Positions 1-64,000 of a DNA stretch of 64,000 bases are shown here, piece by piece. The number at the start of each line of letters is the position of its first letter. Position 1 is the stretch's first letter. The stretch is from the NCBI GenBank assembly GCA_028583605.1, contig CM053326.1, forward strand, positions 10,238,587 through 10,302,586, written 5' to 3'. This stretch comes from Dastarcus helophoroides (lineage: Eukaryota; Arthropoda; Insecta; Coleoptera; Bothrideridae). Under the pieces are notes generated by a model that searched no databases, was not told the origin of the DNA, and worked only from the letters and a program-made list of their open reading frames with translations. The position numbers were made by a program, and so were the translations under genes.

Positions 1-1
1 T

Positions 2-220
2 ACAATAAAGCGTCATGCTGGTTGGAAATCAACGACAGCCGCTGAGGGTTATGTAGAGAACTCCATTGAAAATAAGACCAAAATTGCTAATCAGGTTTTA
101 GTAGATATTACTACTAGCGCAATCACAAAAACTGTAAATGTAAGCGAAAGTAATATTCCTTGTAATATTAATTTTGAAAATTGTACAAATGTAACATTTA
201 ATTTAAATGTCAATAAATAA
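2..220 (+). pseudogene. 3' end of a Crypton-like tyrosine recombinase
   Basis: The frame is open from the window edge to TAA at 218-220 (72 codons); the start lies outside the window. Seen: the stretch RHAGWKSTTAAEGYVENS followed by NKTKIANQ. In tyrosine recombinases the last catalytic residues are an H/W in a G-W context and a Tyr about nine residues later. Here the G-W and the Tyr of EGYV have that spacing, and this version of the motif is typical of Crypton-type recombinases in animal genomes. These enzymes cut and join DNA through a phosphotyrosine link. The tail after the Tyr is Asn/Thr-rich. It could be an active element or a domesticated copy; only the C-terminus is visible, so integrity is unknown. 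Confidence 0.6.
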
Positions 221-1081
221 TTTGAATGTTATCTTTTTTTTGCATGAAAAACGTTCTCCATAATGTAAACTCCCTTAGGAGCATTATACTCCCTTGGGAA
301 TAATCGACTACTTCTGTTTTAATTTTGATGTCATAGAAACTGATTTCTACTCCCGACCGTGGAAAGAATATTTTTCAATTCGTATCAGCTTTGACATACT
401 TGTCTTAATTTCTCCATTATTCGAATATGTATATTTTGCTTAAACAAAGAGCACAAAACAATTTCTATGAAATGAAAAGAAAAACCTTTTTTTGTTAAAT
501 TATTTTTTTTGGAAAATGAAAGCAAACTACATATTATTCTTTTACAATGTAATTAAGAGGAACTTGACCTACAATCTACAATATGTATAAAGGTTATAGA
601 GATCTAATAAGTAGGATTCCTAAGTTTAATTTTTATCTAATAAACTACGTTTATCTTTAATAACATTAAAACGATCCACCAATCATTTCCAAAATCAATA
701 GGGTTTTATTCTGAAAAATTCCGAATCGATAAAAAAAGAATGATAAAAATCTATTGGGAATTGCGACCTGTGCTGTGTATGTCATACGTATAAACACACT
801 GACAATTGTTTTTCAATGAGGAATTTTGTAATTAATCGCGATTTAAAAATGTAGCAAATAGTATTGTTGGCTAGGAAAAGCTATCCTCTATCAAAAAGCT
901 ATATTAGAACTAATTTGGAGCAAAATTACCTGAGATGTAATCATTTTTATGACAAAGTATCGTGTTTTTTGGCATTTTTCGATAATAGAGTAAACCAAGA
1001 CCAACGCTCGTGGTGCGCAAAATAGCAAATATTTGATAGCACTAGAATAAAGATAAATTACAGAACTGTAAAAACATTGCA
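221..1081. other. AT-rich DNA without recognised gene
   Basis: I see no supported coding region, RNA gene or repeat end here. The only longer open frame, at 891-1082 on the minus strand, has no recognisable motif. Confidence 0.5.
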
Positions 1082-1744
1082 TACAATGTGTCCCAAGATA
1101 GAGTACTGAATATGGGTTTCCTTTTTATTTGTGAATTTGCGAGAAAAAAATCATTCTTTATAAAAACTCCTCCTTGATCTTAAATCACGAAAAAGAGCTC
1201 ATTTTTTATACTGGGTGTTCAATTACTTGAAAATTCTAGAAAATGACAAGGAGTAAACTGCTGTTATTTTTGGTAATATCAAAAAATATTATTTAAAAAT
1301 ATGGTTGGAACTACAAAAAGCATGAATTTCAGATTTTAATTTATTTTTAGAAGTTTTTGCACATAGAATGGAACTGGACTGCAAGAACGCAGCTTTCTAA
1401 ACATGGGCAATATTGCTCTCTGGTGACAGTTGTTAAAGCTATTGCATAGTTTCTTTTACAGACCACTAGGTGGTCTTTTACCTAACAATTTTTGCTTACT
1501 TGAGAAAAGACCACTAAGAATGATTCAAAATAAATAAAATTTATTTTTAATCAAACTTGACAAGAAAAATGAAAACATAAGTTAATTCCTTATTATTGAC
1601 AAATCAACAATAATATTTGTTTTGATAGGTATCATCACCAAGATGATTTTTTTCAATGCCTATCAGAGTCAATATATTTTCTCTTCAGATAGCACAAAAG
1701 ATTCAGTGTCGCTGCAAATTACATTTGGAAACATTTCTAATTTT

Positions 1745-1890
1745 TTAGTGTATACCTTCAAACGGAGCATTCCTTAGGTTGAAGTTGAGTATGACAAACT
1801 GACGATATCTAACAAAATCGAAACCGCTATTTGTTTTCCAAACTCTTGAATTTAATAAATGTTAAAACCTATTGTTCTGTACATCACAAT
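1745..1890 (-). repeat. Fragment of a dispersed hairpin (MITE-like) family
   Basis: Read on the minus strand, this stretch contains AATAGGTTTTAACATTTATT, then TTTGTTAGATATCGTCAGTTTG, then AATGCTCCGTTTGAAG. The same blocks, in the same order, occur at 55415-55540, and the first two match the hairpin repeat at 23189-23323. It has no coding capacity. Confidence 0.5.
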
Positions 1891-1984
1891 TCAGAAAATA
1901 AAACTGAAAAAAAAATTTAAAAAGGGTAAAAATTTGCACATAGGCGATTAGTAACATCTTCGAATGATAATGTTTTAATGTAAT

Positions 1985-2105
1985 CACTAGAGCTGGGATT
2001 ATATGCATCAAAAAAAGTAAACAATATGCATGCAATATGCAGTAAAATACTTGCAAAATATGCACTATAAAATATTTCATATGCATTTATTTCCATTACA
2101 AATTT
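1985..2105. repeat. hAT-type end with TATGCA subterminal repeats
   Basis: CACTAGAGCTGGGATTATAT is followed by several close copies of TATGCA / AATATGCA up to about 2090. Short repeats just inside a TAGNGNTG-like tip are usual for hAT ends, where transposase binds. It lies about 210 bp beyond the stop codon of the hAT transposase relic, on the side expected for its 3' end. I did not find the opposite end. Confidence 0.35.
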
Positions 2106-2316
2106 TAAACAATAGAGGTGTTAAGGATAAAATAAACAGGAAAAATATGAATACATTTACGTAAATAAAACAAGATATGTGGATCCAACACAATTTTATC
2201 TCAAATTAAGGCTAAAATTATTACCATAGCAGTATAAGGATTAATAAACAGTCAAAATAAGGGTACATTTATGCAAGTATAACAAAAATATACTAAACAT
2301 AACTTTATTTCAAATT

Positions 2317-3310
2317 CTACCTGAAATTATAGCAAATTAAGTGCTTTTCTAAATTTTCCATAGTAGAATTTGTCGCCTTGTAGCAGGAAAATGTACGTTC
2401 AACATCACGAGACGTTATTGGGGCATATTTTGTATGCACACAAACTGTTAGGATTTAAACGAATATCTTTACAATCTTTACCGTTTAATTTTTTTTAACT
2501 CCAAGTACCCTTTGTTTTTATTAAGCACAGAAGTCAGTTTATCTAATACTATTTTAACTACATTTCCACTACAGTTGTAAATTTCAAATCTTCAACAAGG
2601 GCGGAGCTAACATTTAAAGGTAAACCACGTGTATCAAGCTTATCAATAATTTCCGCAATGTAATCAAAGTTGAACTTAATAAAAGCAAACTGGTTTCTAA
2701 CTTTAGGATTGTTAAAGAAGTCTATACATTTCTTGACTGCTTCAGAACCATCAGGATCAAACTGATAAATAACATCTTTAAGCTTTAAATAATTTGCAGC
2801 TAGAAAGTCGACTTTTTTAACCAAGTACCCCTCTGGTTAAAATTGGCTCTGGTGGTAAAGGTAGTTCTGCTAGATTTTCCTTATACATTTTCACTCTAGG
2901 CGAAGCTTTGACGAAAATTTTCTTAGCATTAGATACTAATTTATTAACTAAGTTATACTGTAGTCTTATTGTTTTAGCGACCCTGTGTAATACGTGTGCT
3001 AAACATGTACAATGTATTAAGGCGGGATAAAAAATGTTTAAATGTTCAGATGCTTTCGCCCCATATGGTATCTTATTCGGGAGATAAAAATTATTTAAAG
3101 ATGCATTTATAAATCTAGATATTGCCTCACTATTAGTTTTTTCTAAGCATTTCACACTAACTAGATGTCCGTTGCCATGTTCGTTATTTTTCAGTAAACC
3201 AATAACTAAATTTACGATGTATCTTTCTTTAACATCTGTAGTTTCGTCCACAGAAACCTGTTTTGCTTAATTGTTGGAAAAATGTCATTGTTTAGCATTT
3301 TTTATTATAA
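2317..3310 (-). pseudogene. hAT superfamily transposase relic
   Basis: On the minus strand the frame beginning VDETTDV (3251) carries the start of the hAT RNase H-like fold and an HCTCLAHVLHRVA stretch. Near 2820 the TRG/TWL region changes frame; it then runs on through FLAANYLKLKDVIYQFDP and stops at 2558. A further frame at about 2555-2470 (VLDKLTSVLNKNKGYL) follows. The C-terminal dimerisation motif, with SRDVERTFSCYK and ENLEKHL, lies at 2440-2320, ending in TAG at 2317-2319. The order matches CGBP1/ZBED-like hAT transposases. At least three breaks (an upstream stop and frame change near 3255, another near 2820, a stop near 2558) make it non-functional. Recognition is firm; family placement within hAT is not. 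Confidence 0.75.
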
Positions 3311-3521
3311 CGAACTACAATTCTTAATAATAATTTACTCGTGGCCATTTTTTTTTAAATTTTTAAATACTAATTCAACTTCCTGTACACAAAATCTTAA
3401 AAAAGATGTAATTTTCGAAGATTTAAGATCAAGCAAGAGTTTTTATTAGAAATGACCTTTTCTCATAAAAACACAAATATAAAAAAAATCCCTTCAGTAT
3501 TCTATTTTGGGACACATTGTA

Positions 3522-4462
3522 TATAAAGAAGGCAACTATATATTTTTCTGTCAAGTAGTGTCACGATTAGTATTATTTTATTCGATTTTCAATACTTGTC
3601 AGTTATTAATTTTTAAGGAAAATGGTTTTTGCCCGCAAAAAATGTGTGATACGGTACTAATCAGTGGCCTCCATGATCATTAGACCTAACCTCGCTTGAT
3701 TTTTTTTAGGGTTATTTGAAAAACCAAATTTACATGGAAATGTACGTTGGGATAACGTTGAAGTCTCAGACTGCAGCAATTAGAGTAATGTAGAAGTAAA
3801 AAAAAATGTTTTAGGAAACCACATGGTTCTTTTGAGCATCTGCTAACGATAAATTAGTGGTTTTTTATTTTATTTTGTTATAAGGTGTGTAGGTATCATA
3901 AAATTGGCAAATGCTCGAATGTTGTAGTTTGGGCATCATAACCTTATCTATTGTTATTCTAGGAGAAATTTCGTTAGAAGCGTTTTTATTTAACATTAAA
4001 AGCTCTAACAGAAAAAAGAATAATACATATTAGGTTCCTCTAAAACAATAGTATTTTGCCATAAACTAAGTTAAAAATTCGATTGTTGTTTTTTTTTATT
4101 CTTCTCTCCTAAAGAACTTAAAAAATCCTACAAGTTTGCTAATGTAAACAATTTTTTATCTTTAATATTAACAAGGTTACCAATGATTGACACTTAATTT
4201 GGATGTATATTACTGTACCACGCATTTAAATTTAGATTAACCTAACAAATTTTGTTTAAAACCTTTTATTTAATAAAAAAGTATGTAATCTACTTAATAA
4301 ACCTCTAAGCACTGACTATCATGGCACGATCTAAACAGGGGAGTTTGGAAGGATAAAATTTTGCCCAGGTGTGGTCTACATGATATAATGGATCACTAAG
4401 AGATGATTTTTCAAAATTTAGCCTCTAAGGGTGTAAAAACGGCTATTAAAATTTGTCCGAGT
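3522..4462. other. AT-rich DNA without recognised gene
   Basis: No supported coding region or repeat boundary was found between the inverted-end element and the next hAT element. Confidence 0.5.
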
Positions 4463-4650
4463 CAGTGGCGGCTGGTGCTAAAAAAAATTGGGGGTTGCAA
4501 AGAGACACCTACCAAAATGTGCCGAAATTGGAAATTTTAAATTAATCTGGAATTAAGAGATATTTAGGATTTTAAATGATATTTGTTATACATGTATAGT
4601 ATATTATTAAAATTTCCCTTTTATAATATGCACAAAAATCAGACATTCAC

Positions 4651-4935
4651 TTATTGGAAGCGGAAGTCCATACGATGATCTTTGGCAGATGCAAATTTAT
4701 TAATAATTTTTGATTGCGGTCGGGTATTTCTTGGATTAAGTCCTTTTCTTTGGAAAGCATCGTTAATGCGGACAATTTTTCCTGGCATAATGTATTTCTT
4801 AAAGGTTTTTAATTATTTTCAGGGTGGAGAAGCACCCTCTGCTTCAGGAGAAGCCATTGAGATAGTTATAAAGATTTTTGAGAGCATTTAGAGTTCCACT
4901 AAAAATTTACTAAGCTCACTGTTTTCTGAAATAAT
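4651..4935 (-). pseudogene. hAT transposase C-terminal fragment (TTF/ZMYM1-like type)
   Basis: The minus-strand frame ending at TAA 4651-4653 reads FASAKDHRMDFRFQ at its end. Further up, MASPEAEG and LKTFKKYIM occupy the place of the hAT dimerisation block (typically AxAERSFSxLKxxKxYLRxTM). Two in-frame stops interrupt it around 4815-4825. The match is degenerate but consistent with TTF-type zinc-finger hAT transposases, and it sits inside the element with hAT ends and TSD. Confidence 0.5.
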
Positions 4936-5069
4936 GTTATAGAGTACAAGTAAACCAGAAGCCGATTTCAATCCAAAAATGGATAAATCTTAGTGGTTTT
5001 TTAAACACTTTTCGGGAAAAGTGGTTCTATACTGATTAAATTTTTCAGAAAAAAATAAGGTTGCTGCAA

Positions 5070-5282
5070 TTAACTAAACATCGTCTGCAGAATATTTAAG
5101 TCTGGAATAGATCGTCCAAGTTGCTTAATTTCCAGTTTTTCCGACACAGATCGGTTACAGAATGGTTGTGCAATTAAACTTTGCACTGAATTCATTTTTA
5201 TTTGTGTTTCACGGCTCACAACATTGGCGGACAACAAATTAAAATTAGCGAGTTGATATTTGGTTTGCATCCACAAGTGCAA
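5070..5282 (-). pseudogene. hAT transposase N-terminal fragment (TTF/ZMYM1-like type)
   Basis: The minus-strand frame contains MNSVQSLIAQPF and then EKLEIKQLGRSIPDLNI before a stop at 5070. Transposases with a TTF-type zinc finger begin with an EKxEIKxLGRPxPxLxI segment just before the finger, so this is the piece preceding it. The likely start is the ATG at 5193-5195. The finger and the catalytic core are missing through internal deletion. Confidence 0.55.
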
Positions 5283-5578
5283 CCTAATGCTTACTTATGG
5301 GCAACTATTTAAACGAACAAAATATGAGTTAAGGCGCAGGTGCATATGTGGAAAGCAAAGTTTGCAGTCTAGCCTGCAAACTCTGCAAACCATGGACCCA
5401 ACAACCTCGCCAAATTCTAACGAACCGGGGTAATCCGTTATAGTTATGTTTGGTAACGATAAATCTGTTTTATTAATAAATAAAATAGACAACAATTACT
5501 TTATTTTTTATCCCGGCACATTTTTTTGGAGGTTGCGCAAACTTGCAAACCTTAGCACTAGCCGCCACTGGTCCGAGT

Positions 5579-6452
5579 TGTATGCAATGAGCATAACAAA
5601 TCAGTGTACTAAAAATTGGATCTTCACATTTAGTCATTAAGCAGGCACATAAGAACCTGTGTTACTCTGAATAATTAGGACACAGGGTGGCTCAAAGTTC
5701 GAATAATAGATTTGTTTCAATAAGAAATTTTACATCAAACAGGAAAATATACAAGCATAAGCTGATTTAATCAGTTACATAGCGAGTATATAAGGCCATA
5801 AGAGAAAAGAGTATTTATTGTTCATTTTTACCACTCAGGTTCTTTGGAGTGAACAATAATAGGTTATTTATACTTATTTAGGAACGTATATTTAAATAAA
5901 TTTTATATGTTTTCGATATTTTGAGAAAAAAGAAAGTGCTTTTCAAAAAGTAAGACTATTAATCTCTTTTTAAATACCATCGATCAAAAGAAATGAAAAT
6001 TATGAAATGTAAGCGAAAAATTTAGAAACAAAAAACTCAGAATTTCGAAAAAAATCACCTTTTAGAGATTCAGAAGTGAAATTTAAAAACCCGAATTTAA
6101 AAAGCTGTTGTCAAATTAGTAGAATAAAAATAGACAATGCAAAACTAAAATGAAAATTTACCTAAGAAAAAATATAATTAAAATTTCCGAAAATGGCTAA
6201 ATTTGTAAATTTTAACATAAATTTTAAAATTCGGTATTTGAGAAGGACAGTGGAAGTTTGGAAAAGAAATCAATAAATTTATTTATTAAAAGAAATTGGG
6301 TAGTTATCGGGACTGCCAACAGAAGTGAAAACTTAAAACTATGACATAACAGTGTTTTTTTTTTAATTTTTAAGTTGCAATATTAAAAATGAAAATTTTA
6401 TAATTTGTAAATTAAACTTATTATTTTAGTTTTTATATCTTAAAAGAAATAA
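5579..6452. other. AT-rich DNA without recognised gene
   Basis: A-rich, low-complexity stretches; nothing supported. Confidence 0.5.
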
Positions 6453-7113
6453 AAGATTTTTTTCGTTTTCTTTATGATCGAAGTTTAATGTATCCTTTTT
6501 ATGTTGCTGATACTTGATACAAGTTGCGTAAAAAGCTGCCTCTGAAGCATTTAGCTGATAGATATCCAAAAGTAAAATTATTTTAATACATATATTTGAA
6601 ATTTTAAATTTAAGTAATTCTACATATTTTAAATATCGACTCATCCAACGAACATTATTGGCAGTATTAAGGTAATTCAATTTAAAGTGCTTATATAATC
6701 ACGAAAAATCAGTACATTGAAAACATATTTTTTGTAAATATCTTGAAATTTGCTGTGCAAATATAAAATTTAGATAGTGTGACAGGTTTATAATATGCAA
6801 AAACTTATAATAGGCAAGATCAAAGACTAGTTCGTATACAGATATTAATATTTGTATACTAAATATACTGTCAATAATACTGCCAATAATGAGTTACTGC
6901 AATGTTCGTTGGATGAGTCGATATTTAAAATATGTAGAATTACTTAAATTTAAAATTTCAAATATATTAAAATGATTTTACTTTTGTTGATCTATCAGCA
7001 AGTGCTTCATAGGCAGCTTTTTACGCAATTTGTATAAATAAAGGAATAGTTTACTCAGCAACTATAAAAAGGATACATTAAACTTCGACCATAAAAAAAA
7101 CGAAAAAAATCTT
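6453..7113. repeat. Long inverted repeat, arms about 220-235 bp
   Basis: The right arm (about 6878-7113) and the reverse complement of the left arm (about 6453-6671) share long identical blocks, for example CGTTGGATGAGTCGATATTT and, later, AAAGGATACATTAAACTTCG. They differ by small indels. The spacer is about 206 bp. The left arm is open on the minus strand for 84 codons (6426-6680); the same frame in the right arm is broken by stops. The peptide has an NNVRWMSRY start that faintly recalls the RW segment of hAT transposases, but I do not recognise it with confidence. A transcript across the repeat would fold into a long hairpin. Confidence 0.7.
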
Positions 7114-8412
7114 CAAGTTGTTATTAATTCCCCTTGAAACTCCATGTAATTTTAGAATATCTTATGCTGGCTTCAATTCAACTGAGTAAATGTTCAAAAC
7201 ATCTTTGTCCATTTTTAAAAACGTTCACAACGGCCCCACAATTACCTTATTGAAGTTCTTAATTCATTAGATTTCAATTAGCCTCCTTTATAATCGATAT
7301 CTCGCTCACCAAAATCTGTCTAGATCGTTTCTTTGTAATTCTCATCTGTACGAGATTCCAATCTCAAAGATAAACCAATTTTATAACAAAAAAAAATAAT
7401 CCTCCAAAACTGACAGATCAAAAATGTAAACAAAAACATTAATGTTTTGATAGGTAAAAAGCATAGGGCGGCAACTAAATGTTAAATAATTGTTCTGTCA
7501 AAGCAAAGGTAAACCTTTTGTAAAATGGCCCTTGAGTAGTCATATAGGAATGGGTGCAGGAAATTTAAAATACAAAAATAAAAAAAAATATATAAAAGAT
7601 TATTTTTATTTTTTAACTATTTATAAGGATACTGGCACAATACTATATACAGAGATAAACAGAATAAACACTAAAAAAGAATTTTTCTCTCTTGAGTAAA
7701 AAGTAAAATATTCGAGGCCAAAATTCTAATAAAAACCAAATTTTGCACTACATATCATAGGCTCTGCACCTTTGGCAGGGAATAAGGATACAGTTGTACG
7801 GCTGCTGAATGTGGTATAAAGTCGTTTGTGTTCAGGCGTGGTCCCTGATATCAAGAAATTTTGCGTTTCATTGATAAGTTGATGAAACTGATGAAAAATA
7901 TTCAGAAATTAGAAATAATAATAATCAAATTAAAACACAATTTAAACAATTATAGTATACACATGTTGGCATATTCAATTTAAATTCAGTGGCGCACTGC
8001 CACGACTAGTAGTTCAACCAGCATTTCTTGGTAACGCAATACCGATATATGTGATTACATATATGGCAATACCACAAAATATGTAAAAACCTAGAAAGCT
8101 AACTCTCATCACATGACCGTTTGAATCCCGTGACCTTCAAGCCCGTCTATGTTGAAAATCTATGTTAAAAGTGTCAGTGCAGTAGAGATGGCGAGGTCCG
8201 AGATTTTAAACAATCGAGTCCGATTATATATCCAACTCTTGGACCCATTTCTTTAGAATTGAAGTATCATATTTCGATTCTACCAATGTTAGTGTAGGAT
8301 TTAATTCTTAAATAAATTTCTAAAATTACTCAAATATTACCAAAACACAATAATTGAAATAATGTGCGGTACGCCTATGTAAAAGAGGTGTTTATAACAA
8401 TTCGAGGTTAAA
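7114..8412. other. Stretch without recognised gene; possible hAT-like tip near 8184
   Basis: No gene is recognised; the frame at 7490-7699 has no motif. CAGTAGAGATGGCGAGGTCC near 8182 followed by CGAGTCCGA resembles a hAT-type tip with subterminal repeats, but I found no partner end. Confidence 0.35.
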
Positions 8413-8908
8413 ATTTACCCTTATATTCTAAGAATATTCACTTCGTGCATGATCGACCGCACCCGAACGCGCATTGCGCATCCAATCATACACGTCGTAG
8501 TGTCACAATTCCTTATCTATCGACCTTAACTATTTTTAACAGAGATGAATGGCCTAAAGGCCAAGCGCAACCATTCATATGGTTGTTTCCAGCCTTATGG
8601 ATGGCTAAGCTTTCACATGCATTTAACATATAACTCTTATTTACTAACTCTTAAGAATTTAATATTATTATCTATCCTATGATCTTATTCAAAGGTATGT
8701 CGAGCCACACTTGACTTCTCAGTTCTTCCGTACCTCAAATGAGCCAAATGTTCCTTTAGTTCGGATTTTAAGAGATCGTCTAGTTTGCCTGACATACTTT
8801 TGAGGACAATCCCTACCTGAAATTTGGTAAATACCGGACTTATCCGTTTGCTCTACTTTATCCTCTAAACTACCCAAAAGCGAATTTGATTTTCCGTTAG
8901 AAGTATAA
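8413..8908 (-). pseudogene. Penelope-like element 3' part with GIY-YIG domain, minus copy
   Basis: The minus frame at 8913-8719 reads SLLGSLEDKVEQTDKSGIYQ followed by a diverged Cys segment and QTRRSLKIR. This is the GIY-YIG nuclease module at the C-terminus of PLE proteins: GIY is present and YIG appears as YVR. After QTRRSLKI a frameshift ends the frame, but the homologous DNA continues through the end of the coding region (near 8515) and into the PLE 3' noncoding sequence, to about 8413. PLEs copy themselves with a reverse transcriptase, and the GIY-YIG nuclease nicks the target. This copy is 5'-truncated and broken. Confidence 0.75.
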
Positions 8909-9490
8909 ACCAAATTTCATGTAGGGATTGTCCTCAAAAGTATGTCGGGCAAACTAGACGATCTCTTAAAATCCCGCTAAAGGAACATTTGGCTCATTTG
9001 AGGTACAGAAGAACTGAGAAGTCAAGTGTGGCTCGAGATGCCTTTGAATTGGATCATAGGATAGATAATAATATTAAATTGTTAAGAGTAGTAAATAAGA
9101 ATTATATGTTAAATGCATGTGAAAGCTTAGCCATCCATAAGGCTGAAAATAACCTTATGAATGGTTGCGCTGGGCCTTTAGGCTATTCATCTTTGTTAAA
9201 AAGAGTTAAGGTTGATAGATAAGGAATTGTGACACTACGATGTGTAATGATTGGATGCACATGCGTGTTCGGGTGCGGTCGATCATGCACGAAGTGAATA
9301 TTCTTAGTATATAAGAGTAAATTTTAAGATTAGATTGTTAATTTTCTCTCTGAAGATGACAGCTTGGCTGTCGAAATATTTTAGAGCAGACCTTTGTTGT
9401 GTTCTTTAATCTTTCTTGGTTTTAGGGGACAAGTTCTGTATTTCAATTTTTGAAGGTAACCAAGAACCAGTCCGTTCCACCAAAAAACTT
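8909..9490 (+). pseudogene. Penelope-like element 3' part, plus copy
   Basis: It begins inside the GIY-YIG region (Y of YVGQ-type motif at about 8940) directly abutting the minus copy, head to head. The plus frame at 8989-9222 covers AHLRYRRTEKSSVARDAFEL through the usual stop after VKVDR at 9222. The noncoding tail follows, with a hammerhead-like core at about 9346-9387, a TTTCTTGGTTTTAGGGGAC block and the end CAAGAACCAGTCCGTTCCACC near 9485. The GIY half is missing, so it cannot be active. Confidence 0.75.
9346..9388 (+). ncRNA. Hammerhead-like ribozyme core in PLE tail (copy A)
   Basis: The order is CUCU, CUGAAGA, a 6-bp helix GACAGC-UUG-GCUGUC, GAAA, then UAUUUU and AGAG. CUCU can pair with AGAG as stem I. 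This fits a type I hammerhead with a minimal stem III, with one extra U between CUGAAGA and stem II. In the other copies the bases after GAA form the palindrome ACGCGU; here they have decayed. Confidence 0.45.
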
Positions 9491-11024
9491 ATAAGGTAAA
9501 TCCAATTTGTGCTTTTTGAAATCCGAAATGTGTAAATTGGTATTTAGGCTTCTGTTTATAATTAAATAACAATTGTATCAGCGTGTTTGAAAATAACAGT
9601 GTAAAATATGGTGCAACACTTGTATGGGAAGTGCGTCATATTTGTAGTCAGAAATCTGTAAGTTGAGACTTCTGAGGAGCTTCGCAAATAATTACATAAC
9701 TGATTTAAGAAATAGTTTATCAAAAATGTCGCGGACGGGTAAAAACGAGATTCAAAACACACGACGTAAGAAAAAAGGCATGAGCTTGTTAACCAAAATG
9801 AACTCTAACTTTGAAAAAAAATCTAATGGTTCTTGAGAGTTGTTAAAATCTCATCGAGTACATGACTAGTCTATAATAAAAATCAATATGTCTTAAATCA
9901 GGCGAAGATTCAAGGACCAAGCAATTTTCTAATTATTTCCATCGCCATTTTGTTGCTCTTAAAATACTAACACCATTCATCTATTCCGCAATAAATTAAA
10001 TAGACTTTTTTATTATTAACCACTGGATCAATGTTACCTATAGTATTTAAGCAATTTAAGAAAATTTCTTAAAGTTAAGTATTAAAAAGTTTTTTTAATT
10101 GTAGGTAATTGTTTAGAAAATTAAGCCCATCTCTGCCAGAAAGATCCATCAACGACCTTAATGAAAGTTTTTACTCAACAATGAAAGCTTTGATCTTATT
10201 CTGAATGTGTTACTGAGATTTCAATATATTCAGGTAGTGTTACGTCAATCAGACCGTTTAGATCTGCTTGAGTTGCCTCCCTAAATTAAAGCTGTGAAGT
10301 CTTGGTAACGAAAGCAGCGCAGGGGATGTAAAAGCAGAATTTGTTGTTGCCATTATACCAGTGGACCTTCTAATAAAGTTATATACTAGCTCTCCTTTTT
10401 CATTAGAAACTTTATTAAAACACGTAAATTAAAATCAGAATTGTATAGTGGAAATTTCTAATGGGGTAGGTAGTAAATAAAAATTTAAAGTTAAAACAGA
10501 AAAACGCTATACTGTTATGATTAATTAATTAATTTAAGTTAATAGTAAAAAAAGAACGGTTAGCTCGCATTTGACGCCTGGATGCAAATATTGGGGATGG
10601 CATTTAGTACCACCTTAAGAAAAAAATGAATAACATATTTTTTGACACTTACACTTTTAGGTATACTCACTCTACAATTTTGACATTGATTAATAGGTAT
10701 ATAATTATTATTTCTAAAAACTATATTCGAGATTTTAATTTGGCGTCCTTTTCTATTACTTAAATTTTTAACCTTAAATTATATCACCGATTTGTTTTTA
10801 CTTAATCAACAATTTTGTTTATACTTCAAAAATTCATATACGAAATTTTTCGTTATTAATTGAAATTATTTTAAGAAGGGGCTAATAATATAATTTTGAT
10901 GTAGGTTCATTATATAATTGATTTATGCCCCCCTTCCAAGATATACAAGACTCAAAGTAAATAAAAAAAATACTGAGGTTTGGGTTTTATTCAAAAACAT
11001 TATGAGCTCACGAAACAAAATTTG
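9491..11024. other. AT-rich DNA without recognised gene
   Basis: No coding sequence or repeat ends that I can support. Confidence 0.5.
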
Positions 11025-11812
11025 ACGACCGTCGCTGCTTCAGATCGACTAAGGGAAGAGCTGGTACAGATATTTAATCGGGATCTCGAAATTATTCTGG
11101 AATGGGGTAAGAAAAATCTTGTCGACTTCAACCCCTCAAAAACTCAGGCTGCGGTTTCCTCTAAGAAAACATCAAGGGATCAAGAGAATGCAACAAAGAC
11201 GCTCATGGGCGATAAAATCCTCCCGATGAGATTTAATCTGCCTATTCTAGCATTATCTTCTCTTGGAGCGATCATGTGCACGCCAGTGCCAAATCCGCCT
11301 CTCAGAAGCTGGGCTTTCTTTTTAGAGCTAAAATCTCATCAACTACTCACACTATATGTAAAAGCTCAAGTTAGGCCAACACTAGAATACTGTTGTCACG
11401 TTTTGAGTTGAGCCCTAAAGCACACTTTAGCTCTTTTGGATTCAATTCAAAGAAGAGCGATTAGCCTAATTGATAACGAAAGATTGACCGATTCTCTCGA
11501 AACACTAGAGCACAGGCGAGTACTTTCATGGGAGATGCTCACAGGATCTAATAGGATTGATCCTTCCAAGGGTAAGATTTTTGAGGCATACAAGACAGTA
11601 GGAGACATCAAATTCCTGTGCGGTCCAGCTTGAAACAGTAAGGATTTCTGTCTACGGAGACTCTTTTTTCTTTAGAACTTCCAAGCTATGGAACTCGTTA
11701 CCGAACGGAATTTTCCCCAAAAATTACAATCTATCCTTGTTTCTGCATCCTACTCGCGATTCTTTGAGGGCGTAATAGGGTTACCTTTTGCGAATGAATT
11801 GAACTTAAAAAA
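11025..11812 (+). pseudogene. LINE 3' fragment: C-terminal part of ORF2 and tail
   Basis: The frame at 10980-11411 reads DRLREELVQIFNRDLEIILE, then WGKKNLVDFNPSKTQA, then VKAQVRPTLEYCCHV. A second frame (11436-11633) starts DSIQRRAISLIDNERL. These are the segments after the catalytic motif in a non-LTR reverse transcriptase. The same segments occur in the much longer copy at 58845-62075, so the two belong to one family. The coding part ends at TAA near 11776 and the tail ends in TTGAACTTAAAAAAATA. The copy is 5'-truncated and carries at least three frame breaks. Confidence 0.75.
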
Positions 11813-12585
11813 ATATACTTCCTTTTGCAGTTTCTACTGCGTTAGCTAATTAAAGTCCAACAAATTATAGAACGAATTACACTTTACATTATATTTTTGT
11901 CGTATGTTAGGTCCAGTGGTACTTACAATCCGTTTTTAAGTTTTTTACATAGGGTAAACACGCCAGTAGTGAACTAAAGACAAATTTTGACTTCATCAAT
12001 TTATTAAAAATATGTTAAATGAGGTATTTGATTAATTTTTTAAAGTCGAAATAGATTACGCAGTTTATTTATCAAACTTGAAATCTGCCATTATATTTTG
12101 TCGTGGAAAAAATTACAAAAAATAATATATTAAAGAAAAACTAAAGAGCCAGTAATCGACCACTGAACATTTAAAGGCGACCAAAAGGAGTCGAATAGTC
12201 GACCACATAATTTTCATTAATTTTTAAATTCTTATTTTCATTAATAAAATATTTAATACTAAAAAATAAGTAGGGCTTCATATTAAAACTAACAATCAAG
12301 TATTTAATTTGTTTAATATTTAACATAAACGAATGTCAAGAAAAAATTTGGTAATGAACACTTACCCAACCTAATAATATAAGAAATATTTACCTACTAT
12401 ATTATTTATGTGTAATGCATAAACTGTAAAAAACTGCATAAATAAATAACATATTATTGATCTAGGAGCAATAAAAACGTATATAGCCTGTTATTAAGCA
12501 TCTTTATAAGCTATTTGCTGGCTTTACACTTTTTTTTTATTTTTTTCTCTGACATTTTTTTTATCGTCTTTTTCTGCCTTTCCCT

Positions 12586-14431
12586 TTAATTTTTTTTCTG
12601 TTCTTTTTTTTGTAAGTTTTCGTTTTCTTCCAGATATTTTCTAAAAACAGCCGACGAAATTGCTAATGGTAATTTTTTTTTACCCTTCCTCTTTTGGGTA
12701 CAAATAAGTGCTGGCCAAAATAAATGTTTTTCGAAATTCGATATTTCATTGAAATTATTGTTATCCATTTCATTTTCTGTTCGTTTTTTTTTCTTTAATA
12801 CTTTCCGTGCTATCAGTATTCATTTCGATCTCTTTTTCAACATCATTTTGTATGTGTTTAATACACTCCGAATCAGGACAATCAATATTTGCCATTTCAT
12901 GTTCTAGATAATAGACTTCTTTGTCATTTTCCAGTAGCAGAGAGAGGTTTATCTCGTTTTCGTCAACTCCTTGTTGATCCAATATTAAGGTTTCATCATC
13001 TTGAGCAATGTAAGTTCCAACAGCCGGTTTTTTGACAATGTTTTTTGTTTGTGAACCAAATAAATTTTATACAATAGCGGTTATTTCATCTGCGCCCACG
13101 TTCTGATTTTTCAATTCGGTTTTGTAACAATGCAAGACCTTTTCCGCTATTTTTACATCCTCAGCAGTTATCTTCTCAACGTTCTGATGATCTATAAATT
13201 TATTTTTTTCCAACTTAATTTAAATACATTTGCTATACTCGACCACATTGGAATTTAACGGAAAAAGTCACAGCGCATAAAACCATTTTGAATAGTTTTG
13301 GATAGAGAAGGTATATTCAAACAATCTGTTAACAATAGACAAAATTTAGTCTTGGCTAAACAAGTATTTTCTGAGATTCTGAGAGAAATTCTGAGATTTA
13401 TTTTGTCATTCACGAACCGTTGTCTTCCATTCTGACTTCAATGGTTTAAAAACACTTACATCAGCAGGTTGCATAATTTGTGTTGTGTTTGAAGAAAATG
13501 CCTAAAGGAGTGTTTTATTCTCATCACCCTATTTGCTAAGATGATAAGATAGATGGGACTTATGCCCATCAACCAACAACATTACTGCCCGAGGAGCATT
13601 ATTCTCTTGCAACCAGCTGTGGACCCCATTAACAATATATTCATAAAAAATATCACTTTTCATTGAATATGAACTGGATTTCTCTATAAACCAAGTCTCA
13701 GGCACTGATGTCACTACAGCCGCTGGCGGGCGAACATATGGGAATACTACCATCGGATGCAAGATTGCAAGATTTCTCCGTCCGCAGAAAAAAATAGCAG
13801 CAGAGTTATGTTCTCTTTTTCATTTGACTTTTTCACTTCACAAATATTTCTTATTCCCTTAGGAGCTAAAACCCTTCCAGATTTAGGACATAATGAGAAA
13901 CTTGTTTCATCTTCATTTAAGACTCGTCATTAAAAATATCTTCACACTTATTTTCTTTGAAAAATACATTAAGCTCCTGAAACCATTTTCTGATCATCTC
14001 TTCTGTAACGATGGCTCTTGCTTTGGTTAAAGATTCGGGTTGCCTAAAAACAATCTTTCGCCTTTTGCAGAATAACTTAAACCATTTGTCACCAGGTTTT
14101 CCGGCCTTAAATCGGCTTATTCTATTTTTCGAAATAATAATTGTTTGTACTGAGAACAAAAATTCTTCTTTTTTAATGGAAACCCTGTTTTTGCCAAATG
14201 TTTTAGCCATTCAGCTTTTTTTTTTCTCTGCTGCGGTAAGGATTGTTGTAGGTCCCATAACTCTTGATGCAATTTTAACTTTTCCACTTATTCTGTCCAG
14301 GTTTTGGGAACCCGAAATGTTCTTGATGCCTCTCTTATTCCTTTTTTATTTTCGATTGCCCGTAAAGCATTTGTAAGGCCCTGCTCCGTACAATTAAGAA
14401 ATAATCTTCTTTTTCTGTTCAGTGGACTCAT
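12586..14431 (-). pseudogene. pogo/Tigger-type transposase relic (CENP-B HTH + DDE)
   Basis: The start ATG is at 14431-14429. The first frame has NRKRRLFLNCTEQGLTNAL and GIREASRTF, a psq-type helix-turn-helix, and stops after about 48 codons. The frame at 14210-13917 contains SRFKAGKPGDKWFKLFCKR and ends at IFNDES, the CENP-B-type HTH followed by the approach to the first catalytic Asp. The frame at 13762-13529 has MVVFPYVRPPAA and VMLLVDGHKSHL, where the D of LVDGHKSH is the second catalytic Asp. Frames at 12982-12770 and 12768-12586 form the acidic/lysine-rich C-terminus (LPLAISSAVFRKYLEE). Several frameshifts separate these pieces, so it is dead. Confidence 0.8.
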
Positions 14432-14507
14432 TTTTGTTTGAAAGCCAATAATACAGATTCTCCCACGGATATTTAAATTACTAGATATTATGATTTAAAA
14501 TACCTCA

Positions 14508-16260
14508 TGCGTCTCATAAGTGCGTCCAGGTCTCCGGATCGTTGGTGCCACCGCAGTGCGATTAAAGTGTAGTGAAGTAACCGCGCGAGAGCAGAGAGGT
14601 GTGTTCTCCAACGGAATTGTGCGACGATGAAGAAAAAAAAGCTGAAGGCTTGCGAAAGCGCAATGAGCCTGAAATCCGACGACGATTTCAAAAATATGTC
14701 GATAGGACATTAAAGGAAATACTTTTATTAATAGAAACGGCAATAAAAGACAAAGTAGGAGATTTGGGCGCTACACAAAATATAGAATGCTTGGTTGTTG
14801 AAGAGAAGAAAGAAGATTTTATCTCAACACAAAATAAAGAAGAAAATAAAGAAAACACTAAGAGTCCCGTCGCTAACTCAGGGAGTTTAGGGATGGAAAA
14901 GAAAAGAGAACAAAAGGAAAAGCGCAAGAAGATTGAACAATTTAAAATAACGCCTATTGAAGCAAAGCCAAGCAAAAGTAATAACAGGACTTGAGAAAGA
15001 AAAGGACAGGAACCTCCAGTTATTCTAGGGGGGCAAAAAATTTGGACGGAAACCGCGAATACCATGAAGTCGAAGAAAATTGAATACATCAAGGCGCAAG
15101 CAAGCAAGGATGGAATAAAAATCTATACTGCTCGCCCCAAAGGTCATCAAGCCCTTGTTAAGAAACTCAAAGAAAAGAAAATTCAGTACCACACGTACTC
15201 CCTTTCAGAGGAAAGAAACCTCAAGGCAGTACTGGAAGGAATTCCCACTTTCGTAAAGGAAAAAGAAGTTAAAGCTGATTTAAAGAAAAAAGGATTTCAT
15301 CCAACTAAAATTGTTCGGATGTACAAGAGAAGCAAGCGAAGGGCAATAATGCCGCTTGTCTTTGTTGAGCTAAACCGAGACGAGAAGAAGATTTACGAAT
15401 TGAAAACATGCTGCGGCCTAGATATAGGAGTAGAGGCCCTCAGAAGAAGAAAAGACGTCGGGCAGTGTTTCAACTGCCAAAGCTACGGACACACGCAGAA
15501 GAATTGCCATGCGGGCCCAATCTGCGTCAAATCCGGGCAAAAGCATGCGACGAAGACATGCGAAGTTCCGCAGACACAGCCGGCAAAATGCGCCAACTGC
15601 GAAGGAGCTCATCCTGCAAGCTATCGCTATTGTCCCACATTACCGAAAACCAAAAACAGCAAAAACAATACTGTAAAGAGAATCATGGGAGTCTCTTACG
15701 CAAGTAAAGCTCGGGCAAAGAAAGCAAAACAAGAAGACAACGAAAAGAAGACAGAAAAAGAGAAGACGAAACGGCAAAGAAACAAGAAGAGAGAGAGAGA
15801 ATAGAAGACAAAAGGGCAAAGGTAAGCGTTATTTTGTGTGACATGATAATGCAATTTTTTAGCTTAGGAGTATCCACAAAGGAAATAAACAACTTCATAG
15901 AGAAGATGCAGGAAGTACTTAAGATAGTCGAGTAAATCAAGAAGACAGGAAGCAGTTTACTAACCCCAGGCTTTTGTGTGGTTTTCCCCGGTCAAATGAC
16001 TAGTAGGCGAAAGAAAAACAAGGCGCTCCATACGCGTGAAGAGGGTTTTTTTTAGTGAATGACACAAAAAGGACAGATATGTAAAGTCTGCAGAAAAAAA
16101 GAGAGGCAGACATGGAAGGCCTGAATCTCTAGAGCGGCGAAAAAAGCAAACAGAAACAACGAGAGGAGACAAAGTTCTTAATAGAAAGAACAGAGCGACG
16201 AAGGAGTAAGAGAAAAGAATTCCGGACCCCACATGGAGATTAGAAGGCAAAGTCAGAGAC
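14508..16260 (+). mobile_element. LINE 5' portion (leader + ORF1) nested in the pogo element
   Basis: The region is visibly less AT-rich than its surroundings. It holds a leader (about 14508-14626), a gag-like ORF1, and about 300 bp after ORF1 without a recognisable ORF2. It interrupts the pogo element between the transposase start (14431) and the right terminal region. I could not find a convincing target-site duplication or poly(A), so the right boundary is approximate. The copy must be 3'-truncated or rearranged, since ORF2 is absent. Confidence 0.6.
14599..15935 (+). pseudogene. LINE ORF1, gag-like, PRE_C2HC plus zinc knuckles
   Basis: The first part (14599-14994) is Lys/Glu-rich and probably coiled coil. 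One in-frame TGA at 14992-14994 separates it from the second part (to 15804). There, residues HTYSLSEERNLKAVLEGIP to MPLVFVELNRDEKKIYEL match the PRE_C2HC domain of jockey-type ORF1 proteins. A good CCHC knuckle, CFNCQSYGHTQKNC, follows, then a damaged one (CVKSGQKHATKTC, second Cys to Ser) and a third, CANCEGAHPASYRYC. A slip in the AG run near 15790 changes frame; the other frame continues to TAA at 15933-15935. The ATG at 14627 reaches the main frame only through a slip in the A run just after it. Such proteins bind LINE RNA. Few breaks imply a fairly young insertion. Confidence 0.75.
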
Positions 16261-16786
16261 ATCTCATAATACCCGAATTTAAAGGCAAAATCTTCTTGGT
16301 CAAATATAGGAAGTTACTTTCTAAAGTATTATTCCTTTAGTTGACCGGCTGGTCGACTAATGGATTTAAGTTAATTTTTGAATCCCTATGTCCGACCATC
16401 TCATAAAAATGAGGTTATGTGCAATGTTTGTTACTATAATTATTGAAACAGGGTCCTTATATTATTTGCCACTTATATTTTGGATAAAAATAAATTATAC
16501 AACCAAGAACTAGAATCAGCCCTTATTTACACCATCGACTAATCTCACAAAAAGTATTACAACTTACCAAAATCTATCGAATACAAATACACTTACTTTT
16601 CAACGATCGTAGCAAATTTTGCTGTTGTTTAACTAAACACAAATTTTAATGTGGTTGGAAAATGGACCAACCAACTTGACAAGATCAATTAAGCAAGAGT
16701 CATGTCAAAATTGTGCCTATTTTTTAAATTCAAACGCTACTGGTCGACTGCTGGACGTGGCCGGACATAGGGCGGTTTACCCTATG

Positions 16787-19189
16787 TATTTATATTTTAT
16801 TTAATTCTCTTTTCTTCCCTATATTAATTTTTATTGTTTTCTGTTTAAAATAAAGCAACCAATTTTTTCCAGCTGTCATGATACGACTTTTTAAAAATGT
16901 ATATGCAGTGCTTCCCAAAAGTAATGGATAAATTCTATAAAACCGCGAAGAAACATATTTAAGAAAAATGCTGACACATATATTTTTTATTTTTAAATTG
17001 CTGTTTTGGCATGTAATTTTCAAAGGCTTATTCCTTTACCCCTAAGGGCTAGTAACCACAAATTAAAAAATTGAAATATCAAAGTATCACTTGCGATAGC
17101 TCGATTATTATTATCCCAGTTAGTGGCCGTTAAATGTTTTAATTTGTTCTGATTATGGTATTTTTTACTTAAGAATGCCAGATAACACAAGCGAAAACTC
17201 GGGTATATCCAAACATATCGAGAGCCGAGTTTAATTCGTACAAAGGTGACAATACCAGCCCATTATCGTGAAGTTTTTAACTGACGGATTTAATTGGAAG
17301 ATCTAGTAGGTGTACAGATATGTACGCTAGTGGAAACCATTATATATGGTATGTTACAAGCACAAGTTTGCAGATATACCTTTACGGAATAAATTCGCGG
17401 ATCAAGCTCGTTCGTGTATGTTCGGCTAATAGATCTTTTTATACTGAATGAAACAAAAATAAACTTTTTATAATTGGTTGATAATTAATCATTTCCTTTA
17501 ATGCCTCAGAATTTTCATGTATATAAAAACCAGTTTTATTTTTTAAATAAGACGAGGAAAAATAATCAGTGTGGTTAAAACGGGCGATTTTGCAAGCCAA
17601 TCCACTCAATTATGTTTAGCACAATTTCAAACAATTATTCAAACTGCTCATTGGTATAAAACATGTTGAGGTCAATCATAATATTTTTGTGTCTAGTATT
17701 TCCAGTTTAGCGTTGGCCCATTCTTTCTGACTCAGCCTGTATAATGTTTCCGACCAACAAGTGTCCAACAAGTGCTGTATTTGCCAATCCAGTTAGAGGG
17801 TTGTGATCGGGAGAGCTGCAATTGTTAGTGCTCCTAAAAGGTTACTGAGGTTCTGCTGGACGTGAAGGTATGCCACGCCGCGATATTAACATCCAATTTG
17901 CAAGCACTCACAAGTATCGATTTTTTCAGGATAATTGGGAGTGTTGGCAAATGTAGTTCTCTCGAGGTTGCTCCCGAAGCTGGGAAAAGGACCGATGTCA
18001 GCTTAAGTCTTAGGTACTTTTTCGCATTATTTTGGAATTATGTATAGTACCCTAAGGAGAAGTTAATAATGTTAACATAATAGTTTTTGAATTTTTGCTT
18101 ATCAATGAATGGGACGTACTTTGAGTATCTGTAAATTAGTGGTGTATCCTGTTAAATTTTTTCGAATTAAGTCTACTAGAGATTGATTAATAAAAATACT
18201 TTTTAAATTATTTTCTTATGTGTTGTGCCTAAAATTTTGACTTTATTGTGCCATTTACCCAATTACTCTTTCTTTGTTTATGAAACTGTCCTTTTCCCTA
18301 AGAAAGTCAGTATTAGATGACATTCAGTAATGTGTAATGACTGAGGTGAGAGATACTCTGCACCAGAAAAGAAAGTGAACAATGGCAGTCGCAACCGCAA
18401 CTTACTTTTACCAGTGCCAAACATGCCATTAGAATTTTAATCATTTGTTATTATCAAGGATGAAAGAACATTATTCTTGATTAATTGTGCATTAATTATT
18501 ACCCTAAGGTATATTCTTGACACATACGACATAGAATACATCGTAAATCTTTACTTATCATTGTAAACATACAAGGTATTTGAAAAAGTTGATACAAAAT
18601 TTAAGGAGATGAAAGTTGAGCCAAAATTTATAAAAATGGTTTATATAAACATAGGTCCTACTTACCACTAAGATATAGCCCTCCAAAAGGGTTATATCAT
18701 TTGACTAATTTTTGAATAATTTTTTTTATAATTAAGATAATAAAATGAAATTTGCCCACAATAATTACGATATTTAATCTCCAAGAATTTTATCAAAATC
18801 AGTTATGAATAAGGGTAGTTTTCTATCCACCCTTAACATAAATTTAAATTACAAAGCAATTGATATTATTATTCAATGAAATGAAAAATTTTAAAGAAAA
18901 AACGCCTCCACGTTTTTCTTCGAATTTAGCGTATTTTAGTCGGATTTTTTTTAAACGATGTAAGTTAAATGTGTCAACGAGCGGTTAGTATTTTTAAAAA
19001 CAATGTTAATAAAAAAACAAGGTTTTACATTTAACGAATTTTTCTCTTAACTAAAAATTTATTAATTGTGGCACGGAGCGGTCACACGCGATGACTGCTT
19101 ACACGTTGTTGATTAGAAAAACTCCCCGTCGATTCCTTGATAACTTCAGAGTACTGACTTGGCGCCTTGCTTTGGTCAGCAATAGCTCA
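16787..19189. other. AT-rich DNA without recognised gene
   Basis: GTGCTTCCCAAAAGTAATGG near 16911 resembles a Tc1/mariner-type tip but has no partner that I could find. The frame at 17862-18047 has no motif. Nothing else is supported. Confidence 0.45.
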
Positions 19190-19217
19190 AGGGTTGACCA
19201 ACATAATTCATCCCTCC

Positions 19218-19880
19218 TTAAAAGGAAGCCTCGGGGGGCAGCTGACGAGGGTGACGTGGTGATGTATCCTCTTGAATGGAGTCCTCGGTTGAGGATGGCT
19301 TTGGTCCGATGATCTTCTTGTATATTTTCCTCGCTGCGATAGTTGAAGCCAGGAGAAGTTTCATAATGTAGATGGGCATGGTGTGATAAAAGATGGAAAC
19401 GTCTTCCTTTGGTTTCTGGATTATATTGACTGGTTGAAAATCAATGGCTCCAAGTTTTAATTGTTTTAACTGAATTGAGAAGTTGAACTTTCCGTTTTTG
19501 CCTGGAAGTTGCGGCATTTTCATGACCTTTGAAGAATTGTATGTGGGTTCCACAATTCGGATTTCTTCAGAGTTAAAGAGAATTTTGCAGTGTTCGGAAA
19601 CTTCTAGGAGGAAAATTCCATGCGGCATCATAATTTGTTTCTTGTCTGGACATTGTAGGGTCAAGACAGATTTGAAGTTGATTCATGCGATATATTGGTT
19701 GATATAGGGCAGTGACTTAATATGGTCTTGTTTGGTTTGGATTTTCATGTAGAGACAGTCTTCAGGGATGTTTTGTTTCAGGATGTTTTCCTCGCAGGTG
19801 ACGTGGACATTGATTGGTAATTTGGAAGGGCAGTGGTATGTGCCACTCATAGTACAAATATCTGATAAAGGCTTTATTTT
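19218..19880 (-). pseudogene. env-like C-terminal remnant of an insect gypsy element
   Basis: The longest open frame is 19664-19218 (about 148 codons). It continues a region upstream (to about 19880) that is open apart from a stop near 19685. It is Cys-containing and has a hydrophobic stretch about 50 residues before the end, followed by a basic segment. That layout suits a membrane-anchored env tail. The position between pol and the purine-rich run supports the call. Env proteins of errantiviruses belong to the baculovirus F-like group; here the N-terminal part is absent. Recognition rests mainly on position and layout. Confidence 0.45.
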
Positions 19881-20000
19881 GGGAGCCTTTCTTACAAAAA
19901 ATATTATAATTAAATTCTATTTTAAGCGCCATCTGATAAGCTTAGAATTAGATTCGTGGAGAGAAAACATCCATTGAAGGGGTTTGTGATCCGTTAATAT

Positions 20001-20361
20001 TGTTACGGGCTTATCGGTTCGAATTGATTATTAACACGTGAATTGAATAATACCCACTTTATTACCAAACTAAACTCGGAACACTAGAACTGAATAATAA
20101 ACTCATTTATTTACTTCTACCTACTAACTCACTAATTACACAGACTGACTATAATTAACTAACTCTAAGGAAAGGCGACCGCCTTATATAATTTTGGCTC
20201 CCAGGTTTTAGAAAAACCCCTCAGATAAGGCTTATCGTTTGCTGAAATTTCTGGAACGCTTATCTGCCGCTTGCTTCGTTATCGCGGCCGCTTTCCCTCT
20301 TATCAGATCCTTCTAGAAAATTTTCTTACGTACTAAATTCTATAATTTACATTCCGCTACA
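20001..20361 (-). repeat. Solo gypsy LTR inserted in older gypsy pol (TSD ATAT)
   Basis: On the minus strand the LTR runs TGTAGCGG...CCCGTAACA, 361 bp. It is homologous to the LTRs at 28756-29098 and 55554-55892 (shared blocks: GATAAGCG, TTTCTAGAA, CACGTG, TTCGAACCGATAA). The flanks are ATAT at 19997-20000 and 20362-20365. It interrupts RNase H exactly between the codons for KFNIY and TDHKPLQW, so insertion is certain. The ATAT target fits the 17.6/297 group of errantiviruses. No internal region remains. Confidence 0.85.
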
Positions 20362-20365
20362 ATAT

Positions 20366-21640
20366 ATTAAATTTACGTCCAAATAATTAGGGGCGAAAAT
20401 ATTTGGTTGCTCAAACGAATTGCTAAGAGTTCTTTCTCGATCGTGGAATAATTTACTTCGTGATGGTTCAAAGTCCTAGCTTGCATATGAAATGGGTCTG
20501 TCTTGTCCAATGGGGCCTTATGATAAAACAACGCTAATTGTTAAAGTTGTTAAATGAAAATTTTTTGAAAAGCCTGGATATTGAAGAATTGGTTTATTGT
20601 TAAAAAGTGTTTTGCTATATTCAAACATTGTCGGTAGTCAGAATTATTAATATCTATTATAGCATTTTTCTTTAAACAATTTGTGAAGGGTTTAGTAATT
20701 TTGACAAAATTTGGGATGAATTTTCGGTAATAACCTAAAAGTCCTAGGAAGCTTTTTATCTGTTTTACAGTTTTCGAAATTGGAAATTTTAAAATAGCGT
20801 TTACTTTATCTGGATTAGGTTTTACGCCATCGGGAGTTACCACATGACCTAGGTATCCTAACTTCCTTTCTTAGGAAATTCACTTTAATCAAATTGAATT
20901 TTTAAATTTGACTGTCTTAATCTTTCAAAAACAAGTTTAAATCTCTTAATGTGTTGATGAAGGCTGGTGCTAAAAATGATGATGTCATCTAGATAAACTA
21001 GACAAATCTCATTTTGTAAACCTTTTAGTACGTGGTCCATGACACGTTAAAAAGTCGCAGGTGCATTCTTGAGGCCAAATGGCATATGAAGATATTCGGA
21101 GTGCCCATTTTCGGTATTAAATGCAGTTTTTGGAATAGCTTCAGGGTTTATTTCAATTTGGTGGAATCCTGATTTAAGATCAAGAGTTGTAAAATATTGA
21201 CAACGTCCCAATTTATCAAGGAGATCGGTACTGCTTGGGATGGGATACTTATCATCGACAGTATTTTCGTTAAGTTTACGGTAGCGACAACAATGCGCCA
21301 TTTTTGTTTTCCTGATGAGTCACTTTTTTTTGGAACAACCCAAATCGGGGATGACCAAGGGGAGTGGGATGGTTGTATTATATTTTGAAAAAGCATTTTG
21401 TCTATTTGGTTTTAACTTCTTGACTTGATGATATCAATAAGATTTGACATAAATTGGCAACTCATCTTTAGTTTTGATATTATGTTTAATAATATCAGTA
21501 AAAGTTAATGGATCATTATCTTTGTGAAATATATCTGCATATTCATAAGGTGAATTTGATATAACGGCTTTTTCTTCGTAATTTAGATGATCTGGTCTGA
21601 ATTTGGTCAAATCAACTTCGTTGGATTCCATGCTACAAAA
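20366..21640 (-). pseudogene. Ty3/gypsy reverse transcriptase and RNase H (first part)
   Basis: Pieces in order on the minus strand: the linker before RT (21631-21434, with LTFTDIIKHNIKTKDELPIY); [20 protein letters not shown]; then [19 protein letters not shown] and [12 protein letters not shown] (21301-21047). Next come YLDDII, with the catalytic DD near 20990, and VTPDGVKPNPDKV through SFLGLLGYYRKFIPNF (20843-20550). RNase H pieces (NYSTIEKELLAI, near 20420) follow up to the LTR. These are classic 17.6/297-type pol motifs. At least five frame breaks occur. Confidence 0.85.
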
Positions 21641-23188
21641 TTATAGGAAAACCCATCATCTTCTAATACTTATGAATTGGAACTAATAGAGTTATTGAAT
21701 GACCTCCAAGGTCACCTAATTTGATTCCACTCAAATTTTTCTTTTAACTTCTATCTTAAAATCGTATTTACAGAAAACAAGACGATAATGTAAATAACCT
21801 AAAAAATGTACATACTTAAGGAAGAAGTTATTGAAAATGAGATAGCACAACTATCTGAAAGAGTATTCATACTATCCTGAAATGAGTCGAAAAATGTATT
21901 GAAGAGCGAAGAGACAATTTCAAGTTAGATTTTTACTAGGATTAAACATTAATTAAATAATGTTTCCTGTTTGTTTGTTAATACTTACTTTAATACCCCT
22001 AAGACATACATATTAGTTTGTTGACATTAGTTTCACGGTCCACTAAGCTAATTTCATTTTAATTTTTGTTTTCTTATCATGTACTTATAAGTCCTTATAA
22101 TTTCATTATTATTCACCTTAGCAAAAAATGCGTAGTAACCATTTTTATTCTTAATTCCATTATCCCTCATAAAAATATAAAATATACAAGGTGTTCTATT
22201 TAAACATTTGTAACTTTGTCAGGAATCGCAAAAACACGGTGTTCAATTGTTTTTCCCATGACGACATCTTATTTAGCGTCAAAGTTTGCCAATTTTGTAT
22301 CTTTAATAGGAAAAAATTTGGTTTCTCCTTAAATAATTTTATACCTCTTGAAATAGTTGTTTAAATTTTGGTAGATACTAACAAAGCATAAAAACTCATT
22401 TTTTGCAAGAAAAGTATTTGTGCTAGTTCTACCAAATTAGCCCAATAATAAAACTACTTAGATAGTTATTCTTTATTATTTACAAACTTATCTCAAACTT
22501 TTGGCTTGAAACAAAAAATATCTAGCATAAAGTAGAAGAGTGACTTTAAAAACGACATTTTCTGATTAAAAAAGAAATATTTGGGTAAAAGTTTAAATTC
22601 TGATCTAAAATTAGAAATTTTGAAATCAAGTTAAAGTTTTGAGATGAAATTAAAATTTAGAGAACAAAGTCATTGAGACTTAGCTCAAAGGTTTAAAAAA
22701 GCAAAAAGAAACCTTTGAACTTGCAAATTTTACTTCATTGTATTCTGCAAACTGGCAGTAGAAAAATATATGTAGAAAAATGTACGTACGTTGGTACCTA
22801 ACTTTGAATTTTTACAGCTTTTGCTATTAACAATAAGTAATAAGCCTTGTATATACGAATATATACAAGTTTATTTACGATGCAATTGAAATCTAATTTC
22901 ATTAGAATCTAATGAAAACTAGACTGCAGTTGCAAATTTCACGTAGATGAGGCAAAGCTTGTATCACGGGTTGCATCGCAACATCCATAGATACAGACGA
23001 TTCCATGATGATGCTGTTGTTGAGATATTTGTGCGCAATTGGCTGCAATCACGTCTCCTTTCTTTTCATGATGATGGCATTAAAAAACTCCCAATCCGTT
23101 GGGAAAATGCATAACAAAATCAGGAGAATATGTAGAAAAATAGTTAATAACTTTCATATTTGTATCAATAAATTTTTAAATTCTAATT
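21641..23188. other. AT-rich DNA without recognised gene
   Basis: ACAAGGTGTTCTATTTAA at about 22190 resembles the ACAGGGTGTT tips seen at 41038-41419, but no partner end was found. No gene is supported. Confidence 0.4.
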
Positions 23189-23323
23189 CACAGACCAATA
23201 GGTTTGAACATTTATTAGATTCGAAGTTTGGTCAGTTTAAACTGACGAGATCTAACAATATTGAAACCAGTCATTGGTTTCCAAACTTCGAATCTAATAA
23301 AAGTTCAAACCTATTGGTCTGTG
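23189..23323. repeat. Near-perfect hairpin repeat (MITE-like), 43-bp arms
   Basis: The arms 23189-23231 and 23281-23323 are inverted copies with one mismatch in 43 bp, each tip reading CACAGACCAATAGGTTTG. The 49-bp loop begins with the perfect palindrome TCAGTTTAAACTGA and then carries GAGATCTAACAATATTGAAA. Related sequences at 1745-1890 and 55415-55540 show that it belongs to a dispersed family. The high arm identity suggests a recent or gene-converted copy. Confidence 0.8.
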
Positions 23324-24847
23324 CATTAGAATCCTTGTCTTCTGGGAAATTGTTCCTAGAGAGCAACCGCTTCGCTAGGTGGCAGGGTTTCAACTGTTGG
23401 TATTTCAGCTACCTATGATTTACTATACACGCCTGGAGGGCTGCATGAATTTGTAGTCTAAGTTGCATTCTACTTGCATAAATTTTTAAAAACAAATTGT
23501 GGTTCATATTTGATTTACCCTTGGACTACTGGGCTCTTATGCTTTGATTTTCGGTTTGGTTCATGAGGGATTTCGCTAAGAAGTAGAGTCAAAAGTTGAA
23601 CACTCTGAGTATGTAATTCCCTCATTTGATTAAATTTTGAAAATACAAGTGCATCTTATACCTACTATTATCCTTCAAATATGAATAGTTTTATCCCTAT
23701 GTTTTTAATGCATAAATCACTTGTAATTTCTGTTGCAGTAATGTAAGAAAAAATATGACTCGGTGAAATTTAATCATACATGGATGTATGTAATATGTAA
23801 ATTCAGAATTTGCAATTAAAAGTTCTTTTATAACGTTAAAACCTAATGAATATTTGGCGATTTAATTACAAAATTATAGGCCTGACAGGAAATGTAGTCT
23901 AGCTGTAAAAGACGATGACAATTTTTGCAACTTTATTCTTAGTTCATAAAACGACTAAATTAAATACGGTAGAAATTATTTAAAAAATGATACCTGTCTA
24001 CTTCGCAATAGTGTGAATAATTGTGTACTTTATTATGATTTTTATTATTGTCAAAGATATAAGATAACGAAAAGCATAGTTATAATTTATTAGATTGTTT
24101 GGATAAAAAAAAGTTAAGTTTAAGGTTCTTTTATTAAAAATCAAATATATGAAAATATGCAAGCTTTGAGTATTCATCTTTGAATAAATTGATATCGACA
24201 ATAAATACAGTACATATCATATTTCCTCGATAAAAATAAACTTCTAGAATATCTCAATAAGTTGACCTGATTGTATTCACATTTAAGGACCAATCTTTTT
24301 CAAACATCTATCTTTAAAGGAGCTAAATAAAAAAATCAACTTCAACATATCCAAAAGGCCATTCAATTGATCTAACGACGAATATAGTTATTGGTATGGC
24401 GATATTTTTATAAAAACGCTTTTAACAACCTACACATTTAAGAAAAAATATCTCGATATTATTTACTTAGTCTGCTGCATCTTATGCTTTAGCTGTACGG
24501 CAGCAGTATTATTAGTATTATTGCAGTAAAGAGCGCCGATAACAAATTATGAGTTGATAATATGTACCGGGTGGCTAACTAAGAGAGGACGCCGGCTATA
24601 TCTCAGCAGCGAATCATCCCACACCTTTGATAAAAAATTTCAATAAGAAGAGTGGCCCTGAAAAATTGCTTGAAAATATTTTTGAGTCTCTAAAATGATC
24701 GCTAGGTGGCGACCAACGCAAATATTTTTTAAATAGTAATCAAAATTGTACTAATCACAAAGTAGTCATAGTAACAGATAAGACTGTCAATAATAAATAA
24801 AAAAATAAAAAGCAACACCGTTAATAAATCTATTATTTAATAATAAA
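23324..24847. other. AT-rich DNA without recognised gene
   Basis: A GC-richer patch at 24565-24720 may be a short repeat, but I could not find its ends. Otherwise nothing is supported. Confidence 0.4.
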
Positions 24848-24915
24848 TATTACGGGCTTATGGGTTCGAATTGATTATTACCACGTGAACTGAATAATAC
24901 TCACTTTATTTTTGA
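24848..24915 (-). repeat. Fragment of the solo-LTR gypsy family
   Basis: The stretch from TTACGGGCTTATGGGTTCG to AATACTCACTTTATT matches the end of the LTR at 20001-20065 almost base for base. Only about 65 bp remain, abutting the tail of the hammerhead-bearing repeat. Confidence 0.7.
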
Positions 24916-24980
24916 AAAATGACCAATTAAATGTTCTGTAATTAAACAGTTAAACGAGCTTAAAATTGAAAATATGTACA

Positions 24981-25034
24981 ACCGCAACCATAGACTAGTT
25001 TCGGCCTTCCTTGGCCTCATCAGCATGGAACGGT
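24981..25034 (-). ncRNA. Type I hammerhead ribozyme candidate
   Basis: On the minus strand all conserved parts are present in order. The stem I 5' strand is ACCG-UU-CCAUG, followed by CUGAUGA (25023-25017) and stem II GGCC-AAGGAA-GGCC (25016-25003). GAAAC (25002-24998) comes next, then UA, the GUC cleavage triplet (24995-24993) and the stem I 3' strand UAUGG-UUG-CGGU. CCAUG pairs with UAUGG (one G-U pair) and ACCG with CGGU, around a UU/UUG internal loop. Stem III is minimal: ACUAGU is self-complementary, so two copies could pair there. This is the architecture reported for hammerheads in Penelope-like elements and retrozymes. The carrier here is not identified. Confidence 0.75.
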
Positions 25035-25599
25035 GGTGTATACACTTCCAACTTAAAGCCGTTAGTCAGTCGTATAAGTATCCAAGATAGTAAACCTCCA
25101 TTGGGTGATTTGTAACTGACTTTTAACTGTTACTTATACGGTCATTTGTCAAAACAATAAGTGTTAAAGTATTAAACGCGGTACTATGGAAGAGGAACCA
25201 GAACGGGGGAGATCCGTTTCATGACGGAATGGGACGATCCTTTGCTTACACACTGACGCGTCAAATATTATACAGGACTACAGAATTTTTAAAATAGTTT
25301 GATTTATAATGCGGCAGCATTACTTATCACATATGTATATGAAAATTCTGCTTAATAGAAGAAAAGTACTGCTTTAGTAGCAGATGTTGAAAAATTTGAA
25401 AGTTACCTATATTTTTCTATTGTTAAATTGTAGAAAATCAAGAATAGTTACAAGAATAATAAATACAGGCATCATTCTTGGATTGCGAGAAGATAACAAA
25501 TACATTAAAAAATCTCCGGCGTTAAATAAAGCTATTGAAAATTTCTGCGAAACGATAAGAAATATACTTTTGGCATTTTCCAACTCATAGAGGATTCCT
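25035..25599. other. Flank of the hammerhead repeat; no gene
   Basis: The first 200 bp or so probably belong to the same repeat as the ribozyme. A small frame at 25384-25590 has no recognisable motif. Confidence 0.35.
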
Positions 25600-26330
25600 T
25601 GATGAGGACCACTTTCAGCAACTCTTGTAATAATGTAATATATAAGCCGTTTTTTATAGCGTCTGACGGCGCTTTGCCAATCTCCAGGCCTTACGGTCTT
25701 CCCAGCATCTTGCCACTAGGTTTCGTTCGACATGTTTTTGCAATTCCACCTTTCCATGTGTTAGGTGGTCTCCCCCTTTTTCTCTTCTTTAAAGGTACCC
25801 ACTCTATAAGAGTTCGTGGTAGGCATCCATCAGGCATTCGTTGGACGTACCCATACCAAATGAGTTGCTTGGATTTAATTTCGTCCATGGTGGTATGTGT
25901 CATCTGCATTTGGGCTCAAATTTCTGCGTTAGTAATTCTTTGCAGCCTCGATTTTTTTTGCAGCTCTCTTCAAGAAATCCATCTCGGTGGTAATTAGTCT
26001 TCTTTTATCGCTTGCGTTTATTTGCGAGACTTCGCTTCCATAAGTGACGATGCTTTTGAATGTGGTGTTACAGATGTATCTCTTATTTCCCTTTGATACC
26101 TCCTGTTCCAAAGGACTGAATTAACCATGCTTGTCGCTGCTTTTTCTTTATTTATGCGATCTTTGATTATTTCGGTGCTCCTTCCATTGTAGTGCATCTT
26201 GATGCCTAGGTAATCCTAAACATCGCACGCTTCTATTATGTTTTCGTCATCCAGTTGCAAATTTTCGTTGTGTCCCCCAATACACATATACCTAGTTTTT
26301 TGCATATTTATTTGCAATTTGTAATAATGG
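25600..26330 (-). pseudogene. LINE reverse transcriptase C-terminal relic
   Basis: The minus strand encodes INMQKTRYMCIGG (about 26315), then DYLGIKMHYNGRSTEIIKDR. The frame at 26111-25929 has TFKSIVTYGSEV and MDFLKRAAKK. The frame at 25909-25691 has SKQLIWYGYVQRMP and KRKRGRPPNTWK. A last piece, WEDRKAWRLAKRRQTL, ends at TAA 25654-25656. This is the RT thumb and C-terminal region common to many insect endonuclease-reverse transcriptase proteins, where WxGHVxRMP and KRGRPxxxW are hallmarks. The copy is 5'-truncated with several frame breaks. I do not assign a clade. Confidence 0.8.
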
Positions 26331-28755
26331 TTTTGTTAAATTTTTAGTTGTTTTATTTGCCTTAAAAATACCGCAATACTTGTTGGATTTTTGTTGTTTT
26401 GTTGTTCTATTTGTTATTAAATTACAAATTCTAACAGTTTTTTTATAAAATTCTGAACTACTTCATTTAACCCTTAAAGAACTCGATGCATTAACGTGTA
26501 TATTTTTCAAAAACGGTGACCAAATAAATTAGGAACGGACTTTTTTTTAAATAGAATTGTCTAGATTTTTATATTAATTATTGTATGTTAGAATGTAGAG
26601 ATTAGAGAATGCTTAAAATCCATGCATTTTAAACCCATTACGAAGTATTACAAAAATTGGAGTATACTCAGCAAGATGAAAATAATTTTCTCTAAATAAA
26701 ACTGCACAAAATAATTCATTTATAGCATTTTACACCAGTAAATTGCATTCATGGTAGTCTAGACATTGTATATCCAGGCGATAAGGCCGCTATGGTGAAA
26801 TAAATGTACCTTCTTGAGAAACTAGAACTTCTATGTCATCTGTTACCTGTTGCACACAAGTATTTATATCGAATCAATTACACTTCTCATTCTGCAAAAC
26901 AAATTATATGTCTCATAGCCAATTCGTATTTTAAAGCTTCGAATTCAAAGCGAAAATATCAGGGCGACAATCCCAAAGTGTATAAAAATAAAGCACATTT
27001 AAGCGCGAAAGTGGGTAAGAATTGCAGTAAGCCGAGAAGAGAGGGGTGCATTTTTCAAGAGTTAATATAAAAGCTAAAGTACCCTGAACGGCGACAGGGG
27101 GCGTTAAGCGGACTCATCAGTTTTCAGTGATTTTCAAATAAATGAGCTCTAACACGGAGATGGCAATTTTACTCTTTTCTTTAAACTTACCCCCGAGCGG
27201 GCAACCAGTCGCTAGCAGACAACAGAGCAATCAAGTTTATCACTTAATGATTTTCATTTCCATTGCTCCAGTTTGAGTGCGTCAATGCATATTAATGATA
27301 ATGCAAATAAGTACAAGGTTTTATTGCTGCAGAAACTTTTATCTATTCATTTAGCTGAGGGTAAATCGTTAGAAGGGGACTGTTTTTTCAAAAGTAGTCA
27401 TGTTTACAAAAGCGAATATCGAGAAAATCCATTTGTTATAAAAAAAAGAATATATTTAGATTTACTCTCCTTTTTCATTAAATTATGTTCCTAAATTAGG
27501 TGTCTCATCCGAATCTGCTTCCGCGATTGTGATCCTTAAAATATCGGCATCTGCGAATTTCAGAAATTCTGCTTCCGCAACATCCTTACCTGTACAATTC
27601 AGCAGGAGTTATTTACAGTAAAATGTTTGATTTGATCTTCATGTTAACAATTAATCCTTAACCAATTTTTGTACATTACCTATAATTTTCAGTGCAACCT
27701 AGAAAGTATTTAGATGTTTTGTTTTTTTACATTTATTGGAAAAAACCAGTCTTATTCAAAATAATATTTCAAATAGTATTTCAAAACCATATTATTTCCT
27801 ATTAATTAAGTCGAAGACAATGCCATTCAAATACACTGAATATTTGGTTTAACATATATCGATTCAAATACTACCTACCAAAAAGTAAAACGCATATTAA
27901 TAAATAATTTATTTGCGTTTTAATTATTTTCCTATGGTTAGAAGTATTTTTTTATTAACTAACAACGCATATTATCCTAAGTAACACAAACGTTTACTTT
28001 CGTTCATGTGGATAGAAAATTCTCTTTATTTTACAGTAGCTGCAAAAATATTGATGGAAATTATTTCCAATAAATGATTATTCCTCTAATTTATAAAATC
28101 AGTATTTGAAATGTTTGAATAAAAGTTATAACAAATTAGGAGTGTTTGTCGTGAGTCATGATTAATAAGCTGCAAATACGACTTTTCAGTTTTCTGCTCT
28201 AATGACGAAGCCCCTAATTTCTACTTATAAGCGAAGATGTAACGGTGTGGAAATTATCGTTAGCGATAAGTCAGTGAACCTCTTTATCATCCCCAGCTAA
28301 TAAACGCAACCCTATTTCTTTGAAACCATTAATTTCAAAGACGCCTATAGTGAATATATTGAGAGGTGTGAATAAAAATACAAGTTAATTGTTGGTGCGT
28401 GGATGAATTATAGAATCGGTTGAAAAAATTGTCAAAAATTGTAACATGTAGTATAGAGATAGTCACAAAAGTTTAGATAGACAGGGTGGGTTATATTTTT
28501 ATTCAAGTTTGGTTTAGCGGAAACCCTAAAGAACAGAGCATTTAGGAAACAGAGTACCAGGGTATATAGAATCAAAAACTGTTTAACGGCGTGAATTGAT
28601 CAGCATTGCCATTTAAAAAAAATTCTAGAGAGCACCTTCATATAGGAGTGTAAAATGTAGTCTTTAGTCTTTTTGCTACATATATTATCCCCCTCTACCT
28701 GTTTCAACATTTGTGCCAGAAGACTTTTTTTGTTTTCTGACATCCCCTATATTAT
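26331..28755. other. AT-rich DNA without recognised gene
   Basis: Open frames at 26804-27070 and 27273-27494 show no motif and no splice or promoter support. Nothing else is seen. Confidence 0.45.
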
Positions 28756-29098
28756 TGTTGCGCGTTATCGGTTCAAAATGATTAACACGTGAATTATAAC
28801 CACTTTATTTATAAACTGAACTGGGAACACTAAAATTGCATTCACTAACACTGTTTAGTTAACTAACTTATTCATTGACTTCTAACTAACTTGACTAACT
28901 AACTGAGGGAAAGCCAACCGGACATCCCTACATATAGATCCCGATTGGGATTCTAAAAAAATTAAGCAGATAAGGCTTATTGTTTGCCGAAATTTCTGGA
29001 GCGCTTATCTGCCGTTTGATTTATTATCGCGGCTGCTTCCCCCTTATCAAATTTTCTAGAAAATTCCCAATCAAACTTTACAATTACATTTCGTTACA
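28756..29098 (-). repeat. Solo gypsy LTR (TSD TTAT)
   Basis: On the minus strand it runs TGTAACGAAATGTAATTGTA...GATAACGCGCAACA, 343 bp. The flanks are TTAT at 28752-28755 and 29099-29102. It is closely similar to the LTR at 55554-55892 along its whole length. No internal element sequence adjoins either side, as expected after LTR-LTR recombination. Confidence 0.85.
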
Positions 29099-29559
29099 TT
29101 ATGTTTGCGATGGCCCATACTACATATGTAGAACTAGCTCTTACCTGCGACTTCATCACAAATTTGAATTAATAACTACAATGCAACTAAATTGAAGTTT
29201 CAAAACAATTTTATACCTAAATAAAATTTGAAATTAATTTTCAATTCAAATTGCAAGTGGGTAGCGTAATATTGCTGACATCGATATTATAGGTGCCTAT
29301 TTTATGATAATAGTTCGGGAGCTCAAAAGAAAGGCCGCTATCAAAATAAGAATCACAGATCATCTTTTTCTATGATTGTTTACATCGTATAAAAAGGTTG
29401 TAAATAAATGTTATTTGAGTTTTCTGGATATATGTTTGGAATAAACTAACTATTTCGCATCGTATAGAATATCTGTACCCATTTTCGTTAAAGTCGCTTT
29501 AGTAATTCAGTTGTGGAAAACGCAAATGGGCAAAGAGACCTTCGCATTTATATATAAGT
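29099..29559. other. DNA without recognised gene
   Basis: Nothing supported between the solo LTR and the next PLE relic. Confidence 0.45.
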
Positions 29560-30612
29560 AACGATTAAATTTACCGTAGAGTTAGAAAAAGAAGGAGCAT
29601 TCCATTTTTAGACACTTTAATTATTAGGAATAAAAAAAATTTGAATTTGATGTATATAGGAAAGACACCAGTACCTTTCGCTATATAACTTCCGATTCTA
29701 GCCATTGTATACAACTAAAAATGGCAAGCTTCAGTTGTCTTACCCATCGCCTTCTGAATCTCCCTCTTAATAGAGAAAGATTCGGAAAGGAAGTTGAAGA
29801 CAATTAAACGTACCGCTGAGGTTAATGGCTTCGATCCAAATATTATTTATAAAATTACTAATAAGAATGTCAGTTGGTAAATACCACGACTTTCCGAGCT
29901 GACGAAAACAAAAACTTAAAGTTCGTCTCACTTCCATTTGAACCCTCGCTTACCCATGGTTTAGGTGGAATTTTACGAAAACAGGGCTTTCGGGTTGTTT
30001 ACAGTTCTAACGGCAAATTAAATTCGCTTTTGGGTAGTTTGAAGGATAAAGTAGAGCAAACGGACAAGTCCGGTATTTACCAAATTTCAAGTAAAGATTG
30101 TTCTCAAAAATACGTTGGGCAGACTAGACAATCTCTTAAAATCCGACTGAAGGAACATTTGGCTCATTTGAGGTACGGTAGAACTGAGAAGTCAAGTGTG
30201 GCTAGACATGCTTTTGAATTAGATCCATAGGATAGATAGTAATATTGAATTGTTAAGAGTAGTAAATAAGAATTATATGTTAAATGCTTGTGAAAGCTTA
30301 GCCATCCACAAGGCTGGAGACAACCTTATGAATGGTTGCGATCTGGCCTTTAGGCCATTCGTCTCTGTTAAAAATAGTTAAGGTTGATAGATAAGCAATT
30401 ATGACACTACGACGTGTATGATTAGATGCGCATGTGCGTTCGGATGTGATCGATCATGCACGAAGTGAATATTCTTAGTATATAAGGGTTAATTTTAGGA
30501 TTAAGTCTTAGTATCTCTCTGAAGATGATAGCTTGAAAACGCGTTAGAGCAACCTCTGTTGTGCTTTTTAATCTTTCTTGGTTTCAGGGGACAAGATTTG
30601 TATTTCAATTTT
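29560..30612 (+). pseudogene. Penelope-like element relic: RT end, GIY-YIG and tail
   Basis: This is the longest PLE copy. From 29565 it shows FTVELEKEG, IPFLDTLII and DTSTFRYITSD, the RT thumb region of PLEs, then THRLLNLPLNRERF and NGFDPNIIYKI. The frame at 29874-30230 carries HGLGGILRKQGFRVVYSSNG, KSGIYQI, a Cys pair, and QKYVGQTRQSLKIRLKEHL. That is an intact-looking GIY-YIG core with its catalytic Arg. A base change near 30230 shifts frame; homologous sequence continues to about 30393, followed by the noncoding tail to about 30612. The element is 5'-truncated, with three or more frame breaks. Confidence 0.8.
30513..30552 (+). ncRNA. Broken hammerhead-like core in PLE tail (copy B)
   Basis: CUCUCUGAAGAUGAUAGCUU is followed directly by GAAAACGCGUUAGAG. 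The 3' half of stem II (GCUGUC in the other copies) has been lost, so this copy cannot fold correctly. Stem I (CUCU/AGAG) and the palindrome ACGCGU are kept. Confidence 0.45.
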
Positions 30613-31850
30613 TTATTAGTAAAGATGTCAAAATTTCGTGATGTTTCCTATTAATTTGGTTTTCTATGCAGACTATACTTTGATTTGTAGCTTAGACTCT
30701 TTTTTTTTGCTGAATAAGATAAAAATTCAAGTTTGAAATCAAGATTTCAATATTTTTAAAGTAATATAAAACTTCAAAATTTTGACAAAAGTCGAAATTT
30801 TTTATTGTTTTTGTTAATACTGATTATAGGTATCGCGTGAAGAAATGTTTAAAAAAAAAGTATCTATTTATAATTTGTTGGGGAAGATGTGCCACTGGTG
30901 CTATGATATAACAAGAAAACTGTCATTCTGCATAAAATACATTTACATTTTATTCTCCTACGTATTTAACTATCGCCTTTCATTCTTCTACACGAAGAAT
31001 GAATGAACATAAATATAATAAACAATAAAAAATGCAATTTTCATTATAAAGCGTAATACCGCTCATAAAACGTCATACACCGACCTACGTTATTTGTAGA
31101 GGAAATAACAATGTTTTGAAATTTGATGATGACGTTAAAATGGGTCGAGGTCTCCCGAATGGTATTGATCCTCGGGGACCACTTGCGTCTGCTGTTTGCT
31201 AGAATGCTAGACTCTGCTTGGATTTTCCGAATCATGGACGAATCATTTCCTATTTATACATCACAAATTCCTTCAAGAACTTGAAATAATTTAACATACT
31301 AATAAATTTTTAAATCAAAAATATGCTTTAAGACATTTCCATTAATTTATTTTAGTTTTACGATCTTTTAACCTCAAATATTTGCCGTAAGTGTATGCAA
31401 TATTTACATAAATAAGGAAAATTGTCGTATAAATTTCCCAGACCTACACACTCAGAAGATGGTTACTTAACTGCAATAAAACTATACTAATATTTTTATC
31501 TCAAAATTCCAGATTCCCGATTTCTTTATAGTTAAAATTTCGGCAAACTTTGCTTCATGTGGGATCATTTTGATATACTTCCTCCTACAGGCGGAGCAGT
31601 GAAAACTAACTCTATAATTTATTCTGCAAATGAGGTAGTTTAACTTGGCACCTCTCTTCGAAATGAATTACTTATGATAATAACATTCAACTATATGATA
31701 TAAATATACCTTATATTTGCTTGGAATTAGCGACTGTACGCAGAGACAGGACTTCATTTCGCCTCAAGGTTTGATTATACATATCATACATAATGAAAAA
31801 CGAATTTCGGATAACCTATTAGCTTTTAAATACTAAAGAAAAAACAGCTA
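30613..31850. other. AT-rich DNA without recognised gene
   Basis: The minus frame at 31044-31235 has no recognisable motif. Nothing else is supported. Confidence 0.45.
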
Positions 31851-32165
31851 AGCCATCCATAAGGCTGGAAACAACCTTATGAATGGTTGCGCTGGACCTT
31901 TAGGCCATTCATCTCTGTTAAAAATAGTTAAGGTCGATAGATAAGGAATTGTGACACAACGACGTGTATGATTGGATGCGCGTTCGGGTGCGGTCGATCA
32001 CGCACGAAGTGAATATTCTTAGTATATAAGGGTTGATTTTAAGATTAGATGTTAGTTTCTCTCTGAAGATGCCAGCTTGTCTGTCGAAACGCGTTAGAGC
32101 AACCTTTGTTGTGTTTTTTAATCTTTCTTGGTTTCAGGGGACAAGTTCTGTATTTCAATACCTAG
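31851..32165 (+). mobile_element. Penelope-like element 3' fragment
   Basis: It begins within the coding end (SLAIHKAGNNLMNG region) and keeps the stop after VKVDR near 31943. The noncoding tail follows with a hammerhead-like core and the CTTGGTTTCAGGGGACAAG block, ending at about 32160. Only the last 30 or so codons remain, so 5' truncation was severe. Confidence 0.8.
32058..32101 (+). ncRNA. Hammerhead-like core in PLE tail (copy C)
   Basis: CUCU, CUGAAGA, a stem II region GCCAGC-UUG-UCUGUC with mismatches, GAAACGCGUU and AGAG occur in order. The palindrome ACGCGU and stem I are intact; stem II is weakened compared with copy A. Confidence 0.4.
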
Positions 32166-32239
32166 TTATGATTTACAGACTGCGTATTTATCATCTTGTA
32201 TTAAAAAAGAAGAAGAAATATAAAAAGTTTTTTTCTAAT

Positions 32240-33013
32240 AGACGCTTTACTACGGTGTGGACAAAAACTCATAAATTAGGTATATATGAGACTGATAAAC
32301 GGGAAAAAATGCCGAGTATAAATAAAATTGATGAAAATGTTAGAAACTCTGTTATTTCTCATATAAAGATGTTTCCAAAATACAGGAGTCATTATTGAGC
32401 CACCCACCTAAAAGAAATTCATCATATATTTCTGGAGCCTGGCCACACATATATGAAGTGCGATAGAGATTTTGCTAGAATTAAAAGGTGCAAAAAAAAG
32501 AATCCCCAAATTTTTATTCCCAAAAATTGAAAGGAAGTGATTGCTGATTCCTAAACAAAATGTATATTCCAAGAAATGTTCTATTCTTTTGAAAATTTAT
32601 ATAAATTAACAAAAGATTTAAAAAAAAAAGATACAGAATGAAGACTTATTAAGTTTAGGGATATAACCCACTTTATATATAAGGAAAATTCGAATTGTTT
32701 TCCTTTGAATTTAAACCAGTCTTAGGTAATCTTTATCTATTCTTGAAATGTATATCTGGATCATGTTCTAATGTACGCCCATCTTATTTGTTTGGAAAAA
32801 TGAAAAAATCTATAGAGCCTTCTAGATTATATGCCTCCAGTGTACCATTTATTTTACACAAACATGAACCATAAGAAAGATCCCAAATGTAAAACAACAG
32901 GAAGAAAACAAACATTGAGACCTGAACCCAGCACCACTCGAGAGGATCAGCAAGAGTCTGGCAACGATATCGACATCGATGACGATGACATAAGTTCTGA
33001 CTATGAACCATGA
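32240..33013 (+). pseudogene. Fragments of an uncharacterised insect transposon-type protein
   Basis: The plus frame ending at 32398 contains VWTKTHKLGIYETDKREKM and SINKIDENVRNSVISHIKMF ending in FPKYRSHY. A following piece has FLEPGHTYMKCDRDFARIKR (about 32432-32490). Repeated insect proteins have the pattern HIxSFPxxxSHYCR followed, after a long domain, by GHTxMExDxxHAxIE. Here the long middle is missing. A last frame (32831-33013) ends in an acidic tail, NDIDIDDDDISSDYEP. The link between the last frame and the rest is a guess. I cannot name the superfamily. Confidence 0.35.
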
Positions 33014-34336
33014 CAGTTCGTTATTTTTTTGCCAATAAATATTTTTTGATCGAACTGCGTGTATTTTAAAAATACAATCATTCAAATGAATAAATATATC
33101 AAATATATTTGTGTAAAAAGTGTATAAGTACTTTAAATTTGATTTTTTTACAAAAGTATAATTTTTTCGAGTAGAATGCTTTTACTAATAAAATTATACG
33201 TTATCTTTTCTTATAATTCATTTTACTAAAAACTTGTGCCGTTATTACAAAATTTTAAAAAGCAACAACCAATTTTTCAAAACTAGATAGAAAGTACGTA
33301 GAATTTTCTGAAAAAAATATCAAAATTTCAAGAAAATGTCGAAACCTCAAGGAAAGGACTAATTTTCATTAAAAAATAAAAATGTATGGAAAAGGCTCCC
33401 GTAGTTGGGAACATAAATTTTCTGTTGGGTGTATGAACCAGGGAAGGAGCAAGCGTCCCACCCAGCCAAATTGTAGCTAGCTAATGGGAAAAAAAAAGGA
33501 AATTTAAAAATACTTTTTATGAGGTGGGACTAGATAAATTACTGGATTAGTTATTATCTTCAAAAATGTATATATAGGCCCCCAATACTCATGATATGGA
33601 TCTCTCAAGGGTCCATGAATCCTAATTTAGAAAACCCTTAGCAATTGCATTATTATTTCATAAATAATTTCCCTTCTTATTACCAAATACATTCGCAATA
33701 TATTCGCATAATTTCTTGCGAATGCGAATGGGAATATAAAAAAATGCGAATATTCGCGAATGCGAATATTCGTTACATCACTAGTAAGTTCCAATTCTCC
33801 AGTTCCCGATAGCAAGACTATGTTGTTGAAGATGTTAGCCAATACCTTAGGGATTCCGTTTTACAACAAGATGTTCCCTTTATGCCAAATATTCCAAAGT
33901 CCATCAAATGTCAAAATAACAAAAAACTCGAAATCTTCTTGTGCCCAACTGCGACAAAAGACGTAAAAGATACGAGTCAACAAATGTGTTTGTATAATTT
34001 TGAATAGATAACTGAGTGCGAGTGTTAGAAAATATTTTAAAGATTTATGTATAATTTTAAAAAACTTGTTTTATTAAATATGGCTTAGGAAATTTTCAAT
34101 TTAAAAATGACTGAAAATATTTAATTTAAAACCGCCTCTAGTTCCGCCTATGGATGATACAGAGGAATCTGTAAAGAAGTTAACTGTTGCAATTTCTTTT
34201 TATTAGACCCTTCTTACAGAAAATAGTAGACCTTTGCTTATTAATTATATATTAAAAAACTAAATTGACTGAAAATGCTAACATCCGCCTTAAAAATCAT
34301 TCAATTGTGCAATTTTAATTAAAGATTTAAAAAGTA
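33014..34336. other. AT-rich DNA with a possible hAT tip at about 33690-33783
   Basis: From 33690 to 33775 the hexamer GCGAAT recurs about seven times and the stretch ends in GTTACATCACTAG. Read from the right this is CTAGTGATGTAACGAATATT, resembling a hAT tip with subterminal repeats. The other end was not found. No gene is supported. Confidence 0.35.
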
Positions 34337-35621
34337 AAGGATTTTCCAATAAGAACGCTCGACCTTTGAAATGTAATAGAAGAAAAAGTATAAATGAAAC
34401 TAGCATAATGTTATATTTATTTTAAAGCATATATGGTGACCTTATATTTTAAAAATAATGCCACTTAAATGTCCACTGCGGCTTTGCTTAGTGAATCGAA
34501 TTCTGCGAGTCCAATTTTCGATGACCTGATTGCAGTGGCTCAATCGCAGCAAATTCACGCCTGATGTTGGCTTTAAGGATGTCAATCGTTCGTGGTTTAT
34601 CGGCATAGACACGAGATTTAAGGAAACCCCAAAGAAAAAGATCAAGTGGAGTTAAGTCGCATGATCTGGGCGGCCAATTGACGTCGCCATTTCGCGATAT
34701 AACAGACCCCTCGAACTGCTCATGCAATAATGTCACTGTATCATGTGCAGCATGACACGATGCTCCATCTGGTTGAAACTACGTATTTCTCAGATCCATA
34801 CCATTCACTCTAGGCCACAAGAATGTTCTGATCATACATTTATACCGCTCACCGTTGACATTAAGTACGACTCTTCTTCGTTTTCGAAAAAATACGGACA
34901 GATCATTCCGCCGGACCATAATGCACACCACACGGTTACTTTTTCGGAATGGAGTGGAACTTGGTGAATTTCCGGCGGGTTTTCGTCACTCCAAATTCGG
35001 CAGTTCTGCTTGTTAACGAAGCCACTCAACCAGAAATGTGCCTTGTCACTAAAGATTATTTTTTTTACAAAATCAAGAGCACCCTCCAAGTGTTTTAGTG
35101 CCCAGTTAGCGAATTTATGCCGCTGCCTATGATCGTTGGGCTTTAATTCCTGAATTAATTACACCTTATATGGATGAAGCGATAAGTCTTGACGCAGAAT
35201 TCGCCAGGTTGACATTTTCGAAAGTCCAAGTTCTTGAGCACGACGCAGAATAGACTGTCGTGGATTGTCATGCACACTTTCCCGGATGGCAGCGATATTT
35301 TTAAAAAATCTCACTTTTCGCTGACGAACAGGAGTTGGTCGATTTGAGACTAAACCACTTTCTTCAAATTTCTCCATTAAACGGCGAATTGAGGACTCCT
35401 CAGGTCGATTATGGACACCATAAACTAGGCGAAGTGCCCGAAACGTTTGCCGAACGGAAAATTGGTTTTAGTAATAAATTTTGACGATTTTGGTACGTTG
35501 TTGAATTGTGTACCGCTCCATATTAAATGTTAAGGCTAACTGAATACTCCTGCCAGAGCGTGACTTTCCATTTTGAAATGCGCTGTTACCAAACATCAAG
35601 CGTTCTTATTAGGAAACCCTT
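34337..35621 (-). mobile_element. Full-length mariner-like element, inactive
   Basis: The left end reads TA|AAGGATTTTCCAATAAGAAC from 34335. The right end, reverse-complemented, reads TA|AAGGGTTTCCTAATAAGAAC from 35623. With the flanking TA pair, this gives a 1285-bp element, the usual size for mariner-like transposons. The transposase relic fills it on the minus strand. Confidence 0.85.
34442..35560 (-). pseudogene. Mariner-like transposase relic
   Basis: Frames on the minus strand, in order: 35377-35159 with NIAAIRESVHDNPRQSILRR and MSTWRILRQDLSLHPYKV (DNA-binding HTH); 35089-34832 with IIFSDKAHFWLSGFVNKQNC, which contains the first catalytic Asp; about 34780 with FQPDGASCHAAHDT, which contains the second Asp; and 34736-34488 with VNWPPRSCDLTPLDLFLWG, which contains the third Asp. 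The last frame (34645-34442) ends GHLSGIIFKI. All three catalytic acids can be seen, but the reading frame changes at least three times. Confidence 0.85.
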
Positions 35622-36689
35622 TATATCTTTTAATAAAAGCTGTCAAAAATAATCCGAATATTCAATAAAAAATACCACATTTCGTTAAAAAAAAATCTTT
35701 GCCACCTAGCTATGGAGAAGGAATATTAAATGTTTTATACCTGCAAATGTATCCCCAGTGGTATAATTTAACCTCATGTGTTCAAATTTCTTCAATCAAC
35801 CTCTATACCTGTCCCATTCCTCGCTATCTACCTAATACATGTTTTATTGCTAGGAACGGTTAAATATTATTTAGCACAATCATATCTAAAATTTATAATA
35901 ATAAGGCCCCCAAAGACAGTAATTTTTACAAACGGGGACAGCTACTAATCCGTATTGCGAAAATATTGCATTTCTTAAAATACTTGATAGTTTTCTCGGA
36001 TCTTTACTCTTTAAGCGACAAATATAAGCAAAAGACTATGTTCGTAAATATTTACACGGAGGTCTGCATTTAATGAGAAATTTTGTTTGAACAGTGCCTT
36101 GATTTCTCTCTTAGCCCCCGTCATGAAATCGCCTGAATTAAACATGATCGATACTCATTTAAATATTGCTCAAATCAGCGAAACAGTGTATAACGTATTA
36201 CTTTACGTCTATTCAATACATAAAATCTCTGACTTGTCTCTAGAAGTGGAACTGGAGTTGAATAACTAAAATAATAAATAGAACTTGAGTTATAACATGG
36301 TTTTAGTATTTTGTATTCGAATTGGCAAAACGTAACAGTTGTCTAATCACTACCTTGTCGGTTTGTCCGTTAATCAGAAATTACTAAACGCAGACAATTT
36401 ACAGAAACAGTTGTAGTAAATAATAGTCCAAATACAAACGTGAATTTCAAAAATTTAGTTCTGACTTAGGAAATTATGTAATTTTGGAGGATTCAATGAA
36501 TAATGAATGAGCTTATTAATGTAAAAGTTATCCATATGTTTAAGATTACTACAATTCACAAGTCTAAATTCAAGTGGCTTAGAATCCAATGGTATTTTAC
36601 TTTGGGTGTGTAGTCGTTTCCATTATACAGATCGATTTATTAAACTCTCCCGTATTTGTAAATAAGAGCTTTAAATATGGCAAAATACG
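35622..36689. other. AT-rich DNA without recognised gene
   Basis: The plus frame at 36087-36269 has no motif. Nothing supported. Confidence 0.45.
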
Positions 36690-37045
36690 ACAGCAATTGA
36701 AAAATTCTTAGCTTTCCATAGAAACGGGTAAAGGGAATTTAAAATATTTCAATATTAAATATATTCTCCCCTTAATTTAATACATTTCTTACACGGAACC
36801 CGCAATGTCTCTAGACCTTTCAAAAAAGAATTATCTTGCTTTGCAAACAGTCCTTCGGAAGACCTTTTAAACTTTTTTTCAGTTAAGGAAAAAGATAACA
36901 ATTGGATGAAGCCAGATCTGGTGAATACGGAAAGTGTTCCAGCAACTATAACCGCAAATTACGAATTATTTCCATAGCAACATGCGATTTGTGTACAGGG
37001 GCATTGTTCCGCAAAAGCAAAACATTTTTGGACAACTATCCACAG
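36690..37045 (-). pseudogene. Mariner transposase C-terminal fragment
   Basis: On the minus strand, changing frames, one reads LRNNAPVHKSHVAMEIIRNL, then EHFPYSPDLASSNCYLFP, LKKSLKG, and finally RGEYI near 36745. In mariner transposases the HDNAPAH and HPPYSPDLAPSDYHLFP segments hold the second and third catalytic Asp; here the first D of HDNAP has become N. The fragment is cut off on its 5' side at about 37045. Confidence 0.7.
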
Positions 37046-37224
37046 CAGGATATGACGGCGTTCATCTATCGAAATTGAGGTCGGCGATGGAAAACCAGTT
37101 AATAAACCGCAAGCTAAAGTGGATAGACCAGACACAGCTCAGAATAAACCACAATAATAATAATAATAATATTTCATATAATGGAAAATTAGAAAACTCA
37201 TTGACCAAATTCCCATCAAGTGTA

Positions 37225-39800
37225 GAATATATTAAAGTGATTCATTTAGTTCTACATGGTTTTGCTTAGCATTAAATCCTTTATCAATTTTACTGCACAA
37301 CTTCAAAGGAGGATTCAGGTTGAAAATGAATGATAAAATCCTATATAGTCATTTACTCTATATGGATGACTTAAAGTTATTCGCATAGTTAAAACGACAT
37401 ATGGACTCACTATTGAAAAGTACTGAACAGTTCAGCTATGAATAAACATGAAACTTGGTCTGGACAAATGCTCAAATAAATAATAATAATGATGATAATA
37501 AATGAAGTTAAAGCTGCCGCTAATTCAATTTTCATGAATATTCAATCCCTAGATCCCGAAGATACGCATAAGTACCTCGGTATTCATCAAAACTGTGGAA
37601 TATTACACTCTGTTCCCAACAATCAGCGATAAATTTTTGTACCGCCTTAGAAAGCTTCTGAATACAAAACTTAACTCCAACAACCTAGTTAAGGCAGTCA
37701 ACACGTGAGCAATCACAATTCTAACATACACATTTGGGATTTTGAAGTGGACCGACACCGATTTAAATAAACTCGATAGATCTACTCGTAGTAACTTTAC
37801 CAAATTTGGCTGTATACATCCTAAGTCGTCTTTAGAGCATCTGTATATACACGTGGATAGGGTGAATGCGGACTATTAAACATCAAGACACTTTGCAGAA
37901 AACAGAAAGCAAAAATCAGAGAGTACTTGAATCGGTGAAATTAAGAACAGTACAAATCCAAAATTTGACATTTTCAACTATCATAGCCATTTTATTTTAA
38001 ATACGAAGCTGCATTGAATTGGTATTAGAACAGTAGCTGCAGTACAAGTCCTGGACTTGTATTGTTCTTATTCTTAACATGTGGCTCTTTGGTATGATTT
38101 ATGATCAGGCTTAGCTGTTTTAGTGGTATTTCATGCTGCAAAAAAATTAATTAAAAGATGTAATCGTATAAACTTTTCCGAAAAATATGAGGAAATGCTT
38201 GAAAATTCCAGAAAAACCACTTACTATAACTATCACTTCGTATAGAGATACATTTACTTGATGTTAAGAATTGTGGCCTCCAATCTATAAAAAAACCTGT
38301 TGAATAATTTCGAATAAAATATATAAATTTTTACAATTTTGAAATAAATGCAATTTATGTATGGTGCAACATTTCCAGGTTATGTTAAACTCTTAGACTT
38401 TATTCATCGAGTTAAGACTTATACTTTAAAGTTATACTAAAACAAAATCAAAGTCCTTACATTTCCACCTTTAAACCCATTCTGAACTAGTTCCAATTAA
38501 TGAGAACACATTGAATAATATAAAAGAGGTAATAAAATAATACATACTTACATACATAGAGGGAGAACTACGTCATAATGTTCTGGCCAACCATTAATTT
38601 GGAGGATCAGGATGATGTTGGTAGCTAAATCTGATTACTTTTGTTCAATAAAATATAAAATAAAAAGAATAAAAGAATACGATGGTAAACATCGTATTTT
38701 TTTATTATTTTTTTTTTTCAAACGCACAAAATTCTAATATTTATCAACATTAAGATTAAGAAGAGTAAAAATCCAAATTTGGTTTTTGTGAATATAAAGA
38801 GAATGCATAATCTAATAAATTTAATGTTTCCTTTAAAGGGAACCTCAAGTCCTACACAAAAACTTCTCTTCACATACCAAACCTGTAAGAAGCATAAGAA
38901 ACAAAATAAACATTTTTTTTTCATTTTCCCAATATTCAAACATTTGGAATTGTACTGTTCTTAATCTCATCAATTTACTTTCTTAAACATGCTCATTTAA
39001 ATATTCAAACAATTACTCTGAATGATCATGGCTATATCCCTCTTAATTTGGCCAAAACTCACGTAGAGTCTCAAAATAAGGATAGAATGGCTCATGGGAA
39101 GGAGAAGATCTTGCACGGGAAATACCCTTTTTAACTTAACAACTCGAATATCGACAAAGCTACATCCAATTTCTTGCTGAAAGAAAGAAGCCTACATCCA
39201 GAAACTGAAGGGTTCATAATTGCAATACAAGACTGGGTAATTAGAACAAAAAACTATGAGAAACACATCCTCTCAACCTGGAGAAACCATCGAACATATT
39301 ATCGGAGCATGTTCTGCAATATCAAACACTGATAACTTATACTGACACAACCAACTGGCTAAAATTATACACTCCAAATTAGCTATGAAGTAAAAACACC
39401 AACACCCTATTACGAATACACACCTGAAGCGGTGTTAAAATTTCAATATCATCCATTGCATTGGAACAGACCAATTCTCACTGACGAGACAGTGGATTTT
39501 AATCGTCCTAATATCTTGCTTACATACATCGACAAGAAAGCATGGATTATAGATATCGGAATACCACTCTCTCACAATTTATTTAATATCGAAATAGAAA
39601 CTTGGAAAACATGGAAATTAAGAAAATGTGGAAATTACAAGTAGTGAAAATCGTTTCATTAATAATATCTGCTGATCTAGCACAATTGGTACTACCTCTA
39701 GGGTTGCGTTTTCTTATGCAGAATCCCACCATCTTACAGACCTGTCATCTGGTCCGAAAGTTCCTTTCATTAAAGGCGGGATAAAGCGAATTCTTTTTCT
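37225..39800 (+). pseudogene. R2/Dong-like LINE relic (RT and RLE-type C-terminus), interrupted
   Basis: The plus strand from 37239 reads DSFSSTWFCLALNPLSILL and HLLYMDDLKLFA, with the catalytic YMDD intact, then stops at 37385. Later pieces: FGLDKC-type region, DTHKYLGIHQNCG-like, SDKFLYRLRKLLNTKLNS (about 37630) and TYTFGILKWTDTDLNKLDR (about 37720-37790). The C-terminal part resumes at about 38990: NLAKTHVESQNKDRMAHGKE, GETIEHIIGAC, HPLHWNRPILTDETVDFNRP and KKAWIIDIGIPLSHNL (to 39640). These match R2/R4-type LINEs, whose C-terminus is a restriction-like endonuclease. The two halves are separated by an insert at about 38040-38960. Multiple stops are present. Confidence 0.75.
38040..38960. 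other. Insert within the R2/Dong-like relic; no gene recognised
   Basis: About 0.9 kb of AT-rich sequence separates the two halves of the LINE relic. A small hairpin, AATACGATG-GTAAA-CATCGTATT, lies at 38676-38698. Overlapping open frames at 38718-38964 show no family motif. Its exact ends are not visible to me. Confidence 0.4.
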
Positions 39801-39919
39801 ACTTATAAATTTCGCCCGACTATGTCAAGAAGGTTTAAAATTAAATAAATAAAAATAACTTAACTTACAAATATATAAAAAAATCAAGGGAATAAAATAT
39901 ATATATATAGGTCATCAAT

Positions 39920-40930
39920 GCTGTAGAGTCTTTGATGATTTAAATGGAACACCATGCTATAATTGTGGAAGAATTGGACATGGAGGAAAAAATGCAACAA
40001 TGAAGCTACATGTTTAAGGTGTAGTGGCAACCATCAAACAAAAGACTGTAACTATAAACAGCCTGCTAAATATGTTAATTGTAACTATCGTAACAAGCAG
40101 TATGGAGATACAAAAAAAAAATAGATCACATAGCCACGGATACAACAAAGTGTAAGTATTAACAACACATGATTTCAAAAAAGGTCAAAGAAATTGATTA
40201 TCCCAGTAAACCCAACGTACCAAAATTTTTAGGATACAATGGTAAACTATTAAAACAACAAAGTAATGAACTTAGCAGTTTATCTACCAGCGATGGTAAA
40301 AAATAAAAATAGATTTAGAAGCAGATGTTATTGATAAAAAAGATCTCGAGTTTGCTGACATCAAATCCATAAATGATTTCCTCTTTGGTAAGAATCTCAT
40401 CATTTTGCATGTTAATGTTAGTGGACTAAACACTAATCACAAAAATTTAGAAACATTTGTTAAAAGATTAAATGCAAAACCGGATATAATAGTGTGTTTA
40501 GAAACCTGGGTTTTACAAAGTTATGAATATTATACTATGTCTGCATATACCGCATATTATAACCATAGTAAAATAAATAAAGCAGATGGTGTTATAATGT
40601 ATGTTAGCAAATATCTAAATGAAACTAAAACAATTGAGGAGATAAATAATTTCAGGTTCTTAAGTTCAAAAATAACATTTTAAAATAAAACTAGTATTAA
40701 GATAACAGGTGTATACAGATGTCATGATATGCCTAAACATATTTTTTTAAAAACAATGAAAGAGTATTTAAAAAGAAATAAACACGTTAAAAACCATTGC
40801 ATCATAGGAGATTCTAATATTGATATATTAGATAACCACAACATAACAGAACACTATATAAATAATTTTCTGGAATATATGCCAAATAGTTTAGATAGTT
40901 CAAAGAACAACTATTTGTAAACTTCGTATT
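39920..40930 (+). pseudogene. LINE 5' relic: zinc knuckles and APE-type endonuclease
   Basis: First come Cys-rich knuckles: CYNCGRIGHGG followed by K-C (39960-40005), CLRCSGNHQTKDC (about 40012-40050) and CNYRNKQYG. They are the end of an ORF1-type protein. About 250 bp later, ORF2 begins with NLIILHVNVSGLNTNHKNLE (40396 on) and KPDIIVCLETWVL, typical of the APE endonuclease, where ETW holds a catalytic Glu. The next frame has CIIGDSNIDILDNHN, the GDxN catalytic motif. Sequence similarity stops at about 40930, before any RT. At least three breaks. This is a different LINE type from the one at 37225. Confidence 0.7.
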
Positions 40931-41037
40931 TTTTCATAAAAATGAGATTTTATGAGAAACTAATGAATTTAGGTATATGAGCAGGTGTAGCAAAGTTGTA
41001 GAGAATTTAATTCTGCATCTCATGGTATGAAAACATA

Positions 41038-41419
41038 CAGGGTGTTGCATTTAAAATTTTCGAAATTTTTCAATTTTTAAATTGTCAATTTTGACATGAT
41101 ATTTTGGTCATCCTGTATAACGCAGGGCAGTTTTTGGAGCACGATTCGGAAGAGTCGTCCTTACTAAACATCTGATAAAAAAATTGGCGTAGTAGCTCTT
41201 AGCATAACCTGTTAGTATCAAATAATGTAAGCAGCCAATATCGACTAGAAAAACGTTTCAAGCGAGATAACTCAAAAACCGTGAATATTCGAATAGGACT
41301 ATTCTACAAAAAGTACCCTTTATTTTTGATGTAGAATCCGAAAAAAATATAAAAAATGTATGTTTCTATTTAAAAAACAAAAGTTGGTGTCTGGCCAGGA
41401 AAAGTAGAACACCCTGTGT
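41038..41419. repeat. Possible short inverted-end repeat (ACAGGGTGTT)
   Basis: Left tip ACAGGGTGTTGCATTT at 41038; right tip, reverse-complemented, ACAGGGTGTTCTACTTTT at 41419. Similarity is limited to about 10-12 bp, and an internal CATCCTGTATAACGCAGGGC at about 41110 suggests a composite. No TSD was confirmed. Confidence 0.35.
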
Positions 41420-43301
41420 AGTTGAAAATATTTTTAATTTGTACATTTCAAGAAATGTGACAACACCGTAAAAAGAATAATCCATATATTCCTCATTTTA
41501 ACATAGATATTGGACTTTCCCGCACTAGTGGGACACGCTGTATAAGTTTTAGATTTAGTAAGTCTAGATTAAGTGAAACCAGAACTACGTGCAGGTAACC
41601 TTGTGTACCTCTGTAGACAGAGTATTTTCTGCATTTTCTGGTAAATAAATAAAATAATAATACCTCTTCACCGATCGTGTCCCAATTTTGCACCTACATC
41701 TAGACAATTAAAGCTTATCATTTCATAAAACTTTAGTGAAAGCGATTTACTGAGTAGTAGTAGTTTAGTTTTCTCCGGCCATCTACCTGTTTTACCCATC
41801 AGAACTTATATTTAAATGTACGACTTTTTTAGTTAGAAATATTAGAGTGTAACCATGAAAGACCCACAGCCAGAGACTCCCACAGCAATATCAAAGTAAA
41901 TGGTCCCAACAATTACATCGCCGGTTCTGGCTTGCAAAGAGATGAGGTGGGGTTTATATACGTCAGAAATGGAACTTTGTTGGTAATTCTTTTAATGAGT
42001 AATTTCTACGAAAGTTGTTTAAATGAAATCGCTTAATGGGTGGCGAACCAGTAAATATTTATTTGATATAAAAATCTATCCTGGTAAAATTATAAAAATC
42101 TTTAATCACTTGCGACATCTCTGTTTGTATAGCGTAAAGGTCTAATGAAAGGATAGAACTCTGTACAGAAACAGGACTTATTGATTAAAAAGCCCACAAA
42201 GTTCCAGTTATAGAGAAAAGGTCTTGTATATAGTTCGATTAGTCTGCTACAGCCATCTAACTTGAAAAACGATAAGTTGGGAAATTTTAAATACATAAAA
42301 TCAATGTTTGTTTTTAACATATACAGTTTACAAAAGTAATGCATTAGAGAAAAGTTGTTTTCTGTTGTTATTTAAAAATAATGATAACTTTTAATAAATA
42401 GTTATATATTTAGAAAACAGATTGGCAAGAGAAAATACATAATCCTACAGAGCGAAGAAATGGATTTCCGAGCTCGATCACCCAAAAAAATGCTGAACAC
42501 CGACGATGATTATTCCTGCATTTTAAACTTTTACCCCAACTGACTTGTTATTTATAAGAATTAATGTGACAAATGTAGCGCAGATTATATCCGCAGAAAA
42601 ATTATCCATCTTTGACCGGCCTCATAGTACGGAATCCTAGTTCGGTTTCCGAATCAGGAATTCAAATTTGATCACTGAAATGAATGCATTTCTGTGAAAG
42701 ATCAGGAATCCGTGAGTGTACAGACAGTCACTCAATTCCGAATCCGAATTTATAATTCAGAAACATGATCTGATTAAACGACATCGGTTTAATTATTTTA
42801 GAAATCAACTTTAACAAAGAGAAACCAATAAATGCATACATATCGCATGTCACAGAAAAGTTGTTTAGATAAATTAAAGGTGCATTCAGAACATCCCAAT
42901 TAGGTGTATATTTGGTACAGCAAATTGCATTCGGAAATTAATGAAGGATGAAGATTCATGATGCTAACAATATCGCAAATTGCATTCGGAAAGATGAGCA
43001 TCTACGATATCAACAATAATGTGTGAAATTAGTTTCTTAAACTAGTACTGCAGAAATTAAATTCCATGTCAAGCATGTATTAAAGATGTTGCCTAATTTT
43101 CCTACCTAACTTATTTTTATTTTAAAAGTACATAACTTAAAAATTTGGAAACCAATTATATCTCCAATTAGTACCAAAATTTGATGGTTGCAGTCTTTCG
43201 CGTAAGCGTATTAAGTGCAATTTTAATTAATTTTTTACTGTTGGTTTTTAATATGAAAAACTGGTGCATTAATTTCTGTTTAATATTTTAAATGCCCAAA
43301 A
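41420..43301. other. AT-rich DNA without recognised gene
   Basis: A short imperfect direct repeat (GCAAATTGCATTCGGAAA at about 42921 and 42975) is the only structure noted. No open frame carries a recognisable motif. Confidence 0.4.
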
Positions 43302-43490
43302 TCTGAAATACAAATCTTCTCCCCTGAAACCAAGAAAGATTAAAAATACTACAAAGGTTGGTCTAACGTGTTTCGACAGCCAAGATATCATCTTCAGAGA
43401 GATACTAACGCCTAATCCTAAAATTAACCCTTATGTACTAAGAATATTCACTTCGGGCATGATCGACCGCATCCGACCGCGCATGCGCAT
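43302..43490 (-). mobile_element. PLE tail, minus copy, outer part
   Basis: The reverse complement contains the PLE tail blocks CTTGGTTTCAGGGG, the hammerhead-like core and ATTCTTAGTACATAAGGGTT, up to GCGCATGCGCGGTCGG. It is the outer part of the same PLE copy that resumes at 45326; the LTR-like insert separates them. Confidence 0.75.
43361..43405 (-). ncRNA. Hammerhead-like core in PLE tail (copy D)
   Basis: On the minus strand CUCU, CUGAAGA, UGAUAUC-UUG-GCUGUC, GAAACACGUU and AGAC occur in order. Stem II has one mismatch, and the palindrome ACGCGU has become ACACGU. Confidence 0.4.
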
Positions 43491-43691
43491 TGTTACGGTT
43501 TAAATTTTCAGTAGAGATAGTGCTTGTGGCTAGACTACCAAACACAAATACTAACACCTAATCCTAAAATTAACCCTTATGTACTAAGAATATTCACTTC
43601 GGGCATGATCGACCGCATCCGACCGCGCATGCGCATTGTTACGGTTTAAATTTTCAGTAGAGATAGTGCTTGTGGCTTAGACTACCAAACA
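43404..43691. repeat. 146-bp tandem duplication spanning a PLE/insert junction
   Basis: The unit beginning ACTAACGCCTAATCC (43404) and ending CTAGACTACCAAACACAAAT (43549) is repeated from 43550 with very few changes (CACCTAATCC; GGCTTAGAC). Each unit contains PLE tail DNA followed by the first 55-60 bp of the insert that starts TGTTACGG. The duplication must therefore be later than the insertion. Confidence 0.85.
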
Positions 43692-44839
43692 TACAGCTGT
43701 TGGTTTTGTAAGTGCTGGCATATCTTCTGTCAGTCTTGGTCTGGGGAAATCGGCCATCTTCTCTCTTGTCGTTCACTTGGGTGTCATCCTTCTCAAGGTG
43801 AGGTTACAGAGTTTTCCAAGTGGATTTTGGATGTTTTTCTTGTGAGGAATTTACTGTAACCCATCTTCGGACCGTCTGGGGCGATTGTATTTCATGGTGT
43901 TACTGGGTTAGGACGAAAGCCTCAGATGGTTCCGGTTTTTCCGGAATAAGCAAGGAGGTGCTCCCCAAGCACGCGGCAGAGCCGACCAATAACCAACGTA
44001 TAAGCATGTGACCCTTAACCCTCGGTATTTGGGGGGTTAATCCTATCTTCTTATCTTTATAGGCTCTTTCTGTGGGGATCCTTGTCAGTTTTATTTTGGG
44101 ATCCTTATCAGCTTCATTTTGAAATCCTTGCCATCTTTATTTTGGATTCATCTCTGATCTCTCAATCACGACCTGTGTATTGACACGAGGAGTTCCAAAG
44201 GAGTAGTTACCGTCTCGTGGAAACCTCCAAGTGTGGGCCTCGAGGACTTCGGTGAAGTGAGTTCTTGTGAACCTAATCACTGGCCGCACGAAGTACAAGC
44301 ATCCACGTTGACCTGGGACCCTTCGCGACGATCACTTAAGTACCCCTTTTTCATATTATTACGTGGGAATTGTCTCAGCTTAGCTGGAACCATATATGTG
44401 TGAGTTATTTGGATTTTAAGTTAAATTATTGTACGATTTTATATAATTACCTACAGCCCCTTTTTCGTTTTTTTTAGTTAGCATTTTCTAGTGGGCTGTT
44501 AATATTTATATTCATGAATAGAGCAATTTAAATACAGGTCAAAGGTAAAGTTTACCAGCAATTGTAAGGAATTGTACGGAACAAAGTGCGTAATAATTGT
44601 CAATAATTTTAACCTAAGATCGGAATGAGAAATTTTGTGGGAAATACACTCACCTCATTGTGTGCGTATATTGTTAATTTTAAAAAAAAATGCAATACAC
44701 TTGAACTTATTCTGCCTTTAAAATACTTTGTTTTATTGATTCTAAGAATTATTTTCCTGCTTTTCTAAATTGTAAGGTTAAAACATAGACGGCAGCACTC
44801 TTGACAAGGTAGGTCACAGAGAGAGAGAGAGAGAGAGAA

Positions 44840-44876
<37 letters not shown>

Positions 44877-45325
44877 ACGAGACGCGCCGCTACCGGGAAC
44901 TACGCCATCTAGGAGTGAATTGTCTAGCTTCCGTCTTGGTGATTTTTCTACGTCTCCGTTAGGTAAATTGCGTGATTCAAAACCACCTGGCGCCCCGTTT
45001 AGGTATTCTTTAGCCGTCGTGCCGTGCAATTACCAAATTTGATTCTATTTAAGCGGAATCTTGGACTTTGAAATATTTTCACTCCTGAGTTCCGGAGTTG
45101 TCAATTTTTGGAAAGTTTTCCACTTACTAGATTGTCACATCAGCCCAAACAAGGGGTCCTCACAGGGATGTACAACTCCCAGCCTGTAATAAGAAGAGGC
45201 TCTTGCTCTTTCCCCAACGCTAACCGGCGATAGTGAAGGAAATTATTTCATAGATTGATAGTGGCACTTGGAAGAATTATAAATACTAAGCCACGACTCC
45301 TTCGCTAGGGAAAAATTCCGTAACA
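43637..45325. mobile_element. LTR-like 1.7-kb insert in the PLE (TSD GCAT)
   Basis: It begins TGTTACGG and ends CCGTAACA, perfectly inverted tips with the TG...CA form of LTRs. The flanks are GCAT at 43633-43636 and 45326-45329. The PLE sequence reads straight on if the insert and one GCAT are removed. No pol or gag is seen inside; the plus frame at 43820-44011 has no motif. It is most likely a long solo LTR of an unidentified retrotransposon; orientation is unknown. Composition is less AT-rich in its first half, and it holds an (AG)n tract. Confidence 0.65.
44816..44874. repeat. (AG)n microsatellite
   Basis: About 58 bp of nearly pure AG dinucleotide, with one interruption, GAAAGGGAG. The open frame reading Leu-Ser repeats on the other strand is simply this tract. 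Confidence 0.95.
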
Positions 45326-45655
45326 GCATCTAATCATACACGTCGTAGTGTCTTAATTTCTTTATCTATCAACCTTAACTATTTTTAACAGAGATGAATG
45401 GCCTAAAGGCCCAGCGTAACCATTCATAAGGTTGTCTCGAGCCTTATGGATGGCTAAGCTTTCACATGCATTTAGGATATAATTCTTATTTACTACCCTT
45501 AACAGTTTAATATTATTATCTATCTTATAATCTAATTCAAAAGCATGTCGAGCCACAGTTGGCTTCTCAGTTCTTCTGTACCTCAAATAAGCCAAAAGCT
45601 CCTTCAGTCGGATTTTAAGAGGTCGTCTGGCCGACAAACTTCTGAAGACAATTAT
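45326..45655 (-). pseudogene. PLE GIY-YIG C-terminal part, minus copy
   Basis: The minus frame at 45637-45362 reads KIRLKELLAYLRYRRTEK, then NNIKLLRVVNKNYILNACES and GPLGHSSLLKIVKVDR before the normal stop. This is the last third of the PLE protein, after the GIY-YIG core. A remnant of the core lies between 45655 and 45620. The copy continues outward at 43302-43490 beyond the LTR-like insert. Open over 91 codons, so fairly young, but 5'-truncated. Confidence 0.8.
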
Positions 45656-46040
45656 AGCAAAGAATTATATGTTATATCCAAGTGAAAGCTTAGCCATCCA
45701 TAAGGCTGAAGACAACCTTATGAATGGTTGCGCTTGATCTTTAGGCCATTCATCTCTGTTAAAAATAGTTAAGGTTAACAGATAAGGAATTGTGAAACTC
45801 CGACGTGTATGACTAAATGCGCATGCGCGTTCGGATGCGGTCGATCATGCACGAAGTGAATATTCTTAGTACATAAGGGTTAATTTTAGAATTAGATGTT
45901 AGTATCTCTCTGAAGATGATAGCTTGGCTGTCGAAACGCGTTAAAGCAACCTTTGTTGTGTTTTTTTTTTGGTTTCAAGGGACAAGATTTGTATTTCAAT
46001 TTTTGAAGATAACCAAGAACCAGTTCGCTCCACCAAAATT
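45656..46040 (+). mobile_element. PLE 3' fragment, plus copy (head to head with the minus copy)
   Basis: It starts at GCAAAGAATTATATGTTATA (in the NKNYMLNACES region) right where the minus copy ends. It keeps the coding end (stop near 45780) and the entire tail to CAAGAACCAGTTCGCTCCACC at about 46035. The arrangement is the same as at 8413-9490: two 5'-truncated copies joined head to head. Confidence 0.8.
45904..45950 (+). ncRNA. Hammerhead-like core in PLE tail (copy E)
   Basis: CUCU, CUGAAGA, UGAUAGC-UUG-GCUGUC, GAAACGCGUU and AAAG occur in order. Stem II pairs fully if one U-G pair is allowed, the palindrome ACGCGU is intact, and stem I has one mismatch. Confidence 0.45.
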
Positions 46041-48534
46041 TTAAATGCACCTTTAAATGTTTTCTATGAAACTTTTAGATTGTGGAAAATTGACAGATGT
46101 CTTCTGAGGGAACACATGATTCATTGACAGCAAAAGTTCCAATTGATACAAAGATACAAATGATCTGTTCACAGCTCCTGAGTTAGTTTTGGCAAAAAAA
46201 TTTTAAAGGCTATCCAATGATTGCTGCGTTTAAGACTAAGGGAAATACAGTTCAGTCATGATTTTACTTAAATTGTCCGGTCAGTACTTTTTACATTTTG
46301 TAGACTGAAGGGTTTAAAATTGAGTTAAAAAATCCCTTAGGAAACGTCGCCATCTTAAGAAAAGTGTGCAGTGTGGTTTAGCATTTCAGTGATTACAAAT
46401 CGTACAGAATACAGTTTAAGATATTTGTTCGTAAAATAGTAAGTGTCTAGTTATCTTGCCAAAATCTACCCGTGTTTTTCCAGGTCAGACAAATATATCA
46501 GTATCGTTTGATAGTGACCGACAGAGTTCCAAAATTTCACACTTATTGTGATGATTAATCTTGCATACTTTACAGTGATAAAAGAATATGTGACTGGTAG
46601 GCTATTGTACGGTAGCTTGATCTAACGACTACCATTTTTACCCAAAATCCATCTTATGATAATTCCCACGACATCGACATCACCGCAGCTGGACGACACT
46701 CTCAGAATGTTATATATAAGCTTTGTTCAGCTTTTGATAAGGCAGCCCATAAAAAGGTTTGAACAAAATTTTTATTATCTACAGCTTCATAAATATTTGA
46801 CTATCCACTTTTTGTTTAATTTATATGTTGTCTAACATATAAAATTGAGTCAAAATGTCAAGACGTTGAATAAAACGTTTGATCTGTTCAAATGCATTAT
46901 ACCATTCATCAACTCTAAACGATATTGATTATATTTTACAAATTTCAAACATAAATATCAAAGTCCATATCAAAATTCTATTATCATTTCAAAGGTTTTC
47001 TAATTGTAATATAATTTCGACCGATCTCTTTTTCTGATATTGAAAATATAGTACAAAAGATTCCCCATCATTATTTTTCTTTAAATACGAGAGTTATAAG
47101 ATTATTTTTATTTGTATTTACTTTTTATTTAATATCTTTCTTCGCTCTGTACTATTTGTCGTTGTTTTTATTTAGTGTGGGATTTGGAAAATTTATGTAT
47201 TCACTACTGTAGGACTAAAGATTAAATTTCACCTTATATTTTAATGTCGTCTGGTATTGTAGAGTTTCAAATGTTTGGTATGTTATATACCCACATATTC
47301 CAATAAAGATGTCTGTATGTTTTATCTTCTATCATAATATTAATTTGAACAACAATAAATCAGTAAGAAATATGATAATTTTAATTCTGATATTGGCTAT
47401 TTGGCAAACGATGCGGGACTACAGCGATTTCTGATCTCTTTCTGTGATTTATCACGCCGGTAACGTACCATTTCCCCGAGATCATTACTCAGCAGGATGG
47501 ACCATATATATCTTATAACAAAGCATGTTTTACTTGCTCTTTCACAAGTACATTGCTCTTACTATCACGTATATTTTATTGCCATAGACTTATTTATGAT
47601 ATCAGCGAATTTCTAAGAAATATTTTCATTTCACCCCTTTATGTTTCAGAACGATAAACCATCTGTACTCGATTCTTATAACGAAAGCGCACATTAAGGA
47701 AGAGCAAATGATTACAATGGAACAACGGTCACTAGTAATTTATTTTGACTTCTTGGTACGAAAAGACGTGATCTTTAAATGGACTTTTCTGCGAACCAAT
47801 TCCGCAACTACACATCTTATAAGTTTCAAGGTCTCATATTTGTTTTCACAAAAGATTAATGATGATATCTATATAACAATCGTTGCTTGAATATAAAGAA
47901 GTAAAAAAGGCTATTTGTGTAATATATATTGTACGTAAAATATTTTGAGGACACATGTTAAATTATTCCCTGCCTATTTTTGATGATGTGTTCAGCTAAT
48001 AGTCTAATAAAAGTAAGTGGTTTGATAAGTTAATGCTGATCTAGATGTAATTAGCTAATTCCAAGATACCTCCTAATGACATCTATGTGTACAAAATGCT
48101 AGCAAGTTTAAAGTTTTATTTTATTAAAAACGAAAGCAAATGATAGCCGCAACTTAGCCTATACTAATATTCTTAATATACAGGTTGTTCTAAATAGCTG
48201 ACACAAAACTTGGAAATGTGAAAGTGAAGCTAAAATAACTCAAAAAATTTTATATAAAACATTGGTCTTTCTGAACACCGTTGCTGAGATATACGAGCAG
48301 TAATCTAGAAGGGCTTATATTATTTGATGCACTGTATGACAATTTCCAAAAAATTTAAGCACCCTCTTCAGATTTTCGTATTTATTCATTTAAACTTTTC
48401 CCTTAATAAGAATATACAGTGCTAATCTGTAACTTGAAATAAATTCAGTAAATCAAAGACAGTTTTTTTTCGGAAATATGCTCAGACACGTCGATTAATA
48501 TTTTAATTTGCGCTCCTTTTAATGCAAGAAAATT
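46041..48534. other. AT-rich DNA without recognised gene
   Basis: The frame at 47708-47890 has no motif. ACAGGTTGTTCTAAATAGC at about 48181 resembles a repeat tip but has no partner. Nothing else is supported. Confidence 0.4.
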
Positions 48535-50110
48535 TTATACAGCATGTCCCAAATTTATCATATGACGTTTTTGATGATTTTTTTAAATGGCAACCATATT
48601 TTTTTGACTATTCCTAAAGGGTATATCAAGCTACACATGAGTACCAAATTTTAATTTTTTATTCTTTGTCATTTAAAATATATTTACAAATTTAATAACT
48701 GACAAGAAATCTGATTCAATTTAATACAATTTTCATAATGCTTAAAAATCGTGTATCAGAAGGTTTTATACCTTCTGAATGGTTTGACATTTTTTGTCAA
48801 ACTGGGCTGACGTCTTGTCACAATCTTATAAAAAAGTTACTGAAAACAAATAAGAAGAGTAGTATCGTATTGATCGAAAAGCTTGTCGTTTAGTGAAAAA
48901 CACCATTTATTAAAAAATCGACGAAAATGCCGTACTTAACTGAAACCCATAAGATTAAAATTTTAATAATAATTGACTACGGAGAACAAGAACAAAGAAC
49001 AAAATGGGGCTGTTTGTTTATTCAGAGAGAAATATCCTGATTTACCACCCATATTGTAAAGTACCGTAAGCAAGATTGAAAAACAGTTTCGGGAAAATGG
49101 GAGTTTAAGAAACGCGCTCAATGAAAATGTTTAAATGAATGTACTTAAATCCTCATGTCCCTACTTGTCAGATAGGTAGGGAATTCGAAATTAGCCAGTC
49201 TTCAGTGGCAAGAATTCTGAAAATGCAAAAATTTCATCCTCATAAAATGACAATCCTCCATAAACTCTTAGAAGATGATCCGAATAGAAGACTCCGGTTT
49301 TGAGAACAAATGATGGATCTACTGGACAGAAATGTTCTTTCTAACCATAGAAAATATCCTATTTTCAGACGAATCAACATTTATGTTAGATGGTGAGCTA
49401 AATGGTCAAAATTGTCGTTACTGGGCAGAAAACAACCCACACTGGATGAGGGAAACCCATACTCAACATTCAGAGAAAGTCAACGTTTGCGTAGGGATTG
49501 TTGGTGATCGAACTATAGGACCAATTTACTTCCAAAGAAATCTCAATAGGGCGAGATATTTAGAATTCTTGCAGGAAGAGCTAATGCCTGATTTAACTAT
49601 TTGATTTCCTGATCCAGTCGAAGCTGATGTCCCGAATAGAAACATCTGGTTTCAACAAGACAGTGCCCCTCCTCATTTTGCAAGACCTGTCCGTGAGTAA
49701 CTGGATGATGTATTTCCAAGCAGATGGATTGGCAGAGGAGGACTTTTTGAAGGGCCATCCAGGTCTCCGGATTTAACACCTATGAACTATTTCTTATAGG
49801 GATATTTAAAGGGCAAGGTTTTTAAGACCAAACCTGCAAATATTGAGGAGTTGAAAGGACGAATAAGACAGACTAATTTCCCCCGAAGTAATTATAAATG
49901 TCTAAAACGAGTTTCAGATCCGTATAGGGTATTGTCATTTAGTAAATGGACAACATTTTGAACTTTTATTGAAGAGACAATTATTGAGTTGAATCAGATT
50001 CCTTGATTTTTCATAATATTTGTTAAATATCTTTTAACTAACAGGAAATAAAAAACTAAAATTTAGTGCGCATGTGTAACTTGATATATTCTTTAAGAAT
50101 CGCAGCATAA
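48535..50110 (+). mobile_element. Second mariner-like element, with inverted subterminal repeats
   Basis: A left stretch, GTATATCAAGCTACACATGA and on (48621-48662 and beyond), is matched by the reverse complement of the right stretch at 50041-50095 (ATATATCAAGTTACACATGC). The match extends roughly 80-90 bp. The outer left tip may be TA|CAGCATGTCCCAAATTT at 48534; the right tip is not clear. The transposase relic lies between them on the plus strand. Confidence 0.6.
48925..50006 (+). pseudogene. Tc1/mariner-superfamily transposase relic
   Basis: The N-terminal HTH region is readable from about 48940 (THKIKILIIIDYGEQEQR). The frame at 49332-49604 contains ILFSDESTFMLDGELNGQNC, with the first catalytic Asp, and RETHTQHSEKVNVCVGIVG. 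After a stop, NIWFQQDSAPPHFARPV holds the second Asp, and SRSPDLTPMNYFL (about 49760) the third acidic region. At least five stops or frame changes. It differs clearly in sequence from the mariner at 34337, so it is a separate family. Confidence 0.8.
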
Positions 50111-51043
50111 AACACAAAATATATTGGTAAAAGTAAATATTTTGGACAAAACAGCAAGAACTGGTAACATTTTAAACTTTTTCTAGCATGTTAGGAAGTA
50201 TCTTTTGTCTTCAAATCCCACTAATAATCGCCTAACGTAGTTGCATTTCACCCACATTGGCACCATTTCTCAAGTCTTTTTACAACTGGTGAAATCCTTT
50301 CTTCTTAGACATCTTTCACGGTTTAAAGATTTAAAATAAAAATAAAAAATAAAGAAATTGGAATGGACAGGCAAATTCTGCTCTCTTATCAATGCCAATG
50401 ATATAGAACAGAACACTAAAAAAAGTTAAAAACTCTAAATATCAATCTTGGTTGAGAACTTTCATGTCTTGATCATTATTATCTTCATCCCTGAGCATAC
50501 TGAGCTCGACAGTTTGACTTCTTTTTAAAAAAACCGTTGAAAACGAGAAATTTAGAGTTGCGCTTCTTTGTTGATTTTTGTGAAAAATTTTCTAATGCAA
50601 CTACAGCAACTCTTAATTTCTCATTTTCAACAGTTGCTTCGATTTTTCTCCAAATTTTTTTCTACCAACTCCCTACACGTGGTACACCAGATAACTACAA
50701 GCACCTAAACTATCAAACTATCATGTAGCGTCCTTGTCTGCCTTACAAAGCGACGAATGAATTTATTTTCACTCACACTTGCTCGTTCAAAGAACCAAAG
50801 GAAAGATAGTTAATTTAAACGTCGGCAACCCCTACTTGCAACCGATGGTTTGGAGGTAACCATAATTCATCGTGTGCAGAAGATATTAAGCTTTCATGCG
50901 GTGGTATATTTCTTTATTTTTTAAAAAAACAAAAAAAAATATCTGACAATTCATTCATTCAACACATAGGTAGAAAAAAATTAATTATATTATTTATAGT
51001 TAAGCGTAGTTCTTAGATTTTGCTAGACAATTCTGATGCAATA
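50111..51043. other. DNA without recognised gene; one short hairpin
   Basis: An imperfect inverted repeat of about 29 bp (CGTTGAAAACGAGAAATTTA at 50535 against TCTCATTTTCAACAG ending 50633) encloses about 40 bp. It may be a small fold-back repeat. No gene is supported. Confidence 0.5.
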
Positions 51044-52681
51044 CACGAGCCCCTTTCCATTTGAGTTGGCCCGCCTTAATATTTATCAGAAATTTCGCAT
51101 TAGGGTGAAAAAAATAGAATGAAATATTAAAACTCCATATTGTTTTTTCTTTTAATAGTATTTTTAGTACATTGTAACCACATAAAATGCATATTAGGTA
51201 AATAAAGAGGATAACTATCATAAAATGTGAACAAATAAAAAAAATGTGAACAAATACAATAAATTAAGAAAACAAAAATGTTATCATTTACCACTGGATA
51301 ATATCCCCTTTATTTTTTATAACAGTTAAGATTCGTTGAGGTATAGTATTAACCAAACCTTGGCAAAAGTCTGGTGTACAACAATTCCATATTTCTTGAA
51401 GCCTTTGCTTCAGTTCAGGTATTGTTCGTGCAGGATGCTTTCGTAGCACCTTCTTTATCTCGTGCCATGAAGTTTCCATGGGTGATAAGTCCGGACTACT
51501 TGAAACCCATTCCATAAGTGGTATACCATGGTCTTCCATCCATTTTAAACTTCTTTTAGAGGTGTGGCATGCTGCGCTCTTCTGCTGAAACACGAACTCT
51601 TGGCTGGATGTCAAAAATTCTTTCATGACCGGTAAAAGTAATTTTTGTAAAATGGCCAAGTATTTGTTTGTATCCACATTTTCATTAATAAAATAAATTT
51701 TTCTACTGCTTTTGACGACATGCTACCTCACACCATAACAGATGCAGGAATCTTTACTTTTCTTTTGAGACAGTCGGGATGGAACGCCTCATTTTTTTTG
51801 AATAACTCTACTTCGACTGTCTCCAATACAAACTTCGAATCGATCCTCATCGCTCCATTGTATCGCATGCCATTGCTGAAATACCCAATCATTATGTTCT
51901 TTTGCCCATCTTAACCTGTTTTTCTTTTGCGGTGGTGTTAAAAATGGGTTTTCTTTAGCCTAATGCAAAATTGTCATTCTTAATTTTTTTAAGTTTTTTA
52001 TTGAAAACTTACTGTATAAGTCCCAGATCCCAATTTATGAGCTTTTCTGTGAGTTGTTGATCTAGAAATACACCTTCCAACACTATCTCTTCACAAAGCA
52101 CCTAACTGAAGTCTGTTTTTCTCGATAATTCTTTTTAATACTCTTCTGTCGGCATTGGTAATTTTATTTAATTTTTTTTTTCACATATTGGGGCTTTGTA
52201 GTGTCTAAACCGGTCATTTTATACCTTCTAACTGTATTTCTTAAACTATAACGCGATAACTCCAATAAATTTGCAATTTCAAATTTGGATTTCCCACACT
52301 TAAAAAAATTATTGGTAAGTGAAAGAATTTTGTCATCGATTACATTTTCTCTACCCATTTTAAAAAATGTAACTACCTTGAAGCTGTACCAAATGCATTC
52401 TGAGAGCTATGAGTAATAGCAATTATTTTGACTAATGTTTTGCACGGCCATCTTCGGAATATAGGTTTACTTTGTAACGGCGTATACTTGCAACATTTTC
52501 GCTTGTTTGTTACAAGTATGAATAGGGAATAATGAAATTGGTCTTGTCTACAGCAAATTATTAAATATACGTTATTAATTACTTTGTTACCTAAAACAGC
52601 TTGCAATATTTATTATCTTTTGTTAATGACCAAAAACCTAAGATTTTAATAGGTGGGCCAACTGAAATGGGAAGGGCTCGT
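51044..52681 (-). mobile_element. Full-length Tc1-type transposon, inactive
   Basis: The left end reads TA|CACGAGCCCCTTTCCATT from 51042 and continues GAGTTGGCCCGCC. The right end, reverse-complemented, reads TA|CGAGCCCTTCCCATT and continues CAGTTGGCCCACC. With the TA pair, the element is about 1638 bp, the usual Tc1 size. The inverted ends differ by several changes, so it is old. Confidence 0.85.
51288..52358 (-). pseudogene. Tc1 transposase relic (DD34E type)
   Basis: The minus frame at 52358-52164 (KFEIANLLELSRYSLRNTVR) is the N-terminal HTH. Around 51860, SDEDRFEVCIGDSRS holds the first catalytic Asp. The frame at 51677-51288 carries VFQQKSAACHTSKRSLKWM, where the second Asp of QQDNAPCHTA is replaced by Lys, and SSSPDLSPMETSWHEIKKVL, where the catalytic Glu is kept. 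Stops and frameshifts between 51700 and 52160, plus the lost Asp, show that it is inactive. Confidence 0.85.
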
Positions 52682-53099
52682 ATAACGCTAACATTAATTT
52701 TTCATTTAAGGTAAGTTTCATTAAAAACATATACAACATAGAAATATTGCTTCGGACCTTGGACTATAATAAAAAATGTGAGTTTCCCTTAAAGAACAAC
52801 CTCACCTCCTCCCATTGCCATTGCTAATATTTTTGGGAAAAAATGTCACTAAAATTCATGCCTGAAAAAAGCTAAATTGATCTATTCAAGAGATTTTTTC
52901 AAAAATTGTCAGTTTCCGAAAGGCGCATGACTTTTGAGACTCACTGTACATGTATTAAGTACACATAATGTATACCAAAATCAGTATTACTGGTTTTCAA
53001 CAGTTCAAATGTCATTTGACATCGTAGTGACAGACTAAAATTGACGAAATAATTTCGAGACCTCGTGGCAAATCAAAAGTTTACTTCACCTTTCTGAAA
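52682..53099. other. Upstream region of the micro-exon gene candidate
   Basis: About 420 bp without coding motifs between the Tc1 element and the first exon. The gene's promoter and leader should lie here, but I see no clear TATA or initiator element. Confidence 0.35.
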
Positions 53100-53415
53100 A
53101 TGTCCTTTACTGATTACGATATTTCCCCGGACGGAAAATATGTTGGAGCATCCCTGGATGCCACAGAACTGAATTTGCCTTACTCAAGATACCAACAATT
53201 TCCAAATTCATCTCCTGATTACAAATCAGTAGCCTCAACTAGAAAATTGACTTATGCTTGTTCTTGCAAAGCTCAAAGTCAGAGCGAAAGTCAAAAGTCT
53301 AATATTAAAGATCAAACTCATGGAATATCGAGGGATTCACTGGAACCATTGAAAATTGTGTGCCGATGCAAAGCTCCCTCGCCATCGTCGTCATCTCCTG
53401 ATGAATTAGAAACAG
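53100..53415 (+). CDS. Exon 1 of the micro-exon gene candidate
   Basis: It opens at ATG (GAAAATGTCC context) with MSFTDYDISPDGKYVG. It contains TYACSCKAQSQSESQ and, about 35 residues later, KIVCRCKAPSPSSSSPDE: two related units with Cys-x-Cys-Lys followed by Ser/Pro or Ser/Gln runs. The exon ends after ELET plus one base, at CAG|GTGGGA (53415). Reading through the donor gives only about 20 unrelated residues before a stop, which supports splicing here. Confidence 0.65.
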
Positions 53416-56400
53416 GTGGGAGCAGTCCATTTAGTTGTTTGAAGTTTATTACTTTTTTGCAGATTGTACTTGTCAAGTGAGCAGTAATTTATTGCCAAGT
53501 ATTGATGAAAGCATTTTAGTTGGAATAAAAGCTGTATATGATACTGTCAAATGTTTTCGTCCTTGTAAAGTAAGTAATTTGGTAATTCCAATCAATGACC
53601 AAGACAAATGGTTTATTCAAAATTTTTAAATTAAACTAATACACAAAACTGAAAAATAAAGGAGACCAAGCAAAAGTTAATTTTAATTCGATATACTTAT
53701 GATTATATGTTGTTGTCTTGTTTTTTCTAACTATATTATTACAAAAGTAAATTTATAATTAGAAAATTTATTTTTTGCAGGGTTGCACCCCTGAATACCG
53801 CGTGGTAGGTTGTACAACAGATTTAACATTCCAAATGTTTTCATGTTTTAATACAGGTTGAAGAAATAGATGTAGACGATGACTCTCTAGGACCAGTCCA
53901 GAGTACTAAAGTAACACTTGTTTGATTGTAAAGTATTTTTATTTATTCATTTTATTGTTTGCAGCTTGAACCTGTACCACCAAAAGTAAGAGAACTAAGA
54001 AATTCTAACTAAAACTAAATTAACCCATGGCATGAAATTTTTTTAGAATGGCAGAATTTCAGATGCAATAAGTATTCGGGTGAGTGTAACCAATAACTGA
54101 AAATCAAAATTATTAATTTTTATATAATATTGTTAGACTTCATCGCCAGGGCCACCAGATAGTTACAGAAACGTAAGTTATTAAATCTCAGAAACTAATT
54201 AAAAATCAAGGTCTATTTACGAAAAGTAGACCAAAAATTTCACAACAAATATGAAATACTTTTTTTTTGATGATGATGATAGTTTGCCTATCAAATGCTT
54301 GAGAAAAAATTGTGTATTTTTCATCTGAATCACAGCTTCCAGGAAAGTTAAATTCTAAGAGAACGGTACCTGAATCATCAGCAGTCATCAAAAATTACTG
54401 AAAAAAATTTCTCATTTAATCAATCCGGAAAAACTCGAAAATTCTAAATAAAGATAAACATTTAAAGTTGAGTATCCATAAAAATGTTAAAATATTATAT
54501 AAAAAAACATTAAAGGAGAAGAAAATCGGAATAAAAATTTAAAATTTTTAGAACAATTTCAGAATATATCAAACAAGTAACAAAAATTTTTTAAAAATCT
54601 TGAGATTAAGCTAAAAAGAAAAATCAAATTTTCAAGATCTGAAAGTATAAAAAAAGTGTTTATTTTGGAAAAAAACTCTGAATTTAGAAAGAAAATCAAA
54701 TATGATTTTTAAACAAACATTTTTATATTTTGAACAAATACCTGCTTTTTTTAAACATTAAGTTCGTCATCAAGTTTTTGTCTAAGGGTAGTAAAAATTT
54801 AGAGCGAAAAGTAAAAATTTAAAAAAAAAATCAAAATAAAGACTTGGAGTTATGGAAAAGTTAGTTTTGAAAAAAAGAATACCCGGTCTTGAAAAGACGT
54901 TATTTGAAGGTTAAGATTGAATTTTTTTGAACAATTAAAATTGTGTATATACAGTTTGTCCCAAGATGTAGTACTGAAAAATGGTTTCTTTTTTATTTAA
55001 GGCTTTATGAGAACAACTTTATAAAAATTCCTACTAGATCTGAAATCATTAAAAATGATATTATTTTTGTACAGGGAGCTTATTAATTTTTTGGCAGTTT
55101 TAAAAAAGGGCCAAGAGTGCATTGTTGCTATTTTGGATGGTGTCAAAAATTGGTACAAAGAAACGTGCTTTTTAATAAGAAATAATGCTTAACAACGAAA
55201 TTGTGGTTTATTTTTAAAAAATTAGACAAAATAGGTTACAAATCAAGGTTAAAGACGAAAAAATAAAGAGGCATTTAATAATAACAGTAAGTAATTAAAA
55301 TAAAACAATGTCATTCAAACGTATTACGATCCGTTTCCGTGCAAATTTTTACTCTTTTTATGATTTTCTATAGGCATTTCGTATAATTGCAGTTTTATTT
55401 TCTCAATTCTAATACTTAGACCGACAGATTTGAACATTGACCAGATTTAAAGGTTGGAAACCAAATTCCGTTTCGATCTTGTTAGATCTCGTCAGTTTGG
55501 AATGCCCAACTCAAACTTAGCAAATGCTCCGGTTGAAGCTAAATATAAAATATTGTAACGAAATGTAATTGTAAAGTTTGATTGGGAATTTTCTGGAAAA
55601 TTTAATAAGGAAGAAACGGCCGCGATAATAAATCAAACGGCAGATAAGCGCTCCAGAAATGTTGGCAAACGATAAGCCTTATGTGCTTGATTTTTCTAGA
55701 ATGCGAATCGGGATCTATATATATGGGGGTCCGGTTGGCTTTCCCGGAGTTAGTTGGTTGTTATAAGTCAATGAATAAGTTAGTTAATTAAACAGTGTTA
55801 GTGAATTACAATTGTTGTGTTGCGAAATCAGTTGGAAATAAAGTGGGTAAAGTTCACGGCGTATTAATCATTCGAACCGATAACGCGCAACAATATAAAA
55901 TTACAAATGTTCGCAATTGTAATTTGTGATGACACTAAATCTTCTGTGCTGTCTCGGGAGAAAAAAAAATGATTAACTGCCATAGGAATTAAAAAAGAAA
56001 TCATCTTCGTAATGAGATTAGATTAACTTTCACTTTTCTTGTCAAGTTCGATTAAGAATAAACTTTCTAATCATTCTTTGTGGTATTTTCTCAAGTAACT
56101 ACAAATTTCTAGGTGTAGAGCCACGTAACGATCTGTAGAAGAAATTATAGAATAGCTTCAATAGCTGTCAAGCAAACAAAATAGACCTAGAGTGCAATAA
56201 TGCATACGTTTCGTGGGCGGCATTATTATCATCCAGGTCTATTCTGTTTGCAATCTGAAAATGAACTAAAATTTCAAATCTAGACATTTTTGTAATTCTA
56301 AACTATATTTTTAAATAATGGCTTTCGATACCACCATAAATAACACCAGTTCACATAAGGACATTTTCTAGAATTTCCAGATAATCGAACTTCCTAAATA

Positions 56401-58743
56401 AAAAATAAAGAAAATAATAGTATTTCCAATTATTTAAGAACAAGCAGAAATTTGTATAAAGAATGACTTTCTTGTAAACCCACAAATAAAATAAATATCC
56501 CTCTTCGGTATCTTATTTAGAGACACAATGTATAGATCGCATGTGTGAATTATGAAGAAAAAATTTGGAGCGATAAAAAATAAACCTATAATCTATATTA
56601 AGAAAAAATCGTTTTTTCGTCGGTTTTTTTCTATGGTTCGTAATATATATTTTTTCATTAAGTACCAAATGTGAACAATCTTTGTACTTGTTTTTGTAAA
56701 CATGGGAAATCATTTTTATTAAAAATAGTAAAACTAGGTAAAATACTCCTTCCTCATCGCAAGAGCTATCTACGCCACTGTCTGAGAGATAGATAAAACC
56801 AAAAAAAAATCTCTTATTTATTTATGTACTTTTAAAAATATATTATCTAATATTTAGTTCATCAGCTCCATTATTCAGGTAACAGCATTATGAAAAAGTT
56901 AGACAAGACACGAAATAACGTCAACTTGTACAAAATATGTAAGCGACAGATGTTTGCTTCACTATTCGAGTTATACTTATAATAATAATAAAACAAATTG
57001 TTTAATTTTTTAAAGGGGCGTTCTCTGAGTTCAAGAGCAACACTTCCATGGGTAAGTTTAGCTTAGGAAGAAGTTTAATTAAGCACATTTAATGTAAGTA
57101 AATCTAGTGAATATTCATTCGATTTATTTAAATATATTTAATTTTTTTGTACTTTTAAACGCACACCCATGACATAAAATTTCTGTAGGATCCATCCAGG
57201 AGAACCCAACCCTCAATTACTGCAAGGGCATCATCTTTCAAAACAAATGACTTTAATCTCAAAGTAAGTCGAACTAATTTGATATTACTCTTTATTAATT
57301 ATTTGTGGTGTTCATGAATAGGTGTTTGCAGATAAAATAAAGATTACAGGGCAATGATCTGGTTTATAGAATTTGAAGATATTTCAAAGTCCAGATATAT
57401 GTAGCAGGTCGCAGAAGAAAATATTTATTTTTTAATTAGAAAATACTCAATCAGTTTTGATCTAAAAATATTTGTGCTACAACTTAGGTTCAAAAAAAAA
57501 AAAAAAACCTTCTAGCTTAAGAAGCTACGAATAAAAAATTATGAGAATCGACGTGGAATTTAGCACCATGAGTTTTAAATAATCTATGTTTAATTACTTA
57601 TTTTGCTAATTACTTATTACTATTAATTGTCAAAGTTAAAATGTGAAAAGATAAAGTAAAATCTCGAACAGTTTGCGACGACCATTACAAATATTTTCAG
57701 TTTTGCAAATCTATGAGAGAAACAGGTGATACCAATACTTTTTTAAAGCCCTCGAAGAGTTTTCGACGACCAGAACAAGCTTCTTGAATTTTCTATCTCT
57801 ATCAAAGGAACCGGTATTGTCGAGAATTTTTTTAGAGTACGTGTTATTCCTCTTTTTCTTCACAGACGCCACAGTCCTAGAAGAGTTCGTTTTTTGTTTG
57901 GGGAAAACTATACTTCCCTTAAAAGTACCTACTCTAAGCACTGAAATCTTTAGGTTGATACGTTAGAAAGGCTAAGACTCTTCGGATAAACTTAAGTTAC
58001 CTACTTTTTACAAATAAATTGTTTTTTTGAAACATATTATTTCAAATACTATTTACTAATTCTATTTTTAGGAACCATCTGTTAGATCAGCGTCATTTGA
58101 CCCTGAGGTAAGTAAAATATTAAATAAACACTTTTCATTTGTAAAATTTTTTATCAAAAACATACAGGCTATAACAAATTCGCTTCTCATTACACAGAAT
58201 CTCGAAAACGGTAAGAGATAAGCATCGGTTAAATCTGGGGCAAAGTTGCACAATATATCGGTTAAAAATATGCCGTCAATAAATCGAAAATATCTCTTGA
58301 TATGCTTGAAATTTTTGAGAAAAAGTAAAATATTTAATTTTCGTTTTTATTATCTGTTGGTGTTATTTAAAGAGCAAGCCAAAAAGATAAAAACCTTTTT
58401 TCGTTGACTTTATGTCGTTTGTTTTTTATCTTCCCCCAAAATCTGCTTCTGTTCATCAATACTTATATTGAGTACACTATCGAATTCTTGTGTAGGCTTG
58501 GCAATCAAGTAGACCTTGAAGGCTGGGGTTGGAAATTAATAGGTAATATTCTGAAGCTAATTCAAATTTTACCCTCCCCCATGCTCAAAAAAAACCTCTT
58601 CTTACCAGTTTCTATAATTGCAAAAAAGATTGCAGTACAAACATAAAATCCAACTTGTATGTACCAATTGTCAGGGCCAGTCTTGCTCCAATGTGGAATC
58701 CTATGCAACAGACGAGGATTTTTACGATATCAATGAGGAGTAG
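53100..58743 (+). CDS. Host micro-exon gene candidate (11 exons)
   Basis: I do not recognise the family. ATG at 53100; exons 1 and 2 (316 and 107 nt) are followed by tiny exons at 53781-53804, 53857-53910, 53965-53985, 54047-54079, 54137-54172, 57016-57051, 57189-57263 and 58072-58107, then a probable last exon, 58675-58743. Every acceptor is T-rich plus AG and nearly all donors are GTAAGT-like. All junctions after exon 2 are phase 0, and all these exons are multiples of three, so each could be skipped without shifting the frame. Predicted protein is about 267 residues, Ser/Pro-rich, with three Cys-x-Cys motifs, no signal peptide and no membrane segment. Most introns are 47-61 nt; intron 7 is 2.8 kb because of inserted repeats. 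The model rests on splice signals and frame only. Confidence 0.65.
53463..53569 (+). CDS. Exon 2 of the micro-exon gene candidate
   Basis: A 47-nt intron ends in TTTTTTGCAG at 53462. The split codon becomes Asp, giving DCTCQVSSNLLPSIDESILV, a third Cys-x-Cys unit, and then DTVKCFRPCK. The donor is AAA|GTAAGT at 53570, phase 0. The continuation of the Cys-x-Cys repeat across the splice junction is good evidence that the two exons belong together. Confidence 0.65.
53781..53804 (+). CDS. Micro-exon 3 (24 nt)
   Basis: Acceptor TTATTTTTTGCAG; codons read GCTPEYRV; donor GTG|GTAGGT. This is the weakest donor of the series, and a 21-nt version ending at CGC|GTGGTA is possible. Both are phase 0. Confidence 0.45.
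53857..53910 (+). CDS. Micro-exon 4 (54 nt)
   Basis: Acceptor TTTTAATACAG; codons read VEEIDVDDDSLGPVQSTK, an acidic segment; donor AAA|GTAACA. Phase 0 at both ends. Confidence 0.55.
53965..53985 (+). CDS. Micro-exon 5 (21 nt)
   Basis: Acceptor TATTGTTTGCAG; codons read LEPVPPK; donor AAA|GTAAGA. Phase 0 at both ends; the introns on each side are 54 and 61 nt. Confidence 0.6.
54047..54079 (+). CDS. Micro-exon 6 (33 nt)
   Basis: Acceptor AATTTTTTTAG; codons read NGRISDAISIR; donor CGG|GTGAGT. Phase 0 at both ends. Confidence 0.6.
54137..54172 (+). CDS. Micro-exon 7 (36 nt)
   Basis: Acceptor TAATATTGTTAG; codons read TSSPGPPDSYRN; donor AAC|GTAAGT. Phase 0. The following intron is 2843 nt and contains inserted repeats. 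Confidence 0.6.
55415..55540 (+). repeat. Fragment of the hairpin repeat family
   Basis: Blocks AGACCGACAGATTTGAACAT, TTGTTAGATCTCGTCAGTTT and AAATGCTCCGGTTGAAG correspond to those at 1745-1890 (opposite strand); the first two also occur at 23189-23323. Confidence 0.55.
55554..55892 (+). repeat. Solo gypsy LTR in intron 7 (TSD ATAT)
   Basis: 339 bp, TGTAACG...GCGCAACA, closely matching the LTR at 28756-29098 in opposite orientation. Flanks are ATAT at 55550-55553 and 55893-55896. It lies within the inverted-end element, so the order of events is element first, LTR retrotransposon second, recombination to a solo LTR last. Confidence 0.85.
57016..57051 (+). CDS. Micro-exon 8 (36 nt)
   Basis: Acceptor TTAATTTTTTAAAG; codons read GRSLSSRATLPW; donor TGG|GTAAGT. 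Phase 0 at both ends. Confidence 0.55.
57189..57263 (+). CDS. Small exon 9 (75 nt)
   Basis: Acceptor AAATTTCTGTAG; codons read DPSRRTQPSITARASSF and then KTNDFNLK; donor AAA|GTAAGT. Basic and Ser/Thr-rich. Phase 0 at both ends. Confidence 0.6.
58072..58107 (+). CDS. Micro-exon 10 (36 nt)
   Basis: Acceptor AATTCTATTTTTAG; codons read EPSVRSASFDPE; donor GAG|GTAAGT. Phase 0 at both ends. Confidence 0.6.
58675..58743 (+). CDS. Probable terminal exon 11 of the micro-exon gene
   Basis: Acceptor TACCAATTGTCAG; phase 0 reading gives GQSCSNVESYATDEDFYDIN, two more Glu and TAG at 58741-58743. The acidic end in the correct phase is suggestive, but the acceptor is ordinary, and no AATAAA is seen before the LINE that begins at 58845. 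The true 3' end may therefore lie elsewhere, or the LINE may have landed in the 3' UTR. Confidence 0.4.
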   Translation, partial: GQSCSNVESYATDEDFYDINEE

Positions 58744-58844
58744 AGACTTTGGTCTCGAACTTCCGGCAGGTTTTTATCCCGCCATTTTCGGTTTAAGTTT
58801 TTCTGATCCTGGGATTTTCGGGATTGACATTTCTTTTTTTTATA

Positions 58845-61800
58845 AGTTTAATTCACTTGCAAAGGGTATCCTTATTATGCTTTCAAAGCGCTGCGAGTAG
58901 GATGCGAAAACCAAGATAGATGACGTCTTCTTAAAGAAGTATAGGTTGTAATTTTTGGGGAAAATTTCTTTCGGTAACAGTTCCATAACTTGAAAGTTCT
59001 ATAGAAAAAAGAGTCTTCGTGGACAGAAGTCCTCACTGTGTCAAGCTGGACCGCACAGGAATTTGCTGCTTCCGACTGTCTAGTACGCATCAAGAATCTT
59101 GCCCTTGGAGGGATCAATCCTACCAGTTCCTGCAAGCATCTTTCATGATAGTATTTGTAGAAAAAAAAGTCACCAATCATACGCCTGTGCGCTAGTGTTT
59201 TGAGAGAATCGGTCAGACTCTCGTCATCAATTAGGCGAATCGCTCTTCTTTGAATTGAATTCAAGAAAGCTAAAGTGCCTTTTGGGACTGAACTTCAAAC
59301 ATGAGAACAGTATTATAGTGTTGGCCAAACTTCAGCTTTGTATAGTGTTAACAGCTCTAAAAAGAAAGCCTAGCTTCTGAGAGGCGGACTTGGCAACGGC
59401 GCGCACATAACCGCCCCAAGAGAAGTTAGTGCTCGAATTCACTTCTAGGATAGATAGATTAGAGCCCATCGGAAGAATTTTACCGTCCATTAGTGTGTTT
59501 GTTGCATTATTCCTTGATGTTTTCTTAAAGAAAATCACGGCCTCAGTTTTTAAAGCGTTGAAGTCGACCAAATTGTTCTTACCCCATTCAAGAATAATCT
59601 CGAGATCCCGATTAATCGTATGTATCTGATGTTCCCTTAGTCGATCGAAAGCAGAGATAGATAATGGTTTGTCGAAGAAAAAAGATAACACAAGGTTACT
59701 ATCATCTGGGAACCTGAATATAGGATTGGAAGTTGAAGCTAAGAGATCGTTTATGTGTCACAAAAATAGAGTAGGAGACAAAACGGACTTCTGAGGCACT
59801 TCTGCGTTAATCGCAAATGTCTCGGATGAGATGCCGTTGACGACGACCAGAAGAGATCTATCAACGAGAAAATTGGATATCAAATGACAGTCCAGGAGGA
59901 AGACCATAAGATGTTAATTTGGCGAGAAGAGATCGGTGCCAGACTCTGTCGAAAGCCTTAGAAGTATCCAATGCCACAATCCTAGCCTCACCATGTTTTT
60001 CCATAGCTGAGTTACAGACATGAGTAACATATGCCAGGTAGATCGCCAGTGGAACGTTGTTGTCTAAAACCGTATTGCCTGTCAAAGATGATTCTATTTT
60101 TCCTCCAGATATTTAAGAATCTCGATGTTGATAACCTTTTCCATCACTTTAGATATAACGGGTAACAAAGATATAGGGCAATAGTTGTTAGCCAGATTCC
60201 GTTTTCCCTTTTTAGGGACAGGCTGCACTCTAGTAGATTTCCATATGTTAGGGAATACACTTTTGTCGTAAAAGAGTGTGAACAATTTGCTTAGGATATG
60301 AGTCAACCATGCGGCGCACTTCTTAAAAACAATAGCGGAAATACCATCAAGGCCAGAAGCTTTCGAAGTGTCAAGCTCAAGGAGAATCTTCCTGATTGTG
60401 CGTTGTCTGAAAACAACTTCAGGCATCGAAGTGTTAACCTTAGGAAGAATAGGAAGGTTTTGCGTTTCGAGAATCAAGATTGGAATTTTCAGCAAACATT
60501 AAGGCTAACATGTCAGCCTTTTTCTTGGAGGTAGTAGCAATATTGCTATTTTCATCGAGTAAAGGTGGAAAATTTGAAGGTTTAAAATTCTTTCTAATTA
60601 ACTTTGCAAATCCCGAAAAGGACCTGGAACCGCTCGGACAATTGAAAAGCATCTGGCGTATTTTACGATCGAAATCACCTTTTGCCTCGTCAATAAACCT
60701 GTTTACAAGAATTTCGTGCATCCACAAATATGGTCCCGAGTCTCGACTGAGGGATTATTTCGCCAACGACGATATGCGCGATTTTTGCAGGAGGCAGCTC
60801 GAGCACATTTTTTACTGAACCAAGATTTACTGGAGGCAGACTTCTTTTGGGAGTGGGAAGTTGAGCATTCCATACCAATCAGGATAGTTTCCGTGATGGA
60901 TTCGGCGACTAAGAAAGGGTTGTCTGAGTTAAAGCAGACTTCCTGCCATTGGAAAAAAGCAAAGAAGTCTCTTAATTCTTCCCAGTTTGCAGGGTTAGAG
61001 TGTCAAACCCTACGGGACTGCGTCTGGGAAGGAGGTGGGATATGAAGCGAGCAAAAGGTTGCTACAAACTTGTGATCCGAATTTCCAAGCGGTGATTTCA
61101 AAGATATTTTATACGAATTTGGTAAATTTGTAAGGAAAAGGTTGAGTAGATTAGATTGATGGGTATCGACATCAGGAATTCTTGTGGGTTACTCAACTAA
61201 TTGCGATAGTCCACAAGTGATGGCGAAAGCATCTGCCACCCTTCCCGCGTCGTCAGTTCGGGAAGAAAACCTTAACCAGGGGGTGTTGTGTACGTTGAAG
61301 TCACCGAGAAAGACAACCTCAGGTTTTGGATAATTCGTCTGTAGGTGATCAAATGTTACGGAGAGATAAGAGAAGAGCCGTCTGTATGAGGGATCGTGTG
61401 GAGGCAAATAAAGTGAACAAATGAATATTACTTCGTTTTTGGAGCAGATTTTCAGCCAAATCACATCAATGATCAACAGATTCCAGTGCTTCTTCTCGTT
61501 GACAGGACAGGTCGCTTTGTATAAAAGCACAAATTCCCCTCTTGTGTCGAAATTTTGTATGCAAGTCGTAGTTAGGGCAAAGCAAATGGACTGTATTGAT
61601 GAATGGGGAGACTTGGATTTGTGTCAGAGACAGCACATGGGGTCTTTCATTTTGAAGGTGTTGATGAACCGAGTTTAGATTTTGAGTTTAGATCTCGAAT
61701 AGTTACAGAATTGAATTTTGAATGAATTGTTTGAAAGAAACTTGGCCCGTCGGTACATTAAAATTTTCGGTCGATTTTGGATTCCCTCGTACACCCTCCA

Positions 61801-62075
61801 CCCGGACATCCAAACGAGAGGGTAGTTTACGTCTGAAATTTTTTGCACGAAGAGAATCCATCATCTTTGTTTTTAATAATTAGAAGAAAAAATCAGAGTA
61901 AATGAAAAAAAGGAAATAAGGAAAAGGACAGGATGAGGAAAGAAAAATAGCAGAAACCGACTCACGTGTCAGAGACGGAAACATGATGTAAGCATCATTT
62001 TACCGCCTCCTAGTGATACGTGAGGTGGTACTACCTTGGACGACTGAAAGTTCCAGTCTACCACCTTTCAATTTT
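58845..62075 (-). mobile_element. Long LINE copy, single ORF, inactive
   Basis: From the 5' end (about 62075) it holds a leader that can fold back (GGTGGTA ... TACCACC, GACTG ... CAGTC), the ORF start at 61864 and the whole endonuclease-RT frame to 58875. A 3' tail follows, ending GAATTAAACTTATAAAAAAA at about 58840. The 11025-11812 copy has the same tail. No target duplication could be confirmed. The copy lies just downstream of the putative last exon of the micro-exon gene, in the opposite orientation. Confidence 0.75.
58875..61864 (-). pseudogene. LINE ORF2-type protein: APE endonuclease + reverse transcriptase
   Basis: From ATG 61864: a short basic leader, then ERPHVLSLTQIQVSP, and the frame at 61530-61189 with VFLGDFNVHNTPWL (catalytic GDFN). 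NSDHKF at about 61085 closes the APE domain. The RT starts with DTSKASGLDGISAIVFKKCA and VPKKGKRNLANNYCPISLLP (60495-60094), then ALDTSKAFDRVWHRSLLAKL (about 59950). The catalytic region reads RFPDDSNLVLSF, where FADD has become FPDD, and PQGSVLSP has become PQKSVLSP. The last frames have WGKNNLVDFNALKTEA and NSIQRRAIRLIDDESL. At least six breaks and these substitutions show it is inactive. Clade (CR1/L2/jockey group) not assigned. Confidence 0.85.
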
Positions 62076-62753
62076 AAAAAGATTGTAAAACAGACTGCAC
62101 CTAGCGAAACGTTTCAGTGTCAGTGTTCTCAACAAAAGTGCTTGTCTATTTTAATATAAAATACAAGAATACACGAAATTTTTTTTAATTTTCAAAAAAA
62201 AATTGGATACATTTTTTCAGTTTATGTAAATTTAAAGAGCCCTTATTGATTCTTGAAAAAGAACAACTTTAAGATAAAGAATGCAGTCTAACTTAATTCT
62301 GATTAGTTACGAGTAGTTAGATTAGATGTGTATACCGTAAAATTCGTTGGTCGTAGTTTAATTTTGATTTGTTGATTGTAAAACTGATTTCTGTAGAATC
62401 TTTTATCTTTTATTTGTAATCCTTAATAGCGAAATACCGACTGAATATAATTCCGAAACCCCGGGATTAGAAATAAGCACCGGGATCGAATTCCCTAATC
62501 AGGAGACAATTGATGCATTTTTCTGAAAACAATTTACACATATCAAGAAGAAGAATAAAAATAAGAAGTAAACAAAGCAGATTTTACTGTTGCAGTAGCA
62601 TTTAAAGATTTATCAGTCAGACTAAAATTTTAATACTATTTTTAGTACCGTTTTGGGTTAACAAAATATTATTTAATAAAACTAAATCTCAATAGATCGT
62701 GATGCCTGATGGAGCAACATCTTTAAAAAATATGCGCTAAGTAACGCGTTTTC
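62076..62753. other. DNA without recognised gene
   Basis: AT-rich; nothing supported. Confidence 0.45.
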
Positions 62754-62840
62754 GAAACGCGTTAGAGCAACTTTTGTTGTGTTTTTAATCTTTCTTAGGC
62801 TTCAGGGGACAATATTTGTATTTCAATTTTTACTAGGTAT
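62754..62840 (+). mobile_element. Penelope-like element tail fragment
   Basis: It begins at CGAAACGCGTTAGAGCAAC, the 3' half of the hammerhead-like core, and runs through TTTAATCTTTCTTAGG and TTCAGGGGACAA to TATTTCAATTTTTAC. Only the last 85 bp or so of the tail remain, so the 5' end lies within the ribozyme-like region itself. Confidence 0.75.
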
Positions 62841-63109
62841 AGTTTACATGCAAATAACATACGACTTATTCTGCAATAATGCAGTCCTCTAAAGGTGTTT
62901 AGTGGATCAGAGCTAGTAGAACTAACAATATTTTACCTACTGATTTTTGCTAGAAACGACCATGCATCAATTATCAATCATTAAATTTAAAAGTTTCATC
63001 AATAATATCTTTAGAATGCGTCTTTGTTCCTTATTTTTACAAAACAAGTTCAGAAGTTAAATTCTGGACAAAATGCATATTTTGTTTAATTTATAATATT
63101 GTAACAAAA

Positions 63110-63205
63110 TGTAATTATAAAATTTAGTAAGGAATTTTCCAAAAAATTTGATAATGGGAAGCGGTCGCGATAATGAATTAAACTCCATCGGTAAAAGCGC
63201 CGTGG
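63110..63205 (+). repeat. Gypsy LTR fragment
   Basis: TGTAACAAAATGTAATTATA and GCGGTCGCGATAATGAATTA match the first 90 bp or so of the LTR at 55554. The copy is truncated after AAAAGCGCC. Confidence 0.7.
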
Positions 63206-63446
63206 TTTTTCTTGAGAAATGATCTAGCCAGAGCTGCTTCTTCCCTCGGACATTCCTCTTCCAGCTTGACTTGCCGTCTCACAGGTACCTTTCTGAGACG
63301 TTTCTAATCACGGATCTCGCCATTTGTAAATTTTTGGAAATATCATAAGTCGGTTCCACTAATCCAACGCAGCAGCCTTAATCTCTTTCCATCACAGCCA
63401 TAACCGTATGTTATTGTTATGTTAAAATATTCTGCGCTGGGTCAAA
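63206..63446. other. Sequence between LTR fragment and integrase; not recognised
   Basis: About 240 bp with no readable motif. It may be decayed gypsy DNA, but I cannot support this. Confidence 0.3.
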
Positions 63447-63968
63447 AGTAAAGCTCGAATGACACCTCTTTATCCACAGTATGATGGAATAGTGGAAATA
63501 TTTAACAGGACCTTGGAGGAACATCTTTCGAAGGTCGTTTTCAAGCATCAGACAGACTGGGACCAACAACTGCCACTGTTTCTAATGGCCTATTGCACGG
63601 CAACTCATAAAACTACGGGTCAAACTCCCGCAACAGTGATCTTCGGAAGGGAACTGCGGTTTCCGTGTGACTTGGTGTTTGGATCACCAAGGAAGACTCC
63701 CAGGGAGACGAGGGGTTTCGTAAACGGCTTGAGAGAAGCGATATTAGAGACACATGCCCTGGTGCGGACGAAGATCAACTTGGCGACGGACCGGATGAAG
63801 ACCAGATATGACGTAAACGTGAACCATGGTGGTTTCAATGAGGGCGAACTGGTATGGCTCTACAACCTTCAGCGGAGAAAAGGAGTTTCGCCAAAGTTTA
63901 CGCCATCTCTGGTCTTCATCTGGTCCGCTGTTATTACTTTTTGTTACACTATTAATAATACTTTGTGA
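63447..63968 (+). pseudogene. Ty3/gypsy integrase fragment
   Basis: The plus frame reads MTPLYPQYDGIVEIFNRTLE, which holds the last catalytic Glu of the integrase core (HPQSDGMVERFNRTLE in the family; here R to I). It continues through LPLFLMAYCTATHKTTGQTP and FGRELRFPCDLVFGSP, then RMKTRYDVNVNHGGFNEGEL and VWLYNLQRRKGVSPKF, the GPY/F-like C-terminal region. The N-terminal HHCC finger and the two catalytic Asp residues are missing. The end (after PSLVFIWSAV) diverges from the family before the stop at 63966. Open over 169 codons, so a comparatively young fragment; not evidently the same element as the LTR piece next to it. Confidence 0.85.
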
Positions 63969-64000
63969 TCGATTATTTTTTTGGCGTTCTTTATCTTATA

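Follow-up and report, generated by a model that had tools for sequence, protein, structure and literature searches.

We found that the initial annotation of this locus had described only the front end of a much longer predicted gene and had truncated it there. A single-copy gene probably (we estimate about 0.7) starts at position 53100 of the window, the whole 64,000-nucleotide stretch of Dastarcus helophoroides DNA analysed here, and runs through the window end to at least C2:10320800, giving a length of at least about 29,000 bases. In the gene model, 46 consecutive small exons, all in phase 0, each a multiple of three in length and without a stop, join an open Cys-rich exon of 550 nt; 33 of the 46 are exactly 36 nt long and 42 are 36 nt or shorter. 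Counted as far as the 550-nt exon, the product has 879 residues, and the symmetric small exons make up 1665 of the 2638 nt (0.63) of the coding part modelled up to that exon. The predicted protein has a high content of Ser, Pro and Arg, is Cys-x-Cys-rich at both ends and is apparently intracellular. The GC fraction is 0.44 in the small exons (0.48/0.58/0.25 by codon position) as compared to 0.27 in introns shorter than 220 nt, and there are two GC donors in the model, at 73279 and 75308. Of the 45 introns that separate the modelled small exons, 29 have a length of at most 75 nt, so pairing across the intron, and hence exon inclusion, would be favoured.

Exons at the front of the gene

All features below lie on the forward strand. 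Exon 1 (53100..53415) encodes the N-terminal part, begins at the first ATG of its frame (the open frame 53031-53477 has no ATG upstream of 53100) and matches one place only in the genome. It carries two Cys-x-Cys units, and exon 2 (53463..53569, 107 nt), which ends in phase 0, carries the third. Three such units in exons 1 and 2 had been reported, one of them spanning a splice junction; the count stands but the split does not, since the third unit starts directly after the exon 1/2 junction and the split codon is that of the preceding Asp. The exon 2/3 junction is crossed by a Cys-x-x-Cys instead.

Eight internal exons follow, and we could verify the positions, AG/GT borders, phase 0, single joined open frame and lengths that had been given for them. 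They are micro-exons of 24 nt (53781..53804, GCTPEYRV), 21 nt (53965..53985), 33 nt (54047..54079), 36 nt (54137..54172, TSSPGPPDSYRN) and 36 nt (57016..57051, GRSLSSRATLPW), small exons of 54 nt (53857..53910) and 75 nt (57189..57263), and a 36-nt repeat exon (58072..58107, EPSVRSASFDPE). The count of four exons of exactly 36 nt was too high by one: three of the eight have this length and one is 33 nt. The 75-nt exon contains RASSF, an R-x-S-S-F stretch that resembles the core of the later repeats. Skipping any subset of these predicted micro-exons would leave the frame intact.

The micro-exons have a GC content of 45% (0.51/0.56/0.28 by codon position), whereas the ten introns of the earlier eleven-exon model have 19-36%. 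The eight-exon chain (53781-58107) scores 47.7 bits, and the best chain found unaided at the locus scores 49.1 bits and includes seven of the eight named exons. In place of 54137-54172, the unaided search chose 54336..54365, a candidate extra micro-exon of 30 nt in phase 0 (LPGKLNSKRT) that is uncertain and stands outside the 46. The best chain in 300 dinucleotide shuffles scored 15.7, the rest of the window, searched piecewise, gave at most 19.6, and no more than 23.9 was reached in 90 stretches taken from 15 regions elsewhere in the genome; the splice weights are general consensus values and the thresholds were chosen after the exons were known, so it is the margin that counts and no P value is attached. 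By these sequence tests the exon chain is genuine, and the scores against shuffles and other regions bear out the proposal of a gene assembled from successive phase-0 micro-exons.

The end that had been proposed for the gene did not hold up. It had been modelled as eleven exons encoding 268 residues, with a last exon at 58675-58743 that is in frame and has an AG acceptor and a terminal stop. We found that this piece falls within a fragment (58642..58743), non-exonic in our model, of a dispersed sequence family that is CXC-like and resembles a mobile element. Similarity to the family member L009 (67 of 82 nt) begins 16 bases upstream of the proposed acceptor and thus crosses it, the peptide match begins at 58642, and the L009 peptide has 32 places in the genome at E<=1 and 16 at E<=0.001, the 58642-58743 region included. 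Moreover, the exon just before it, 58072-58107, is itself one copy of the exon repeated in the array downstream, a continuation past the window end that had been missed. We rejected 58675-58743 as the terminal exon; an end of the gene at 58743 is very unlikely, and we now consider the eleven-exon model highly improbable. It is possible that the fragment was captured late as an alternative last exon. In our model, 58108..64000 is the start of a 6.3-kb intron with mobile-element remains inside, and the next array exon lies 434 bases beyond the window end.

The array of 36-nt repeat exons

The 36-nt exon is present in 36 copies, the first at 58072-58107 and the other 35 just past the window (C2:10303020-10312273, equal to L010 434-9687, forward strand). 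Each encodes a 12-residue repeat with the consensus E-P-S-V-R-(S/T)-x-S-F-D-P-(G/R), and the array unit is mostly about 91 bp, an exon plus an intron of about 55 nt. The recurrent 36-nt size reflects tandem duplication of one predicted exon, whose other copies lie beyond the window. A 1076-base piece of the array gave eight matches, all at the gene's own locus.

We found the same 36 copies by profile with and without the splice borders. All 36 have an AG acceptor, and the donors are GT in 34 and GC in two, reading the donor of the five 37-nt copies at base 37; several intact donors score low, down to –2.2 with the consensus weights. Exactly 36 nt and an open frame are found in 31 of the copies, and the remaining five are frameshifted and must therefore be skipped in any full-length product. 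Several further candidates were not counted: 64377 is 39 nt long and lies just 18 nt ahead of the following acceptor, 69136 lacks an AG and 69581 a donor, and 68985 and 85462 were weaker hits of an exon-only search, the latter outside the array.

To quantify coding constraint, we compared the changes among the 31 intact copies with the expectation from intron divergence. There were 84 synonymous changes (93 expected), 127 non-synonymous changes (268 expected) and no stops (17 expected), counts that are not independent because the copies share ancestry. The ratio in frame 0 is 0.53 (bootstrap 0.41-0.67). In the other five frames it ranges from 0.78 to 2.11, with stops in 3-27 of the 31 copies; the intervals of two reverse frames, 0.79 (0.63-1.03) and 0.78 (0.62-1.02), touch the edge of the frame-0 interval. 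Counted by distinct variants, 48 of 76 possible non-synonymous variants, 22 of 27 synonymous and 0 of 5 stop variants are seen, a weaker deficit. Of all six frames, frame 0 is the one whose translation agrees best with the changes.

After the array come eight further small exons and then the Cys-rich 550-nt exon, all open. Three small exons, at 74958, 75054 and 75131, match the repeat profile weakly and were counted as separate exons. The 550-nt exon matches itself and one chance-like place in the genome; that second match, on contig C7 (E 0.036), was set aside, as its frame resembles what we take to be a LIM-domain protein. Candidate Cys-rich exons in L012 were left unlinked to the 550-nt exon, as its best donor, joined to the next of them (about 6820-7105), would create a stop.

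The array might instead be decaying: a real exon would have been duplicated, most distal copies would now be unused, and the product would be short or absent. The five frameshifted copies of 36 are consistent with this, as are additional weak relics without intact splice borders and the long mobile-element-rich stretches that separate groups of copies. Evidence against decay comes from the AG acceptors and GT or GC donors kept in 36 of 36 copies, the 0 stops where 17 were expected, the frame-0 ratio of 0.53 and the open downstream small exons and 550-nt exon, and we consider it unlikely.

Relation to known gene families

Long runs of short symmetric exons coding repeats are found in collagen, elastin and titin PEVK. 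The gene modelled here shares this layout but is unrelated in sequence, and its unit is an exon plus an intron of about 55 nt in a 91-bp minisatellite with frameshifted units retained. The neural programme of very short exons, as described in published work, likewise involves short flanking introns, a regime tied to intron definition; there, splicing is regulated, whereas here we see a tandem array in one gene.

Protein searches with the 268-residue protein, the 550-nt exon frame and exon 1 gave no match at E<=10, in collections that may hold few genes of comparable organisms. Pfam had no family for the 268-residue protein or the 550-nt exon, the sole PDB match of the 268-residue protein had E 1.8, and Rfam gave nothing at gathering score across the window. 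A search of the open-licence literature with few synonyms, covering titles and the starts of abstracts, found no gene of the same design among the matches listed.

The initial annotation had held that this is not simply a schistosome micro-exon gene (MEG) or an aphid-type effector gene, and we agree on both counts. According to PMC4350168, the coding region of MEGs consists mostly of very small symmetric exons that could be skipped without changing the frame, as here; all MEG products have a signal peptide, and MEGs are apparently confined to platyhelminths. In contrast, we saw by eye no hydrophobic, signal-peptide-like stretch at the N-terminus of exon 1, on which ground we rejected MEG membership, and most small exons here are tandem copies of one exon.

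Aphid bicycle and megacycle genes, as described in PMC9168663, also have numerous short internal exons that share one phase. The bicycle class shows salivary-gland expression, and many members have signal sequences. Megacycle resembles our model in being a single long gene with internal protein repeats and a very large number of micro-exons (in one species 118 exons, about 100 kb and 15 repeats), but each repeat there covers several exons, as compared to one exon per repeat here (PMC9168663). Internal exons of the class are almost all phase 2 (PMC9168663), whereas 46 of 46 small exons here start in phase 0. The published bicycle classifier, with a cut-off of 0.72 (PMC9168663), strongly rejects both the eleven-exon model (linear score –42.8) and the extended model (–202.6). 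The 879-residue model contains no C-Y-C motif, which megacycle repeats also lack in obvious form (PMC9168663), and no signal sequence is visible. Bicycle genes would be expected to form a large paralogous family, and here there is a single locus; as most aphids examined have a single megacycle copy (PMC9168663), this argues against bicycle only. Taken together, phase, classifier, motif and signal sequence led us to reject membership, and even a distant member of this class is extremely improbable.

A model for change in repeat number

In our main reading, the array probably grew by tandem duplication of a unit of about 91 bp, an exon with its short intron, and is thus a spliceable minisatellite. 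Since all predicted small exons are symmetric and start in phase 0, a unit gained or lost in the DNA, or skipped in splicing, would alter repeat number and not the frame. A bolder reading, which we consider possible but less likely than not, is that these exon + intron units are maintained by selection on splicing as well as on coding; the repeat number of a multi-site protein would then be set heritably by the 91-bp copy number and somatically by skipping, and frameshifted units would persist because skipping hides them. In the main reading, the introns of about 55 nt would be spliced by intron definition and the five frameshifted units skipped. The repeats may form a disordered multi-site tail in which the R-x-x-S-F core, presumably a basophilic-kinase motif, would fit such a kinase, and the Cys-rich ends that flank them may bind metal or cross-link. 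Support at the level of sequence covers the anatomy, the one locus, the kept splice borders and a coding-type constraint strongest in frame 0. Against the main reading, five of 36 copies are frameshifted with their splice borders kept, and full inclusion would be unproductive.

Protein tandem repeats usually expand within one exon; here, the predicted unit of expansion brings splice sites of its own. The locus also shows how easily a gene with very short exons is truncated by reading or annotation. One locus would provide some thirty similar natural copies for the study of how short exons and introns of about 55 nt are recognised, and the array may offer a view of how broken copies get skipped and how repeat number evolves while the frame is kept.

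The micro-exon chain in the window

In the region from 53100 to 58743, the initial annotation had drawn an eleven-exon gene of 268 residues, with two exons followed by eight micro-exons (53781–58107) and a last exon at 58675–58743. We found that the eight internal exons stand where they had been placed. They have AG/GT borders, are in phase 0, measure multiples of three and join into a single open frame; three of the eight, rather than four, are exactly 36 nt. Exons 1 and 2 do carry three Cys-x-Cys units. No junction of this model divides any of the three; the third starts directly after one. The micro-exons have a GC content of 45% (0.51, 0.56 and 0.28 at the three codon positions), as compared to 19–36% in the introns of the model. 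When we searched for the best eight-exon phase-0 chain, using consensus values as splice weights and thresholds chosen so that the named exons pass, the named exons scored 47.7 bits and the best unaided chain 49.1. The unaided search recovers seven of the eight named exons and prefers 54336–54365, a possible extra phase-0 micro-exon (LPGKLNSKRT), over 54137–54172. Chain scores reached a maximum of 15.7 in dinucleotide shuffles (n = 300), at most 19.6 in other pieces of the window and at most 23.9 in 90 stretches of 15 other genome regions. The control regions took in the 40 kb following the window, where the finder scored 52.9 and 51.5, above the eight-exon chain itself. A listing of phase-0 pieces past the window explains these scores, because the exon at 58072, EPSVRSASFDPE, reappears there many times as a 36-nt exon.

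A tandem array of 36-nt exons

In L010, the genome region just past the window end (L010 434 is 64434 in window numbering continued past 64000), Tandem Repeats Finder reported 16.4 copies of a 91-bp period at 426–1925, with a 181-bp period inside, and 7.7 copies at 2503–3201. A profile with splice borders gave 36 clear copies of the exon, one in the window (58072) and 35 at L010 434–9687, a count that leaves out 64377, 69136, 69581 and weaker matches. An exon-only profile returned the identical 36 copies and added four weak matches (E 0.006 to 0.56), of which three lie next to the array. A 1076-base array piece had eight matches in the genome, all at the array locus and none elsewhere, in a DNA search that passes over common words. 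Weak relics of the array unit, lacking intact splice borders, are found at L010 4980–5610 (68985, 69147 and 69584), showing decay at the edge of the array.

All 36 copies have an AG acceptor, and the donor is GT in 34 and GC in two. Exactly 36 nt and open are 31 copies; the other five are 37 nt long, with an internal stop in the exon at 65252, 65440, 65712 and 66903 and a shifted frame in the exon following 67175. The short introns of the array (n = 30) span 51–66 nt, and 13 are exactly 55 nt. The repeat has the consensus EPSVRSNSFDPG. Of the 31 intact copies, 27 keep Ser 3 and 27 keep Ser 8, 26 keep Glu 1, 25 each keep Pro 2 and Phe 9, and 24 keep Arg 5; positions 4, 6, 7 and 12 are the most variable.

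The intact copies show a divergence of 0.27 at codon position 1, 0.20 at position 2 and 0.39 at position 3. With the pattern of intron changes as the neutral expectation, and counting changes among copies that share ancestry, we observed 84 synonymous changes (93 expected), 127 non-synonymous changes (268 expected) and no stops (17 expected). The ratio in frame 0 is 0.53 (bootstrap 0.41–0.67), as compared to 0.78 to 2.11 in the remaining five frames, where between 3 and 27 of the 31 copies contain a stop; two reverse frames (0.79, 0.63–1.03; 0.78, 0.62–1.02) overlap the edge of the frame 0 interval. When distinct variants are counted, the deficit is weaker (non-synonymous 48 of 76 possible, synonymous 22 of 27, stop 0 of 5). 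Thus, the change counts and the comparison of frames point to past translation of the array in frame 0.

The extended gene model and its ends

Eight further phase-0 exons of 24–54 nt lie 3' of the array; they are Ser/Pro-rich, two begin with EPS and one has a GC donor. After them comes a 550-nt exon with many cysteines and CxC units (7665–8214 of L011, a further region outside the window), which matched the genome at its own place and at one chance-like place. In an extended model whose exons were chosen for phase and openness, with the five frameshifted copies excluded, all 46 consecutive small exons are phase 0 and divisible by three; 33 are 36 nt and 42 are at most 36 nt. Together the 46 make up 63% of a 2638-nt coding sequence that encodes 879 residues without a stop. 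The 550-nt exon may continue unspliced as far as a stop that lies 17 nt on, or may splice further. About 8.6 kb downstream of it, at 6820–7105 of another outside region, L012, Cys-rich frames (EPSCTCPACSN; NCSSNCNCQF) follow acceptor-like sites and may be the true 3' end of the gene. Splicing the 550-nt exon to these candidates via its best donor creates a stop codon.

The end originally proposed at 58675–58743 did not hold up. A genome search with the 268-residue protein returned its own exons; beyond these it gave three weak matches (E 2.5 to 6.6). One of these, L009, aligns with the last exon alone (67/82 nt), and the similarity begins 16 bases upstream of the proposed acceptor. L009 holds a Cys-rich, presumably CXC-like exon with its own acceptor-like site; the exon had no match in Pfam. 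A peptide from this exon has 32 matching places in the genome at E ≤ 1, of which 16 also pass E ≤ 0.001; 58642–58743 is one of the matching places. Three other family copies that we inspected lie within frames of 229–320 residues resembling parts of a mobile-element protein, and three frames from two of these copies had no Pfam match. Because the similarity crosses the acceptor and the family is dispersed and mobile-element-like, 58642–58743 is most likely a fragment of this dispersed family sitting in an intron.

The gene's 6.3-kb intron also holds 58878–61623 (−) and 63426–63965 (+), presumably non-LTR retroelement remains and an integrase-like frame. Upstream of the gene are broken frames that we take to be putatively transposase-like (48900–50000, +; 51291–52406, −). 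Elsewhere in the window there is a Gag-like frame with a PRE_C2HC domain (14995–15801, +; Pfam E 5e-12), and three mutually related frames (8890–9219, +; 29865–30227, +; 45365–45664, −) appear to resemble a GIY-YIG endonuclease of Penelope-like elements.

Related designs and predicted working

Taken together, this is probably a long gene containing a spliceable minisatellite; the initial annotation was on the right track, but it understated the size and regularity of a gene whose array lies mostly past the window. A literature search covering few subscription journals found no gene of this design. The nearest is the aphid megacycle gene, which is described with 118 exons over ~100 kb, 15 internal repeats and a single copy in most aphids; in that class, exons are phase 2 and each repeat runs across several exons, whereas the extended model is phase 0. 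The published bicycle classifier rejected both models (linear scores –42.8 for the eleven-exon model and –202.6 for the extended one). Small symmetric exons are shared with schistosome MEGs, all of which have a signal peptide according to PMC4350168; in the beetle gene none is visible by eye. We claim no membership in the bicycle/megacycle or MEG class.

Introns between the small exons are at most 75 nt in 29 of 45 cases. At this length, splice sites are usually paired across the intron, which would remove the usual recognition problem of tiny exons. PMC8797185 draws a similar link in flies for exons that are short and have short introns beside them. The array would expand or contract by complete exon–intron units with the frame unaffected. 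A full product would have to leave out the five frameshifted copies, which would otherwise send the transcript to decay. The R-x-x-S-F core of the repeat suggests a putative basophilic kinase site, and metal binding or cross-linking may be the role of the Cys-rich ends. Structural sperm or cytoskeletal roles are among the possibilities; tentatively, and with a probability of about one in three, the predicted product would most likely be a multi-site, disordered intracellular scaffold.
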